DNA from: Macrotis lagotis
Taxonomy: Eukaryota; Chordata; Mammalia; Peramelemorphia; Peramelidae
NCBI RefSeq assembly: GCF_037893015.1
Contig: NC_133666.1
Coordinates: 626,536,310 to 626,600,309, forward strand
Reading direction: 5' to 3'
DNA: 64,000 nt
Part shown: piece after piece, positions 1 to 64,000 of the stretch
How positions within the stretch are numbered: the stretch's first letter is position 1
Layout: every line of letters begins with the position of its first letter
Position numbers and translations under genes: made by a program
Notes under the pieces: generated by a model
The model's database searches: none
Seen by the model: the letters and a program-made list of their open reading frames with translations, nothing else
Told to the model about the DNA's origin: nothing

Positions 1-163
1 CCCATTCTACCACCTCCATTACTGCCCTCCTGGTGTCCACCCTAACTGGGGGGGGGCCCTCAGTCAGCTCAGGAACAGAAACAGGAGCCGCCGGGACAGG
101 GCCAGGGGCCAGGGCTGGGGCCAGCCGGGCCACTAGCCCGCTCCCTCTGCCTGTCTGTCTCAG

Positions 164-959
164 GAGCCCAAGACCACTGCACCCCCGCTGCAGCCTGCCC
201 GCCTCACCCCACCCAGTGAGTGAACTCCTCTTCCTCTCTCCCCAGAACCTACCCTCCACACCCAACATTTACTCTGGTCCTGTAACTACTCCTTGGGACC
301 AATCCTCTCCAACAAGCCTCCCTGTCTTCTCCAGCCTCTGCCGGGATAAATAATGTAGTAGAAAGGGCACTTATTTGGGGATTACAGGATCTGGGTTCAA
401 TTTCAAACTTGGGTTGGTACCTAAGGTTCCTTCCAGCTCAAAATCCTTAAAAGGTTTAGGATTATTGGTGGAAAACAGCCCAAAAAAACACCATGTCCCC
501 CTCCCAGTCATCTCTAGAGCTCTGTCTATGGGGGGGCTGCCAGCCCTAGCCCTATTCCCTGCCCCCCAATACTTCTGGGCTTTAAAGATTCCCACCCCAG
601 CCTTGCCCTTGCCTGTCTTCCCAGAACTGCAGAGTTGTACCCGTCGGGGCCACCTGATCCCCAGCTGTGTGTCTTCCCGGGCTCCCCCGATGTGTTCTTC
701 CCCTCGTGTTCCCCGCGCTCGAGTGAGGTCTGAGCCAACATTGCCTGCCATGGTCCCTGGTCCCAGCCAGGGCCCCCCACCATCCCCTGGACCATCTGTG
801 GCTGGTGGGGGTGGAGGTGGGGGTGGTCGGGGCCGGAAGTTGCTGCTGCCCACTCCTCTGCTGCGGGACCTATACACCCTCAGTGGACTCTACCCCTCCT
901 CCTTCCATCGGGACAGCTTCAGCCCCTACCTGTTTGCCAGTCGGGACCACCTGCTGTGA
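164..959 (+). CDS. PLPPR2: PLPPR2, C-terminal coding exons (partial; phospholipid phosphatase-related protein 2)
   Basis: Two 3' exons can be joined: 164-215 (acceptor cag at 161-163, donor gtgagtg at 216) and 625-959 (acceptor cttcccag). The phase-1 junction restores a lysine codon and the frame stays open to TGA at 957-959. The encoded tail is Pro/Ser/Arg-rich, then has a run of nine glycines, then a conserved-looking end containing LLLPTPLLRDLYTLSGLYP and finishing SRDHLL. No membrane segment falls in the window, as expected for the cytoplasmic tail of this six-pass protein. PLPPR2 belongs to the plasticity-related lipid-phosphatase-like family, which lacks the usual catalytic residues and acts at neuronal membranes. 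The name rests mainly on gene order (PLPPR2-SWSAP1-EPOR-RGL3 as on human 19p13.2, same strand) and on a remembered resemblance to the long human isoform. Earlier exons lie left of the window. The 52-nt exon is the less certain of the two. Confidence 0.72.
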
Positions 960-2390
960 ACTCAGCTTCCAAGGTCCTGAGAGCATCTGGCCCCAGATAC
1001 CCCTTGGAGTAAGATGTTCTCAGGTCATGTGTGTGTGTCTCCTGTGTGCCTGTGTGTGAGTGTGTGTGGGTATACCTGCCTGTATGTGTCCCCACCAGCC
1101 AATCCCACATGGGTATGGGGATGGATGGAGGATTTAAAGAAAGTTCAGGCCTGGATGGTTTTGTTTCTGACTCCCTGCTTTACCTGGCTAGGCCCCAGAA
1201 AGGTCTTCATTGCCAGATCTGGGGAGAATTGGGATTGGAAAAGCTGAGGGGATGACCCTCCATTGTCCCAAGGTTTGGAGGTGGAACAGAAGCTCTTCCT
1301 TTTTAGGCAGAAGCTAAACAAAATAACTTTGACCTCTTACTGTACATTGAGAGCCTCCAATGTCTCAAAATTCCAGGGGTGATTGGGGCTGGTGTGATTT
1401 TAGCTGAGAAAGCCCATGTTTCTGAGACTTGGGAATGGGGACAGGGATATATGGAGGGACATCTGACACTAGCCAATAAGTGTACTTGGTAGCTAAGAAT
1501 TGCAGGGAATCTTGGTGCTTGCCATGGTTGGGCCTTAGATGTCTCAGAATGCCAATAATGGGTAATGATTCCTCATGATGGACCCTAGGTATCTGAAAAT
1601 TGGGGGGTTGAGGTGGGGAAGGGAAGGCAGTCTCAGCCAACGGGAGCCCTTTCTGATTATTCTGAGATGACCCCTCTTCAGACAGAAGGATGGAGAAAAG
1701 AGGCAGTAAGTCCGACCTGGCAGGGAGGCATTGGTTTGTCCCGTCCTTCTACTGAAGCCAGGTCTCTCATTTTCTTCCAATTGCAAGGTCCTTTGATGGG
1801 GCAGCTCCCACCCTCCCCTGAGAGCCTCCCCTATCCTCCCAGTCAAACTGAATTCTCTCCTTATTATCACACCCCAATTCCATTCATGATCTTAATGACC
1901 CTAGACTGAGTTCCTCTCCAGCCACCAGAGCTGGGAAGTAGGGATTCTCTTTCTACTCTCTGCTCTGAGGCTAAAATTGGGGAAAGAGAATAGTCTTAAT
2001 GTCAGGGTGTTGTCTCCCCCACCAAATGCCCTGTCCCTCACTTCCTTGATCCTGGATTTAGTGAGGGTGGGGGTAGATGTGGGGGTGGGGGAGGGGAATC
2101 ACCTTTTAGATTTAAGACCAGAGATTTTTGGTGGATAATGGAGAGGAGGTAGGGTGTTCCCTGTGACCTACACATGTGGCAGATTAGCTTTCACTCCTCA
2201 TTCCTCCCCACCAAAAAAACACAATAAAATAAGCTTTTCCCTTCCTGAACCGGCTGTGCCAGTCCCAGGGCACATGACCCTCAACAGCCCTGGCCCTGCC
2301 CCAAGGGATGCTAAAGGGGGCAACAAAGAGAGACCTCTCCTTCACTCCCAATTTCACAGCCTTTAATAAAGATCTGTTTGTATCAGAAAT
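960..2390 (+). other. PLPPR2: PLPPR2 3' untranslated region
   Basis: Non-coding sequence follows the TGA without a further acceptor, includes a TG-rich patch near 1027-1075, and ends just after an AATAAA at 2365-2370. An earlier AATAAA at 2223-2228 could give a shorter transcript. There are no interspersed repeats in this 1.4 kb, which fits exonic sequence. Confidence 0.6.
2365..2370 (+). terminator. PLPPR2 poly(A) signal
   Basis: Canonical AATAAA about 1.4 kb after the PLPPR2 stop, followed by a T/GT-rich stretch. A second AATAAA at 2223-2228 may serve as a proximal site. Confidence 0.55.
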
Positions 2391-3224
2391 ACCCCTAGCA
2401 TCTGTTTCCTCTATGCCTACAAGAATATACATGTGACTATTCTCCCTGATGTGACTAACCATTTGCCTGTGTGGTGTGTGAATAAGGCTGGAGCATGTGA
2501 ACAAGAGAGGACCCCGGTCTGGGCTGTAGAGTTTTGCTCCAGGATAAGTACTTTAAATGGTGCCTTCTTCCCTTTCAATAGCTTCAGCTCCTTTTCTTGT
2601 CCAGGGGTTCTCTCAATGCCTGTTCTAGTTATCACCCCTCACCATCAGTCCTTCAGCATTGTAGAAATCTCCTAGTACCCCTAGACCCTTGGGTCTCCTC
2701 CAAACCTCACCTCAACCCCCGTCTCAAGAAGGGAATGCACCATGCTACTGTAAGGATTTTCAGGAGGCTTTGAGGTGCACTGCAATCAGGACAAATGAGG
2801 GCAAGTGTTTTCCCTTGGCTCATTTGCTTACAGATTACATGGGGCATTCTTCCTCACTCTGGGTTTCTGTAAAATGAAGAGATTGAGTGGCAAGATCTTC
2901 AAGGTCTTTATATCTCTGAAGTTCTAGGATTGTTAGGCAGAGCTTAAATGGCTTCTGGTTTGGCAGTCCCATCCTATCCCATTCTCTCCCTGTCTCTCTC
3001 AACACACAACCTATGTTTTGGTCACATGCAGACATAGGCATCCTCAGATGCCACAGTCACAGATAGTCATGGGTTTGGGGGGCTGGGGAGGGGCAGGTGC
3101 TTGACCTGTGACCCTCTCCATGTACCGAGGGTTTCCTGGTGGGGGGGTGGAATTAGGAAGGGATTGAGGCCCATTTACTCTGACCTGCACCCTGGTAAGC
3201 AACTGGAACCCACGTGCCTCACCT

Positions 3225-3720
3225 TCCCCCCTGGCCGAGAGTGGGGGCGCAGGGGCGTGGCCGAGGGCGGAGTAGGTGGTGGAAGGGGGTGAGTGGGGCT
3301 AGGGCTAGGACTAGGGCAGCCTCCACGGGCCGGGCGGTGTCCAGCGCTTCCTGCTGTTGCTCTGGGCCGCGCCCCCTTGTCTGTACGGGGGCAACACGAT
3401 CGAGGCCGGACAGACGTGAGGGAAGGTGGGGAGCAGGGAGGGAGAAACCCATCGGAGGCCTTCCGGAGGTGGGGGAGGACTGTCAGGGGCCCCGGGCCCA
3501 GGTCCAGTCTTGCTCCCTCTACTGCAGGAGGCCGAGGGGTATTGGTGGGGGGGGTGGGGATGAGGCGGTTGCTTTTCCAGAAACACAGAGATTGGGGGGG
3601 GGGGCGGGGGCGAGGCACGGGCGGCGCACGATTCTCCCGGGATCCACAGACAAAGGGTGAGTCCGCCCCCCGGCCCTCTACTCACCCCGACCCCAATCTC
3701 CCGAACCTTGGCCCTTAACC
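3225..3720. promoter_or_regulatory. CpG island without a protein-coding gene; candidate promoter of the miR-137-like primary transcript
   Basis: A GC-rich, CpG-dense block with several GC boxes (for example gggggcgcaggggcgtgg near 3241-3260) stands out from the CpG-poor surroundings. It has no TATA box. Open frames through it (such as 3214-3660) are Arg/Gly-rich by composition and match no family I know. It ends about 1.2 kb before the hairpin at 4899, on the side where that transcript would start. Human MIR137 is also driven from a CpG island. The link to the hairpin is inference from position. Confidence 0.55.
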
Positions 3721-4898
3721 TTCAGAATCCCGAATTTCCTTAGACGCGGGCCTCTTCTCGCTCAGGCACCCGACCCCTCGACCCCCAGAAAACGCTAAAA
3801 CCAACCACTACCCCAGGCCTTGATCGCCATAATTTGGAACTCCCCAGACGCCAGTCTTTCAGAAACCCTCGGGTCCCCTGGGGTCATCAGGCAGAGGTCC
3901 CTAGAGTGAAGCCTCTCCCTATCCTGACCGCATCTCTGTCCCTGTCTATCTTATTCCGGATTCAACCACGTTTCTGTGTGTCTCCATGTCTCAGGGTTCT
4001 CCATCTCTCTTCTCCCTTCCCCCACACAGTCATAGCTCGGGCTGTTGTTCCTCCAAGAGCCCCAATCTATCTGGCCTACCCAGGAACAGTGGTCAACTCC
4101 CCCTGCCCTGCTCTGAGCCCCCAGTAGCCTTCCAGTTCAGGAAGCTGGAGCTGGGAGCTGTCCGCGGTTCTGAAGTCGACCTGAGGTTGGAGGAGGGGGT
4201 TGTGAGACTGCCCCGCCCTTGCTCACTGCTCCGCCCCCAGGGTCCCCAGGGCTTGGGGTCCCGGAGAGGGGCTGGAAGCTTTATGCTTGGGAGGAGGACC
4301 ATCAGGTCTGAAATCCTGAAAGAGGTCCGAGGTCCTGGGGAAGTATTCTTAGGGAATAGAAGAGGGGAAGGGAACTCTTGAGAGGTGGGGCTTACTCTGG
4401 GGAAGGGACTAGGAAATAATTCATTGTAGAGGTTCCACTATCGAGTTTCTGGGAGTGTGAGATATTCTTGTTCAGGGGTGAGTTAGACTGGATTTCCTCT
4501 GAGGTCCATTCCAACTCTTAGATTCTGGTTCTCGGGGTTTCAGGAGCAGGAAGAGAAAGAGTTGGTCCCTGGGGCCTAGAAGAGAATTTCCAAGGGTGAA
4601 TATCTAGTTGTCCAGTTGCTATAGGTATGGGGTCTGGTTTAGTTACCCAGAAGGTCTGTGGATCTGGATGAGAGGTCCTATGGGTCAGAGTCCTGAAGTA
4701 CCTGAAGAGTCCTGAGAGGGTCCTAAGTTAGGGACTGAGTTCTGAGGTCAGATTGGGGCTGGGTCAGAGCCAGTTTGCATTGTGATCACAGATCTGCTGG
4801 AGCCCAGAGCTGCCAATGCTGCTGCCACTGCCCACTGTGGCCAAGGAGTACTCCCTGCTCCATTGCCACCGTTCCCCAGATCCTACCTCACTGGCTGG

Positions 4899-4980
4899 CC
4901 CCCCGCGATGACGGGTATTCTTGGGTAGATAATACCAATGGCGCTGTTATTGCTTGAGAATACACGTAGTCGAGGGGAGG
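4899..4980 (+). ncRNA. microRNA precursor of the miR-137 family (miR-137 paralog, 'miR-137b'-like)
   Basis: The hairpin matches human pre-miR-137 along its length. The 3p arm (4947-4969) begins TTATTGCTTGAGAATAC and differs from human miR-137-3p at only two of 23 positions (10, A to G; 18, G to A), leaving seed TATTGCT unchanged. The 5p arm (4911-4933) begins ACGGGTATTCTTGGGTAG and differs at one position. The stem pairs GTATTCTT with GAGAATAC (one G-U pair), CGATGAC (4906-4912) with GTAGTCG (4966-4972), and CCCC (4901-4904) with GGGG (4974-4977). The loop (about 4934-4946) is the diverged part, which is the pattern of a constrained miRNA. miR-137 is a brain-rich repressor of neuronal differentiation genes. 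Human has one copy, on 1p21.3; this one lies between PLPPR2 and SWSAP1, so it is a second paralog. From memory, a miR-137b is listed for platypus or opossum, so the mature sequence may not be new. Confidence 0.93.
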
Positions 4981-7559
4981 CGCCTTCGCCGATTCCTTCC
5001 TGCCCCCCCCCAGTACCCAGCCTGTCCCAAAGGAAACATGGCCTGGCCATGGATTGAGGACCTGGGGGGTGGTGGGGTAATATGTCTTTCTAAATCCTTA
5101 TATCCCCCCTCTCCTCCCTCTCTTCCTCCTATCTCTCTATGTCTTGCTCCCAACACACATAATCTTTGTGACCTCCTAGCCTCTTTCCCTCTATCTACAT
5201 ATTTCCCAGTTCTGGACTTTTTTGTTCTGCTCCTTTGTTTTATGCAAGAAGACTTCCTGGCAGAGTTAGAGTGCATTGGTCTTGGGTATATATCAAGAAT
5301 TAGCAGTCTCTGGGAAAGAGGGGGAAATGAGCCTCTATCCTTTTCAGTATATCCCCATTAGCACATCTCTAAGAGATGGAGAGTGTCTGTGTATATATGT
5401 GTACTGGTGTGTGTTTGTGTGTATAGGGAGTGGGGGAGCTAAGCTTGTAGGCTGAGGGTTTTGCCTAGGGTTGGGTTTGTATGTAGGGAGTGGAGTGGAA
5501 GGAGGGAGGCTGAGCAAAGGCTGTATCCTGAGGGTGTCTCATGGTGCCTGGAGTAGAGGATGGGACTGGGGTGGGGTAGTGCTCTGGAGGGGTCCTGCTC
5601 AGAGAACCCTCATGGGATGTATTCATATGCTTTGCTGCTACTGCCCTGCTGCTACTGCTGTTTCCTGTTTCCAGAAACCTCCACCCACCTGAGATCTCCT
5701 AGCAACAGCCTCTCTGTGGTTGCCAGGCAATTGTGCTGGGATTGGGAGTGATTGACAGAAGGAAAATGGACAGGCTGAAGCACTGGATGATACTGGGCAA
5801 AGAATCTGAGCCAGAACCATGCCTCTTTCTCTCCTTCATCTCACAGTCCTAAGAGTATAGGAGTGCTGCTCCAGTCTCTGCAGTTCAGAGTTGAGGATTT
5901 GGGGAATGTAAAAACATCCTTCACACCTACTCCCAGTGCCAGTAACAATTCCTCATGTATCAGAAAATCACCTTCACACATATACTTCTGTTCACACACA
6001 CAATTCATTGACCATTAATGCTGGAACAACCTTTCTTGTTTCTCTACGCATATGCATATGCGTATGTGTGTATGTGTGTATACACATATTCACACATATG
6101 CAAAGTCTGAGAAAAATGCCTCCAACTTATATGGTTTCTCTAGTATGTATGATAGGATTGGAATCTGGGAAACCACCTAATCCCATGTTTTCATTTTACA
6201 GATGAGAAAACTAAAAAGGATAAGAACTTTTCAAAACCATGTATGTAGTAAATGGCAGTGCCAAAACTCAAACCTAAGTTCTCTGATTCCAAATGCAGGG
6301 CTGAATCTACCTTGTTAGAGCTATGAAAATGAATGGAACATGGCAGAAGGGCAAAAGAGTATTTATTTTTATTGCAGAAAAAAATCATGAGTCTGTACTT
6401 GTCCCTTCTCCCCACTGAATAAGCAACTGCTCTTCTCTCGGACAGGAAATAGATAGGAAAAGCATCTGCATCAAGTGGGTGCCTGCAGGTTCCTGAATGC
6501 AGGAGTGAAAAACCTGTGTGGAAAACCATGTGCATGGATAGATGATGTCCTCACACTCAGGCAGAGACATACTGCATCCTGCATATATTACTAGGCAGGC
6601 CTAAGGAACCCCAAGCCCAATCCTAAAGGAACAGATCAGGGGAATCTTGAAGGTGAAGGGTGATGAGGTTCTTTATACAACTCCCTGGGTTTGATCTAAC
6701 CACATTCTTTTACCTGAAATGAAGGCACTGTCTCTTAGGGACTCTACCCTGGGGAAAGAGAAAAAACAGTAAACCTAAGCCTATAGTTAGGGTTGGAAGA
6801 TTGGATTTCTCACCCATCCCATGTAAACTGGGGGGCTTGAGAACTTGGGTTTGACTCCCATCTCTGCAATGTTCTATTTGTAACCTTTGGAAAGCCACAT
6901 TGCTCCTTTGTGAACTCCAGTTTCCTTGGAGCTCCTAAGTACATGTGTGCATGTGTGGAATGAAGTAGGCAGTAAAACTCAGATCCATTTTTAGCTCAGT
7001 CTATGATCCTGTTGGGCCAAGGGATCCCTAATGACAGAGCTCTGCTCAGAAGTCATTTTTGCCCACCAATGAGGGAAAGAAGAAAAAAAGGGAAAAGAGC
7101 AGAGAAGTGGGAAGACAAAAAGAAGACTCTTAAGTATTGGAACTCAGAGGTCTTCTCATCCATTCCATGCCTCACAGGAAACTCTACAACAGTCATCCCA
7201 AAATGGTGAATTAATCTAATCCCTCTTCCACAAGTATAGCCCTTACAGCACTTGAACCCAGCTTTGATTGCCCCCAAGCCTGCCTTCTTCAGGCAAACAA
7301 TTTGCATATATTATAATCTATAATTCCATCACCTCTTTTAAATAGATTTATTTTGTTAGTTTCTTTCCTGAAATGCACCCCCAGAATTGGAAATAATATT
7401 ACAAATCTGATCTGACTCAGATCTCCACATCAAAACTACTGACATTCTGACATTCCCCATTCCAGACAATGTCATTATAGATGTAACTTCCTATTGCTTT
7501 AGGTTGTGGGTTTTTATGACATACTTTTGTCTCTTATCAGAACTCCAATTCAGTAAAAT

Positions 7560-8090
7560 TTAGAGGGTTTTTTTATGTTTACTGTTGCCTAGCCATTCTT
7601 CCTTTACATTGTACTTCAGTGTTTGATTTTTTAAATTCATGTCAAGGACTTTACATGTAAATTTAATTTGTCCAAATTCGGTTCATTGTTCAGTTTCTAA
7701 TTTTGTCATCCAATTTGGAATTTCCATACCAGCAATAAGTGTTTTCCGAATTAATTCAAGTCATTATTTAAAATATTTATTATATATATAAAGTCATTAT
7801 TTAAAGCACCAAGGACAGAACCCTGGGACATAAATATATTAAGGACTATTCTTTGCATCTGGTTGCTCCACCAGTTCTGAATCCAACCAATTATAAAATT
7901 CTCTAATAACCCTCCATTTTATCCATAAGTTGTTCATGAAACACTCTGTAAAGTGCTCTGCTAAAATCCAGCTACAACACTCCCCTTTTCTATCTGCTTA
8001 GTAACCCTCTCAAAAACAGAAATATAGTTAGTCTAGCATGACCTGTGTTTGATAAAGCCATGCTGGCTCTTAATGATTGTTTTCATTTAT
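7560..8090 (-). mobile_element. Ancient CR1/L3-like LINE remnant
   Basis: The text around 7900-8070 (tccataagttgttcatgaaa... tagcatgacctgtgtttgat... atgctggctcttaat) follows the reverse complement of an old mammalian CR1/L3-type LINE. It is heavily diverged with no usable frame. The family is recalled rather than searched. Confidence 0.4.
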
Positions 8091-8357
8091 ATAGTGTCTA
8101 ATGTGCTGGGCACCGGGTTAAGAACTTAACATAAATTATCTTATATAATCCTAATAAGTGCTATTATTTTACATATGAGGGAACTGAGGCAAGTGACTTA
8201 CCTAGGGTCATATAGATAGTATCGAAACTGTACTTGAACTCAGGGATTCCTATTCTAAACCTGTTGCTCTAGCTCACTGTGCACCTAGCTGACATCTACC
8301 AGAAGGCAGGTTATTACTCTATTTATTATCAAATGAAGGAATATAATATATAATTTT

Positions 8358-8373
8358 CCCACCAGGTGGCACA
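8358..8373 (+). promoter_or_regulatory. CTCF-like motif, forward
   Basis: CCCACCAGGTGGCACA fits the CTCF core consensus CCASYAGRKGGCRS at every core position. It lies outside the SINEs. Confidence 0.5.
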
Positions 8374-9832
8374 CTACTCCAGCCAGCAGCCAAGTGGTCA
8401 CAGAAATGAGGTTCCCATACTTAGGGCTCTATGACTCCATGTGAGACTTATAGAATTCATAATAGATACTCAATTTCTAGAACTCATCCTGAGTTCTACA
8501 GTAATCCAGAATATGTTTGAATATCTTCTCAATAACAAAATTACAACTTAATAAACTAAGCTCAGAGCACTCAACCCATTCCATTATTTATTCAAAATTT
8601 CCTTCCCCAATAGTAGTTGACACATATCTATATATTAAATCTCTTAGGATTACATAATCATCAAAGCTATCAAATATATTATTTATTAACTATGAAATCA
8701 GTAATAAAATCAACATAGGTAGTTATTTACTGATGACTTCTTTTCATTTCTGATAACATAAGCCCATATCACGTATTTTTCATTCCAGATGCCAAATAAA
8801 TTTTCTCCACAAGAATCTTCATCTTCATAAGGTAAAGATAATAATAGTTTTCATCAGAAAATAAAGTATCCCTCAACCTTGTTTCTAATGTCTAATTCAA
8901 TCTTATGTCTAAGACAATTTCCCTCCAGTCTCAAATCATCAATCTGAATATTATCTTCAAACTGACAGTTAAAACTGCCATTTTCACAATATTCAGTTGG
9001 ACTCTTAGGAGAGCCTCTGTATCTCTAGAGGCTTTAGAGAATGTTACAATAAAAAAGCCCGTGACTTGCTGCATCTTTAACCCAATTTTGATCTCCTCTG
9101 AGGAAAGCACAATCCTCTGTACACATGACCTTTGAGATCCCATATAGCTCTGTGGCTAAGATCCTCTGAAACTTTGTATTTTACCACATAACTTATGGAA
9201 CACAGCAAAAATTCAAGGAAAATGGTTTTAATACTTTACAGGGGATTTCTTCCTAAACTATATTCCTGAAATTCCTCTTGCACTCACAGGTGAGAATTAG
9301 GAGAAGAATACAAGGAACTAGATTCCAGCTGAGTCCTAGGAACAGTTAAAGCAAATGAAAGAGAGAATGTACTGGAAGATTAAGGTTCCCCACCCACCCA
9401 AAAGGCAGCTCTGATGCTCAATCATATCATCCATTCAGCTTCTGACTTGTGGAACTATCTAGATAACCTGTGCAACATTGACCTCAGGTATTTTTTGTCA
9501 CCATTGGATAGATTCTCAGGTTCATAGTGCACCATCAGGAGCTAATCACTCCTTGACTTGTTAGCATGGCCAACAGAAAGTCCCTCCCAGAAATTCTCAT
9601 AGGCAAAGGCAAAGAGTAAAAAAGTTCCCGGGTACAAAATTTCAACATTTCTCTCTCTCCTTTCACCTCAGTTCCATATTTTTAGTGAACATAACACTCA
9701 GTGTAGTCCCAGTCTTTTCATAGTGGGATTGGGATGGGAAAGCTTAGTGATATATACTGAAAAGAATACTGAAAAATATTGTGCTATATCTTTTTCTATT
9801 CCCCAGTTACTTGAACTAGAGGCAATTACTGG

Positions 9833-9960
9833 ATAAAGAGCTGGACCTGGAGTCAGGAAGAGCTGAATTCAAATTCAGACCCAGACATGTACTAGTTATG
9901 AGACTCAGGGCAAGTCACATAGGTTTACTCTGTCTTAGTTACCATTTCCTGGGTCTTGGA
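9833..9960 (+). mobile_element. SINE fragment (CORE-SINE type)
   Basis: It carries the diagnostic ctggagtcaggaagagctga and gggcaagtcaca blocks, but is diverged and lacks the A-rich tail. Confidence 0.55.
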
Positions 9961-9969
9961 GTGAATAAT

Positions 9970-10243
9970 AATTTAGAAGAAATAAGAAGAGAAGAGGAGA
10001 GGAAGCAAGAATGAGAGTAGAGGAAATGAGGAAGATTAGAAGAATGAAGAGGAGAAGGAGGAGAAATGAGACAGAAAAAAAAGGAAGGAGAAATATGAAA
10101 AAGAAGAGAGAAAGGAAAAATGAGGATGAAGAGGATATATTAGAGGAAGAACAGATGGGAAGAGAAACAGAAATGAAATGAAAAAATAAGGAGTAAAGGA
10201 AAACAAGAGTAGGAGAGATGGGAAAGGAGAAAAGAGGAGACAA
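9970..10243 (+). repeat. Purine-only (GA-rich) tract of about 270 bp
   Basis: The top strand is almost all A and G with irregular gaaga/ggaga units and no fixed period. It directly follows the SINE fragment and may have grown from its tail. Confidence 0.8.
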
Positions 10244-10564
10244 GATCCTGAGTTTTATTCTGGAGGCCTACTCCAGAGGAGTTAGGTTTGGCTCTTGGCT
10301 AGATTTCCCTGAAATTGAATTATAGGGTCTACAAGTCCCTCATAGGCAAGCAAAGTACATCATAAATTTGGACACATAACATTTCATTTAACACATACAC
10401 TCATAAGGCTCAAAAGATTCACACTATTCCATAAATATGGAGAATTATGAAGGACTCAATCCATTTGACTCTCCAGCACCACCATCAAAGACCTTTCACT
10501 TTGAACAAATCTTATTCATCTTGAACTTCCCACCCTCTGAACAATTCACAGAAACATCATGGAA

Positions 10565-10748
10565 AGGGTGGCTAGGTGGCACAATGGATAGAGCACTGGC
10601 CCTGGAGTCAGGAATACCTGAATTCAAATCCAGCCTCAGACACTTAATAATTACCTAGCTGTGTGGCCTTGGAGAAGCCACTTAACCCCATTTGCCTTGC
10701 AAAGAAAACCTAAAAAAAAAAAGAAAAAGAAAAAGAAAAAAGGAAAAA
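10565..10748 (+). mobile_element. Marsupial tRNA-type SINE
   Basis: Full-length copy: head gggtggctaggtggcacaat, tail catttgccttgcaaag, then an (A)nG-rich run to about 10748. Confidence 0.9.
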
Positions 10749-11209
10749 GAAACATCATGGAGGTCTCATACTTTGAGGCATGATTTCAAGTCCTTCAATT
10801 TCAGGATAATCCTCTATGGATTTTTCTCCAAGAAGTATATGGTTAAATCTTTGAGGAACAAGACTGGACCTGGATTGTAGAGTCCCAGTTCTGGACTCCC
10901 TTATCCTTTCCCCAGGTGAGCATTGGAGGGGCAGGAGACAAGTACTCCATCAAGATCTCCAAGTGCTCTGTTTAGTCACCAAAACACCAGTGCCTAAATA
11001 CCTTTCCAGTCTCTAATTCATAATACTCCCATAAACAATGGTTCCCAACACTGGATCCCTTCTAGTACCAAGAGCACCAGCATTCTAATCTCAGAAGCAG
11101 ATCCCAAGAAATTTCATTTTGATGATTGTCCAGTCCCAGAAGAATGGAAAGAATGGTTGGTACAGAAGCTTAGCAATAAGTCAGGTGTGTTCTCATATTT
11201 GGGCCAGGA

Positions 11210-11475
11210 CATTAGGTAATACAGTTGATAGAATGCTGAGCTTGGAGTCAAGGATACCTAACTTCAAATCAGACCTCAGATATTATTTCTGTGACCCTGG
11301 TAAATCACCTAATCTCTGAATGCCTCTGTTTTCTACGCTGTAAAATTGGGAGAGGGGAGGGGAGGAATGATAAGAATAGTACCTACCTCCAAAGATTGTT
11401 GTGAGGAGCACATGAGAGAATATGTATTTATCGGAGTGACTGGCATACAGCAAATTCTTAATAAATGCCTGTCCT
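11210..11475 (+). mobile_element. MIR/MAR-type CORE-SINE
   Basis: Has the CORE block, tgtaaaatt..., gtacctacctccaaagattg and the end aataaatgcctgtcc. It is older than the tRNA-type SINEs. Confidence 0.75.
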
Positions 11476-11579
11476 TTTCTCTTTCTCATTGAGAGGGATA
11501 TACATAAAGAGCAATCCAAAGGATTCAGACTACTAACTCTTACCCATTCTGGAAATGATCTAAGAAGATTCCTTTATCA

Positions 11580-11815
11580 GTTATGTGGATAGAGAATCTG
11601 GAATCAAGAAAACCTGAGTTCAAATTCTGCTCAGACAACTTTGTAACAATCTGGCCTTGGACAAGTCAGTTAACCTTAGTTTCCTCAACTGTAAAATGAG
11701 AATAATAAAAGCACCTACCTCCTGTGATTGTGAGGATCAGATGAAATAATATTTGTAAAGTGCTTAACATAGTACCTGGCCCTCAATAGGTGTTGAAATA
11801 AAAGCTATTATTATT
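11580..11815 (+). mobile_element. MIR/MAR-type CORE-SINE
   Basis: Same family as the copy just upstream: cctgagttcaaattctgc, caactgtaaaatgagaataa, agtacctggccctcaatagg. Confidence 0.75.
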
Positions 11816-12712
11816 ACAGATTAATTGATAATTTTATGAAATTATGAAGTGATGCCGGGATACCTAGTTCTTTAAGTAATTTGCCATGAAAGACCAAGTT
11901 GGAAGCACAAATTGATGTGCAATCACACTTTAATAATAAGGCTCAAAAGGTATAGGGGCAACCAGCACAGAAAGTACAGAGACAATGGGGGAAGGGGGGA
12001 TCAACCATGTAGGGTCGGGGATGGGTTGGTGAAGGTAGGTAGGCAGTATGAGGAAGCAGAAGGTAAGGGGATAAGTCCTTTGAATTAGCTCTGGAGGAAA
12101 AAGAGTTTGAAGTTTCACTTTTTTTGGGGGGGTAAGGGGTTCCTGAGGGAACTGATTATCTCTCATCTGTTCCACATTGGGCTTAGTTCATCTCAAAAAA
12201 TTAACATATCTATGTCATCTCAAAGTTATCAGAACAGAACCACTTGGTGGTCTGCTGGTCTTATTGCAGGTGTCTGGAATCATCATAAAACCAAATCATA
12301 ATAAATCATCATAAAACCAAAAAGCTCTGACAGCAAAATCTAGATGGCTTCTTCTGATTCAGCACATATTACTAAGATGTGATTTTTTTTGTTAATAGGT
12401 GATATAATTTGTAAATTATGTTCCTTTGATCTTTAGGATGATTTGTCCATGACTTTTAGGTTCACCTGTACAATTTTACTGCCTGTTACTGTTACTTTAT
12501 ACTACTACTTATAAACTTCTACTTACTAGAAAGAGAGGTGGTGGTCAGGGGAACCAGAACAAGATATAATTTTAACACATGTGGGATGGAAAGATAGAAA
12601 TGCATATAGACTATAGACTATGAACAAAAGAAACAAAATGGACCAGTATAATTTGCCAAGAATTCAGGTGCCCTGGACTGTAGTGGTCTTTTGCATTAGA
12701 CTTACATAGCAG

Positions 12713-12940
12713 ATGTCATCATATTTCTATTCCAGAAGAAGACAGAGAAGACTTTCCATTTGCCAATCTGAATTATACCAGTTTGAGCATATGCCTCAAG
12801 GCATCTTGAAGGCATCTCCCACTTTCCTAATGTTGATGGAGAAACCAGTGAGAGACATCAATTGCCTGGAAGTGCTGTTGTACCCAGATGGCCTTTGGGA
12901 AGACCCTGATGAGATGATGGCTTATGATTGGCATCATTAG
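12713..12940 (+). mobile_element. Ty3/Gypsy-like LTR-retrotransposon fossil, short pol (reverse transcriptase) piece
   Basis: About 230 bp encode a peptide resembling the RT segment of Ty3/Gypsy-like Pol (YQFEHMPQG, then a LMEKPVRD-type stretch). No LTRs, gag or integrase could be recognised around it. It is an old, broken fragment, with surrounding sequence too decayed to bound the original element. A low-confidence fossil; family inferred from the RT resemblance alone. Confidence 0.5.
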
Positions 12941-13714
12941 AGGGAACATCTGAATTAATGAAATCATAGTTTTGCCTGGCTTTTGAAATTTGAAAATTAG
13001 GCATAGATCCAATTAAATTTTGTAAGTAAAATGCAAGCCCTAAAGAATTCTAAACTATTATTGCAGATAAACAACTTTTCTGCAACTTAAAGCCTTCTAG
13101 GACACTGAGGTTATATGACTTGACACCCTACCAAGAGTATCTGGAACCTGAACCCAGGTCTTGTCTCTGAAACTAGTCTTCCATATACTATGATATACTA
13201 ATACTTTTTAATCTTATTTTCTTTTTTAATGGAATTCAGATGAAAATAGTTCTGGAATAAGTTATCAATCTGCTATCATTTTTTTTCCATTGCACTATCA
13301 CTTGAGGAAAAAGCCCTAGCCAATCATGTCTACACTGTTCTCCAGGTGGCATTCCAACTTTTTTCCTCCACTATGCCCCAGAAACCATTTGTTCCTGGAA
13401 GCTGGAATGAACACATTGGACGTACTTTCTACCTTGAAACTCCTCCCTCTGATTGGATAGCTTTTCCCAGAACCTCCACTCAACTGGAGCAAGCAGGTCA
13501 GGAATGTCTTCATCCCTCTTATTCATCATTCCCATCTTTTCTGTCTCTTTTATGTCTTATCTTTCCTCCATTATATTATAAGCTCCTTGAGAGTAGTGAC
13601 TGTCATTCCTTCAACTTGTATTCGTATTTCCAGCACTTTGCATAATGCCTTGTACCTACTGATGTTTGTCCTTTGTTCTTTAAAAAAAAAAAACATGATA
13701 TCAGGGAGGTGATG

Positions 13715-13895
13715 CAAGACAAGAAAGTGAATTGGATTTGAGTGAGAGGGTGCTCTGGCCTCACTTTCCTCTCTGGAGCCATCTGAGTCCAGTGGCCAGA
13801 TATGAAGATGGCCCTGTATATGAGACAATCAGGGTTAAGTGACTTGCCCAAAGTCACAGAGCTTGTGCCAAGTGTCTAAGATCAGATTTGGTCTC
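13715..13895 (-). mobile_element. Longer marsupial SINE subtype (CORE-SINE with the 'tggccactggacccagat' 3' part)
   Basis: Read on the minus strand it ends in the block also seen at 31110-31370 and 60240-60440 (catatctggccactggactc, gaggaaagtgaggccagagc, ccaattcac). Confidence 0.65.
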
Positions 13896-14423
13896 TTGAA
13901 CTGCTAAGTGCTTTTTAAATGTTTTTTGACTGCTATGTTTAATGGTCTATAGAATACATATTTGCAAAGATGGTTAAAAATTTTTCGCAGTTATTCAATA
14001 CACATTTGAGGATGTAATCTCATCTTTTTGTAGGTCCACTGAAATCATCATTAGGATGTCTCCAAAAGCAGAGAAGATGATGGGAAGAGAGAAAGAGGAG
14101 ATGCATTTCATTTTGTTCTTGCATAGTTTTGATTTCTTCCAATAGGTCTCTATGTTTTGAGAAGATTTTTGCTCCACTGTTTAGTGATTATGAGTATTTG
14201 CAATAAAGAAATATATTTACTAAAATCACTGTTCTTAAAGTTTTATCACTGAAATAATTTAATCATTACTGTTACTGCTAAAGGTAGAAATAAGGATAGA
14301 GTAAAAAGGATCAACTGATCAAATACCTACTAAAAGATGGGCATGTATAACCTATATCAAATTGCTTGCCTTTTCAATGAGGGGGAGAGGAGGAAGGATG
14401 AGAATTTGGAACTCAAAAAAAAA

Positions 14424-14510
14424 TTTTTTATGAGGCATAGGGATTAAGTGACTTGTCCAAGATCACATATCTCGTAAGTATCAAATGTCTTAGACCACAT
14501 TTGAACTGTT
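14424..14510 (-). mobile_element. SINE fragment
   Basis: gggattaagtgacttgtcca and aagtatcaaatgtcttagac are the reverse of the common SINE middle; both ends are missing. Confidence 0.5.
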
Positions 14511-14511
14511 T

Positions 14512-14950
14512 TTTTCTAATTTTTTTAAATTTTACAATCCCCCCAATCTTGCTTCCTGCCCCCCCCACTCCCACAATAGGCAGTCTGATAGTCTTTACAC
14601 TGTTTCCATGCTACAAACTGATCAAAACTGAATGTGTTAAGAGAAATCATATCTTTAAGGAAAAAAATAAAATATAAGAGATAGCAAAATTATATAATAA
14701 GATAACTTTTTTAATTAAATGTAATAGTCTTTGGTTTTTGTTCAAACTCCACAATTCTTTCCTTGGATACAGATGGTACTCTCCATCACAAATATCCTAA
14801 TATTATCCCTGATTGTTGCACTGATGAAATGAACAAGTCCATTAACATTCATCATCAACTCCATGTTGCTGTTAGGGTATACACTGTTCTGGTTCTGCTC
14901 ATCTCACTGAGCATTGTGAACTCTGGCTTTCTTAACATCAAGGCTCTATT
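14512..14950 (-). mobile_element. L1 3' end, 5'-truncated
   Basis: The segment (agtctttacactgtttccat..., gaaatcatatctttaagg, ttgttcaaactccacaattc, ctgattgttgcactgatg) is the 3'UTR of marsupial L1 read backwards. The same block family recurs at 50.8-52.4 kb. Confidence 0.6.
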
Positions 14951-15351
14951 CACTCTACCACCTAGCTGCCCTAGAACTCAAAGAAAATTTTAAAAGAAAG
15001 TTAAAGATTGTTTTTTGCATGTAATTGGAAGAAAAACAAAGTGTTAAATCATTTTTAAAATTCTAAAAGATGAACATAACTCTGAAAAAAAGGCATTAGG
15101 ATCCCAAAAGCTCAGAATTCTCTAAATCTGGCAACAAATGCCAGTGCAATACTATATACCACAGTATAAGCCAAGATCAAACGAAACATAATACCATTAC
15201 CCAGGAAGAATGCAATAATGATATTGGACGATGGAGGGAAGTCAGAATAATTCAACTCTTATTTGTTTTCTTGACTAAGAATTTATTTATTTTTTTAAAG
15301 GGGAGAGAAAAAAATAAAATTAAAATTAAAAAATAATAGTAATAATTGTAG

Positions 15352-15512
15352 GTATGGCCAGGTGGCACAGTGGACAGAGCACCAGCCCTAGAGCCAGGAG
15401 CACCCAAGCCCATATCCGGCCCCGTACACCCAACAATCACCCAGCTGTGTGACATGCAAGCCACCCCAACCCCATTGCCCTGCATAACCCAAAAAAAGAA
15501 AAAAAAGACATA
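15352..15512 (+). mobile_element. Marsupial SINE, GC-rich diverged subtype
   Basis: Head ggccaggtggcacagtggac, middle cacccagctgtgtgacatgc, A-rich tail. Resembles the copies at 15536 and 15889 more than the common type. Confidence 0.8.
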
Positions 15513-15535
15513 AAATAAAATAGTAATAATAGTAG

Positions 15536-15688
15536 GGGTGGCTGGGTGGCGGACAGAGCACTGGCCCTTGAGCCAGGAGCACCTGGGTCCAAATCTGGCC
15601 TCAGACACCCAATGATCACCCTGCTATGTGGCCCCAGGCAGGCTATCCAGCCCGATTTGCCCTTCACTCCCCCCCAAAAAACAATAAT
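15536..15688 (+). mobile_element. Marsupial SINE, GC-rich diverged subtype
   Basis: Head ggggtggctgggtggcggac, tgctatgtggccccaggcag, tail (c)n then aataataataa. Confidence 0.8.
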
Positions 15689-15888
15689 AATAAAAAATGT
15701 GCTTCAGTCTGTGTTCCAACACCACCAACTCTGTCACGGGTGGATAACATTCTTTATGATAAGTCCATCACAAAAGTTACTTCCATATTTTTTCCACCTT
15801 TGCCATTGCTGATCGCAACTCCCTCCATTTGTATTTCTCCACTACCATGTACTATATTTTCTCTCTCCTTTCACTCTGACTCTGCTGT

Positions 15889-16040
15889 AGGGTGGCTGAG
15901 TGGTGCAGCAGACAGATCCCTGGCCCTGGGGCCAAGAGGCCCTGAGCCCCCATGCCACCCCTTAGGCCCAGCATCCACCTGGCCCTATGGTTCCAGACAA
16001 GCCATCCAATCCCAGCCCCTTGCAAGAAGTAAAAAAGAAA
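15889..16040 (+). mobile_element. Marsupial SINE, GC-rich diverged subtype, inside the half-LINE
   Basis: Head agggtggctgagtggtgcag, block ggttccagacaagccatcca, short A-rich tail. It inserted into the 3' part of the half-LINE, antisense to it. Confidence 0.75.
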
Positions 16041-17315
16041 GTATGTTATATCTGACCACTCACCCCACCATGGTCCATCCTCTCCTCCATCACTCACACC
16101 CCCCCTCCCCCTGTCCCCCCCTCCTTCTTACTCCAGATGCCTATATCTCATTGAGTATATATGCTGTTTCCTCTCCTAGCCACCTCTGATGAGAGCGGTT
16201 TCCCTCATTCTCCCTTGCCTTCCCCCTTCCATATCATTGCAATAGCTCATTGTAATAAAGAAAAATCTTATTATATGAAATATCTTGGCCTATTCCCCCT
16301 CTCCTTTTTCTCTCTCCCATTGCATTTCCGTTTTTTCTATTGACTCCATTTTTACACCATATTTTATCTTCAAATTCAGCTTTCTCCTGTGCTTCATCTA
16401 TAAAAGCTCCCTCTACCTGCTCTGTTAACTGAGAAGGTTCATATGAGTATTATCAGTGTCATTTTTCTATGCAGGAATACATGCAGTTCATCATTGTTAA
16501 GACCCTCATGTTTTCCCCCTCTCCTCCAATCTCCATGCTTCACCTGAGTCCTGTATCTGAAGATCAAACCTTCTATTCAGCTTTGGCCATTCCAACAGGA
16601 ACATTTGAAATTCCCCTAGTTCATTGAAAGTCCATCTTTTTCCCTGGAAGAGGACATTCAGTTTTGCTGGGTAGTTGATTCTCGGTTGCATTCTAAGCTC
16701 TTTTGCCTTCTGGTATATTATATTCCAAGCCCTACAAGCTTCCAATGTAGTTGCTGCTAAGTCCTGTGAGATCCTGATTGCAGCTCCACAGTATTTGAAT
16801 TGTGTCCTTCTGGCTGCTTGTAATATTTTCTCTTTGACTTGGGAGTTCTGGAACTTGGCTATAATATTCTTGGGGGTTGGTTTTTGGGGATCTCTTTCTC
16901 GGGGGGGATCTGTGGATTCTCTCCATTTCTATTTTGCCCTCTGCTTCTAGGATATCAGGGCAATTTTCCTGTAGTAATTCTTTGAAAATGATGTCAAGGC
17001 TCTTTTCCTGATCATGACTTTCAGGTATTCCAATAATTTTTAAATTATCTTTCCTAAATCTGTTTTCCAGCTCAGTTGTTTTTTCAATGAGATGTTTCAC
17101 ATTTTCTTCTAATTTTTCATTCTTTTGGTTTTGAAGTATTGAGTCCTGATTTCTCATAAATTCATCAATCTCCCTGAGTTCTATTCTTTGTCTGAAGGAT
17201 TTGTTTTCCTCAGAGAGCTTTCTTATCTCCTTTTCCATCTAGCCAATTCTGCTTTTTAAAGCATTCTTCTCCTCAATAACTTTTTGAACTGTTTTATCCA
17301 TTTGACCTAAGCTGG

Positions 17316-17459
17316 GTTTTTTTTTCAAGACAATGGGGTTAAGTGGCTTGCCCAAGGCCACATGGCTAGGTAATTATTAAGTGTCTGAGGTCGGATTTGA
17401 ACCCAGGTACTCCTGATTCCAAGGCTGGTGCTCTATTCACTGTGCCGCCTAGCCGCCCG
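17316..17459 (-). mobile_element. Marsupial tRNA-type SINE inserted in LINE ORF1
   Basis: ttttttttcaagacaatggg ... gtgccgcctagccgcc is a full copy on the minus strand, in the same direction as the half-LINE. It separates the two ORF1 coiled-coil segments. Confidence 0.9.
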
Positions 17460-18024
17460 GAGCATGCTACTTTCTTCAGAATTTTTTTTGGATTTCCTTG
17501 ACTAAGCTGCTGACTTCATTTTCATGTTTTTTCCTGAATCTCTGTCATTTCTTTTCCCAGTTTTTCTTCTAACTCCCTCATTTGATTTTCAAAGTCTTTT
17601 TTGAGCTCTGTCATAGCCTGAGCCCAATTTCTGTTTTTCTTGGAGTCTTTAGATGCAGGAGCTTGTGCTTCCTCATCTTCAGACTGAATGTTTTGATCCT
17701 TCTTGAGCTCATATGCAAAATATTTCTCAATGGTGTTCCTCTTGTTTCTCTGCTTGCTCATTTTCCCAGCCTTAGCCTGTTTTGGGGGTGCTTCCTGAGC
17801 TTTTGGGAGACTCCCACAAGGGTCTCAGTGTATGAGGCTCTGTCCTCCCTCCTGGTCTGTGAATGACCATAAGCACCCGACTCTGCCACGGGGCTGAGGT
17901 GGGGGGGCCCTGCTGTTCTATGTGGGGGGCCTAGACTGTGATCAGGATCTGAATGTGGTCAGAGCCCCAGCCTCCTGTTCCAGGGGCAGAGGACAGAGCT
18001 CTGCAGTCTCTCTTCACTCCCACA

Positions 18025-18132
18025 CAGGAAACAGAAGCAGGCGGAGCCATGTAAGCAGGAGCTCCCTAGGTTCAATGGGCTCATACCCTGTGGGCTCCTG
18101 CTTAACATGGCTCTGCCTGCTTCTGTTTCCTG
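18025..18132. repeat. Near-perfect inverted repeat in the half-LINE 5'UTR
   Basis: The left arm 18025-18062 (begins caggaaacagaagcagg) pairs with the right arm 18094-18132 (ends tgcttctgtttcctg), with one mismatch and one 1-nt bulge over about 38 bp and a 31-nt spacer. Confidence 0.9.
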
Positions 18133-18539
18133 GATCTGGCCATGCTGCAATCTGTGTGCCCTGAGGGCTGGGCTTCATGTGCTCACTCTGGCAGACATCC
18201 CCTGCTGTTCCCCCAATTTGTTCCCGGTGCTCCCCGGAGTGTAAGTCAGGAGATTCCCCCACTGCTGTGAGCTGCAGCTCCCAGTGCCCTGGGGCTGCCT
18301 CCAGGAGGCTGAATTTTCTTTCGCTCTGGAGGGCCACCCCTCCAACCCCAGGGAGCAGAGCCTTTCTGCTCTTTTCCAGGTTACCTTGAGTAGGAGCACT
18401 GCCTCACTGGGTCCTTCTGTGGGTTCTCTCTCAAAAATGTAGTTAGAGTCCTTAGTTTATAAGTTTTATGAGAGAGCACCTAAGACAAGATCCGGAGCCA
18501 TCTTGACTCTGCCCTGGTGATGAACCAAAGAATTTATTT

Positions 18540-18720
18540 TAAATAGCCCTTTATTACCCAGTTGCCATGCCAGGTTCTGGGGATATGAATCAAAAGTGAA
18601 ACTCCTTTGTCTTTAAGATGTTCATAGTCTACCTGGGAAGACAACATAATCTATAGATACCTACACTAGGAACACTGGGGGAAGAGGAGCCACTAATAGT
18701 AGGATGAGAGATCAGGGAAG
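18540..18720. mobile_element. Old interspersed repeat fragment
   Basis: atgccaggttctggggatat..., aagatgttcatagtctacct is a widespread decayed repeat phrase (MIR3/L2/THER-like). Similar text occurs at 25470-25570 and 32130-32240. Confidence 0.35.
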
Positions 18721-19076
18721 GTTTCATGTAGAAGGCCAAGCTTGAAGGAAACTAGGAATTTTAAGAGGCATGGGTGAAAAGGGAGGGCAATCAAGGATTG
18801 AGGAACAGTTATTAGAGTTGTGATGGAGAGTTATGCATGAGGAACAGTAAAGCAGCAAGCTTGACTGGACAACAATGCACATAAAGGCTAGTATTGATTC
18901 ATGAGGTTGGAAAAGTAGGTTGGAATCCCATGCATGAAGGATAGAAAAGAAATAGTTAAGGGAGGGTAGGGTAAATATAGGAAACCATGTAGCTACTTTT
19001 AATGAATTCAACACACAGGACCTAGGTACACTAATGTGCTTGTTAGTTTTGCCTAATTCTTTTTCTCTTGCTGCTT

Positions 19077-19312
19077 AGGGGTGGTAGAAGGGATAAAAAC
19101 ATTAGACTTGGAATCACTGTGATCTGAGTCAAAAACCTGCCTCAGATTGTAAAATGGAGAGATGCTTTCTATGTGATCCTGGGCAAGTCATTTAACCTTT
19201 CTCAAACTCAGTACCCTCTCTTCTGTAAAATGAAGACAATAATAGCATCTATTTTGCAAGATGGTTGTTAAGGATCAAATGAAATAATATATGTAAAGCA
19301 TTTCTCTTGTGG
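19077..19312 (+). mobile_element. MIR/MAR-type CORE-SINE
   Basis: tgtgatcctgggcaagtcat, tctgtaaaatgaagacaata and aatgaaataatatatgtaaa mark the CORE and 3' parts. Confidence 0.7.
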
Positions 19313-19429
19313 AGAAAATAAGAAAAGCCCCAGACTTAGAGATGGGCAAATGTTCAGGTTTTCAGAAAAGGGAAAAGAACAGCAGCTTATAGAAGCTGAG
19401 GATCTTGACTTTGATCCTTGGAAAAATTA

Positions 19430-21010
19430 ATTTTGTTGTTCTTGTTTAGTCATTTAGACATGTCTGATTCTTTGTGACCATATGGACCATAGCATGCTAG
19501 GTTCTTCTAACCTCCTATCTAACAAAATCTAAGTTCATGTTTCTTGTTTCTATGATCCTATCTCTCCATCTCATCTACTGCTGCCCCCTTTTCCTTTTGC
19601 CTTCAATCTTGTCAAAAAATCAGGGTCTTTTCCCATAAGTCCTATCTTCTCATTATGTGGCCAAAGTATATAAGCTTCAGTTTCAGTATTTGTCTTTTCA
19701 ACAAAGAAGATGAATTAATTTCTTTAAGTACTGACTGATTTGACCTCCTTAATGTCCAAGGGAATCTCAAAAGTCTTTTTTTAGCACTACAATTGAAAAG
19801 TGACAATTCTTTGGCACTCAGCTTTCCCTATAGTTCAAGTCTCGTAGCCATATATTGCTACTGGAAAAATCATAGCTTTGACTATACAGACCTTTGTCAA
19901 CAATGTGATATCTCAGGTTTTTTAGCATGCTGTCCAGATTTGCTATAGATTTCACTCCAAGGAGAAAGCATCTTTTAATATCATGGCTGTAATAGTCATC
20001 TTTAGTGAACTTGGAGACTAAGAATATAAAATCTGACACTGTTTCCATTTCTTCTCCCTCTTATGGAACCAGTTGCCATGATAGTAGTATTTCTTAAATG
20101 TTAAGATTAAGCCAACTTTGCCATTCTCCTCTTTCACCCTCATTAGGAGGCTTTTTAAATCTTCTTCACTTTCTGACTTCTGAATGATATTATCTGCATA
20201 TTTGATACTGCTGGAATTTCCTCTAGCAACCTTAGTTCCAGTTTTTCATCTACCCAGCCTGGCATTTTGCATGATGTATTCTTCATAAAAGTTAAATGAA
20301 GGGGTGGCTAGGAGGCACAGTGGATAGAGCACTGGCTCTGGAGTCAGGAGTACCTGAGTTCAAACTTGGCCTTGACATTTAATAATTACCTAGCTGTGTG
20401 GCCTTGGGCAAACCACTTAACCCCATTTGACTTGCAAAAAACCTAAAAAAAAAAAAGTTAAATGAAGACACTGACAATTGACAGTCTTGTCATACTTCTT
20501 TTCCAATCTGAAACCAATCATTTATTCTATGTTCACTTCTAACTATTGCCTCTAGACCTGCATACAGACTCCTCAGGTGACAAGTAAGATGATCCGGTAC
20601 TCCCATCTCTGAGAACTTTCCATATTTTATTGTGATTTTACATTGACAATGAATTAGAAGTAGATTTTTTTTTTCTGAAACTCCCTTGCTTTCTGCATAA
20701 TCTAGCAATTATTGACAATCTGGCCTCTGGTTTCTCCACTTCTTTGAAAACCAGCCTACTCTTCTGATAATTCTTGTTTGACATATTGCTGAAACCTAGC
20801 TTGTAGAATCTTAAGTATAACATTGGTGATATATGAAATGAGTACAATTGTTCAATAATTTAAGCATTCTTTGGTATTGTCCTTCTTTAAGATTGGAATG
20901 TAAACTGATGTTTTCCATACCAGTAACCTCTGTGGAGTTTTCCAAATTTGCCAGCATATTGAGTACAGTACTTTAACAACATCATCTTTGATGGAATTAC
21001 ATCATTTCAA
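19430..21010 (-). mobile_element. BovB (RTE-clade LINE), decayed
   Basis: Minus-strand pieces match BovB reverse transcriptase closely. METVSDFIFLVSKF with HDIKRCFLLGVKSIANLDSM (20048-19818) corresponds to the BovB METVTDFIFLGSKI...CSHEIKRCLLLGRKAM segment. EMGVPDHLTCHLRSLYAGLE and DWFQIGKEV (20708-20490) correspond to the upstream RT segment. The frame is interrupted many times and a SINE lies inside (20301-20457). BovB is known to have entered marsupials and several other vertebrate lineages by horizontal transfer. Confidence 0.85.
20301..20457 (+). mobile_element. Marsupial tRNA-type SINE inside BovB
   Basis: Head ggggtggctaggaggcacag, tail ttgacttgcaaaaaacctaa followed by an A run. The flanks gttaaatgaa / gttaaatgaa form a 10-bp target-site duplication. 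Confidence 0.92.
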
Positions 21011-21446
21011 TAACCTTTATTGTTAGCAATGTTGCCTAAGTCCACATGACTTCATTGGAGGGATGGTTTATGAGTATCTAGAAAAGGAAATTATAATCAT
21101 TGAGGCAACTTGGCTTAATCAATAATAGGTTTTAATTTTCTTTTATTTTACATGATTACTAGACAGTTCTATCAAGAGAATGCTATGAATTCAGTAGAAC
21201 TAGGTTTAATAAAAACTTTTAACCAAGACTTTCAAATGATTCTTCTATCTAAGATGTAGGAATTCAGGTTGGATCATAATGAAGTTAGCTGGATTTGGAG
21301 CAGAGAGAATGATTGACACCAAGAAGTAGTCAATGTTGATTTGGAGGGAATGTCTCAATATCTATCCTTGATCCTATTTTGTTTCATGTTTTTATCAGTG
21401 ACTTAGATAAAGTCATAGAGGTCAGGATTATAAAATTCAAAAATAA

Positions 21447-21606
21447 GGGGTGACTAGGTGGAGCAGTGGATAGAGCACCGGCTCTGGAGTCAGGAGTACC
21501 TGAGTTCAAATCCAGCCTCAGACATTTAATAACTACCTAGCTGTGTGGCCTTGGGCAAGCCACTTAACCCCATTTGCTTTGCAAAAAAAAAAAAAACCAA
21601 ACCTAA
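21447..21606 (+). mobile_element. Marsupial tRNA-type SINE
   Basis: Head ggggtgactaggtggagcag, complete to ccatttgctttgc plus A-rich tail. Confidence 0.92.
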
Positions 21607-21839
21607 AAAAAATTATAAAATTCACAAATAGCATTTGGGATAATTAATAGATTGGATGACAGTTGGGACCCAGGAAGTTATCAAGAGGCTAGAATAATGA
21701 ACCAAAGATAAATTTTGAAGTTCAAAACCTAAATTAAAAAAAAAATCAGGTACACAACTAAAGGATGAGGGAGACATGGCTAATGATGATTTCAGTGAGG
21801 GGGTGCTGAATGACTAAATAATTCATATAGGGGTAGGGG

Positions 21840-22060
21840 AATAATCAATGTTGGAAGGATGGTGAAAAGATAGTTGTATCTAATATATTGTTGGTAGAAC
21901 AGTGAATTAGTCCAATCATTCTGGAAAACAATTTGGAATTATGGCGATAATTTAAAGTATGACTCTCCCAGAAGCAAACATTCTGAGCTCCTCATATGGA
22001 GAAATATCATCATTAGCACATGCCAAACATTCATTTTACTTGTCAGATTTATCTTATGTT
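21840..22060 (+). mobile_element. L1 ORF2 C-terminal fragment
   Basis: aattagtccaatcattctgg, aaaacaatttggaattatgg and cccagaagcaaacattctga follow the L1 ORF2 3' part in sense orientation; diverged. Confidence 0.45.
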
Positions 22061-22149
22061 TTTATCACCTCCATTCATTTGTTGATTAAGAATTCTGTCC
22101 CTAGCCATAGCTAAGAAACTAAAATCTCAATTGATTTTCTTTGATTTAT

Positions 22150-24010
22150 TTTCCATAATGGTTATTGTCCTTCACACTTGAAGAGGACCAAAATGAAATC
22201 ACTTTGGAAGGAGTGTGTTTGACTGTGGCTGATCAGATTAATACAAGCTCAGAATGTCCCACCACAGGGTGGGTATAAATAGTTCATGTAAAGACATGAG
22301 TGGATCTTTATATCTTGAGTTTCCTTCAATTCTGCTTTGCTCAAAGAGCACAGGACCTTCTCTGATGAGCTCATCATGCTGGGTGGTCCTCTATCTCCCA
22401 TGATGCACAATCAATTCCAAAGTTCTTAGTAAAACCTTGAGAGAATTCATGTATCTTTTTTTTTTCCTGGCCATCCTGTGAGTGCTTGCCCTGGTGAGTT
22501 CTCCATAAAAGTCTTTTTGGCAAGTGTATGTTTGGCATTTGAACAATGTAGCCAGCCCATCAAAGCTGAACTCTCTGTATAGCAGAGTTTGAATGCTTAA
22601 CAGTTTAGCTCGAAGGATTTCAGTGTCTGGTTATCTTCTTCTGTCAGGTGATCTTCAGAATTTAAGAGAATTTAAATGGAAATGATTCAGTTTTCTGGAA
22701 TGGTCCTGGTAGACTGCCCAGGCATCTAACAATGAAGTCAGCACAACAGCTCTTCAAACCTTCAGTTTGGTAGTGAGTCTAATACCTCTTCTCTCCACAC
22801 TTTCCCTCAGAGCCTCCCAAAACTGAGCTAGCTCTGGCAATGCGAGTGTCAGCCTCATTGTCAATGTGTACCTCCTTGGAAAGGACACTGCCAAGGTAAG
22901 TGAACTTGTCCACAGTACTCAGAACTTCTCCATTTGCTGTAACTAATGGTTCCACAAATATATGGTGTGGTACTGACTGATAGAGCACCTATGTTTTCTT
23001 GGTGTTAATTGTTAGACCAAAATTAGCAAATAGCAGAGAACTGATCCATATTTTGTTGCATCTCAGCTTCAGAGACTGCATTGAGTGTAAGATCATCTGC
23101 AAATAGAAAATCATGCACCAACCCTTAGTTTGTATCCTCTTCAAATTGAAGATTTTACCATCAGTGTGGTAGCTGACCTTGATGTGTTTGTCTTCAGAAA
23201 GCATTTGATAAGATGGCTGAAAACATCATGCTAAAAATCATGGGAGCAAGTACATAGCCTTGTTTCACTCCATTGGTGAGAGAGCAAAAGCACTGTCCAT
23301 TATCCAGAACTGGGCAAGCAAGTCATCATGAAATTGATACACAATACTTATGAATTATTCCAGGTAACCAAATTTTAACATAATTTTCCTTAAGTCCTCA
23401 CAACTGACAGTATCAAAGGTCTTGGTCAGGTCTTCAAATGTTGTATATAGACCTCTGAATTTCTATTCCTGAATTTCTCCTGGAGTTGTTGGGTATCAAA
23501 CACATCCACAATTCCTCAGCTCTTTCTGTAAGTACACTGGCTTTCAGGGAGGTGACCATCTTCCAGATGAAGGATCAGCCTATTAAGGAGAACTCTGGCA
23601 AGAATCTTGCCAGCAATGTCCAAGAGAGAAACACCCCTGTGATTATCACAGAGCAATCTATTTACCCTTTTCCTTTATAGAGATGGACAATGGAGGTATC
23701 CTTGAATTTCTGGGAGACAACCTCTTCATGCCATATAACCTGGAAGGTTTCAGTAAACTTTTGTGTTAGCAATGTACACCCCACCATATCAATCTCAGTT
23801 GGGATAGAATCACCACTGGTACTCTGCCACATAAAAGGAGCTTAATGGCCCTCAAAACCTTTTCTTCAGTTGGAATATCAGCTAGGGAGAAATTGACTTC
23901 AACCTGAGGTGAATGGTCAGTGGCTCAATGTTTACTGATGATGGTCTTTTGAGAACATTATGGAAGTATTCAACCAATCTTTCTAGGATCTTGTCCCTAT
24001 CACTAATCAT
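22150..24010 (-). mobile_element. RTE-like non-LTR LINE, decayed
   Basis: Minus-strand frames give reverse-transcriptase fragments: ANFGLTINTKKT (23204-22989), then VTANGEVLSTVDKFTYLGSV and a DTRIARASS segment (22988-22779). These are the end of RT and the following domain of a LINE distinct from BovB at 19.4 kb. It has many interruptions and no intact endonuclease. RTE-like is my best assignment; the clade is uncertain. Confidence 0.6.
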
Positions 24011-24019
24011 ATTTATCTC

Positions 24020-24172
24020 TCTTTTTTTTTTAAATTTTATTTAAGGCAATGGGGTTAAGTGACTTGCCCAAGGTCATACAGCTAGGCAATTATTCAGTGT
24101 CTGAGGACGGACTGAACTCAGATCCTCCTGACTCCACGGCTGGTGCTCTATTCACTGAGCCACCTAGTTGCC
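24020..24172 (-). mobile_element. Marsupial tRNA-type SINE with target-site duplication
   Basis: Inserted in the 5' edge of the RTE-like LINE. The flanks actaatcatatttatc and actaatgatatttatc are a 16-bp target-site duplication with one change. Confidence 0.93.
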
Positions 24173-24647
24173 CCACTAATGATATTTATCACATGAAAAA
24201 AAGGAATAAGAAGAGAGAAAGGGAGAAAATGGAGAAAGGTGAAGGAGGAAAAAATAACTAATCTCTTCTAATCCATATCTCAAAACCTCTCAACACTTTT
24301 ATCCATATTTTCCTCATTTACTTGTTCTCTATGGATCTTCTCTTTCATTAGCTCATCACCCATCAATGAAATACCTATTATGTTTTGGGAAATGTGTTCA
24401 GTTCTGGGATGTACAAAATCAAAATGAAATTGTTTCTCCTCTTAAAAAACATATTCTTAAAAAAAAGAATTTATATTCTACTCTTTATCTATAGGAAACA
24501 AGGAAGAAGGAAAGTATGGAATACTCTATAGGTAAATGTAGCACTTTTGCCCACAGACGGGCCCTCTTGGGCAGTCAGTCCCAAGAGAATAGCCAGTGTT
24601 TCTACTGGCAGGTGTGGCCATTGTTCATCTTGCTATATCTACGTTAG

Positions 24648-24663
24648 CCATCAGGTGGCACTC
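24648..24663 (+). promoter_or_regulatory. CTCF-like motif, forward
   Basis: CCATCAGGTGGCACTC matches the CTCF core. It lies in a short island (about 24540-24740) free of recognised repeats and richer in CpG than its surroundings. Confidence 0.5.
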
Positions 24664-24904
24664 ACGTCACCAGTTTTCTCTCACTGAACACTAGCACATT
24701 ACCTTACAGTATCACCCCACCTCCACACCCAGCCTAGTGCTTGGGGGGAGGGGGATTCTCCATTCCAATCTAGGGCATAGATGAATTTTAAAAATAATTC
24801 AATCCTCAGACTTCAATTTCCCATCCCTTCTCAGCTTATTCACAAAGATTCGTGTAATTGGTATATAGAGTAAATGTATATTTACTATTGTGAAGAGGCA
24901 ACAG

Positions 24905-25150
24905 AAGCAATTAGGTATCTGAGTGGAAAGACTGTTGGGCCTAAAGATGGGAAGATCTAAATTCAAATCCTGCTTCAGGCACTTAGTACAGTGTGACTCT
25001 GAGCAAGTCACTGAACTTTGTCTGCCTCAGTTTCTTCAACTAAAAAATAGGGATCATAACAGCATCTACCTTCCAGAATTATTGTGAGGATCAATGATGT
25101 CACAGTTGTACCTACTGAAGTGACTGACACAGGGTAGGCACTTATTTCCT
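24905..25150 (+). mobile_element. MIR/MAR-type CORE-SINE
   Basis: gagcaagtcactgaactttg, tctgcctcagtttcttcaac and attattgtgaggatcaatga mark the element. Confidence 0.7.
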
Positions 25151-25327
25151 TCCTTCTATTCTTCCTGCCTTTGAAAGTAAAAATAAAGGTACACAGTAAG
25201 CAGGGAAACATAGATGCTCTGGCAAAGCCCCCCATGGGAGACAAAAGTATTTAAAGGCCTTTAGAGAAATGCTATCAATATTCTTGATCTCAAGGTCACC
25301 GGGAGAGAGAGAAAACTATTTACTTCC

Positions 25328-25465
25328 CCCATGGGGAGGAGAAGGAAGGGAGGGAGGGAGGAAGGAAAGGAGGAAGGAAGGGAGGGAGGGAGGGAAGAGG
25401 GGGGAGGGATAGAGGGAGGGAAGAGAGGAATGAGAGGGATGAAGTGGGGGGGAGAAAGGAAGGAA
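25328..25465 (+). repeat. GGGA/GGAA purine simple repeat
   Basis: Irregular gggagggaggaagg units with the top strand all purine. Confidence 0.85.
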
Positions 25466-25469
25466 GCAT

Positions 25470-26330
25470 TTACTGTTTAATATATGTGTCAGACACTCTG
25501 GAAAGTGCTGGGGATACAAGCAAAAAGAAACTTAATCCCTGCCCTCAAGGAATTTATATTCTAAAGAGGTAAGAAAATGTCTAAAAAAAGAATTGAAGAA
25601 GTGGTAAGGAATGGAGAGAGATACCAGACACAAGCCATGGTTAAAAAATCCAGGAAGTTAAGAACAGGGTCAAGAGAAGAATTAAGGCAGGCTGGTTCTG
25701 GCCCCTCCACAAAATGGAGGCTGCAGGAAGAATTCAATAGTGGGAGAAAGGGGCAGGCTTGCAGAGAAATAGTCCAGGGTGAGTGGATCACAGGAGTGGT
25801 AGATTGCTCCAGAACAAGGAGGCCTCAGGTATTACTGTGAGAGAAGTTCTAGGATGAGCCAGATGTAAAGGAGAAGTGGTTTGAAGTCTCAAAGTTCAGG
25901 TACTGGAACAGGAGCAGAATAAAAGACTTCTTATAGAAAGTAGGATTTTATCTGGGACTTGAAAAAAACTAAAGAAACCAAGAGATAGAGAGATGAGAAA
26001 GGAGAGGAATTCAAGCATGGGTAACAGTCAGAGAAAAAGTCTGGAATTGTAAGGTGGGATACAGCAAGGAAGCCAGTCACCAGATCTCAGAAAAAATGGG
26101 AAAAAGGAGGATGTAAGAGGGCTGGATAATTAGATATCAATGTATCACAGGTGTTATACAAATGAAAACCAAGAACCAGTCCCTTGAAACTTAAATGAAA
26201 GGTCTCCAGAAATACCCTCCATAGCTCCAATTCCCAGCAATTCCCCACAGTTTCAATCACACCTGGTAGCCAAGAAGAACAAACACCCCCCCAAAAAATG
26301 ACCAAAAGTAAAATCTGCAAAGCACTGTTT
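25470..26330. other. Decayed interspersed-repeat stretch, no gene
   Basis: Starts with an old mammalian repeat phrase (gggataca...ccctgccctcaaggaattta) and continues as low-complexity, purine-leaning text. I see no coding exons. Confidence 0.4.
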
Positions 26331-26339
26331 TCTTTCTAA

Positions 26340-26600
26340 AGAAAAAAAAAGTTCTGCCACATGCAGTTGATGGAACTGTGGATTGGTTCAATTATATCCT
26401 GAAAAGCAATTTAGAATAATGCAAAAAAAGGGGGGAGACTAAAATATACTCAAACCCTTTGACCTAGAAATCACATTGTTAGAAATACAACACAAAGAGA
26501 TCAGTGACAAAAAAACTCTATTTACACCAAAACATTTTTCTAAAATACAAAGCAAAGAAATGGAAGCAAAATGTATATACCTGTTAACTAGCTAAATAAA
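26340..26600 (+). mobile_element. L1 ORF2 fragment
   Basis: gatggaactgtggattggtt, aaccctttgacctagaaatc and atggaagcaaaatgtatata follow the C-terminal part of L1 ORF2 in sense orientation; decayed. Confidence 0.55.
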
Positions 26601-26638
26601 ATGAAGTACAGGAATATACATATACACTTATGTACATG

Positions 26639-26663
26639 CACACACACACACACACATATATAT
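26639..26663 (+). repeat. (CA)n/(TA)n microsatellite
   Basis: About 9 CA units followed by TATATA. Confidence 0.9.
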
Positions 26664-27504
26664 GATCCATAAGAAACAAGGTATGTGAAAAATTCAGGAA
26701 AATATGAGATTTATATGAACTGACATGATAAAGTAAAAAGAATCAAGAAAAGACACACAAAAACTGCAACAGTATAATTGGAAAGAAAAAAAAGCCAAGT
26801 GTTGTATAATTATATCTGAACTTGAACCAGAGAAGAATCAAGAAAATATATCTCCCTTCCTTGCAGAAATGAGGGACTATGGCCATGGAACATTTAATAT
26901 TTAATGGGAAACTAGACAATAAGATTCCAGTCCTTAAAGAATGCACAGTATATCTTACTTAAACCCATATGAAGGCTTGGTAATCCTGCTTCCTGAACCA
27001 GGGGATAGAGGGACACTTTTCTTCAACATTTCAGAGCACACATAAGTTCTGTTCTGTTTCCTGTTGGTTTTCTGTGCAATGATGGACAGTCTTTTAACTG
27101 GGTCAGGAGCCTTAACTGAGTGTGCATATACAAGGTTTGAGCAAAGGAACTCTCATTTCCTTCCCTGTGACTTTCAAAAGAGGGAAGAAATGCTCTGAGC
27201 CTCTTGAGTGGCTGGAGGAGGGGCAGTGGCAGTCACCTGCCATGGCAGATTTATCTCCCTACCAGACCAACTACATGACCATGAATACAAAATATCTCTC
27301 CCTTTGGTGGCTTGTTTTTATCCTTTTCTATTCTAGAAATTCTTTCCAATCCTGATTATAGATGACTTGAGTATTTAGAAATGACATTTATCTGGTTACA
27401 ACTCTATAAGCATCAAAATGTTGGAAAAAACCACCAAAGGCCCCCTCAGTGACAGGAGCTCCATCTGGTAAAGAATACTGTGAAAAAAAAGTCCTGTTTG
27501 ACCA

Positions 27505-27790
27505 AGAAACTAAGCGGGTGCATACCAACTGGGGAGTGGTTGGACGAATGGTGGAATATGAATGTATTGGAATATTATTGTGCCATAAGAAATGATGAAA
27601 TGGACAATCTCAGTGAAAACTGGGAGGCCCTTTATGAACTCATGTGAAGTGATCAGAACTAGGAGGGCAATTATATAGTGACAACAAAACAATAGAAAAA
27701 AATATCTTTGAACCACTTGAGAACCCTAATGATAAACCATGAGGCCAGAAGGAAAAAAGATGAAACACATCTCCCACCTCCTGCATACAT
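27505..27790 (+). mobile_element. L1 ORF2 end and start of 3'UTR
   Basis: Translates to a recognisable L1 end (WNMNVLEYYCAIRNDEMDNL) followed by the usual stop and 3'UTR. 5'-truncated. Confidence 0.7.
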
Positions 27791-28249
27791 TTTCAGGCAT
27801 GGCTATTATGGGAAGTTGTTTTGCTGGTCTATTCATTTCTGTTAAGAACATTTTTTTTTTCAGAATTGTTCAATGTGGGGGGCACCATAGGTAAGTGAGA
27901 TAAATACGTGGACAAAATATTTTTAAAAGTGAAAAAAAGTTAGCATAAGTTCTATTTAATCAGCATGATCTCTGACAACTGCCATTTATGGTAGTGCCTA
28001 TTCCAAGATGATTCACTTCTGTATTTCCATCTTGGATGCCTGAAGATCTGGATTGGGGGTGGAAAAAATAGCTATAGGTTCAAGTAGTAAGCTGTCTCAT
28101 ATAATAAGCAAACTAAAAACAAAGTAATTTTAGTGGGGAGGACCTTAACAAGTACAAATGAGTAGAGGCAGAGGAATAAAAAAAAAAAACTAGTAGCAGG
28201 AGGTACTTGAGCAGAAACTTAAAAGAAACAAAAGATTCCAGAGATTGGG

Positions 28250-28890
28250 GATAGGAGAGAGTACATTCCAGGCAAGGGATGGGGTGGGGTGGGGGGTGGA
28301 ATGGGAGGGAAGGGACAGCTTATACAAAGCTACAGCTACTAGAGATAGAATATTTTGCATTGAGAAAAAGCACAGTGTCGGTTTGGTTGGAATGTAGAGT
28401 GTGTGAGGTAGAGTTAGGCAAAATTAGCCTGAAGATAAAGATTATAAAGAGTCTTAAATGCCAACCAGAGGAATGTGTATTTTCCTTTAGAGGCAATAAA
28501 AAGCCTCTGGATTTTTTGAATAGGAGAGTGACATGCTCACATCACTTTAGGAATATTCATCGGGCAGTTTTTTAGGGGGTTGGGTTGGAGAGGAGAGATA
28601 CTTGAGTTAGAGACACCATTTAGGAGGGTACCTTGTTTAGTCTAAAGAGGACGATGACTTGAACCAGAGGAGTGGATGAGATTTTGTGGACTTGGCAACT
28701 GTTTAGAAATGGAAAAGTAAGGGAGAATTGGGAATGATTCTGTAGCTCTGGGGCTGGAAACCTGGATGATTGGAATGAATGAATGATTTATGATTTGCAG
28801 AGTACTGTGTTAAATGCTAGGAAGATAAATGTGACAGTCTTTGTTCTCAAGGAGCTCACATTTGAGAATGGTTTGTCCTTCATTTTTGGA
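28250..28890. other. Old, unassigned mammalian interspersed repeat
   Basis: The phrases gagtcttaaatgccaaccag..., ggagagtgacatgctcacat and ggatgattggaatgaatgaa belong to a widely seen decayed repeat class whose family I cannot name securely. No gene is supported. Confidence 0.35.
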
Positions 28891-29150
28891 AGAAGACACA
28901 ACATTAGGGAGGTGATTTCAAGACATGTACATGAATTTGGGGGAGGGGGTGCGGAGCTGTGCTAAGCCACTAGTCTCATCTTCTCCTCCAGAGCCATCTG
29001 GATCCAGTCAGTGGTCAGCTATGAATCAGGATGACTGGAAATGGCTCCCAATGCAAGACAATCAGGGTTAAGTGACTTGTCCAAGGTCATTCAGCTAGTA
29101 AGAGGCAAGTGTCTCCCGTTCTTCTGACTATCCACTGCACCACATTAGAG
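28890..29150 (-). mobile_element. Longer marsupial SINE subtype
   Basis: Minus-strand copy related to 13715-13895 (agagccatctggatccagtc, caatcagggttaagtgactt). Confidence 0.6.
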
Positions 29151-29265
29151 ATAGGAGAGTCAGCACATATGTAAGGATTCAGTTGCAAGTCAGATGGAAA
29201 GGTCCTATCATCCTTAGGATGCAGCAGAAAAGTAGGTGGTAATGACTCTCTTTAAATGTCATTTC

Positions 29266-29420
29266 CGGGGCAGCTAGGTGGCATAGTGGATAAAGCACCA
29301 GCCTTGGAGTCAGGAGTACCTGGGTTCAAATCTGGTCTCAGACACTTAATAATTACCTAGCTGTGTGGCCTTGGGCAAGCCACTTAACCCCATTTGCCTT
29401 GTAAAAACTAAAAAAAAAAT
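29266..29420 (+). mobile_element. Marsupial tRNA-type SINE with target-site duplication
   Basis: Complete copy flanked by aaatgtcatttcc on both sides (13 bp). Little diverged, so a fairly young insertion. Confidence 0.94.
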
Positions 29421-29999
29421 GTCATTTCCACTGATAAGATCTTATCAGTTTCTGATATTGAAACTTTTGATAGTTCCAAAGACTTGATGACAGTAATTTC
29501 TTTTCTGGGTTTTCTGTAAGAAACACTCACAGCAGTGGCTTTCCAAGAGAATGGTTAAAAAGGTGCTTTCCTGGAAGCATTGCCCCACCCATGGCTCTTG
29601 AGTTCAGGATTCTGGGTTGTCTCCATCAGGGTCTGAGGGGATGTGGTGGTTAAGGTAGAGGTAGTCTGACCCACCTGACACATGTTGCCTCCTGTCTCTC
29701 CCAAAGTAGAGCTGCTTCAGCTAGGCTGGCTTGCCTCTCAGTGAGTGACAGTTAACAGTTGCTGGGGATGCCTGGCCCCTTCTTCACAGGAGATCATCCC
29801 CACATGATGCCTATGAGGACTGGTCTGGAAGCAGAACCAATAATTAGGGAGGATGTTACTATGTCCAGGATTCTTATGCTTCCAGATGACTGGAAGGATG
29901 GTTAAACCCTCAGGAGAAATAGAGAAGTTAGGAAGAAGGAAAAGTTTGAAAGGAAAGATAATGAGCTCCAGTTTAGAAATAAAGTTTAAGATTTCTAAT

Positions 30000-30720
30000 G
30001 TCTAATATTCCTAATATTTAAGATTCCAGATGTCTAATATTCATTTGGTAAATGCAAACTGGAACTCAAGAAATGAAGGCTTGATGTATAGATCTGGTAG
30101 TCATCTGTATAGTTGAACCCATGGGAGCTGATGAGCTCCTTAATGAAGAAAGAAAGAAAAAAAAGAAGAGGGCCTAGTGTATGATCTTGGAGTAAACCAA
30201 CAATTAAGGGGTAAGACAAGGATGATAATCAGCGACAGAGATTGAGAAGAAACTATACAATTAGGAGAAAAGGAGAGTTCTGTTGTTGATGTTCAGTCAT
30301 GTCTGACTCTTCATGATTCTATATGGGATTTTCTTGGCAAAGACACTAGAATGGTTTGTCCTTTGTACAGACCAATTTACAGATGAGGACACTGAAGCAG
30401 ACAAGTTAAATAACTTGCCTAGGGTCACTCAGCTAGTATCTGAGACTGGACTTGAATTCCTAAAGAGGAGTCTAACTACAGGCCCAGCACTCTCATCTGA
30501 TGTACCTTGCTGACCCTAAAAAAGGAGAATAGATCATAAAAATCCAGGAAAGAGGAAATTCTGGAGGACAAAATTGCCAGTAGCATCAAACACAGCAGAC
30601 AAGTCAAGAAGAATGAGAATGGAGAAAAAGTCAATACACTGGCAATTAAGAGAACACTGGTTACCTTGGAGAGTGCAGTTTCCACTGAGTGATGCTGTTG
30701 GAAACTATGTTAAAAGTGGT
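30000..30720. mobile_element. Old interspersed repeat split by an RTE-derived SINE
   Basis: The flanking phrases (agtcatctgtatagttgaac, gagggcctagtgtatgatct, aattaagagaacactggtta, gagtgcagtttccactgagt) are consecutive parts of one old mammalian repeat. The SINE at 30273-30522 interrupts it. Confidence 0.45.
30273..30522 (+). mobile_element. RTE-derived SINE
   Basis: Head ttgttgatgttcagtcatgt, ttctatatgggattttcttg, tail with a CORE-like tttacagatgaggacactga. Also found at 50485, 53003 and 55293. Confidence 0.75.
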
Positions 30721-30725
30721 TGAGT

Positions 30726-30905
30726 GGGGCAGCTAGGTGGCGCAGTGGATAAAGCACCGGATGGGCCCTGGAGTCAGGAGTACCTGAGTTCAAATCCGAC
30801 CTCAGACACAGCCTAGCTGTGTGTCCTTGGGAAAGTCACTTAACCCCATTGCCTAAAATAAAAAACAAAAATAAAAAATAAGTAAAAAGAATAAAAAAGA
30901 AAGTG
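30726..30905 (+). mobile_element. Marsupial tRNA-type SINE, young-looking, with intact ggtggcgcag box
   Basis: The copy closest to consensus at its head (gggcagctaggtggcgcagt). Flanks agtggttgagtg and agtgattgagtg form a target-site duplication. Confidence 0.94.
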
Positions 30906-31107
30906 ATTGAGTGAGAAGAAAATGGAAAAAAATAACGTAGCTCTTTCTAGGAGTCTGACCTTGAAAAGGAGGAGAGAGATACATTAGACACTTGGACTGT
31001 TTTTTTGTCTATATGTTATGTCCTAACACAAACAATGGAATGAAATACCAAATTTGCCCCACCAAGCATCACTCTCCTTGAGTCATTGGCTCTGTAGACT
31101 CCTGTCT

Positions 31108-31370
31108 GGGTCAGCTAGGTGGTAAAGTGGATAGAGAGCACAGCCCTGGAGTCAGGAGGACCTGAGTTCAAATTTGACCTCAAGACACTTGGTATTAACT
31201 AACTTGGGCAAGTATGACCTTGAGCAAGTCACTTAACCCTGAGTGCCTCCCAATTCAGGGCTATCTCCAATCTGCAGATTCATATCTGGCCACTGGACCC
31301 AGATCAAGAGGAGAAAGTGAGGCTGGTGATTTAGTACAGCACCCCTTCACTCAAATCCAATTCACTTGCT
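31108..31370 (+). mobile_element. Longer marsupial SINE subtype
   Basis: tRNA-like head (gtcagctaggtggtaaagtg) joined to the long 3' part catatctggccactggaccc ... aatccaattcacttgc. Confidence 0.75.
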
Positions 31371-31388
31371 GGTCTTCTTCAAGAAGGA

Positions 31389-31542
31389 AGGATGGTGGGG
31401 CATCGGATAGAGCACCGGGCCTGAAGTCAGGAGTACCTGGGTTCAAATCCAGCCTCAGACACTTAATAATGACCTAGCTGTATGGCCTTGAGCAAGCCAC
31501 TTAACCCCATTGCCTTGCCAAAAAAAAAATCTAAAAAAAAAA
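31389..31542 (+). mobile_element. Marsupial tRNA-type SINE
   Basis: Directly follows the longer SINE: ggtggggcatcggatagagc ... ccattgccttgcc plus A-rich tail. Confidence 0.88.
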
Positions 31543-32129
31543 GAAATTTAACCAGGGCACGATATGGAATATTGCTCAAAATAATTATAAAAACAAGAAA
31601 TATCTAATTCTAGTATACCCATTTTACAACTAGAATCTCTTCTCCCTGTCCTCTATGTTCATAGCTTAAGCGTTCAATATACTGTGCTCATATCACTTAT
31701 TTTTCAAAATGAGAAGAAAAATGTGGTATTCATATTTGGAGCCTTTTGCTTCCAACCGTCTCCCCAAACATCTCTTTCTTACCCTTCCCAGGGATTCGGG
31801 AACTTCACTTGCCCAAAGACCATAGAAATGGAGTAAGAGTATAGACAAAGGAAGCGTAGGAAGGGAGATCCCTCTCTGCCAATTTGAGGGAAGTGAAGGC
31901 CTCAGCTACTTGGGACCTCTCTCTCACCTTCTGGCCCATGCTTCTGCTGACAGGAGCTTTAGTGATAGGAGGTATCTGTTTAATAAGGTTGTCTGTGCAT
32001 AGGAATCTTTTCATTATTGGCCCTTTTATGTCCAGGATCTAGCACAAGCTTTGAAGTAGCTTGTACTTAATACGTGATTGAGAAACAAACAGAAAGATGC
32101 AGGAGGGGGAAAATGCAAGATCAATCAAT

Positions 32130-32240
32130 AATCACTTAGGGCCTACTAAGAGCCAGGCCCTGGGCTAACTGCTAGGAATAGGGAAAAAAGGGGGGAAAAA
32201 AGAGAGTCCCTGCCCTCAAGGAGTTTACAATCTAATGGGG
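32130..32240 (+). mobile_element. Old THER/MIR3-like repeat fragment
   Basis: actaagagccaggccctggg ... ccctgccctcaaggagttta is a common mammalian repeat phrase. Confidence 0.45.
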
Positions 32241-32339
32241 AGACAACTCGCACGTGTAGACAAAGCAAACTACAGGCAGGAAAAATCGGAAATGCTTCAG
32301 GGAGGGAAGTCACTGGGGAAAAGAGGGGAAAAGGAAAGG

Positions 32340-32545
32340 AAGAAGTGGGGCGTGGCGACCCAGATTATTACTAGAGTCTGCGAACACCACGTGGAGCGAC
32401 CGCTCCTTGGGGGCGGGCTCCTCCGGCTAGCAGCCTAAGGGATTCGAGCCTAAACCAATGGAACGTCCGCAAGGGGGCGGGATTAGTGCAGAGCAACGTT
32501 CTGATTGGTGGTGTGTCCGGTGCGGCGGGAGGGCTGAAAGCGGGC
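32340..32545 (+). promoter_or_regulatory. SWSAP1 promoter, CpG-island type
   Basis: A CpG-rich block spans about 32340-32960. Just before the start codon it has a CCAAT box (32455-32459), an inverted CCAAT box (ATTGG, 32504-32508), GC boxes (around 32410 and 32474) and an E-box CACGTG (32388-32393). There is no TATA box, as is usual for housekeeping promoters. Confidence 0.7.
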
Positions 32546-35500
32546 ATGGAGGCCCTGCGGCGGCTGCTGAGCTCTGGCGGAGAAGGCTGTGCCACCGAGG
32601 AGGGCAACACCCTTCTGCTCCTCGGGGAGCCGGGCTCCGGAAAAACGACATTATTGTTCGCGGCGGCCCTGGTGGCAGCGGGGGAGGGCCGCGGTCCCGT
32701 GCTGTTCGTGGCGCCGAGAGCCCTGCAGAGCCTGCCTCCGGGATGGAAGGCCGAAGCGGCCAGGGACCCAATGAGGCTCCAGGTAACAGCCAGGCGGAGC
32801 CCGGGGAGGGGGGCGGGGCCTGCGTGCGGTGGGGCTCTGGGATAGGGAGGAGGCGGCAGATGTGGGGCGGGGCTCTGTGACGGAAAGGCGGAACTACCAA
32901 TGGGGCAGGACTATGGGAGGGGGAAAAGCATCTGAGGGGGCGGGGCTTTGAAATAGAGCTAAATGTTTGGGGAACACAATCCATCTCCCACCTTTTATTA
33001 AGCGAACAAGGTGCCCTGACTGTATTAATTGTTTGGGAATGCAAAAACAAAAACAAAGTATCCCTCGTCTTTTTAAATTTATTATTACTTTTTTAGGTTT
33101 TTGCAAGGTAGTGGGGTTAAGTGGCTTGCCCATGGCCACACAGCTGGGCAATTATTAAGTGTCTGAGGCTGAATTTGAACTCAGGTCCTCCTGACTCCAG
33201 GGCTGGTGTTCTATCCACTGCATCACCTAGCCGCCCTGCATCCCTTGTCTTTAAGGAGATGCCAAGTCAGAGAGGGACCTAGGTAATAATATATATGCAG
33301 AACAAACCAAATCAATACAAGGCAGTTGGGGATGGGGGGGGAACTAACTCTTGTGGGGAGTCAGAAGAGATTTCTAGGGGGAATGCCTGAACTGAATCTC
33401 GATGAAGGTAGGGCGTTCTTAGAGATGAGAAAGGGGCAGCTAGGGGGTGCAGTGGATAGAGCACCGGCCCAGAGTCAGGAGTACCTGGGTTCAAATCTGG
33501 CCTCAGATACTTAATAATTACCTAGCTGTGTGGCCTTGGGCAAGCCACTTAACCCCACTGCCTTGCAAAAAAAAACAAACTAAAAAAAACCCCAAAACAA
33601 AACAAAAATCTAAAAAAAAGAGAGATGAGGAGAAAGTGCTCTTCACACAATGGAGGCTGAGTCATTAGCTTCATCTGAGATTGGCTGAACGTACTGTATT
33701 CCCATACAGTAATGTATATTGAAGCTGGAAGAGTAGATTGGGGCTACCTTGAAGAAGACCAAACAGAGCAGTTAGGATTTTTATTCTAGAGGCAAGAAGG
33801 AAACACTGGAACTTGATGAGTGGAGAAATCATATGGGAGCTTTGTGGAGGATGAATTAAAAGTGGAAGGAACTTGAAGCATCAAGCTCAATCAGAAAAGA
33901 AGCAGACCCTGGTCATAGTCTCCCTACTTAATTCTCCCCCTGTTGCTGATAAATTGCTTCGTTCAGCTTCACTAATCCCTGTGGTTCATAATTTCCACCT
34001 GTTGGAGGAGAATTCCTTCCCCCTGCTGTACTCATCCCTATACAACCTCCCAGTCCCTATCCTCCTCTGCTTTCCCTATCCACTGTGCCCTATGGAATCT
34101 CCACTCTTTGGTTAAGAAGCTGCCCTTCATCCTTTGCCTCTTCTATTCTTTCTATTCTTTTCAAGCATTAACTCAAACCTGGCTATATATATATTTTTAA
34201 ATTTTATTTATTTAAGGCAGTGGGCTTAAGTGACTTGCCCAAGGTTGCATACCTAGGCAATTATTAAGTGTCTGAGGTCAGATTTGAACTCAGGTCCTCC
34301 TGACTCTAGGCTTGGTGCTCTGTCCACTGTGCCACCTAGCTAGCTGCCCCTTCAAACCTGGCTTTATCCTGAGGGTACCAGGATTGTGACCATCTCCAAA
34401 CCTGTCCAGTCTGTTTGATACTCAGAGCCAGGAGTCATCTGCTTGGAGACCTCTCTGCACCACTGCTCAGTCACCTTTCCATTTTAAATTTCTGTCATCA
34501 GACCCTATCTAGACCTTTGTTGTTGTTATCTACTGAACTCCAGATCATGTTCTTTCCCTCCTCCAGGAGCTGAGCACTAACAACAAACCTTATAACACCC
34601 TGGTCTCCCAGTTCATTAATCTCTTCAACTCCCATCAGCTCTGACTCTCCTCTGTCAAACCACAGGGATGCTGACACCTTAATTCCATAATTTTGGCAAC
34701 TGGAGAGATTGCTGAAGTCAAGGGACATGGGGTCAAACCCTGGCTCTGGTACTTATCTGTGCCACCTTTAACAAATCACTTTATCACCCTGGTCCTCAGT
34801 TTCCTATCTATAAATGAGATAATCAATTTACTCTAAAATCTAGGATCTTTGATTTTTTTTAGGTTGTTTTTTTTTTTGCAAGGCAATGGGGGTTAAGTGG
34901 CTTGCCCAAGGCCACACAGCTAGGTAATTATTAAGTGACTGAGGCCAGATTTGAACTCAGGTACTCCTGACTCCAGGGCTGGTGCTCTATCCACTGCACC
35001 ACCTAGTTTCCCTGCTCCCCAAAATTAAAAGTTACCTTGTAATTATTTTATGATTCATGTTGACTTCTCTTTGTACCTGGCTCTTTCTTCCCAATAGCAT
35101 GTAAACTCCTTAGAGATAGGAATATATTTGCTTTTAGACTCTGAATCCCTATGCCCTAATACAATGTCTGATTGATTGGTTTATCTTTGATCTTTCCTTT
35201 TCCAGTGGTTTCTTCCCTGCAACCTATAGATAGACCAACATCTCCTTCATCTTTAAAAAAAATTTCATAACCCTGCCATCCCCTTAAATTATCCTCACCT
35301 ACCTAAATTTCCTTTGACATGTTCAAACAGAAGTGTGTCAGTCTCCTAGAAAGGTCATTAGGCCTCAGAGGTGTCAAAGTCATAATCTGCAAACCTGCCC
35401 AGTGGGGTTGATGATTCTGGTTAAAATGTAACTGGGATTAGCACAGTGCATTGAATGTTTTATTAAATATAACATTTAGTGTTAAAAATAAAAATATAAC

Positions 35501-36749
35501 TGGAAAATATTTAACAAAATTGAATTTAAAAATGCAACATAAATATGAATTTGTAGTTTTTCAAGTTGACATGTGGCCTTGAGTTGTCACTGCTGGTCTA
35601 TAGTCCTTGTATCTATTTTTTCTCTACTTCTCAACCTCTTCTAGCTTGGTTTCTGTCCCAAACACTTGATTGATACTACTCTGTCCAAAAGAGTGATGAG
35701 CTCTGTTTCTTTTTTTTGTTTGTTTTATTTTATTTAAGGCAATGGGGTTAAGAGTGACTTGCCCAAGGTCACACAGCTAGGCAATTATTAAGTGTCTGAG
35801 GTGGAATTTGACTGACTCCAGGGCCAGTGCTCTAGCCACTTAGCTGTTCCTCTATTTTTGTTCTTTTTTTGTTCTTTTTTTTTGTAAGGCAATGGGGTTA
35901 AGTGGCTTGCCCAAAGCTACACAGCTAGGTAATTATTGTGTCTAAGGCTAGATTTTGAACTCAGGTCCTCCTGAGTTCAAATTCAGCCTTAGACACAATA
36001 AGTGCTCTATCCACTTTGCCACCTAGCTGCCCCACTCTGTTTTGTTCTTAAAAAAAATATTCAGGGGGCAGCTAGGTGACTCAGTGGATAGAGTAACAAA
36101 AAATGCGAAAATATTTTGACTTTAACAAAAACCAAATAAAATGAGCATTTCTGCATTTCATATATAGTAGAACAGATGATTATATATGAAACGAGCTTGC
36201 TGTTTTTTTTTATTTCTATAATAAATTCAGCAGGTAACTTTCAAAGTGCTCCTGTTTCTCTGTGTACATTTCTTTTGTTCTCCTGTACATTTAAAAAAAA
36301 AAAGATGTTTTAATAACCCTTTTTTTGCTAATTTATTCCTTCCCCCTACCATTTACATACATACTCTATCTAACCTTTCCCCCAATTCAAAGATGTAAAG
36401 AAAAATAAAAAACAAAATACTTCACACAAATAGGCATAGAATGTTGCCTGGAGTCAGGAAGACTTAAATTCAGATCCAACCTTGGGCAAGTCGCTTAACC
36501 TCTTGTGCCCAGTAAGTGTAAAATATCCCCCCTCCCCCAGAGCTCTGTTCTTGGCCCTCCTTTCTCTACATTGTCAGTGATATATTTCCCTCCTCCCCAG
36601 CCCTTCTTCCTCCAAACTTCCCTCTTTTGTTAAGAGAACCACCATCATTCCAGTCATTCTGATGTCATCTTTGACCCTTTCTTCTCCCTTACCCTCCCAT
36701 ATCCAATCACTGAAGAGACTTCTCTCTCTAAAACATCTCTCACAGCTGT

Positions 36750-36788
<39 letters not shown>

Positions 36789-38523
36789 GTCTCTCAGTTG
36801 CATATATCTATTGCTTTTTCTAATCATTCAGTGCACCTAAGTTAAAACCCTCTTTCATTCTTGCCTGTATCAACAACAGTTTTCTAATGAGTCTCCCTGC
36901 TTCCAATCTTTACCCTCTCCAGTCTATCCCACAAAGCTGCCAAATAGTCCAAATACCCAAATCTGATCAGGTCACTTTCATATTCAGAAGTCTTCTCTTC
37001 TCCCTGTGCCTTTGAGGATCAAGTCCAAACTTCTTAGCTTGCCATTGAAAGCTCTGTGACCATTTCAGCCTTGTTATGGACTGACCAGTCCCTCCCGCTG
37101 TACCTTTGATTCCATTCCCTCCCTAGTTGAATGAGGAGGCTTCTCTTTCTTTCACTCTCATTCTTTCTCTATCATGCCTATAGTCATACTCAGATCACCC
37201 TTAGCCTTAAAATTCTTCCCTTGATCTTCCTGTCTCCTTGAGTGATTATTTCTCTACTCCTTCACTGCTAAACTCCTAGAAAGAATCATTGACATTTTCC
37301 ATTTCCTTACTCCACATTCACCCCTCAACCATTTAGGACCCCTGGTTTCTAATGACTCTGCTTGAAAAAACCTCTCATGAAGGTCACAGGTCAAATTTTA
37401 ACTGGTACATGGGATGGTCTTTTCTCAGCCCTCATCCTCCCTGATCTTTCTATGACAAAGGACATTATTTTCCACCCCTTACACTAGGATCTTTTCATGG
37501 TCTCTCTTGCCCCCAACCTGGCTGCTGCTCCTTCACAGTATTCATTTATCACCCTTCTCTCCACAGTGTCCTTCTCCTATCTCCTGGCTCAGAACTGGGT
37601 CCCCTTTCCTTCTCTCTCAGCAAACATCTGGGCTCATGAATTTATTGCTTCTGTGTAAAAGGCCATCAGATCTAGATATCCAGCCCTAATCTCTGCATTT
37701 GCTCCCATATCTCCAACTGCCTTTAGTACATCTCTATCTGAATATCCCATGAATGCTTCAAATTCAGACTGTCTTAAACTGACTTCATTATCTTCTCCTC
37801 CTCTAAACCTGCCCCACCTCCCAGTTTCCCTTTTTCAGTTGCTAGCACTACCATCCTTTCCAAAACCTTGGAGTCATCTTTGGCTTTTTCTTCTCCCTCC
37901 TGCAACCAGTCAATTGCTGAATCCTGTTAATGCTTCCTCCATAGCATCTCTCAAATCCATTCCCTTTTCTCCAGTCACACAGATACCACCCTAGTGTACC
38001 ACCCCCAGTCACTTTCATCTGGATTGGCACAGTAGCTTCCCAACTGTCTCTCTTCGGTCTCTCCACACCCCTCACTAATTTATCCTCCGCATCGTGGCCA
38101 AAATAATCTTCTTTATCAATTCCCTGCTCCAGAGAATCTATTCTTCCAGTCTTATGTCCCATTGATCTTGTCTGCTTACCCCATGTTGCAGTGAAAATGG
38201 ACCACTGGTCTTCCTCCAGCTGGATGGAGACATTTCTGTGGCAGAGGCAACTTTCCTGAAAGGTGTTTTCCCCTCATCCTCCTAGAGTCCACAGCCCCCC
38301 AAAGTGGGAATTTAAAAGCGTTTACTTCTCTCTAGCTTTCTTTCTATTTTCTGATGCTATTCTAATTTAAATTATATACCATCTCTGCACAGGTCCCTGT
38401 CTCCTAAGAAGAATGACCTTAAGATCCCTCTCTGTCATTTTTTTCCTTTGTATCTTTAGAGTCTACTGTCATGAAATACAGATAGTAGGTAATTAATGTT
38501 TGTAGAATTGAATTGTCTTGATA

Positions 38524-38579
<56 letters not shown>

Positions 38580-39734
38580 TGACTAATAGGTGTGTATGGT
38601 AAAAGATGGCATCTTAGTGTGAGATCAGCTCAATTTGTGAGAATAAAGGTATACATATCCTTGTGGCCTAGGACAAGGAATCGGATGGGTTTTAGGATCT
38701 CTGCCATAAAGAATGGTTAGGATTTGAATTAGACTGAGGAAAGATGAAAGAAGTTTCTAGTTGAATGTCTGAGATTAGTCTGAATTTGTGGGAAGTGTGA
38801 GGCAACAAGGCTAAAAGGAAGGGGAAGGCAGGCTAAATATGGCAGGGCTTTGAATACTGAGCTAAGTGGTTCAGACTTGGCTCATTAGGTGATCAGGGAC
38901 CATTGAACAGAGCTCCCTTGCAATTCTGACATTTGGGATGTTTCCCCCCTCTGGCTTGTTCCAGTAATTTTCTAAGCTGTCTCATCTCTAGTGGGCCCCT
39001 TGAGAGCTTCCTTGAGGAAGCTATCTGGTGTAAGAAAGAGCTGAGGTCAATCCTGACTAGGCAAAGAACCAAGGCAAGTCACTGAGCCATCCTCCCAATG
39101 GAGATGACGACATCACCCACCTCCCAGGATTGTGAGGATCAGGGACATCACATATGGAAAGTATGACATAAAGACTAGCTATGATAATCTTGCCCCTTTG
39201 CCTCCTGTCTTTTAGAAAATCCACTTCCTGTATCCCCCCTCCTTGCGTGAGCTACTTCAACTTCTGAGTTCTCTGCACGAGAGAGCAGGCCAGCCTCCCT
39301 CTCTCCTGCTTCTGGATGGGCTAGATGAGTACTTGGCAGAAACCTGTAGACTCCAGGCATGGGCCCACCTGGCAGCCCTCCTGGTGGACACGGTCACCCA
39401 CTTCTCAGGCCGCTTGAGCGGTGGCTGCGGACTTCTAATCACCATGCGTGGTCCTGTTGAGGCTGAGGCAGAAGCATCCTCCCTCCAGCTGGCCGTACTC
39501 CAGCGATACTTGCCCAGGTACCTCTGGCTAGAGCCTGACCCCCCAGACCCAGCAGAGGCAAGGTCCCAGGACTTAGGGCAGTGCTTCAGGATTCGCCTCT
39601 CCACCGGGCCAGGCTTCCCCAGGCAGGAGTGGTACTTGAGTTTTGGATGTGATGGTGAGATGGCAATTTCCCAAGTGACCTGCCAAGTGTCCCAGAACCC
39701 ACCTGTGAAGACTGAGACCAGCAGACCCAGCTGA
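32546..39734 (+). CDS. SWSAP1: SWSAP1, SWIM-type zinc finger 7-associated protein 1 (complete, 2 exons)
   Basis: Join 32546-32782 and 39216-39734: 756 nt, 251 aa, phase-0 intron of 6433 bp with gtaaca donor and tcttttag acceptor. SWSAP1 is a RAD51-paralog-like ATPase that pairs with SWS1 (ZSWIM7) and supports RAD51 filaments in homologous recombination, notably in meiosis. The Walker A loop GEPGSGKT is at residues 27-34 and the Walker B strand LLLLD at 109-113 (context SLLLLDGLDEYLAE). The exon junction PMRLQ|KIHF and the LQRYLP segment match the human protein. The start chosen is the first ATG in this frame. It gives an N-terminus (MEALRRLLSSGG...) about 20 residues longer than human, which starts nearer the Walker A. 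The intron is filled with SINEs, L2 and an (AT)n run. Neighbour EPOR converges from the right, as in human. Confidence 0.96.
33071..33237 (-). mobile_element. Marsupial tRNA-type SINE in SWSAP1 intron
   Basis: ttgcaaggtagtggggttaa ... gcatcacctagccgccctgc; the flanks tatccctcgtcttt / catcccttgtcttt form a target-site duplication. Confidence 0.92.
33433..33622 (+). mobile_element. Marsupial tRNA-type SINE in SWSAP1 intron
   Basis: Head ggggcagctagggggtgcag, long A/C-rich tail, flanked by agagatgag on both sides. Confidence 0.92.
34191..34352 (-). mobile_element. Marsupial tRNA-type SINE in SWSAP1 intron
   Basis: ttatttaaggcagtgggctt ... gccacctagctagctgcccc, full copy on the minus strand; cttcaaacctggct / ctcaaacctggct flank it. 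Confidence 0.92.
34853..35018 (-). mobile_element. Marsupial tRNA-type SINE in SWSAP1 intron
   Basis: ttttgcaaggcaatgggggt ... gcaccacctagtttccctgc, full copy. Confidence 0.92.
35708..35853 (-). mobile_element. Marsupial tRNA-type SINE in SWSAP1 intron, internal deletion
   Basis: ttatttaaggcaatggggtt ... tagccacttagctgttcc; shorter than full length because the middle-to-head part is reduced. Confidence 0.85.
35868..36038 (-). mobile_element. Marsupial tRNA-type SINE with an internal palindrome
   Basis: Full-length at both ends (ttttttttgtaaggcaatgg ... gccacctagctgcccc), but the segment 35935-35999 is a hairpin-forming inverted duplication not found in the other copies. Confidence 0.9.
35935..35999. 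repeat. Near-perfect 30-bp inverted repeat (quasi-palindrome)
   Basis: Arm 35935-35965 (starts attgtgtctaaggct) is the reverse complement of 35970-35999 (ends agccttagacacaat) but for a small gap and substitution. The spacer is 4 nt. Confidence 0.92.
36064..36100 (+). mobile_element. SINE head fragment
   Basis: Only the head gggggcagctaggtgactca and gtggatagagta remain. Confidence 0.7.
36590..37120 (+). mobile_element. L2 LINE fragment, in SWSAP1 intron
   Basis: The order of phrases (atgtcatctttgaccctttc, ttctaatgagtctccctgct, acaaagctgccaaatagtcc, ctgatcaggtcactttcata, aggatcaagtccaaacttct) is that of the end of L2 ORF2 in sense orientation. A (CT)n run has grown inside it. Confidence 0.75.
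36751..36797 (+). repeat. (CT)n microsatellite
   Basis: About 17 CT units, then ctgtctgtctctc, within the L2 copy. Confidence 0.9.
37400..38170 (+). mobile_element. L2 LINE fragment(s), in SWSAP1 intron
   Basis: Matches L2 ORF2 text in sense direction (ggagtcatctttggcttttt, agcatctctcaaatccattc, cttcccaactgtctctcttc, gtggccaaaataatcttctt). Very diverged. Confidence 0.7.
38526..38577 (+). repeat. (AT)n microsatellite
   Basis: An unbroken run of about 26 TA units; self-complementary and prone to length change. Confidence 0.95.
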
Positions 39735-40080
39735 GAACCTTAGTCTGGAGAAGGGGGCCTCCAGCCACATGGGCTTTGTATCTGGGAACAGCTGCTAGAG
39801 ACAAGAGGAGATACTGTCTCAGGCCTAAGTTCAGTTGGATCCTAACAGCTATGCCTCCTTGCCACTATTGGGTAATACACTTTGACACTGTCTGTGATAT
39901 CCCCAAGTTTCCTGTGCTTGGGCCAAAGGAGTGGGAAGGTGGCCACCATGTTCTATGTGACTTCTCTCTAATGTGGACTAGGCATGGGGAAGGAGCTGGG
40001 CAGTGGAGGGGGTGCGATCTGGAGAACTGCCTTTGTACTTCTTCTGACATGGAATAAATGATGTTCTGATCAGACCTTAC
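39735..40080 (+). other. SWSAP1: SWSAP1 3' untranslated region
   Basis: Follows the TGA; no further acceptor or coding frame. Ends just after the AATAAA at 40053-40058. Free of recognised repeats. Confidence 0.75.
40053..40058 (+). terminator. SWSAP1 poly(A) signal
   Basis: AATAAA in catggaataaatgatgttctg, with a T/GT-rich element just downstream. Confidence 0.75.
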
Positions 40081-40444
40081 CACCAGCCAGACTGAGATAT
40101 ACTCTGAAAGTTTTGGGAAGAGGGACTGAAAGTGGTCACTTCCTTGTCCCTAGTCCTGATAACTCTCCTTCCAACCTCATCCATTCCCACTTCTAGAATC
40201 ATAACATCCTGCCCTGGAAGGATCACCCATTTTACAGAAGAGAAAACCAAGTCCCAGAAAAAGGAAGGGACCCCAGGTCCAGTGCTTTTTATCTGGACCC
40301 CATATTGCTTTTCTCAGTTCCCCCTCCCCTGTCTGTTCCATTCTCCTTCTTGGGGACACCTAGCCTCCTCCATTCTCTAGCCTCCCTCATATATAATCAA
40401 GTCCTCCTTTTCAGAAGATGTGATTTTCATGGAAAGAAAATGCA

Positions 40445-40450
40445 TTTATT
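40445..40450 (-). terminator. EPOR poly(A) signal
   Basis: AATAAA on the minus strand (TTTATT on plus), 259 nt past the EPOR stop. EPOR and SWSAP1 transcripts therefore end tail to tail about 390 bp apart without overlapping. Confidence 0.75.
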
Positions 40451-40708
40451 ACAAAAATATATATATAAAAGGGCAAAGAAGGGCCTGCTGGGCAGTGATT
40501 TCCCCCTCCCCCCACCCCTAGGTCTCAGAGGCCATAGTGTCCTGCAACCATGCCAACCTCTTTCTCCCTCCCTCCCCACCCCTCCTGGTCCTCTGGAAGG
40601 AATGAGGAAGGAAGAATGAAACATGCCTCCTTCCTCCTCCCTTCCTGCAGCTGCTCCTAGGAAAGCTGCCAGCCTGGGTCCTAACAAACCCACCTCAAAG
40701 GCTGCCCA

Positions 40709-43700
40709 CTAGGAACAAGCCACATATCCTGGGGGCAAAGGCTCTGGGCTGGGCTGGAGAAGGCTGTTCTCATACAGGTTGGTATAGGGCCCCTCAGGTG
40801 AGCTGCCAAGGGCCCCTTGGGAGTCACCAGAGCTATAGTCAGCTGAAATTCCAGAGTCTGAGACCCCAAGATAGAGATATTTAAGGTCAGGGGGACTAAG
40901 GGACAAGGAGGTTGGAGAGGCTCGAGGACGTAGCAGTTGAGAACTAGGATCCAGGATAGTGTACTCAAAGTTGGAGGTTGACACTTGTTCTTCCTGCTCA
41001 GGTTCTAGGGCTGAGGTTGAGGCCATGGAAGAGGAACCAGAATTGGCATCTGTTTCCACAGCTTGGGGCCCCTCTGCCTCTGGGGCCCTGCTTGCACTGC
41101 AGCCTGAGCCCCGATGGCTGAAGGGGCCCAGTCCTGGGGGTCTAGCCACTGGACTGTGGGGCAGCAGCCTGGTGTCCAGCACGAGGTAGTCGTCTTTGGC
41201 TCCCGGGGCCAGCTGGCTGGCTTCTGGCACCAGCAGAGGTTCCTCCTCCTGGGCTAGCTCGGCAGGGGCCACCCAGCGACTCTCAGAGAGTACTTCCAAC
41301 CTGGCTGGTGGCTCCTCCAGGTAGGCACCAAGTGGCCCCCACCACACGCCGGCGTTGTTCTGTCCCAGCCACAACTGAAATAATAACATTGAGCTTAGCC
41401 AGGAACCCCCCTCTGGATGCTTGGCCTCAGGACCTAACCCAGGAGCCTGGGATCTGGAGGTCTTGCAGACCTCCCCAAGAGGGAGAGAGCAGAGTCTTAC
41501 CTAGGCTTCACCACCTACCTGGAAGTTGCCCCTGTGAATGGTGAAGAGGCCCTCAAACCCATGCTCCGGACCAGGGATGCCTGGCCAAAACATTTCTTTC
41601 AAAAACCTGGGGGGGGGAGGAAAAACAAAGCTAGAAGGATCAGCCTGACCAGATGGGCTAACCCTGGAGGCCTTTGGGTACAATCTCTCATTCTTTCTGT
41701 CTGTCTCTTTTTTCTTGGCAAGGCAGTGGGGTTAAATGACTTGCCCAAGGTCACATAGCTAGGTAATTATTAAGTGGCTGAGGTTGGATTTGAACTTCAG
41801 GGCTGGTGTTCTACCCACTGTGCCACCTAGCTGCCCCCATCATCTCATTCTATAGAAGAAAAAAAAACCAAAAAACTGACACCCAGAGAGTGAAATGACT
41901 TCCCCAAGGTCACAGAGGTATCAGAACTTGGTCCTCTTGACTTCAGGACTATCCTTCTTTCCATGCAGTGCTGCTTCCCTGGGGTAGGAGAGGGGGCTCA
42001 CCTGCGTTGAGAGAGGAGGCCCAGGAGGACTAGCAAGAACAGAATGATGGTGAGTATCACAGACATGCTCAGGATCAGAGGGTCCAGTTCTGATGAGGGA
42101 AGGAAGGGGAGTATCAAGTCAGTATCCCTCTTCTACCCCTCTGATCTCAAACTGGGGCCTGGCTGCGCCCTCCTTCCCTCCCTCCCTGCTCACCACTAGC
42201 TGTCAACACTGTGACTGGCTGGGACCAGGAGCTCCAATAACCACTGTAGCTGGGCTCTGCCATCTTTGCCCTAACAGTAAAGGTATAGTGAGTGTGCCCA
42301 CGAAGGTTGTCAATAACACAGTCTGTTCTGCCTTCTTGTATGTCTATCTGCAGGATGGGGAGAGAGATGTAAGGAAGACAGGCAAGGTGGTAGGGGTAGA
42401 GGGGAAGAGAGTCCAGAGGGCTAGGGGTGGGCTCTCACTCTCTGCTCCATGGTGCCAGTTGCTTCAGAGTACTTGACCTCATAGCGGATATCCTTGGTCA
42501 CTTGGGCCATCGGGGGTGGGAGCCAGTGAAGAGCCACCTGGCTGGGGGTCTCCATTTGCCTCACTGTTAACCCAGAAGGTGGGTCCAGAAACACTGAGAG
42601 AGGAACAGGGTTAGAGGTGTGAGAGATGCAGAAAACCTGCAAACAAACAAATTGCTGGCAGTGGACTGAGGGCCCAGACCTTCCCATGGGGCCAATACCA
42701 GGCACTTGGCATGAAAGGTCTAGCCCAGCAGCTGGTGCCCCTTGGTCCTTGCTGTGCTGTAGTATAGGGAGCGGGTTGGGGCAGAACCATACCTACTTCA
42801 TTGATATAGAAGGTCCGATGGAACTCCGTGCTGTTGGGGGTGGTCATGACCTTCAGTTCCAGGGGGATGAAGCTGGAGGCATCAGAGAGGGGGAATGTGC
42901 AGGTGTAGCGAATGGTGCCCCTTCTCGTCCAGACAACCTTCAGTGTGCAGGATTTCCATAATTCATCCCTGTGCAGACACAGGCACGGGGGCAGAGGAGA
43001 GGGACACAAGGCACTGTAATCACCAAGGGTGGAGGCAGATCCCCGCTCTTCCCTCTCTGCCCCAACAAACGATCAGGGAGTGGGGAGCCAAAAGATGTGC
43101 TGGGACTCACTCTAAGTGGTAGAAGAAGCTGTAGTTCCTGGATCCCAAGCTGGCTGTCTCTTCCCAGAAACAGACCAGATCCTCCAATCTCTGAGTGAAG
43201 CACAGGGGCTTCTCTTTCTCTTCAGTCAACAACAGAGTGACTGCAGTGAGGGGAGAAGGGTGGGATTGATGAATGAGTGGAAGGGCACATCTGTGGGTAA
43301 GTCAGAAAAAAAGCTTGAACCCCCCCCACACACACACACCTCTGGCTCAGGGAAAGAAGGACTTCCTTCTACCTCACAAAGTGAGGCCTTCATCACACTT
43401 GCAATCACCCCCTATTGGGGTGCCCCCTAGCCTTGGAAATGCCAAACCACACAAGCAACAAAATGATTTCCCCAAAGTTAAGGTTACTGTCTTATCCACT
43501 TAGTAAATTCTAGTGGCTTCTGATTCAGATCAAATATACACTGTTCTCTTCAGCATTTAAATCTATTCCTCTTTTGGCCTCTTCCTAATTTTCCAGTCTT
43601 CATATAGCAGATTCCCCTCCAGAGGGGTTGCAACCCAGGCCATCCCTTTGGCCTCCTTTCAGTTCCTCACACGTGATGCTCTTATCTGACTCATCATCTC

Positions 43701-46485
43701 TCATCCATGTGCTTTTGCATTATTGGTCCCTGGCCCCTGGAATGCCCTTCCTTCCTTCCCTCCACTTCTTGGGGTCCCTGATGCCCTCCCAGGACTGCAC
43801 CTTCAGTGTGAAGCTCTTCTTCCCTCCCAAAACTACATTGTATTCATTTTTATCTATCTTACTGCAACACTTGTTTCAAGAGTCTCTACTACAGAGACTA
43901 GAGTTAACTGTAGTTTTAAGAGCCAAAATGCAATCTTGTGGAAAGAGATATTTTAGCCATCAGTTGAAGGGGAAACTATTCAGATGGAAAGTTTTGGAAA
44001 AACTGAAAAGGTGGTTTTCCAGTCATCTTTGGAGAGAAACTAGAGAATATAGACAGAGATTAGAAAGACCTTTCTTAGGGGCGGCTAGGTGGCTTAGTGG
44101 ATAAAGCATCGGCCTTGGAGTCAGGAGTACCTGGGTTCAAATCTGGTCTCAGACACTTAATAATTACCTAGCTGTGTGGCCTTGGGCAAGCCATTTAACC
44201 CCATTTGCCTTGCAAAAAACAAAAAAACCTAAAAAATAAAGAAAGACCTTTCTTGATGGAACAATTTCAACCTTTATCTTGTGAAGAGAATTTTTTTTTA
44301 TATTGACACCAAATCTAATGATTTTTATCTAGAGTTGAAGCAATGTAAATTAATTGCTGGCATGAGAAGATAAAAAGACCTCTAAAAAGCATCTTTTTGT
44401 GAAGAGAATTCTTGAAAAAGATTTTAGTTGGACCCTTGAAAGAACTATGGAAACGGGAATTAAAAAGTCACCTGTGATATGTGACTGTGATGTTTCTCAT
44501 AGCTAAAAATATTTTAATTTTTCAATTCTTCGTGCTATTATTGTTCATTTTTAATATATTTTATCAAAATTGAGTTAATCCTAGGAGAGGTATGGTTTTG
44601 ATAGAGATGAGGAAGGAGAAAGTTAATGAAATAACAGCTAATAAATGGGGGGAGGGTGAGCCCCTGAGCAATTGATTAATTAGTGAAGAAAAGGTTGGAA
44701 TTATATTAATAAATGAAAAATTATCCAGACATACCTTTATTCATAAGAATGAATATGGTGGGGGAGCGATTTAGAAGTCGCAAAGTTGATCAACAAATGA
44801 CCCTGACTGACTGCACAACTCTGAGACATGGATATGCTTATATATGTGCAAATGTTATTTCCCTGGGTGGCAAGGATTGTTTCAGTTTTTCTTCATATCC
44901 TCAGGGATTAGCCCAGTTCATGGTGCTGGGTAGAAGGTTTTGACTGATTGATTGTCAGTCTCTCAGACCCTACAGTTGCTGAACATGGGCAGATTATTCT
45001 TCCCCTGGGATCCAGACACATTTAACTCCAAGAACCCCCTCTGTATATCTTGTTTGGTTGCCCCCCCTCCTCCAGCCCATAGTGTACCCAGGCTGATAAG
45101 AAAGCCTGGATATAAGGACCTATTTCCCTTCACCCCCATCTCCAGCCCCCTCCCCTTTGCTATCAGGAACACAACCACCATCCCCACACTACTGTGAACA
45201 GTAAACCCTTCACTTCCCACAACTAGGCTGTTGGGAAGCTATAAACATCAGCAGCTGTAACTCCCACCCCTTTGGGGTCCTGTCTTGAGCTCTTAACTCT
45301 GCTCGCATCATACCTCAGACCCCACCCCCACCCTCAGCATGCATAACAGAGACCCTGGCAGACTCGTTTCCCAGTTTCCCAATGTGTCTTCAGGCCCGTT
45401 GGACCTCTGACTCCACCCTCTGTCCTTGTCCTTTCCCTGAGTCTAGGCAGAAGGGGAGGGCTAACTAAACTCAGGAATGCACCCCGGAAAAGTGAGCAGT
45501 CCATCTTCCTGCCGAGTGCTTGGGATTTGAGTCCCATTGCTCTTCAACACCATCCCTTTCATCCCACGCCTGAAAGAAGATCCCACAGGATCTTGGACTT
45601 GAGAGATATGCCAACCCCTTCATTTTGCAGAGGGAGAAACTGAGGCATTAGGAAGCTGAGTACATAAGATCATGGTCCTAATAAGTATCAGAGCAGGGTT
45701 TTCATCCCCTGGACTGTGACTCCAAACATTACTCTTTCCTCTACCTGATGATGATAATAACATTTATTGACTATGGAGTAGTGAGTGCAAGAATTCTTAG
45801 CTTCCATCTTATAGAATAGGAAATTGAGGTTCTAGGAAGAAAATTGACTTGACAAAGGTCACATAGCTACTGGTAGAGTTGGGACTGGAGCCCAGGACTC
45901 TCACTCTTCTTGCCAGTACACAGGACATCTCTCAGAAAGCCCCAAAACTGATTCTCCCAGGCTTGGAGGGGAGGAGGGAGGAAGGGAGCATATCAGGTCC
46001 CACAGGCACCCTTTCCACCCAGATAAGGCCAACAGCAGAGTTTGAGGAAAGGGCCACAGGGAATGAGGCACACCCATGCATGAAAATACAGTCACTGTTT
46101 ACAAATTTTGTGTTCCCCTTTATGCCCCTCCACCCCTAAAGTCTCCTGGTTGCCCTCTCCTCAAAGATCAGGAGATCCTGTTCAACTCTTCCCCAGTCCA
46201 AGCTGAGGGTAAGGGTGAGTATGGGGGTGGAGATGACTGTGGCTCCATCCTTGTTTCATTTTAAGCCTCTTGTACCACCCACCAAGGAAGGAGGCAATGA
46301 GTCTGAGACAGAGGGAGAACTCCCAATGCTAGGGGCTTACCTTTGTTTTCAAACAAGGGGCCTTCCAGCCCTGGCTCATGCTTCAGTTCCCATTGGGGTG
46401 CAGGGGTTGCCCAGGCAGCCCCTGCGCTGAGCAGGACGCAGAGGGACCCAATGCCAGGCCAGTGGGGGGGCCCAGCTCGTTCCAT
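40709..46485 (-). CDS. EPOR: EPOR, erythropoietin receptor (complete, 8 exons)
   Basis: Exons in transcript order: 46485-46341, 43240-43111, 42968-42793, 42593-42439, 42347-42194, 42089-42002, 41606-41519, 41374-40709; 1602 nt, 533 aa (human 508). All junctions are GT/AG and keep frame. EPOR is the homodimeric class I cytokine receptor that signals through JAK2/STAT5 in red-cell precursors. Visible parts: signal peptide 1-26; first fibronectin-like domain with paired cysteines ([15 protein letters not shown]); N-glycosylation site NYS as in human plus an extra NST; WSSWS box at 240-244; membrane helix about 258-279; Box 1 WPGIPGPE at 290-297; Box 2 LEVLSE; tail tyrosines in [34 protein letters not shown] and GYVACS. 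All eight human tail tyrosines are kept. Exons 3, 5, 6 and 7 appear to match human lengths. SINEs lie in introns 1 and 6. Confidence 0.98.
41704..41837 (-). mobile_element. Marsupial tRNA-type SINE in EPOR intron 6
   Basis: cttggcaaggcagtggggtt ... gtgccacctagctgccccc, with a short internal loss. Same strand as EPOR. Confidence 0.9.
43500..43890 (+). mobile_element. L2 LINE fragment in EPOR intron 1
   Basis: L2 ORF2 end in sense orientation: gcctcctttcagttcctcac, ttggtccctggcccctggaa, tgcccttccttcc, and the Cys/Phe-poor tail aagctcttcttccctcccaa. Confidence 0.7.
44079..44248 (+). mobile_element. Marsupial tRNA-type SINE in EPOR intron 1, perfect target-site duplication
   Basis: Full copy, antisense to EPOR, flanked by identical 15-bp agaaagacctttctt. 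Low divergence and a perfect duplication suggest a recent insertion. Confidence 0.95.
45093..45333. promoter_or_regulatory. Possible erythroid element in EPOR intron 1
   Basis: A repeat-free patch holds a GATA site (CTGATAAG, 45093-45100), a RUNX-like aaccacca near 45171, an E-box CAGCTG (45252-45257) and CACCC repeats (about 45321-45333). Motif content only. Confidence 0.3.
45740..45930 (-). mobile_element. MIR-like fragment in EPOR intron 1
   Basis: gaaattgaggttctaggaag, aaaggtcacatagctactgg and gactggagcccaggactctc are reverse MIR phrases. Confidence 0.55.
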
Positions 46486-46780
46486 GGCTCTGGCCCCAGG
46501 CCTGACTTGCCACCTCCCCCCACCTCTCTCAGAGTTTGAGAGGGGGGGGCTCTTCTTTCTTCCTTCCCTATTTCAGTGGGAGGGGGAGGGGGTTGCAGGA
46601 AAGTTTCTGCCAAAGGCTACAGCTGGGGCAGCAGCTGCAGCAGCCGGACACAGCTGGCAGAAGTGGGTTCTGTTCCTTTGGAGGGCCTGGGAGAAGTGGC
46701 GGGCAGTGACAAGGGGCGGGGCCTTCATGGGAGATAAGGGGGGCCAACAGTGGGGGAGGGGGCGTGAGACCCAGGGCAAC
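46486..46780 (-). promoter_or_regulatory. EPOR promoter with GATA and GC-box sites
   Basis: Upstream of the EPOR ATG, in transcript order, come a GATA site (CTTATCT on minus; agataag 46732-46738 on plus), then a GC box (ggggcggggc, 46713-46722), then a TATA-less 5'UTR. This pairing and spacing (GATA 5' of an Sp1/KLF site by about 10-25 bp) is the known EPOR core promoter design, which binds GATA1 and Sp1. An E-box-like cagctg cluster sits in the 5'UTR near 46620-46660. Confidence 0.75.
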
Positions 46781-46829
46781 TCCAGGAACCTTCATGAAGG
46801 AAGAGAGCTTGCCTCTTATATTTGACATA

Positions 46830-47060
46830 ATCAGTTCAAATTGCTGCTTAATAGAATTTGATAAAATGCCTTCTCTGTGTGAGCACCTTGCCAGATATGG
46901 GGAATCATACTATCCATGGTCCATAGGGAACACTGATTATACATGGGGGAAAGGGAAGCAGGACAATCAATAGAGCTAGCTCTAACACTAAGTGCTCAAG
47001 AAGGCTGTACAAGTTTCAGAACCCCATATTCTGATTCCAAGTCCCAGAATCTTTTGTGAT
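46830..47060. other. Short intergenic block, no gene seen
   Basis: Unique-looking sequence upstream of the EPOR promoter without splice-flanked coding frames. Confidence 0.5.
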
Positions 47061-47235
47061 CCCACGACCAGTGTGGCATTCAAGGCTCTCCATAACCCAA
47101 ATCTGCTTCTCCAACTTTATCTTCCCTGACTTCTTCTTCACTTACATAGTTTTTCCCTTCCCTATTTCCTACTTTTGTTCATGATGTGCCTCTGGCTGGA
47201 CTATCTTCTCCCTGCTAGGGACACCCAATCATGGA
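47060..47235 (+). mobile_element. L2 LINE fragment
   Basis: ttcaaggctctccataaccc, ttatcttccctgacttcttc and gatgtgcctctggctggact follow L2 ORF2 in sense direction. Confidence 0.65.
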
Positions 47236-47276
47236 ATCCAGGAGGCTAACATCCACATAAGAATAAGACTGGGGGG

Positions 47277-47440
47277 GGGGAGGCTAGGTGGCTCAGTGGA
47301 TAGAGCACCGGCCCTAGAGTCAGGAGTACCTGGGTTCAAATCCGGTCTCAGACACTTAATAATTACCTAGCTGTGTGGCCTTGGGCAAGCCACTTAACCC
47401 CATTTGCCTTGCAAAAAAAAAAAAACCTAAAAAAAATGAA
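47277..47440 (+). mobile_element. Marsupial tRNA-type SINE
   Basis: Full copy: ggaggctaggtggctcagtg ... ccatttgccttgc plus A-rich tail. Confidence 0.94.
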
Positions 47441-47499
47441 GGACAAACATTATTATTATTAATCTGACTCAAAGAACTAAGAGAAAGAACAAACATACT

Positions 47500-47880
47500 T
47501 CCTGTTCTCCCTTCACCCCTGCTGCATTTTGACTATTCCTTAACCACCAGCCATCTTTTAATTTTTAAGGTTCCTACAATCCATTTATACCATCTCATCC
47601 CTATTCTTGTTGCTGTCCATCACCTCCAGGACATTTCCAATGAATTCTGTGCCTAGGTCAAGTTCTGTCTTTATACCAACCTCCATATGCACCTCAATGT
47701 ACCTTCTACCATGGATCCTGACCAGTTTGGGGCTTCAACTTCAATAACTTCCTTCTCTCCCTCAGTCCAGATACACTGGAATGGCCATACTGCAGACCTT
47801 ATCATTTCTCAGAGGGTTTCACCTCCAAGATTCCAAATTTTGAAATTCTTCTTCCCAAAAGCAACTTCCTATACTTTGTA
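47500..47880 (+). mobile_element. L2 LINE fragment
   Basis: Sense-strand text including tggaatggccatactgcaga, whose peptide WNGHTADLIISQ resembles the L2 endonuclease end. Confidence 0.55.
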
Positions 47881-47999
47881 AACAGTAAGGATTAGTGATG
47901 AGAACAGGGAATTCCTGAATGAAAAAAAATCCCTCCATCAATGTAGGTTAGCACCTACATTGTAGTCCCTTGAGAGTTTCCTAGGCCACTGATTGGTAG

Positions 48000-48115
48000 A
48001 ATCCTTTGCCCATGGTCATACAACCAGGATGGGTCAAGTGCAAGACTTGAAAGCAGTTCTTCCTGATTCCTGAGGTCAGTTCTCTATCCACTATACCACA
48101 TGACTTTTCTTATAC
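48000..48115 (-). mobile_element. MIR/SINE fragment
   Basis: tttgcccatggtcatacaac ... gaggtcagttctctatccac, the reverse of a CORE-SINE. Confidence 0.6.
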
Positions 48116-48119
48116 TTTA

Positions 48120-48530
48120 AACTGGTGTACAAATAGGTATTTTTACTCCCTTATTCTCTCTCACATTAAGCTACTCCCCACCCTCATGCTGACCTCTGGA
48201 CCTTAGATCTGCTCTTACTCCTGTGTCCATTACCCCCACTCTAGTCTCCCCTCCTTCCTTGGCCTTGATCCATAAACTGCCACTTTAACATTTTACTCAT
48301 GGCTACCCCCATCGCCACCCTTACTTTTAACCATTCCTGATTTGCTAATCCTCATTCCTAAGGTAACTGCCACCATCTGATTTCATCATTTCTACCCAAA
48401 GGCTATTTTCACTGGAGAAAGTAATAGTGGTGATTTCTCATTACAAATCTGTGACTGACCTCACTTCTTCCCTAGTTGCTATTCATTGATCCTTCTATTC
48501 TGTTCTCATTGACTTACAATCACAAAACTA
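48120..48530 (+). mobile_element. L2-like fragment, weak
   Basis: Pyrimidine-rich text in L2 ORF2 style (gtctcccctccttccttggc, tttctcattacaaatctgtg); decayed. Confidence 0.4.
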
Positions 48531-48960
48531 GATAGTGGATGGGTCCAAAAGCATCATCTGGCCCAACCCATAGCAAAATGTAATCCTTACAAGAACATCT
48601 GGTCATCTGAACTCTGAGGTGAGGGGAAGCCACCATCCATTCTAGTTTTAAACTGCTCTAATTGATAGGAAGTTTTTCCTGACCTCAAACTTAAAGAGAG
48701 CTATCTGTCCTCTCAAGTCATTTATTTTTCTCCAAAATACACGACTTTCATATAACAACAATCTAAGACCCTTTACCATCTTTACGCTTCTCTGGTTTTT
48801 CTTATTTCTATTCTTCTTACATGGTGGCACCAAAAATCAATACAATACTCCTGATGATGTCTGAGGAGGAAAAAAATACAGTAGAATTAGCATCTCCTCA
48901 TTCTTGAAAGCTATGCATTCCAAAATGTCACTAGTTTTTTTGACTGCCATATCAGTCAAC
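48530..48960 (-). mobile_element. CR1/L3-like LINE remnant
   Basis: catcatctggcccaacccat, gaagtttttcctgacctcaa and ggcaccaaaaatcaatacaa are phrases of old CR1/L3-type 3' ends. Confidence 0.45.
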
Positions 48961-49059
48961 ACATTGGTTACTAACCTTGACCCCCCCACCTCTCTTTTTC
49001 AGAAGTCCCTACCTTATTCCCAATAACTACTCTTTTCTCTCTTTTTATTGTACTGGAAA

Positions 49060-49495
49060 CTTTTTTATTTTATTTTTATTTCTTATTTTATTTAAAAATT
49101 TTTTTCCATTTATGTACAAAGATAGTTTTTGGCATTCATCTTTTTGAAGCTTTTGAGTTCCACATTTTTCACCACCCTCCCCTTCCTCCACCTTCCCCAT
49201 GGCAACAAGAAATCTGATATAGGTTAAACACATACAATCATATTTAACATATTTTCAATGTTCAATTCTTTGCCACTATAAAAAGTTGCTATAAATATGT
49301 TTTACATATAAGTCTTTTTGTTTTTTTAATGATATCTTTGGGATGCAGACCTAGAAGTGGTCTTGCTGGATCAAAGGGTATACACAGTTTCATTGCCCTT
49401 TGGACGAAGTTTCAAATTGCTCTCCAGAATGGTTGGATCAGTTCACAACTCCACTGATAATGAATTAATTTCCCACATCCTCTCCACATAACTAC
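49060..49495 (-). mobile_element. L1 3' part, decayed
   Basis: tcttgctggatcaaagggta, attgctctccagaatggttg and atttcccacatcctctccac are reverse L1 ORF2 end; the 3'UTR precedes on the plus strand. Confidence 0.7.
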
Positions 49496-49844
49496 TTTCT
49501 AAACCTTCTCCCTCTCCTCTCACCTTTGTTGAAAGAATGAAAAAGCATTAAGTACTTACTATTCATCAGATACTTTGTTAAATATTCAATTTACAAATGT
49601 AAGCAAACAAGATAGTCCTTACCTTCAAGGAGCTATTATTATTTGTTAATGCATTATCATATTCTAATAAGGTAGGATAACACACAAAAGGGAGATAGAA
49701 TTGGAAATAATGGGTAGGGGGGATCCAAGGGTACACACAAAGTGGCATGGTGTGGAAATGACTGAAAAGTCATTTCTCAAAGTAAGAGCTGGGAGGAGGA
49801 AAAGGAGCATTGGAATGCAAGAAGCATAGACCAGAAATGACAGA

Positions 49845-50490
49845 ATGGACATGGCACCACCTTCCAGATTCCCTAGAACTTTAACACATGACTTGGACTC
49901 CTACTTCTCTGAGAAGATGGAGATGATCAGCCCAAATTCACTCAGTTCTTTTCCTCTGTTCCTTAAAACAGTTCAATATCATCACTCTTTTCCTTCCATT
50001 TGGTTACAGGAGGGGCATTCCTCTGGCCTTCTCAAGCTTCAAAGATCATCCCCTCCCTCTGAGGCATCTTGAATTCTTTCAACTCCACTGGCTTCTTCTC
50101 CTCTGTTTGAACACATGCTCATACCTCCTCTATTCTAACATGCCTTCCCTCGACCTCCCTTCAGCTTCTGTGTCTACCTATACCTACATGGTTACACTTA
50201 CTTTAAAAAGCCATTTCAGCTAATACCTCCATTTCTTCACTAACCATTTTCTCAACCCCTTTCTGCCTCTACCACTCCTCAGAAGCTATTCTCCCTAAGG
50301 CCAGCCATGCCTCTACTGACCAAAATCCAAAGACCTTTCCTCAGTTTCCTTCTTCCTGGACTTTCGTGCAGTGTTTGATCTTGGCCACCTAATCCTTTCT
50401 TTCTGGATACTCTCTCCTCTCTTGGATCCAGAGACAGAACTCTGTCTTGTTCTCCTCCTACCTCTCTATTATTGTTGCAGGACTCTGTAA
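49845..50490 (+). mobile_element. L2 LINE fragment
   Basis: L2 ORF2 text in sense order, from the start of RT (cttaaaacagttcaatatca... ctcctctattctaacatgcc... tttcctcagtttccttcttc). Confidence 0.5.
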
Positions 50491-50695
50491 TTCCATTTGG
50501 GGTTTCCTTGGTAACAATAGTGGAATGATTCGCCATTTTCTTCTCCAGCTTATTTTACAGATGAGAAAACTGAGGCAAATTGAATTCAGTGACTTGCCCA
50601 GAGTCACATAGCTAGTGTTTCAAGGCTAGATTTGAATTCAGATTTTCCTGGCATCAGATCCATTGTTCTATCCACTAGCTTCTTCTAGTTACCTC
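50485..50695 (+). mobile_element. RTE-derived SINE
   Basis: ttccatttggggtttccttg ... ttacagatgagaaaactgag ... ggcatcagatccattgttct. Confidence 0.7.
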
Positions 50696-50799
50696 TCTAA
50701 CCACTCCTTTATGTCTCTTTATAAACTTTCTGACCTCTTAGGAAGAGTATTTTCTGCCTTGACTCTCTATATCTCTTCCTTGTTAATGCTTTCTTTTTT

Positions 50800-51430
50800 A
50801 AAAATTAAAATAATATATTTTATAGTTTATTTATTTTTTCCAATTACATGGAAAGGTATGTTTCTACATTCATCCTTTTGCAAACTTTGTATGCCACATT
50901 TTTCTAATATCCTCCCTTTTTCTCTTTCCTCCCCATGGCAGTGAAAAATTTTATAGACATTGTACATGTACAATCTTGTTCAACATTAGTCATGTTGCAA
51001 AAGACGAATTAGAATTAAGGAAAAAAACCTTGAGAAAGAAAGAAAAACAGAAAAGAAATTTTAAAAGGTATGCCTTTTAAAAATAGTATGCTTTGCTCTA
51101 CATTTAGACTTCATAATTTTTCCATCTGGATATGGATGACATTTTTTCCTAACAGGTCTCTCAGGATTGTCCTTGATCACTGAACTGTTGAGAGGAGCTA
51201 CAGCCATCATAGTTAATCATCTCACATAATATTACTGTTAATGTGTATAATATTCTCCTGGTTCTGTATCAGTTCATGCAGTTCAGTTCAGGTTTTTCTC
51301 AAATCTATGAACTCTTGATTTCTGAGGTAACAATAGTACTCCATCACATTCATATGTCATAGCTTGTTCAGCCATTCCCTAAATGATGGGCATCCCCTCA
51401 ATGTCCAATTCTTTGCCACTACAAAAAGAG
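50800..51430 (-). mobile_element. L1 3'UTR and ORF2 end
   Basis: On plus it reads from the 3' tail (tttccaattacatggaaagg) to ccattccctaaatgatgggc and tgccactacaaaaagagctg, i.e. L1 backwards. 5'-truncated. Confidence 0.75.
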
Positions 51431-51450
51431 CTGCTAAAATAATACATTTT

Positions 51451-51602
51451 TGGGACAGCTAGATGGTTATGGATAGAGCACCAGCCCTAGAGTCAGGAGG
51501 ATCTGAATTCAAATTTGCCCTGAGACACTTGATATTTAGTAGCTGTGTGACACTGGGCAAGTCACTTAACCTCGTTGTCTTGCAAAAAATACAAAAATAA
51601 AA
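51451..51602 (+). mobile_element. Marsupial tRNA-type SINE between two L1 ends
   Basis: Full-length; flanks aaaataatacattttt and aaaataatatattttt are its target-site duplication. Confidence 0.92.
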
Positions 51603-51604
51603 TA

Positions 51605-52440
51605 ATATATTTTTCCAATTAAATGTAAAAACCATTTCTAACATTTTTTTTCAAATTTTGAGCTTCAAATTCTTCCCCTCTTTCCTTTCCCTCTGTCCTC
51701 CTAAGAAGACAAACAAATTTATACAATCATGAAAAACACATTTCCATGTTAGTCATGGTGTGGAAGCAACACAGACCAAACACACACACACACACACAAA
51801 CACACACAGAGTAAAAATTAGTATACTTTGATCTTTGATTTGCATTCAATTTCCATCAGTTTTTTTTTTCCTCTAGGGGTGGATAGCATTTTTTATTATG
51901 AGTCCTTTGAAATTATATTGGATTATTGTATAGCCAAGTCATTCACAATTGATCATCATAAAATATTACTTTTACTCTTTACAATATTCTTCTGGTTCTG
52001 CTTCCTTCCTTTACATTGATTCATATAAGTCTTTCCAGTTTTTCTGAAAGCAACTTGCTTTGTCCTTTCTTACAGTATTCCATCAGAATCTCATTTCACA
52101 GCTTGTTTGGCCATTCCCCATTTGATGGGCACCCCCTCCATTTCCAGTTCTTTGCCACCACAAAAAGAACTGCTATAAATATTTTTGTAAAAATATTTTT
52201 GAGATACAGACTTAGTAGTGGTATTGCTGGGTCAAAGAGTATGCACAGATTTATAGCCCTTTGGGCATATTTTCTAAATTGCTCTCCAGAATGATTAGAT
52301 CAATTCACAACTCCATCAATGGTGCATTAGTATCCCAATTTTCCCACATCCCCTCCAATATTTTTCATTTTTCTTTTCTGTTATGTTAGTCAATCTCATA
52401 GCTATGCAATGATCATTTTTTTCTCTTAAAGATTTAGATA
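51605..52440 (-). mobile_element. L1 3'UTR and ORF2 C-terminus
   Basis: Longest L1 piece of this cluster; same blocks as 50800-51430 continuing to gtggtattgctgggtcaaag and attgctctccagaatgatta. A (CA)n run lies at 51779-51808 in its 3'UTR. Confidence 0.78.
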
Positions 52441-52920
52441 CTGCCTCTAACCAATTCTCTACCTCCTGTTCTGACTTCTCTTCTGTGCATCAGACCTTCA
52501 TGGCCAGTGGCTCACACAATATCTCTCTTGGATGACCCTTGGGTAATCTCAAAATATCCAAAATACAACACATTTACTTTCCTTCAATGGTCATTTCTCT
52601 GACCTCACTATTTCTGTCTGTAGCAGCACTATTCAAGGGGTCCACCACGTTTCTCATCCTGAACCATCCCTGCATTAAACTGGTCCCCTTCAACCACTGA
52701 TCATTTCACAAATCGCCCTTCATTATGCAGACTTTCTGGACATTGGCACTTTTATTCAAGAATCCTCTCCACCTTAATCTGGTATATGTCTGAATCTCAC
52801 TTGAGAGCAGGAAATGATAAACACCAAAAAGGCAGGAGAAAGAGCAGCACCATATGCTCATAGCCCAGGTGGGGAAAGTAGGTAGCTGCTGACATCTCTC
52901 CTCTAACCTAGAGGCTCACA
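52440..52920 (+). mobile_element. L2-like fragment
   Basis: Sense-strand L2-style text (atggccagtggctcacacaa, tggatgacccttgggtaatc, tttctgtctgtagcagcact); weak. Confidence 0.4.
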
Positions 52921-53002
52921 GCAGTTCTTGCTACCACCTGGGAACAGAAACATTTTGTCTGCTCATGACTTTTGTATGCACGTTGAGTTCCACCTCAGAA
53001 GG

Positions 53003-53255
53003 TCATTGTTGTTCAGTTGTTTTTCATTTGTGTCACATTCTTTAGTTGGGGTTTTCTTAGCAAAGATATTAGAATTGTGGTTTGCCATTTCCTTCTCCAG
53101 CTCATTTTACAGATGAGAAAACTGAGGCAAAAGGATTAAGTGACTTTCCCAGGGTCACGCAGCTAGTAAGTATCTGAGGATGCATTTGAACTCCAGAAAA
53201 GGAGTCTTCCTGACTCCAGGTCCAGTGTTTTATCCACTTTGCCAACTAGCAGGTC
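53003..53255 (+). mobile_element. RTE-derived SINE
   Basis: attgttgttcagttgttttt, gggttttcttagcaaagata, cattttacagatgagaaaac, ttatccactttgccaactag. Confidence 0.8.
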
Positions 53256-53574
53256 ATTAAAAAAAATTTTATCACCATGGACTTGGCAGCAAACAGTCAT
53301 AATATTCTTACACATGCTCTGAATTGGGGAAGATTCCATTATATCTCATCTTCAGGAGGCAGGCTTATAGGTAGGCATATTAAATTTTGCAGATAGGGTC
53401 ATTCCTTCTTTGACCATATATGAACATATATTATATATCCACATGCATATACATATATATTGTTTTTACATCTCTTATAGCTCCCCCATCCCTATCTTAC
53501 CTAAGAGAATTGTCCCTTGAAACAAATTTTTTTAAGAGGGAGAGAAAAAAAAATCAACATGATAAAATGACAAT

Positions 53575-53800
53575 AACAGTAATAACATTTAGTGCTTACA
53601 TGTGCCAAACATTATGCTAAGTACTATCCAATGATCTCATCTGATCTTCACAACAGCCCTGGGAAGCAGGGTCCTATTATTATTTTTCTCATTTTATAAT
53701 GAAGAAACTGAGACAAACAGAAATTAATTGATTTTCACAGGATCACACAGTGAATAAGCATTTGAAATGATATTTTAACTTAGGTATTCCTGAATTCAAA
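53575..53800 (-). mobile_element. MIR/MAR-type CORE-SINE
   Basis: tgccaaacattatgctaagt, cctattattatttttctcat and tcacaggatcacacagtgaa in reverse MIR order. Confidence 0.6.
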
Positions 53801-54184
53801 AAAAATCTGTCATAATGGATTCCGAATTGTGCAAAGGAGAGGGGAGGGGTAACTTCTAATCATGATTACAACAATATAAATGGAAAAAACAACCACAGAG
53901 CTATTGAAATTAATTTGTTGCAAAATTAGAGCATGAAAACTTGGCCCCAAAGAAGGAAGATAAGAAGGTGCTCCTCCCCTTCTCCTTTTCCTAAGTTGGA
54001 ATCAGGTAGATAGAGTGCTGGGTCAAATATGCCTCAGACACTTATTAGCTGTGGGTTCCATCCTGTCTGCCTCAGTTTCCTCCTCTGTAAAATGATGTAA
54101 GGAAGAAAATGGCAGTATCTTAGTCCAGTATCTTAGCCATTAAAAAAATCCAGAGTCAGGCACAACTGAACAATAATCAGTGTA

Positions 54185-54715
54185 TATTATTTTCCTGTTT
54201 CTGCTTACTTCATTTTGCATCAATTTATATAAATCTTTCTATGCTTTTCTTTATTCATCATGTTTCTGACAGTATAATAATATTCCATTACATTCATGTA
54301 CCATAGTTTATTTTACCATTCCCCAAATGATGGGCATCTACAATGTTTTCAATTCTTTGTTACCACAAAAAAATGCTGCTAGAAATATTTAGATGTATAT
54401 GGGGACATTGATCTGTAATATATTTGTGATATCTACTGGGCAGTGGAACTTTTGAGTCAGATATGGATGTTTTAATGACTAAATTTGAATAATGACAATT
54501 TGCTTCCCAAAGTGGTTGCAGCATTTCATAATTCTTCAACATTGTCTGATCCCCTCTTTTGTCACTTCTTCCAATTTTCTGGGTGTGAGGTGAAACCTCT
54601 GGATTGTTTTAATCTGCATGGCTCATATTCTTAGTGCTTCACAGGATACTTTTATAGGGCTTGCTAATAATTGGCAATTGTTTTTAAACTATTCATATCC
54701 TGTGATTTCTCTCTC
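54185..54715 (-). mobile_element. L1 ORF2 C-terminal piece
   Basis: ccattccccaaatgatgggc, ttctgggtgtgaggtgaaac and ggattgttttaatctgcatg are reverse L1 ORF2 text. Confidence 0.7.
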
Positions 54716-54729
54716 ATCACATTCAACTT

Positions 54730-55030
54730 AGATGAATGTATATCATGAAAAAATGTAAAAACTAACAGACTCAGTTCTGAGGGGGTGGGGGGAGGAAAGC
54801 AAGATTAAAGGAAAAATTGTAAAATTCAAAATAAATTTAAAAACTATTCCTATCCTTATGTTTAGCATGGTTATACATGTATGGATTGTATTAGCTTTCT
54901 TTCTGTCAGGTGAGGGGGTGGGAAGGGAGGGAAGGAGAAAAATGTAAAGCTCAAAAACCTTGTGAAAAATAATTGTTAAAAACTATCATTATACATAGTT
55001 GGAAAAATAAATAAAAATATTTAAAAATTA
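54730..55030 (+). mobile_element. Two L1 3' tails in sense orientation
   Basis: gtggggggaggaaagcaaga ... aaattcaaaataaatttaaa and ggaagggagggaaggagaaa ... tacatagttggaaaaataaa are L1 3'UTR ends placed in tandem. Confidence 0.65.
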
Positions 55031-55292
55031 TCCATATCCTTTGAATATTTATCTATTAGAAATGACTTTGGAATCATTCATTTTTGAAGTCCTAATTGTT
55101 AATTTTTGTTTTGGTTTTACATCTATAAAAGAGGACTGCCAGGTCCAGCCCAATCCTTGGGACCATGAGCACTATGCTCTGTCTGATGCAATCTTCCATG
55201 CTGATGTCTAGTGAGCCTGCTTCTGTAAGTTAGTGATAATGTAGAATGAAGGGGCCAATTCTCTCCTTCAGAGACAGGTATTTTCTGTCCAT

Positions 55293-55545
55293 TCACTGTT
55301 GTTGTTGTTCAGTTGTTTTATCTGACTCGCAATGACCCAACATGGAATTTTCTTGGCAAAGATATTGGAGTAGTTTGCCATTTCCTTTTCCAGTTCATTT
55401 TACAAATGAGGCAAACGGGGTGAAGTGACTTCTCAAGGTCACATAGCTAGTTAGCATAGAATGCCAGATTTAAATTCAGGAGGATGAACCTTCCTGACTC
55501 CGGCCCAGCCCTCCATCCAATGTGTTACCTAGCTGCCCATCCAGT
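55293..55545 (+). mobile_element. RTE-derived SINE
   Basis: tgttgttgttcagttgtttt, catggaattttcttggcaaa, ttttccagttcattttacaa, tgttacctagctgccca. Confidence 0.82.
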
Positions 55546-55869
55546 TACTAGATGGTGAAAAAAAAAATGTTTTATTAGCTCCTGGTCTAAAAAAGAGTTA
55601 GTACAAAAGACACTAACAAAGCAAAATGATTTATTCCTGGCAGTGGTTGAAGCAGACACTTCTATAAGCTTCTAGGTGGGAAGGAAGAGAAAGATGGTAC
55701 CAGCAGTCCTCTCCCCACACTCAGATCAATACATGGTCATGAGCCTGGAACAGCTATTTTCTCAATTGGGTCTATTTTTTCCTGCAAAAGCAGGTGAGTG
55801 TGTATTAGATAACAGCTATGTACTTGTGAGCTTTAAAAATTTAGAAGCCCCTAGAATTTGCCAGCAATC

Positions 55870-56160
55870 AACCTCTTCATAAATGGGTTTTTATTGATTG
55901 AGCAATTGATATATGGGAAACTATGGTTGCCTTCCTGTGGATGCCCAGATTTGTGTCATCTGTAAATTGGAAAAATATGCCGGCTGCATCTTTAAGCCAG
56001 TGATTGAAAATGTGAAACAGTACAGGGCCCAAGACAGCTTCTTGGGTTACTTCAATGAGACAAGTTGACATGGCATCGTTACTAACTACTCTATGAGTCT
56101 GTCCAGATGACAGATCTTAATTCATCTTACAGTTCTCATATTTCAATTCCAGCTCTGGAT
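55870..56160 (-). mobile_element. CR1/L3-like LINE reverse-transcriptase fragment
   Basis: Minus frame 56071-55877 contains GPVLFHIF and FQFTDDTNLG, the RT fingerprint (FADDT-type) of CR1/L3 LINEs. Confidence 0.6.
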
Positions 56161-56379
56161 GGAAGAACTCGACCCTCCTGTGGGAGAATGTAGAAATCAT
56201 GGGCCTCCCTGCAGTAGAAGATACTATCTTTCCCCTAGCCTAGTCCAGTAGTTTATGAATTCCATTCATCCTGAAGCAGGGATTGCTATGATCTACAGCC
56301 CAATTGAGGCTTCCCTTCTTCCACTTTCACAGCCAAACATCAAGAGCAGCTGAAACAATTCCCACCTGGCCAGAATCTA

Positions 56380-56800
56380 AAAAACCTGACCTGGAAGGGA
56401 TATCAGAAGCCATGTAATCTAATACCTTCCTGGACATCTATGGCCCATTGGAGTTCTTCAGTCCTTTGTTGTAAGACCACTGATGAGCGGAAAGCCACTG
56501 TTTTAAGTAATCCATTTCTCTTTGGTATAGTGCTGTTTGTTAGGAAGCTTTTTAGCTTAAATCTGTGGCTCAGCCTCCCAGGGATCCTAATTCTACCCCC
56601 TCAGGCTGTAAAATATAATCCTTCCATAGTGGACCTCAGATGCTTGAAAACAGTTGTCCTCGGGAATCTGTTCTACAGGTTAGTTCCTGCACACCCAATT
56701 CTACACACCCAATTCCTGCACCTGGTACTTATCTTATGTGATCTTAAACTTTTCACCTCCCTGGGATGGACTCCAATAGTATTCTTCCCAACCAGGACTG
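56380..56800 (+). mobile_element. CR1/L3-like 3' end
   Basis: acctggaagggatatcagaa, ggagttcttcagtcctttgt, acagttgtcctcgggaatct; typical old 3'UTR phrases. Confidence 0.45.
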
Positions 56801-56802
56801 AC

Positions 56803-56846
56803 CCCAGTATGAAGGACTATCAGCCCCAGTATGAAGGACTATCATC
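56803..56846 (+). repeat. Tandem duplication, about 20 bp x 2
   Basis: ccccagtatgaaggactatc appears twice in direct succession. Confidence 0.9.
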
Positions 56847-56994
56847 ACCTCCCAAGACCTGGCCACTCTTGCCTCATCAGTGCCCCTGAATCATATTCGA
56901 ATTTCACCTTTCCCAGATGCCCAGAGTCAGGGTGAGGTCCAGTCCTGGACACCACAGGATTTTATAGTTATCTTAGTTCAGCCTACCCTAAGAG

Positions 56995-57125
56995 GCAGGT
57001 CATCAGAAAACCCATTTTGCAGATGAGGAAACTGAGGTAGACAGAAGTTAAATAGTCAAATGTCAGAAACTAGATTTAAACCCAGGTCTCCCTGACTTCG
57101 AGCCAGTGCTTTATCCATTCATTAT
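56995..57125 (-). mobile_element. MIR-like fragment
   Basis: ttgcagatgaggaaactgag, aacccaggtctccctgactt and gccagtgctttatccattca in reverse MIR order. Confidence 0.65.
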
Positions 57126-57129
57126 TTAA

Positions 57130-58737
57130 CAGCTGCTTGCCTGGAAGGAGCTTTCCATATCTTTTGATGCTGCTCTAAGCATGGAAACACAGTTCTGAGA
57201 GTCACGAACCTAAGGCTAGTAGATTGATTGGGCAAGGGAGTACAGTGAACTAAAGTCAATCTGGTATTTGCCCTCTGTCACCAGTAGGGTAAGCTTACTG
57301 TGAGAGTATGTGTGGCACCAAGCTGCCTGAGGTCTGCCCAGGTCAGAAATAAAGGTCAAACCTTCTTGACCAATCAGCAGAGGAATCTGGCCATTTGTGT
57401 GGTTACTGTACATATAGCCTGGTCAAGATAAGGAGAGCCAGGCTCCAGGGGGAAAAAAAAGTCGAAAATATGGATCAAGCTGGTTTTGGCCTGTTCGGTT
57501 TAGTGGATGGGGTGGAGTATGGTATGTTGAGCTGGAAAGAGCACTATTGTTACCAGACTTAGAACTTGTGTGAATCCAAGGTACGGAACACTCTAATCAA
57601 AGGTTCTTGGCAGCCCCATGTGGAGTTTTGCTTTCAGTTCTGGGTGACCTATAGGATTGTAGATTTTGAGCTGGAAGCTGCCTGAAAAATCATCTACTGT
57701 ACCTCCAATTCATAAATTAGGGAAGTGAAGTAATTTGCCTAAGGTAGGGAATGGAAGAGTAAGGATCTGAGAGCCTGGGGCACTGCTACTATATTATTTG
57801 GCTTTCTCAATTCTAGGAAGGAATTGACAAAGTCAAGGGCATCCTGGGAAGATGACCAAGGGGGAACAGGACAAGGACTAGAGATAGGTGACATCCTTTG
57901 CACATGACTGAAGGGCGGTCCTATCCTAGAGAGAAAACTTAGAGGGCACATGATCACTGCAAACACTTCATTTAGATCAAAGGGCTGGCACATGGAGAAG
58001 ACTTACAGGCAAAAAAGTAAGAGTTACAGAAAAGTTAGATTTAAGCTTTATAAGGAATATGCCCCAGATTAGATCAAGAATAAAAAGTAGTGACTTTGAG
58101 GGGATAGTTAAGGGGGGGGGGGAGGGTATAGAGTAGAGGATTTCTCCTCAATGGAGGGCTCCTAAACAAGGCTGATCATTTTTTAGAAATATCACATTCT
58201 TGCTCAGGTATGCACTGGGCTATTGGTAACCCAATTGTCAGTTGTCTCTGGCAGCCTAATCCCTGGACTAGGTTGGGGGGGTGGGAGGACAGGGGGAAGG
58301 TGGCAGCCTTTGACTTCTGGTCACATGTCCCCTGGCTGATTTTCTTAACGAACCCCAATCTTGTCTTTTTCTGCAGGGTCCTGGGATTAGAGGCTAACTG
58401 TAGCTCTGGTGGGGCCCTAAAGAGAATAAAGGCAGAAAAAAAGGTGGGTCCTGGACATTCAGAGATATGACCCTGTCTTTCCCACCCAAAAAGTGAGGTC
58501 TGGCCCAAGCTCCCCAACACTAGACAGCCTGCCACCTGGTGGCCCCACCAAGGTCCTACATGCATCACCATCCCCCTTCCCCTTTTCTTGTCCGGTAGCT
58601 TTCCAGAGAGGACATGGAGACCAAAGTATGGGGGCACCAGGGATCATGTTGGTGTCAGTGCCTTGGCCCAGCCCGCCAGCTCTCCCTCAGCCTCAGAGAG
58701 GTCCAAGCCTGGGGCCCCTTCCAGCCAGGAGAGCCAG
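57130..58737. other. Region 3' of RGL3, including its 3'UTR; no separate gene
   Basis: Minus-strand 3'UTR of RGL3 should begin at 58737 and run left. I found no AATAAA or ATTAAA on the minus strand nearby; TATAAA (near 58045) is the best weak candidate. A strong reverse CTCF-like motif lies at 58529-58546. The rest is unique-looking or weakly repeat-like. Confidence 0.5.
58529..58546 (-). promoter_or_regulatory. CTCF-like motif, reverse
   Basis: On the minus strand GGGCCACCAGGTGGCAGG, an excellent match to the CTCF core with its flank. It sits in or near the RGL3 3'UTR. Confidence 0.6.
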
Positions 58738-61700
58738 TCATCTGGGTGGGGACTGCGCCCCCTCCTTTTTCCTCAGCACGAAATCCCCGGGGCTAGCTGG
58801 GCTCATGGCGTAGAACACGTTGGCGTTGTCTGGGATCAGGAGCTCTGCGGGTGGAAGGCCCACATGGAATCAGATTGCAGCTACTTGGCACATTTCCCCT
58901 GTCTGCCTTTCCTTCCTCTGTGCATTTACTATTTTTTTTTCTTACGTAATAGGGAAGTGGGGTCAGAGGATCATAGAGATTTAGAGCTGAAGGGACCTGT
59001 GACCTCTCATTGGACAGAGGAGAGAACTGAGGCAGGATGGGGAGGGGGAGCAAGGTCATAAATGTCAGTAGCAGAACCATCCTTCGAAGCCAGGTGGGTC
59101 CTCAGACCCCAGGTCTGGGGCACCATGCCCACCTCTGCACAAAAAGCATTAGTGATTGGCGACTAACTCCCTTCCCTTCTTAACCCCACCCAGTCAGAAG
59201 CAGCTTTTTTGCCAGAATTGTTTGCCCTTCATTTTCTCAATCTTGAGGTTCCAGAGAAGGGAAGGGCAAGACTGGGATAGCCTCCTAAGAGGGTTAGCGA
59301 AAAAGGGAAAGCTGTTTGGGGTTCTGCCAAGGGAGAGCTGGAGTCCTTGTGTCCTCCTCCCTTGGATCCTCAGCCACCACCCTATGGCCTGGGGTCACCA
59401 CAGTCCCTGGGGCTTTCATACTCACTCACCCCGGTCCCCAGGCAGGACCTGGAACAGCTGATAGTCACGGGGCTGTGGCTGCTCCAGGTGCAGTTTCTGA
59501 AGGGCTCGAAGAACCACACCTGGGACCTTGTCCTGGCTAGTGAGCTGGGGGGGATAGGGTGAAGAAAGAATTCATGAGAAAGAAACTTTAGTGGGGGAGG
59601 TGCCAGGGTGCCAGTGAGTGGAGGGAGGGATCAGTGAGAGTGATGGGAGGCTGCCCCTGGGCTGAGAAAGTCCTAAGTGTGGAGACAACCTTCCCTCCCA
59701 CTTCTGTTCTCCCTTTACTGTAGTACTACAGCCCCTGCTCTTCCTCCTCACCAAAATGCTCCGATAAAGGTTCCCAGGGTCATGGTCAATGCTGACTCTG
59801 ATGACACAGGCATCCGGAGTCTGCTGCCCTGGATAGGAAGTTCGGGCACTGCTCCCAGGGGAGGGTGGGGTCTGCTGTAGCTCGGGAGCCTCGGTTCCCA
59901 GAGGCAGCTCTAGGATGCTCTGGGCAGGGGAAGAAGTTATGGTGACCAACAGTGTCTAACACACCTCTTAGCTACAGTCACATCAATATATCCAAGACCT
60001 CTCCCCCCCCACCCCCCATCCCCATGTATAAGTCATCCCCATCATATATGGGGGGAATGATTTCCAGTTCTTTCATTTGAGCCCCTTCGCACCTCCCACC
60101 CACATCAGGATGAAACTCCCCCATTTTACACAAGAGAAATCTGAAAGCCAGAGAAGAGAAATGATTTGCTCAGTGTAGAGTCAAGACTAGAACCAGGTCT
60201 CCTGACTTGCAGTCTAAGTACAGTTTTCCTTGTACTCTGGCTGCCTCTTCATACGGACACGAATAAGGGTCAAGGTGTCCCACTGCATCCAGGGCCATCT
60301 CCAGCCGTCCTGATCCACATCTGGCTCCTGGGCCCAGATGGCTTTGGAGTAAAGAATGAGGCTGGCGGTTTTACACAGCCCTACTTGAATGCGTGGTAGC
60401 ACTTCCCTGACGCCATGATCCTCTTCCAGAACACAGACACACACTATCGTACACAATTGAGCTCATGCACCTTGTAACTCAGATTAGTTGCCCCTGGGGA
60501 TGGAGGAGGGCTGAGGGTCAGGGGGTCCCCATCTCCAGGGCTGGGTGGATAGGAACCTGAAGAAAGACTGTGGGAGACAAGGAAACCAAAGATGGCATTG
60601 TTCACTTAATCCAGATCCTAAACTTGTCCTCCAACCCTTATCCTTCTCCATTGTGTCTTACCTGGGGCTGGGAGAGGGGGGGTCCCCAGGTGGGTGGCTG
60701 GGAGAAGAGCTCTTTTCCCTAGATAGCTTCCTAAGAATTGGGAAAGAGGTGTCAGATATGGCTTCAAGGGGATCCCATGTTCTCTTAGTCCCTCCCCTTC
60801 CCCCATAATGTCATCATTCTTCTACCCTAAGATTAAAATTGACTCACGCACTAAGTCTCTTGGTAAGACTTATCCGTCGCCGGATCCTGGGGGAACTGGG
60901 ACAGGAAGCAGCTGGGGGTTCAATAACCCGGGATAGGCGGTAACTGGGGGTGGAAATCAGAGACTGGGTTGGAATCTGAAAAATGAAAATGGGGGCCAGA
61001 GGGATAGGGCCGGGTGATAAAGAATGTGTCAGAGGAATGAGACTGAGAAACATGAGTCAATTAATTAATTTAACAAGCATCCAATTATCATGCTTTACCT
61101 CTGCCCCAACCCTTCAGTTTTCTTTGCTGTCAGTATACTAAGTCAATGATTTAAGGAGTCATCCCTACACTCCAACCTTAGTAAGGAAATCTCTAATCCC
61201 TGCACCACACCATGTCCCTTGCTTACAATATTCATCCCTTACCTTTTTCCTGTTGAATTCCTGTTCATCCATTAAAGCTAAGCTCAAATGCCACTTCTTC
61301 CAGGAAGTCCTTCTTCAATCAATTCCTTCTTTATACCTTACACAGTATGGTGCCTGAATCTCTCTTATGTAAATCATATTTGTGATCTGTATTTCTATCA
61401 TATCCCTATACAAGACTGTGAGCTCAATGAGAGTTGTTTGTCTTTCATTCTCAAAAAGAATCTTGACATCAAGGAGTCCATGAGAGAAGGAAGCATGTCT
61501 TATCTAAGCCTACCTAGAGCCTAGTACAGGGTTTTGCACACAGAAGACATTTAATCAATGCTTGCTTAACCAAATTGTGCTTAGGAAGACAGGCAGTGTG
61601 GGGATAAGGGGTAGAGAAACAGCCCAGAAACTTAGTCACAGAAACACACTAGCTCTGTTAACCCTGGGCAATTTATTTTACATCTCCTTGCTTTCAGACA

Positions 61701-63984
61701 ACTCTTGAGATTTATAAACTGCAGCGTAAATGCTGATCTGCATTGATAGAGGGGCTTTCCTCTCTGGAAGTACCCTATACCAACAAAATCCTGAATCTGG
61801 TCAACAAAAACAAAGACCATTTAGGAAGAGTGACTTCTTCTGTACAAGACACTGAGGGACAGATAGAAGACAGAGATCATTCTAAAGAACCTTATGATCT
61901 TATAAGAGGTTAAGTGCACTAGAGAGGACCAGGCAGGCAACATGTTCTTCGAAATGTGAGAGGGCAGAAAACACCTAGCTAGAGAGATCCAAGAAGACTT
62001 CTACAAGGAGATCTAGGGGATTCCCACATCCCCAGAAGGGGATAAGGAGAGAAGGAATCTAAACCTCAACTTGAGCAAAGGCATGGAGACCAGAAGGAAC
62101 CCAGCAAGAATGGGGGGATGAAGAAGCCTGGTTTAAGTAATAGGAGATGAATAGTGGGAGCTACTGTTGAATATAGGTAGATTGGAGCTAGGAGCAAGAG
62201 TTTGGACTGAATTCAAAGATTGTCTAGGAGTTTATTCTGGAGGCAGGTTAGAGATGGCAGAGGCAGGTTGTGCATCACTGAGTAGAGAAGGTGGAAGCAG
62301 GGGATGTGACATGTCACCTCTGCTCCTCACTGAGGGGGCGCTGGGCATGGAAGGCAGCAAGGACAGGTGGCCTTGATGGCAGGCTATAGCTCACACATCG
62401 ACGCTGAAGGTGCTGGATCCGGGACAGGATCTCCCACTCCTTGGAAAAGGGAGGCAGGGTTCTTTCTGCTGGAGCCTCCCTCCCTCTCATCCCCCATCTC
62501 CTATTCATCCCCCCTCCTACCTATGCCCCATTTTCCCCCTTCATGCCCCAGCACATCCCCTTTCCCCTTCTGCCCAGGCCCCTTTACCTTCCGACGCTTC
62601 TCAAAGTTGATAAGCTCTCCCTAGGGGTAGTGGAGGGGAAGCAATCCTGAGCCCAAAACTGAGCTCAGAGTTCCCAAGATGACAAAAGATAACAGGATTA
62701 TAGGACTTAAAGCTAGAAAGGCTAAAATTTATAGAGGAAGAACCTGAGGCTCAACAAGGGGGATGGAATTACCTAAAGATACAATTAAAAACAAAGTTGG
62801 TTTTGGATTCACACCAGGGTCTTACTCCAGATCCAATGCAGTGGGGCAGGGAGGGAATGTCCTAGGCTTCTAGAAAGGTTTCAGGAGCAAGGATGACAAT
62901 GAAAGGACAGGGGAGATTGAGGTTAAACTTTCACCTCCAGTAGGTCAGGCAAGGCTGTGTCCAACATGACCAGGTCAGTGAGGAAGGTGCCCAGATAAGG
63001 GATTGGACCTGGGGGCACTTGCTGGAATAGATTAGAAATTTGATCAGTTCCCCTGAATATGATTGTCCCACAACCCTGGTCCCACTGGTTCCATCATGTC
63101 TCCCAGTTCTATATCCACCCCTCCCCCCAGAACCAATTCTTTGTAGCCCCTTCCTCAGGTTTAATAGTTTTTTTGGGGGGGGGTTTGTTTTGTTTTTTTT
63201 TACCAAGGGAGGGACTCCTGGCGCTGTCTCCTCTTCAGGAGAAGTCAAAGGGACTTCTTCCTGGAGTAGAAATGGTAAAGAAAGAACTCAAAGGATAAGA
63301 GTCCCTGTTTCTGATCACCAGACCAGAACCCCCACCCCAAAGGAAGCAAATCTGTGTTTTGTGGAATCAAGGTTTAGCCACAAAGACAAGAATTTCAGGC
63401 ACTGAAGGAAGAGATCCCCTTAGTGGAGAAACCAAAAACAGTTTAGGAGCAGATGAAAACTTTTTAAGTGTCCCCTTTCAAAGGGTCAAATGAGATGAAA
63501 GAAACACGAGGAATGAGGGCTTGTCAACTAAGGGATGCTAAGGTATTAAGACTGAGTTTCAGTGCAGGATACTGGGGAAATAGTAACTTTTCCGCTTGGC
63601 TTTACTTTCCTTCTAGGAAAGTCCCAGATCCTCCTCTTCTTCTAGCTAGGTTGTTTCAAACTGAAGACTACTGGTTAAATGCCCTGCTAGGCCTGTGTTT
63701 GGTGTTATATGCCTCCAGACTCAAGTTAACATACATTTATTAAGCAGCTACTATATGCTAATCTGAAAAAGCTAAGCCTGGAATAAGGTGATAGCTCTGG
63801 TAAGACCCTGGGTATGTATCGTCTTCCAGATGTTTCCCTTCCCCATTCAATTTGGATACTCCCACTTCAGGGACCCCAATGTTCAAGGACTTTTTGTACC
63901 TGGGAGAGAATCTCTCGGCTGTTAAGGTGATTGTTCTCATCAGAGAAAATATTGGAGAGTTTCCGGTATATGGACAGTGGCTCC
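58738..63984 (-). CDS. RGL3: RGL3, Ral guanine nucleotide dissociation stimulator-like 3 (last 10 coding exons; gene continues past the right edge)
   Basis: Exons in transcript order: 63984-63900, 63021-62935, 62620-62588, 62439-62318, 60943-60848, 60730-60662, 60540-60471, 59919-59752, 59544-59430, 58844-58738; 316 codons to TGA, all in phase. RGL3 is a Ras/Rap effector that activates Ral GTPases. The first exons give the C-terminal half of the CDC25-type RasGEF domain ([76 protein letters not shown]). A Ser/Pro-rich linker follows, then the Ras-association domain ([78 protein letters not shown]). For 60471-60540 a second acceptor 17 nt upstream exists but breaks phase. Position beside EPOR, same strand, is as in human. 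Confidence 0.95.
60240..60440 (+). mobile_element. Longer marsupial SINE subtype in RGL3 intron
   Basis: gcatccagggccatctccag, tggctcctgggcccagatgg, gaggctggcggttttacaca; 3' part of the same subtype as 31108-31370, ending close to the exon at 60471. Confidence 0.65.
61180..61570 (+). mobile_element. L2 LINE 3' end in RGL3 intron
   Basis: aagctcaaatgccacttctt, caggaagtccttcttcaatc, tttgcacacagaagacattt, aatcaatgcttgc: L2 ORF2 end and 3'UTR, sense orientation, antisense to RGL3. Confidence 0.75.
62695..62850 (-). mobile_element. MIR-like fragment in RGL3 intron
   Basis: aacctgaggctcaacaaggg, ttggattcacaccagggtct and ccagatccaatgcagtgggg in reverse MIR order. Confidence 0.45.
63022..63899 (-). 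other. RGL3 intron without recognised elements
   Basis: About 880 bp between two phase-checked exons. It contains a T/G homopolymer patch near 63168-63200 and no further exon that fits the frame. Confidence 0.6.
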
Positions 63985-64000
63985 CTGGGAAGGAAAGACA

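What the first reader, a model, noticed from the sequence alone, without database searches (positions are those of the whole stretch)
4899..4980. Second miR-137 gene between PLPPR2 and SWSAP1
Seen: a hairpin whose 3p arm matches human miR-137 at 21 of 23 positions with an intact seed, a 5p arm matching at 22 of 23, conserved lower stem and diverged loop. Known: human has one miR-137 gene, at 1p21.3. Inference: this is a true paralog kept in marsupials. The changes (3p positions 10 and 18) leave targeting by seed unchanged but could alter 3' pairing and strand stability. It may already be catalogued as miR-137b in platypus or opossum.
Basis: partly seen in the sequence, partly recalled or inferred. 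Interest (0 to 1): 0.92.

Follow-up and report, generated by a model that had tools for sequence, protein, structure and literature searches.

The report
Marsupial miR-137b gene beside PLPPR2
The sequence is a marsupial paralog of the gene for the brain microRNA miR-137, carrying the old form of the microRNA also found in insects and sea urchins; a miR-137b already has a name in opossum, so it is a sound but not very surprising find.

Summary
Window 4904-4974 (+) is a full-length mir-137 hairpin: Rfam RF00694, 79.1 bits, cut-off 56.7, E 7.5e-16. The 5p arm matches human (recalled) at 22 of 23, the 3p arm at 21 of 23. Contig sizes point to the greater bilby, Macrotis lagotis. PLPPR2's last matched exon lies 5.6 kb upstream, outside the window; SWSAP1 and EPOR follow.

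Two corrections. The 3p differences at positions 10 and 18 are probably the ancestral state: the 3p 22-mer is identical to fly and sea-urchin miR-137, so human miR-137 looks derived. And it is most likely an ohnolog of the early vertebrate duplications: two S1PR-type genes lie 1.2-1.4 Mb away, while S1PR1 lies with PLPPR5 and PLPPR4 on C5, the neighbourhood of human MIR137.

mir-137a was not found in the readable genome, but neither was miR-124, so this says nothing about loss. "mdo-miR-137b-5p" is in print. Expression and the exact 5' end are untested.

The parts
4904..4974 (+). mir-137 family precursor hairpin (mir-137b)
   Evidence: Rfam RF00694, 79.1 bits, model 1-72 of 72, E 7.5e-16; fold
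4911..4933 (+). miR-137b-5p arm, 22 of 23 as human (difference at position 17)
   Evidence: human arm recalled
4934..4946 (+). terminal loop region, diverged from human; UGU apical motif at 4945-4947
   Evidence: motif name recalled
4947..4969 (+). miR-137b-3p arm (guide expected); 4948-4969 is identical to the invertebrate miR-137 22-mer
   Evidence: identity tested; the 22-mer is given as miR-137 of fly and sea urchin in passages seen
4896..4897 (+). UG at the base of the stem, 14-15 nt before the 5p arm (candidate basal Drosha motif)
   Evidence: read; motif rule recalled
4987..4990 (+). CNNC (CGCC) beginning 18 nt after the 3p arm (candidate SRSF3-type motif)
   Evidence: read; motif rule recalled
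3301..3900 (.). CpG-rich stretch 1.0-1.6 kb upstream, 37 CpG, GC 0.67 and 0.63, observed/expected 0.51 and 0.76 in its two halves; candidate own promoter
   Evidence: 1-9000 scanned
2223..2370 (+). two AATAAA signals (2223, 2365), candidate 3' end of PLPPR2, upstream of the CpG-rich stretch
32603..39722 (+). SWSAP1 (two matched stretches)
   Evidence: tblastn with recalled human protein, E 2.6e-36 and 1.5e-10
40712..46485 (-). EPOR (six matched stretches)
   Evidence: tblastn with recalled human protein, best E 2.5e-51

Best explanation
This is mir-137b, a real microRNA gene and the partner of the canonical mir-137 gene left by the early vertebrate whole-genome duplications. It kept the ancestral animal mature sequence and survives in marsupials. 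It most likely works as any mir-137: RNA polymerase II makes a primary transcript, perhaps from the CpG-rich stretch at 3301-3900; Drosha and Dicer cut out the hairpin; the 3p strand (4947-4969) is loaded into Argonaute and represses neuronal mRNAs with miR-137 seed sites. Shown: the hairpin, its family, its place, and identity of the 3p 22-mer to invertebrate miR-137. Inferred: expression, promoter, strand choice, 5' end, targets, and loss in placental mammals (recalled: human has one gene).
For: Rfam full-length match 79.1 bits; differences from human leave the stem intact; exact 3p 22-mer equals fly and sea-urchin miR-137; PLPPR2 upstream and SWSAP1, EPOR downstream; in this genome PLPPR2 lies with two S1PR-type genes on C9 (625.14, 625.35 Mb) and PLPPR5/PLPPR4 with S1PR1 on C5 (199.26, 199.97, 202.11 Mb), matching human MIR137's neighbours PLPPR4 and PLPPR5 (passage; gene order recalled); an opossum miR-137b is named in print; a CpG-rich stretch lies past PLPPR2's likely poly(A) signals.
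Against: No small-RNA reads were available. mir-137a could not be read in this genome, so paralogy rests on synteny with the human neighbourhood, not on a tree of both hairpins. No second vertebrate genome was available to measure conservation of this locus. The opossum entry's sequence and place were not seen. PMC4669494 names only the first and ninth bases as differing between invertebrate and vertebrate miR-137, not the second difference used here (3p-18), though the 87% fly-human similarity quoted in PMC12338917 fits three differences in 23.
Confidence: 0.9

Rival explanations
1. A recent copy of mir-137a (segmental or retro-copy) that landed downstream of PLPPR2, functional or not.
For: Only one mir-137 hairpin is readable here, so the two cannot be compared directly.
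Against: The 3p arm has the invertebrate bases at positions 10 and 18, not those of human miR-137; its neighbours PLPPR2 and S1PR-type genes are paralogs of those beside the expected mir-137a place, as expected of a block duplication.
Confidence: 0.03
2. A decaying relic: the hairpin is old but no longer expressed.
For: Placental mammals manage without it (recalled); no expression data here.
Against: Both arms and their pairing are intact, with differences confined to wobble swaps and one already unpaired position; miR-137b-5p is named in opossum.
Confidence: 0.05
3. It is the only miR-137 gene left in the bilby; mir-137a has been lost.
For: No other good match to the mature sequence in 3.66 Gb.
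Against: The same kind of exact search finds no miR-124 match and only one miR-9 match (three genes each expected, recalled), so very conserved sequence is missing or withheld from the held copy.
Confidence: 0.02

Closest known systems
mdo-miR-137b (gray short-tailed opossum)
   Same: Same family and the same 'b' name in a marsupial; seen only as a table row 'mdo-miR-137b-5p, Monodelphis domestica' in PMC7913991
   Different: Its sequence and location were not seen, so orthology with this locus is inferred
hsa-mir-137 (human MIR137, 1p21.3)
   Same: Arms 22 of 23 and 21 of 23 identical to the recalled human arms, similar fold; PLPPR genes nearby
   Different: Bases at 3p positions 10 and 18 that look derived; near PLPPR5/PLPPR4 rather than PLPPR2; loop differs
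Invertebrate miR-137 (fly, sea urchin)
   Same: Mature 22-mer identical to 4948-4969
   Different: Annotated to start one base later than vertebrate miR-137 (PMC4669494); one hairpin each for fly and sea urchin in that paper's table
Zebrafish and lamprey mir-137 copies
   Same: More than one mir-137 gene per vertebrate genome is already known: a table in PMC4669494 lists three zebrafish and two lamprey hairpins
   Different: Their places and relation to the PLPPR2 copy were not examined

Membership tests
mir-137 (Rfam RF00694) | Full-length match above the curated score | tested here: met
   79.1 bits against 56.7, model 1-72
mir-137 (Rfam RF00694) | Stable hairpin with both arms paired | tested here: met
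   -24.5 kcal/mol for 4904-4974; -44.5 for 4880-5000, 2 of 200 shuffles as good
mir-137 (Rfam RF00694) | miR-137 seed in the 3p arm | tested here: met
   3p positions 1-9 identical to human
expressed microRNA gene | Small-RNA reads with fixed 5' ends on both arms | not testable with these tools
   no read data available
mir-137b as 2R ohnolog of mir-137a | Neighbouring genes are paralogs from the same block | tested here: met
   PLPPR2 + two S1PR-type genes on C9; PLPPR5, PLPPR4 + S1PR1 on C5; gene names partly recalled
mir-137b as 2R ohnolog of mir-137a | mir-137a present at the C5 block in the same genome | tested here: inconclusive
   not readable; miR-124 control also absent
mir-137b as 2R ohnolog of mir-137a | Same gene beside PLPPR2 in other non-placental vertebrates | not testable with these tools
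   the tool holds no relatives of this genome

The most novel reading that the evidence does not exclude
Marsupials run two miR-137 genes of different character: the conserved vertebrate one and this one with the invertebrate mature sequence, its own CpG-rich promoter near PLPPR2, and possibly a 3p product starting one base later (4948) as in invertebrates, which would shift the seed and widen the target set; placental mammals then lost that second output.
Probability: 0.12. Interest if true: 0.6.

Novelty: new member of a known kind. Interest (0 to 1): 0.4.

Why it matters
[quoted passage not shown] passage). A marsupial with a second copy in the ancestral form would offer a natural test of how dosage and the 3' half of the microRNA matter, and it indicates which way the human sequence changed.

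Tried and rejected
Loss of mir-137a in the bilby: looked tempting after and was dropped after the miR-124 control gave 0 matches and miR-9 gave 1 (three genes each expected in mammals, recalled).

C1:777826237 match with 3 mismatches: the seed region is altered, the 85 nt around it fold weakly (-9.8 kcal/mol) and the reversed control pattern also gave 1 match; taken as chance.

Fold energy as proof: rejected, 122 of 12782 sampled windows are as stable. Other Rfam matches within 6042-6113 (mir-297, mir-466, mir-1277) are below cut-off, and the minus-strand mir-137 match (28.8 bits) is the mirror of the hairpin and below cut-off (1-12000 only).

Literature: 'miR-137b' is in 7 papers. Passages in three show opossum, medaka and salmon names; the other 4 were seen in the listing only. 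PMC8789304 and PMC12688097, on microRNAs and genome duplication, gave no mir-137 passage in their main text (supplements not looked at). Six further names (platypus, opossum, devil and anole entries, two MirGeneDB-style names) gave 1 paper, for the opossum name. None of the papers listed (8 of 8; 20 of 22; 15 of 26; 12 of 19) is by its title about a platypus or bilby mir-137b; I made no search joining bilby with miR-137, but the bilby genome paper has no 'microRNA' or 'miRNA' in its main text.

Full report
What is there. The window holds one Rfam match at gathering threshold: mir-137, 4904-4974 on the plus strand, 79.1 bits (cut-off 56.7), all 72 model positions, E 7.5e-16 (1.4e-16 for the first 12 kb). 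The 5p arm 4911-4933 differs from the human arm at position 17 only; the 3p arm 4947-4969 differs at positions 10 and 18. The human letters were recalled. The human 3p string occurs in 23 of the 25 papers listed (41 found; listing only). The human 5p string occurs in the other two; the one passage I read prints it in a row labelled hsa-miR-128-1*, so it is no clean check of the 5p arm. The window's own 5p string occurs in none of those 25. Elsewhere in the window the best ungapped matches to the human 5p and 3p arms are 16 and 15 of 23.

Structure. Folding 4880-5000 gives one long stem, -44.5 kcal/mol, z -2.19, 2 of 200 shuffles as good. Fold energy is not itself special in this window (122 of 12782 sampled windows of 99 nt). 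The three arm differences from human do not break the stem: 5p-17 turns a G.U pair into A-U, 3p-10 turns A-U into G.U, and 3p-18 is unpaired in both. A UG lies 14-15 nt before the 5p arm, a UGU in the loop, and a CNNC begins 18 nt after the 3p arm (the motif rules are recalled), as expected of a Drosha substrate.

Which way did the sequence change? The 3p 22-mer from 4948 is letter for letter the miR-137 of invertebrates. Twenty papers hold this string or a shorter or longer form of it, by their titles on insects, molluscs, a prawn, a sea cucumber and other invertebrates (listing). The passages read give it for Drosophila (PMC12338917) and for sea urchin and sea cucumber (PMC4669494). That second paper says that vertebrate miR-137 differs by an extra first base and by the ninth base (tenth in vertebrates, G to A); this marsupial gene has the invertebrate G there. 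The paper does not name the second difference (3p-18), but the 87% fly-human similarity quoted in PMC12338917 fits three differences in 23. Parsimony says that this gene keeps the ancestral state and that the canonical vertebrate gene changed. The Rfam consensus shows G (lower case) and A (upper case) at the two places.

Species and surroundings. The held genome has 3,655,600,598 bases in 607 contigs; contig C2 is 343,853,051 bases and C1 934,355,481. The greater bilby assembly is 3.66 Gb with 609 scaffolds, scaffold N50 343.85 Mb and chromosome 1 of 934,426,298 (PMC11239497, passages). I take the species as Macrotis lagotis, perhaps a slightly different release. PLPPR2 exons lie at L003:7448-9339 (+), so the last matched coding base is 5.6 kb before the hairpin and about 660 bases outside the window. 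SWSAP1 is at 32603-39722 (+) and EPOR at 40712-46485 (-). Two AATAAA signals at 2223 and 2365 and then a CpG-rich stretch at 3301-3900 with 37 CpG lie between PLPPR2 and the hairpin. This suggests a transcript of its own, but it is not shown.

Origin. A 64-aa PLPPR2 exon found 8 places in the genome: PLPPR2 itself; C5:199.26 Mb (67% identity, taken as PLPPR5, its translation not read); C5:199.97 Mb (translated and recognised from memory as PLPPR4); two that look like PLPP-type enzymes when read (L014, L016); and three that I did not read (L015, L017, L019). Human MIR137 lies at 1p21.3, and microdeletions there also include SNX7, PLPPR4 and PLPPR5 (PMC5093957, passage; exact order recalled). 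An S1PR1 query gave 99 matches. The top one, 91% identical, is S1PR1 at C5:202.11 Mb. Two S1PR-type genes (54% and 52%) sit at C9:625.14 and 625.35 Mb, 1.4 and 1.2 Mb from the hairpin; one (60%) is at C9:153.93 and one (45%) at C9:651.57. Naming them S1PR2/5, S1PR3 and S1PR4 follows recalled human positions; the other 94 matches are weaker and were not assigned. So PLPPR and S1PR genes occur together both beside this hairpin and beside the expected mir-137a place. That fits a block duplication in early vertebrates and speaks against a recent copy.

Limits. The canonical mir-137a was not found: one match to the degenerate mature pattern, the window itself; with 3 mismatches allowed, the window plus one weak site on C1; the Rfam search (66 of 1,097,257 first-look candidates scored) and the DNA search gave only the window. 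But miR-124 gave 0 matches and miR-9 gave 1. The held copy therefore seems to lack or withhold very conserved sequence, and no loss can be claimed. The DPYD and 5p-arm searches did not complete. There is no expression evidence and no second vertebrate genome.

Known or new. A row 'mdo-miR-137b-5p, Monodelphis domestica' is in PMC7913991, so a marsupial miR-137b was catalogued before; I did not see its sequence or place. Several mir-137 hairpins per genome are also known in zebrafish (three) and lamprey (two) (table in PMC4669494). I recall a platypus miR-137b as well, unverified; the search for its name found nothing. What this adds is the bilby locus, its probable origin as an ohnolog, and the direction of change. 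The most novel reading not excluded is that the 3p product starts at 4948 as in invertebrates, which would shift the seed by one base.

Noticed in passing
   Followed up: partly
window 6042-6113: Sub-threshold Rfam matches to mir-297, mir-466 and mir-1277 (best 39.8 bits against 90), probably a simple repeat.
   Followed up: no
G000 as a whole: Mature miR-124 has no match and miR-9 only one in the held genome copy; negative results on very conserved elements in this copy should not be trusted.
   Followed up: partly
window 32427-33092 (-): A 221-codon stop-free frame on the opposite strand across the first SWSAP1 stretch; likely G+C-driven.
   Followed up: no
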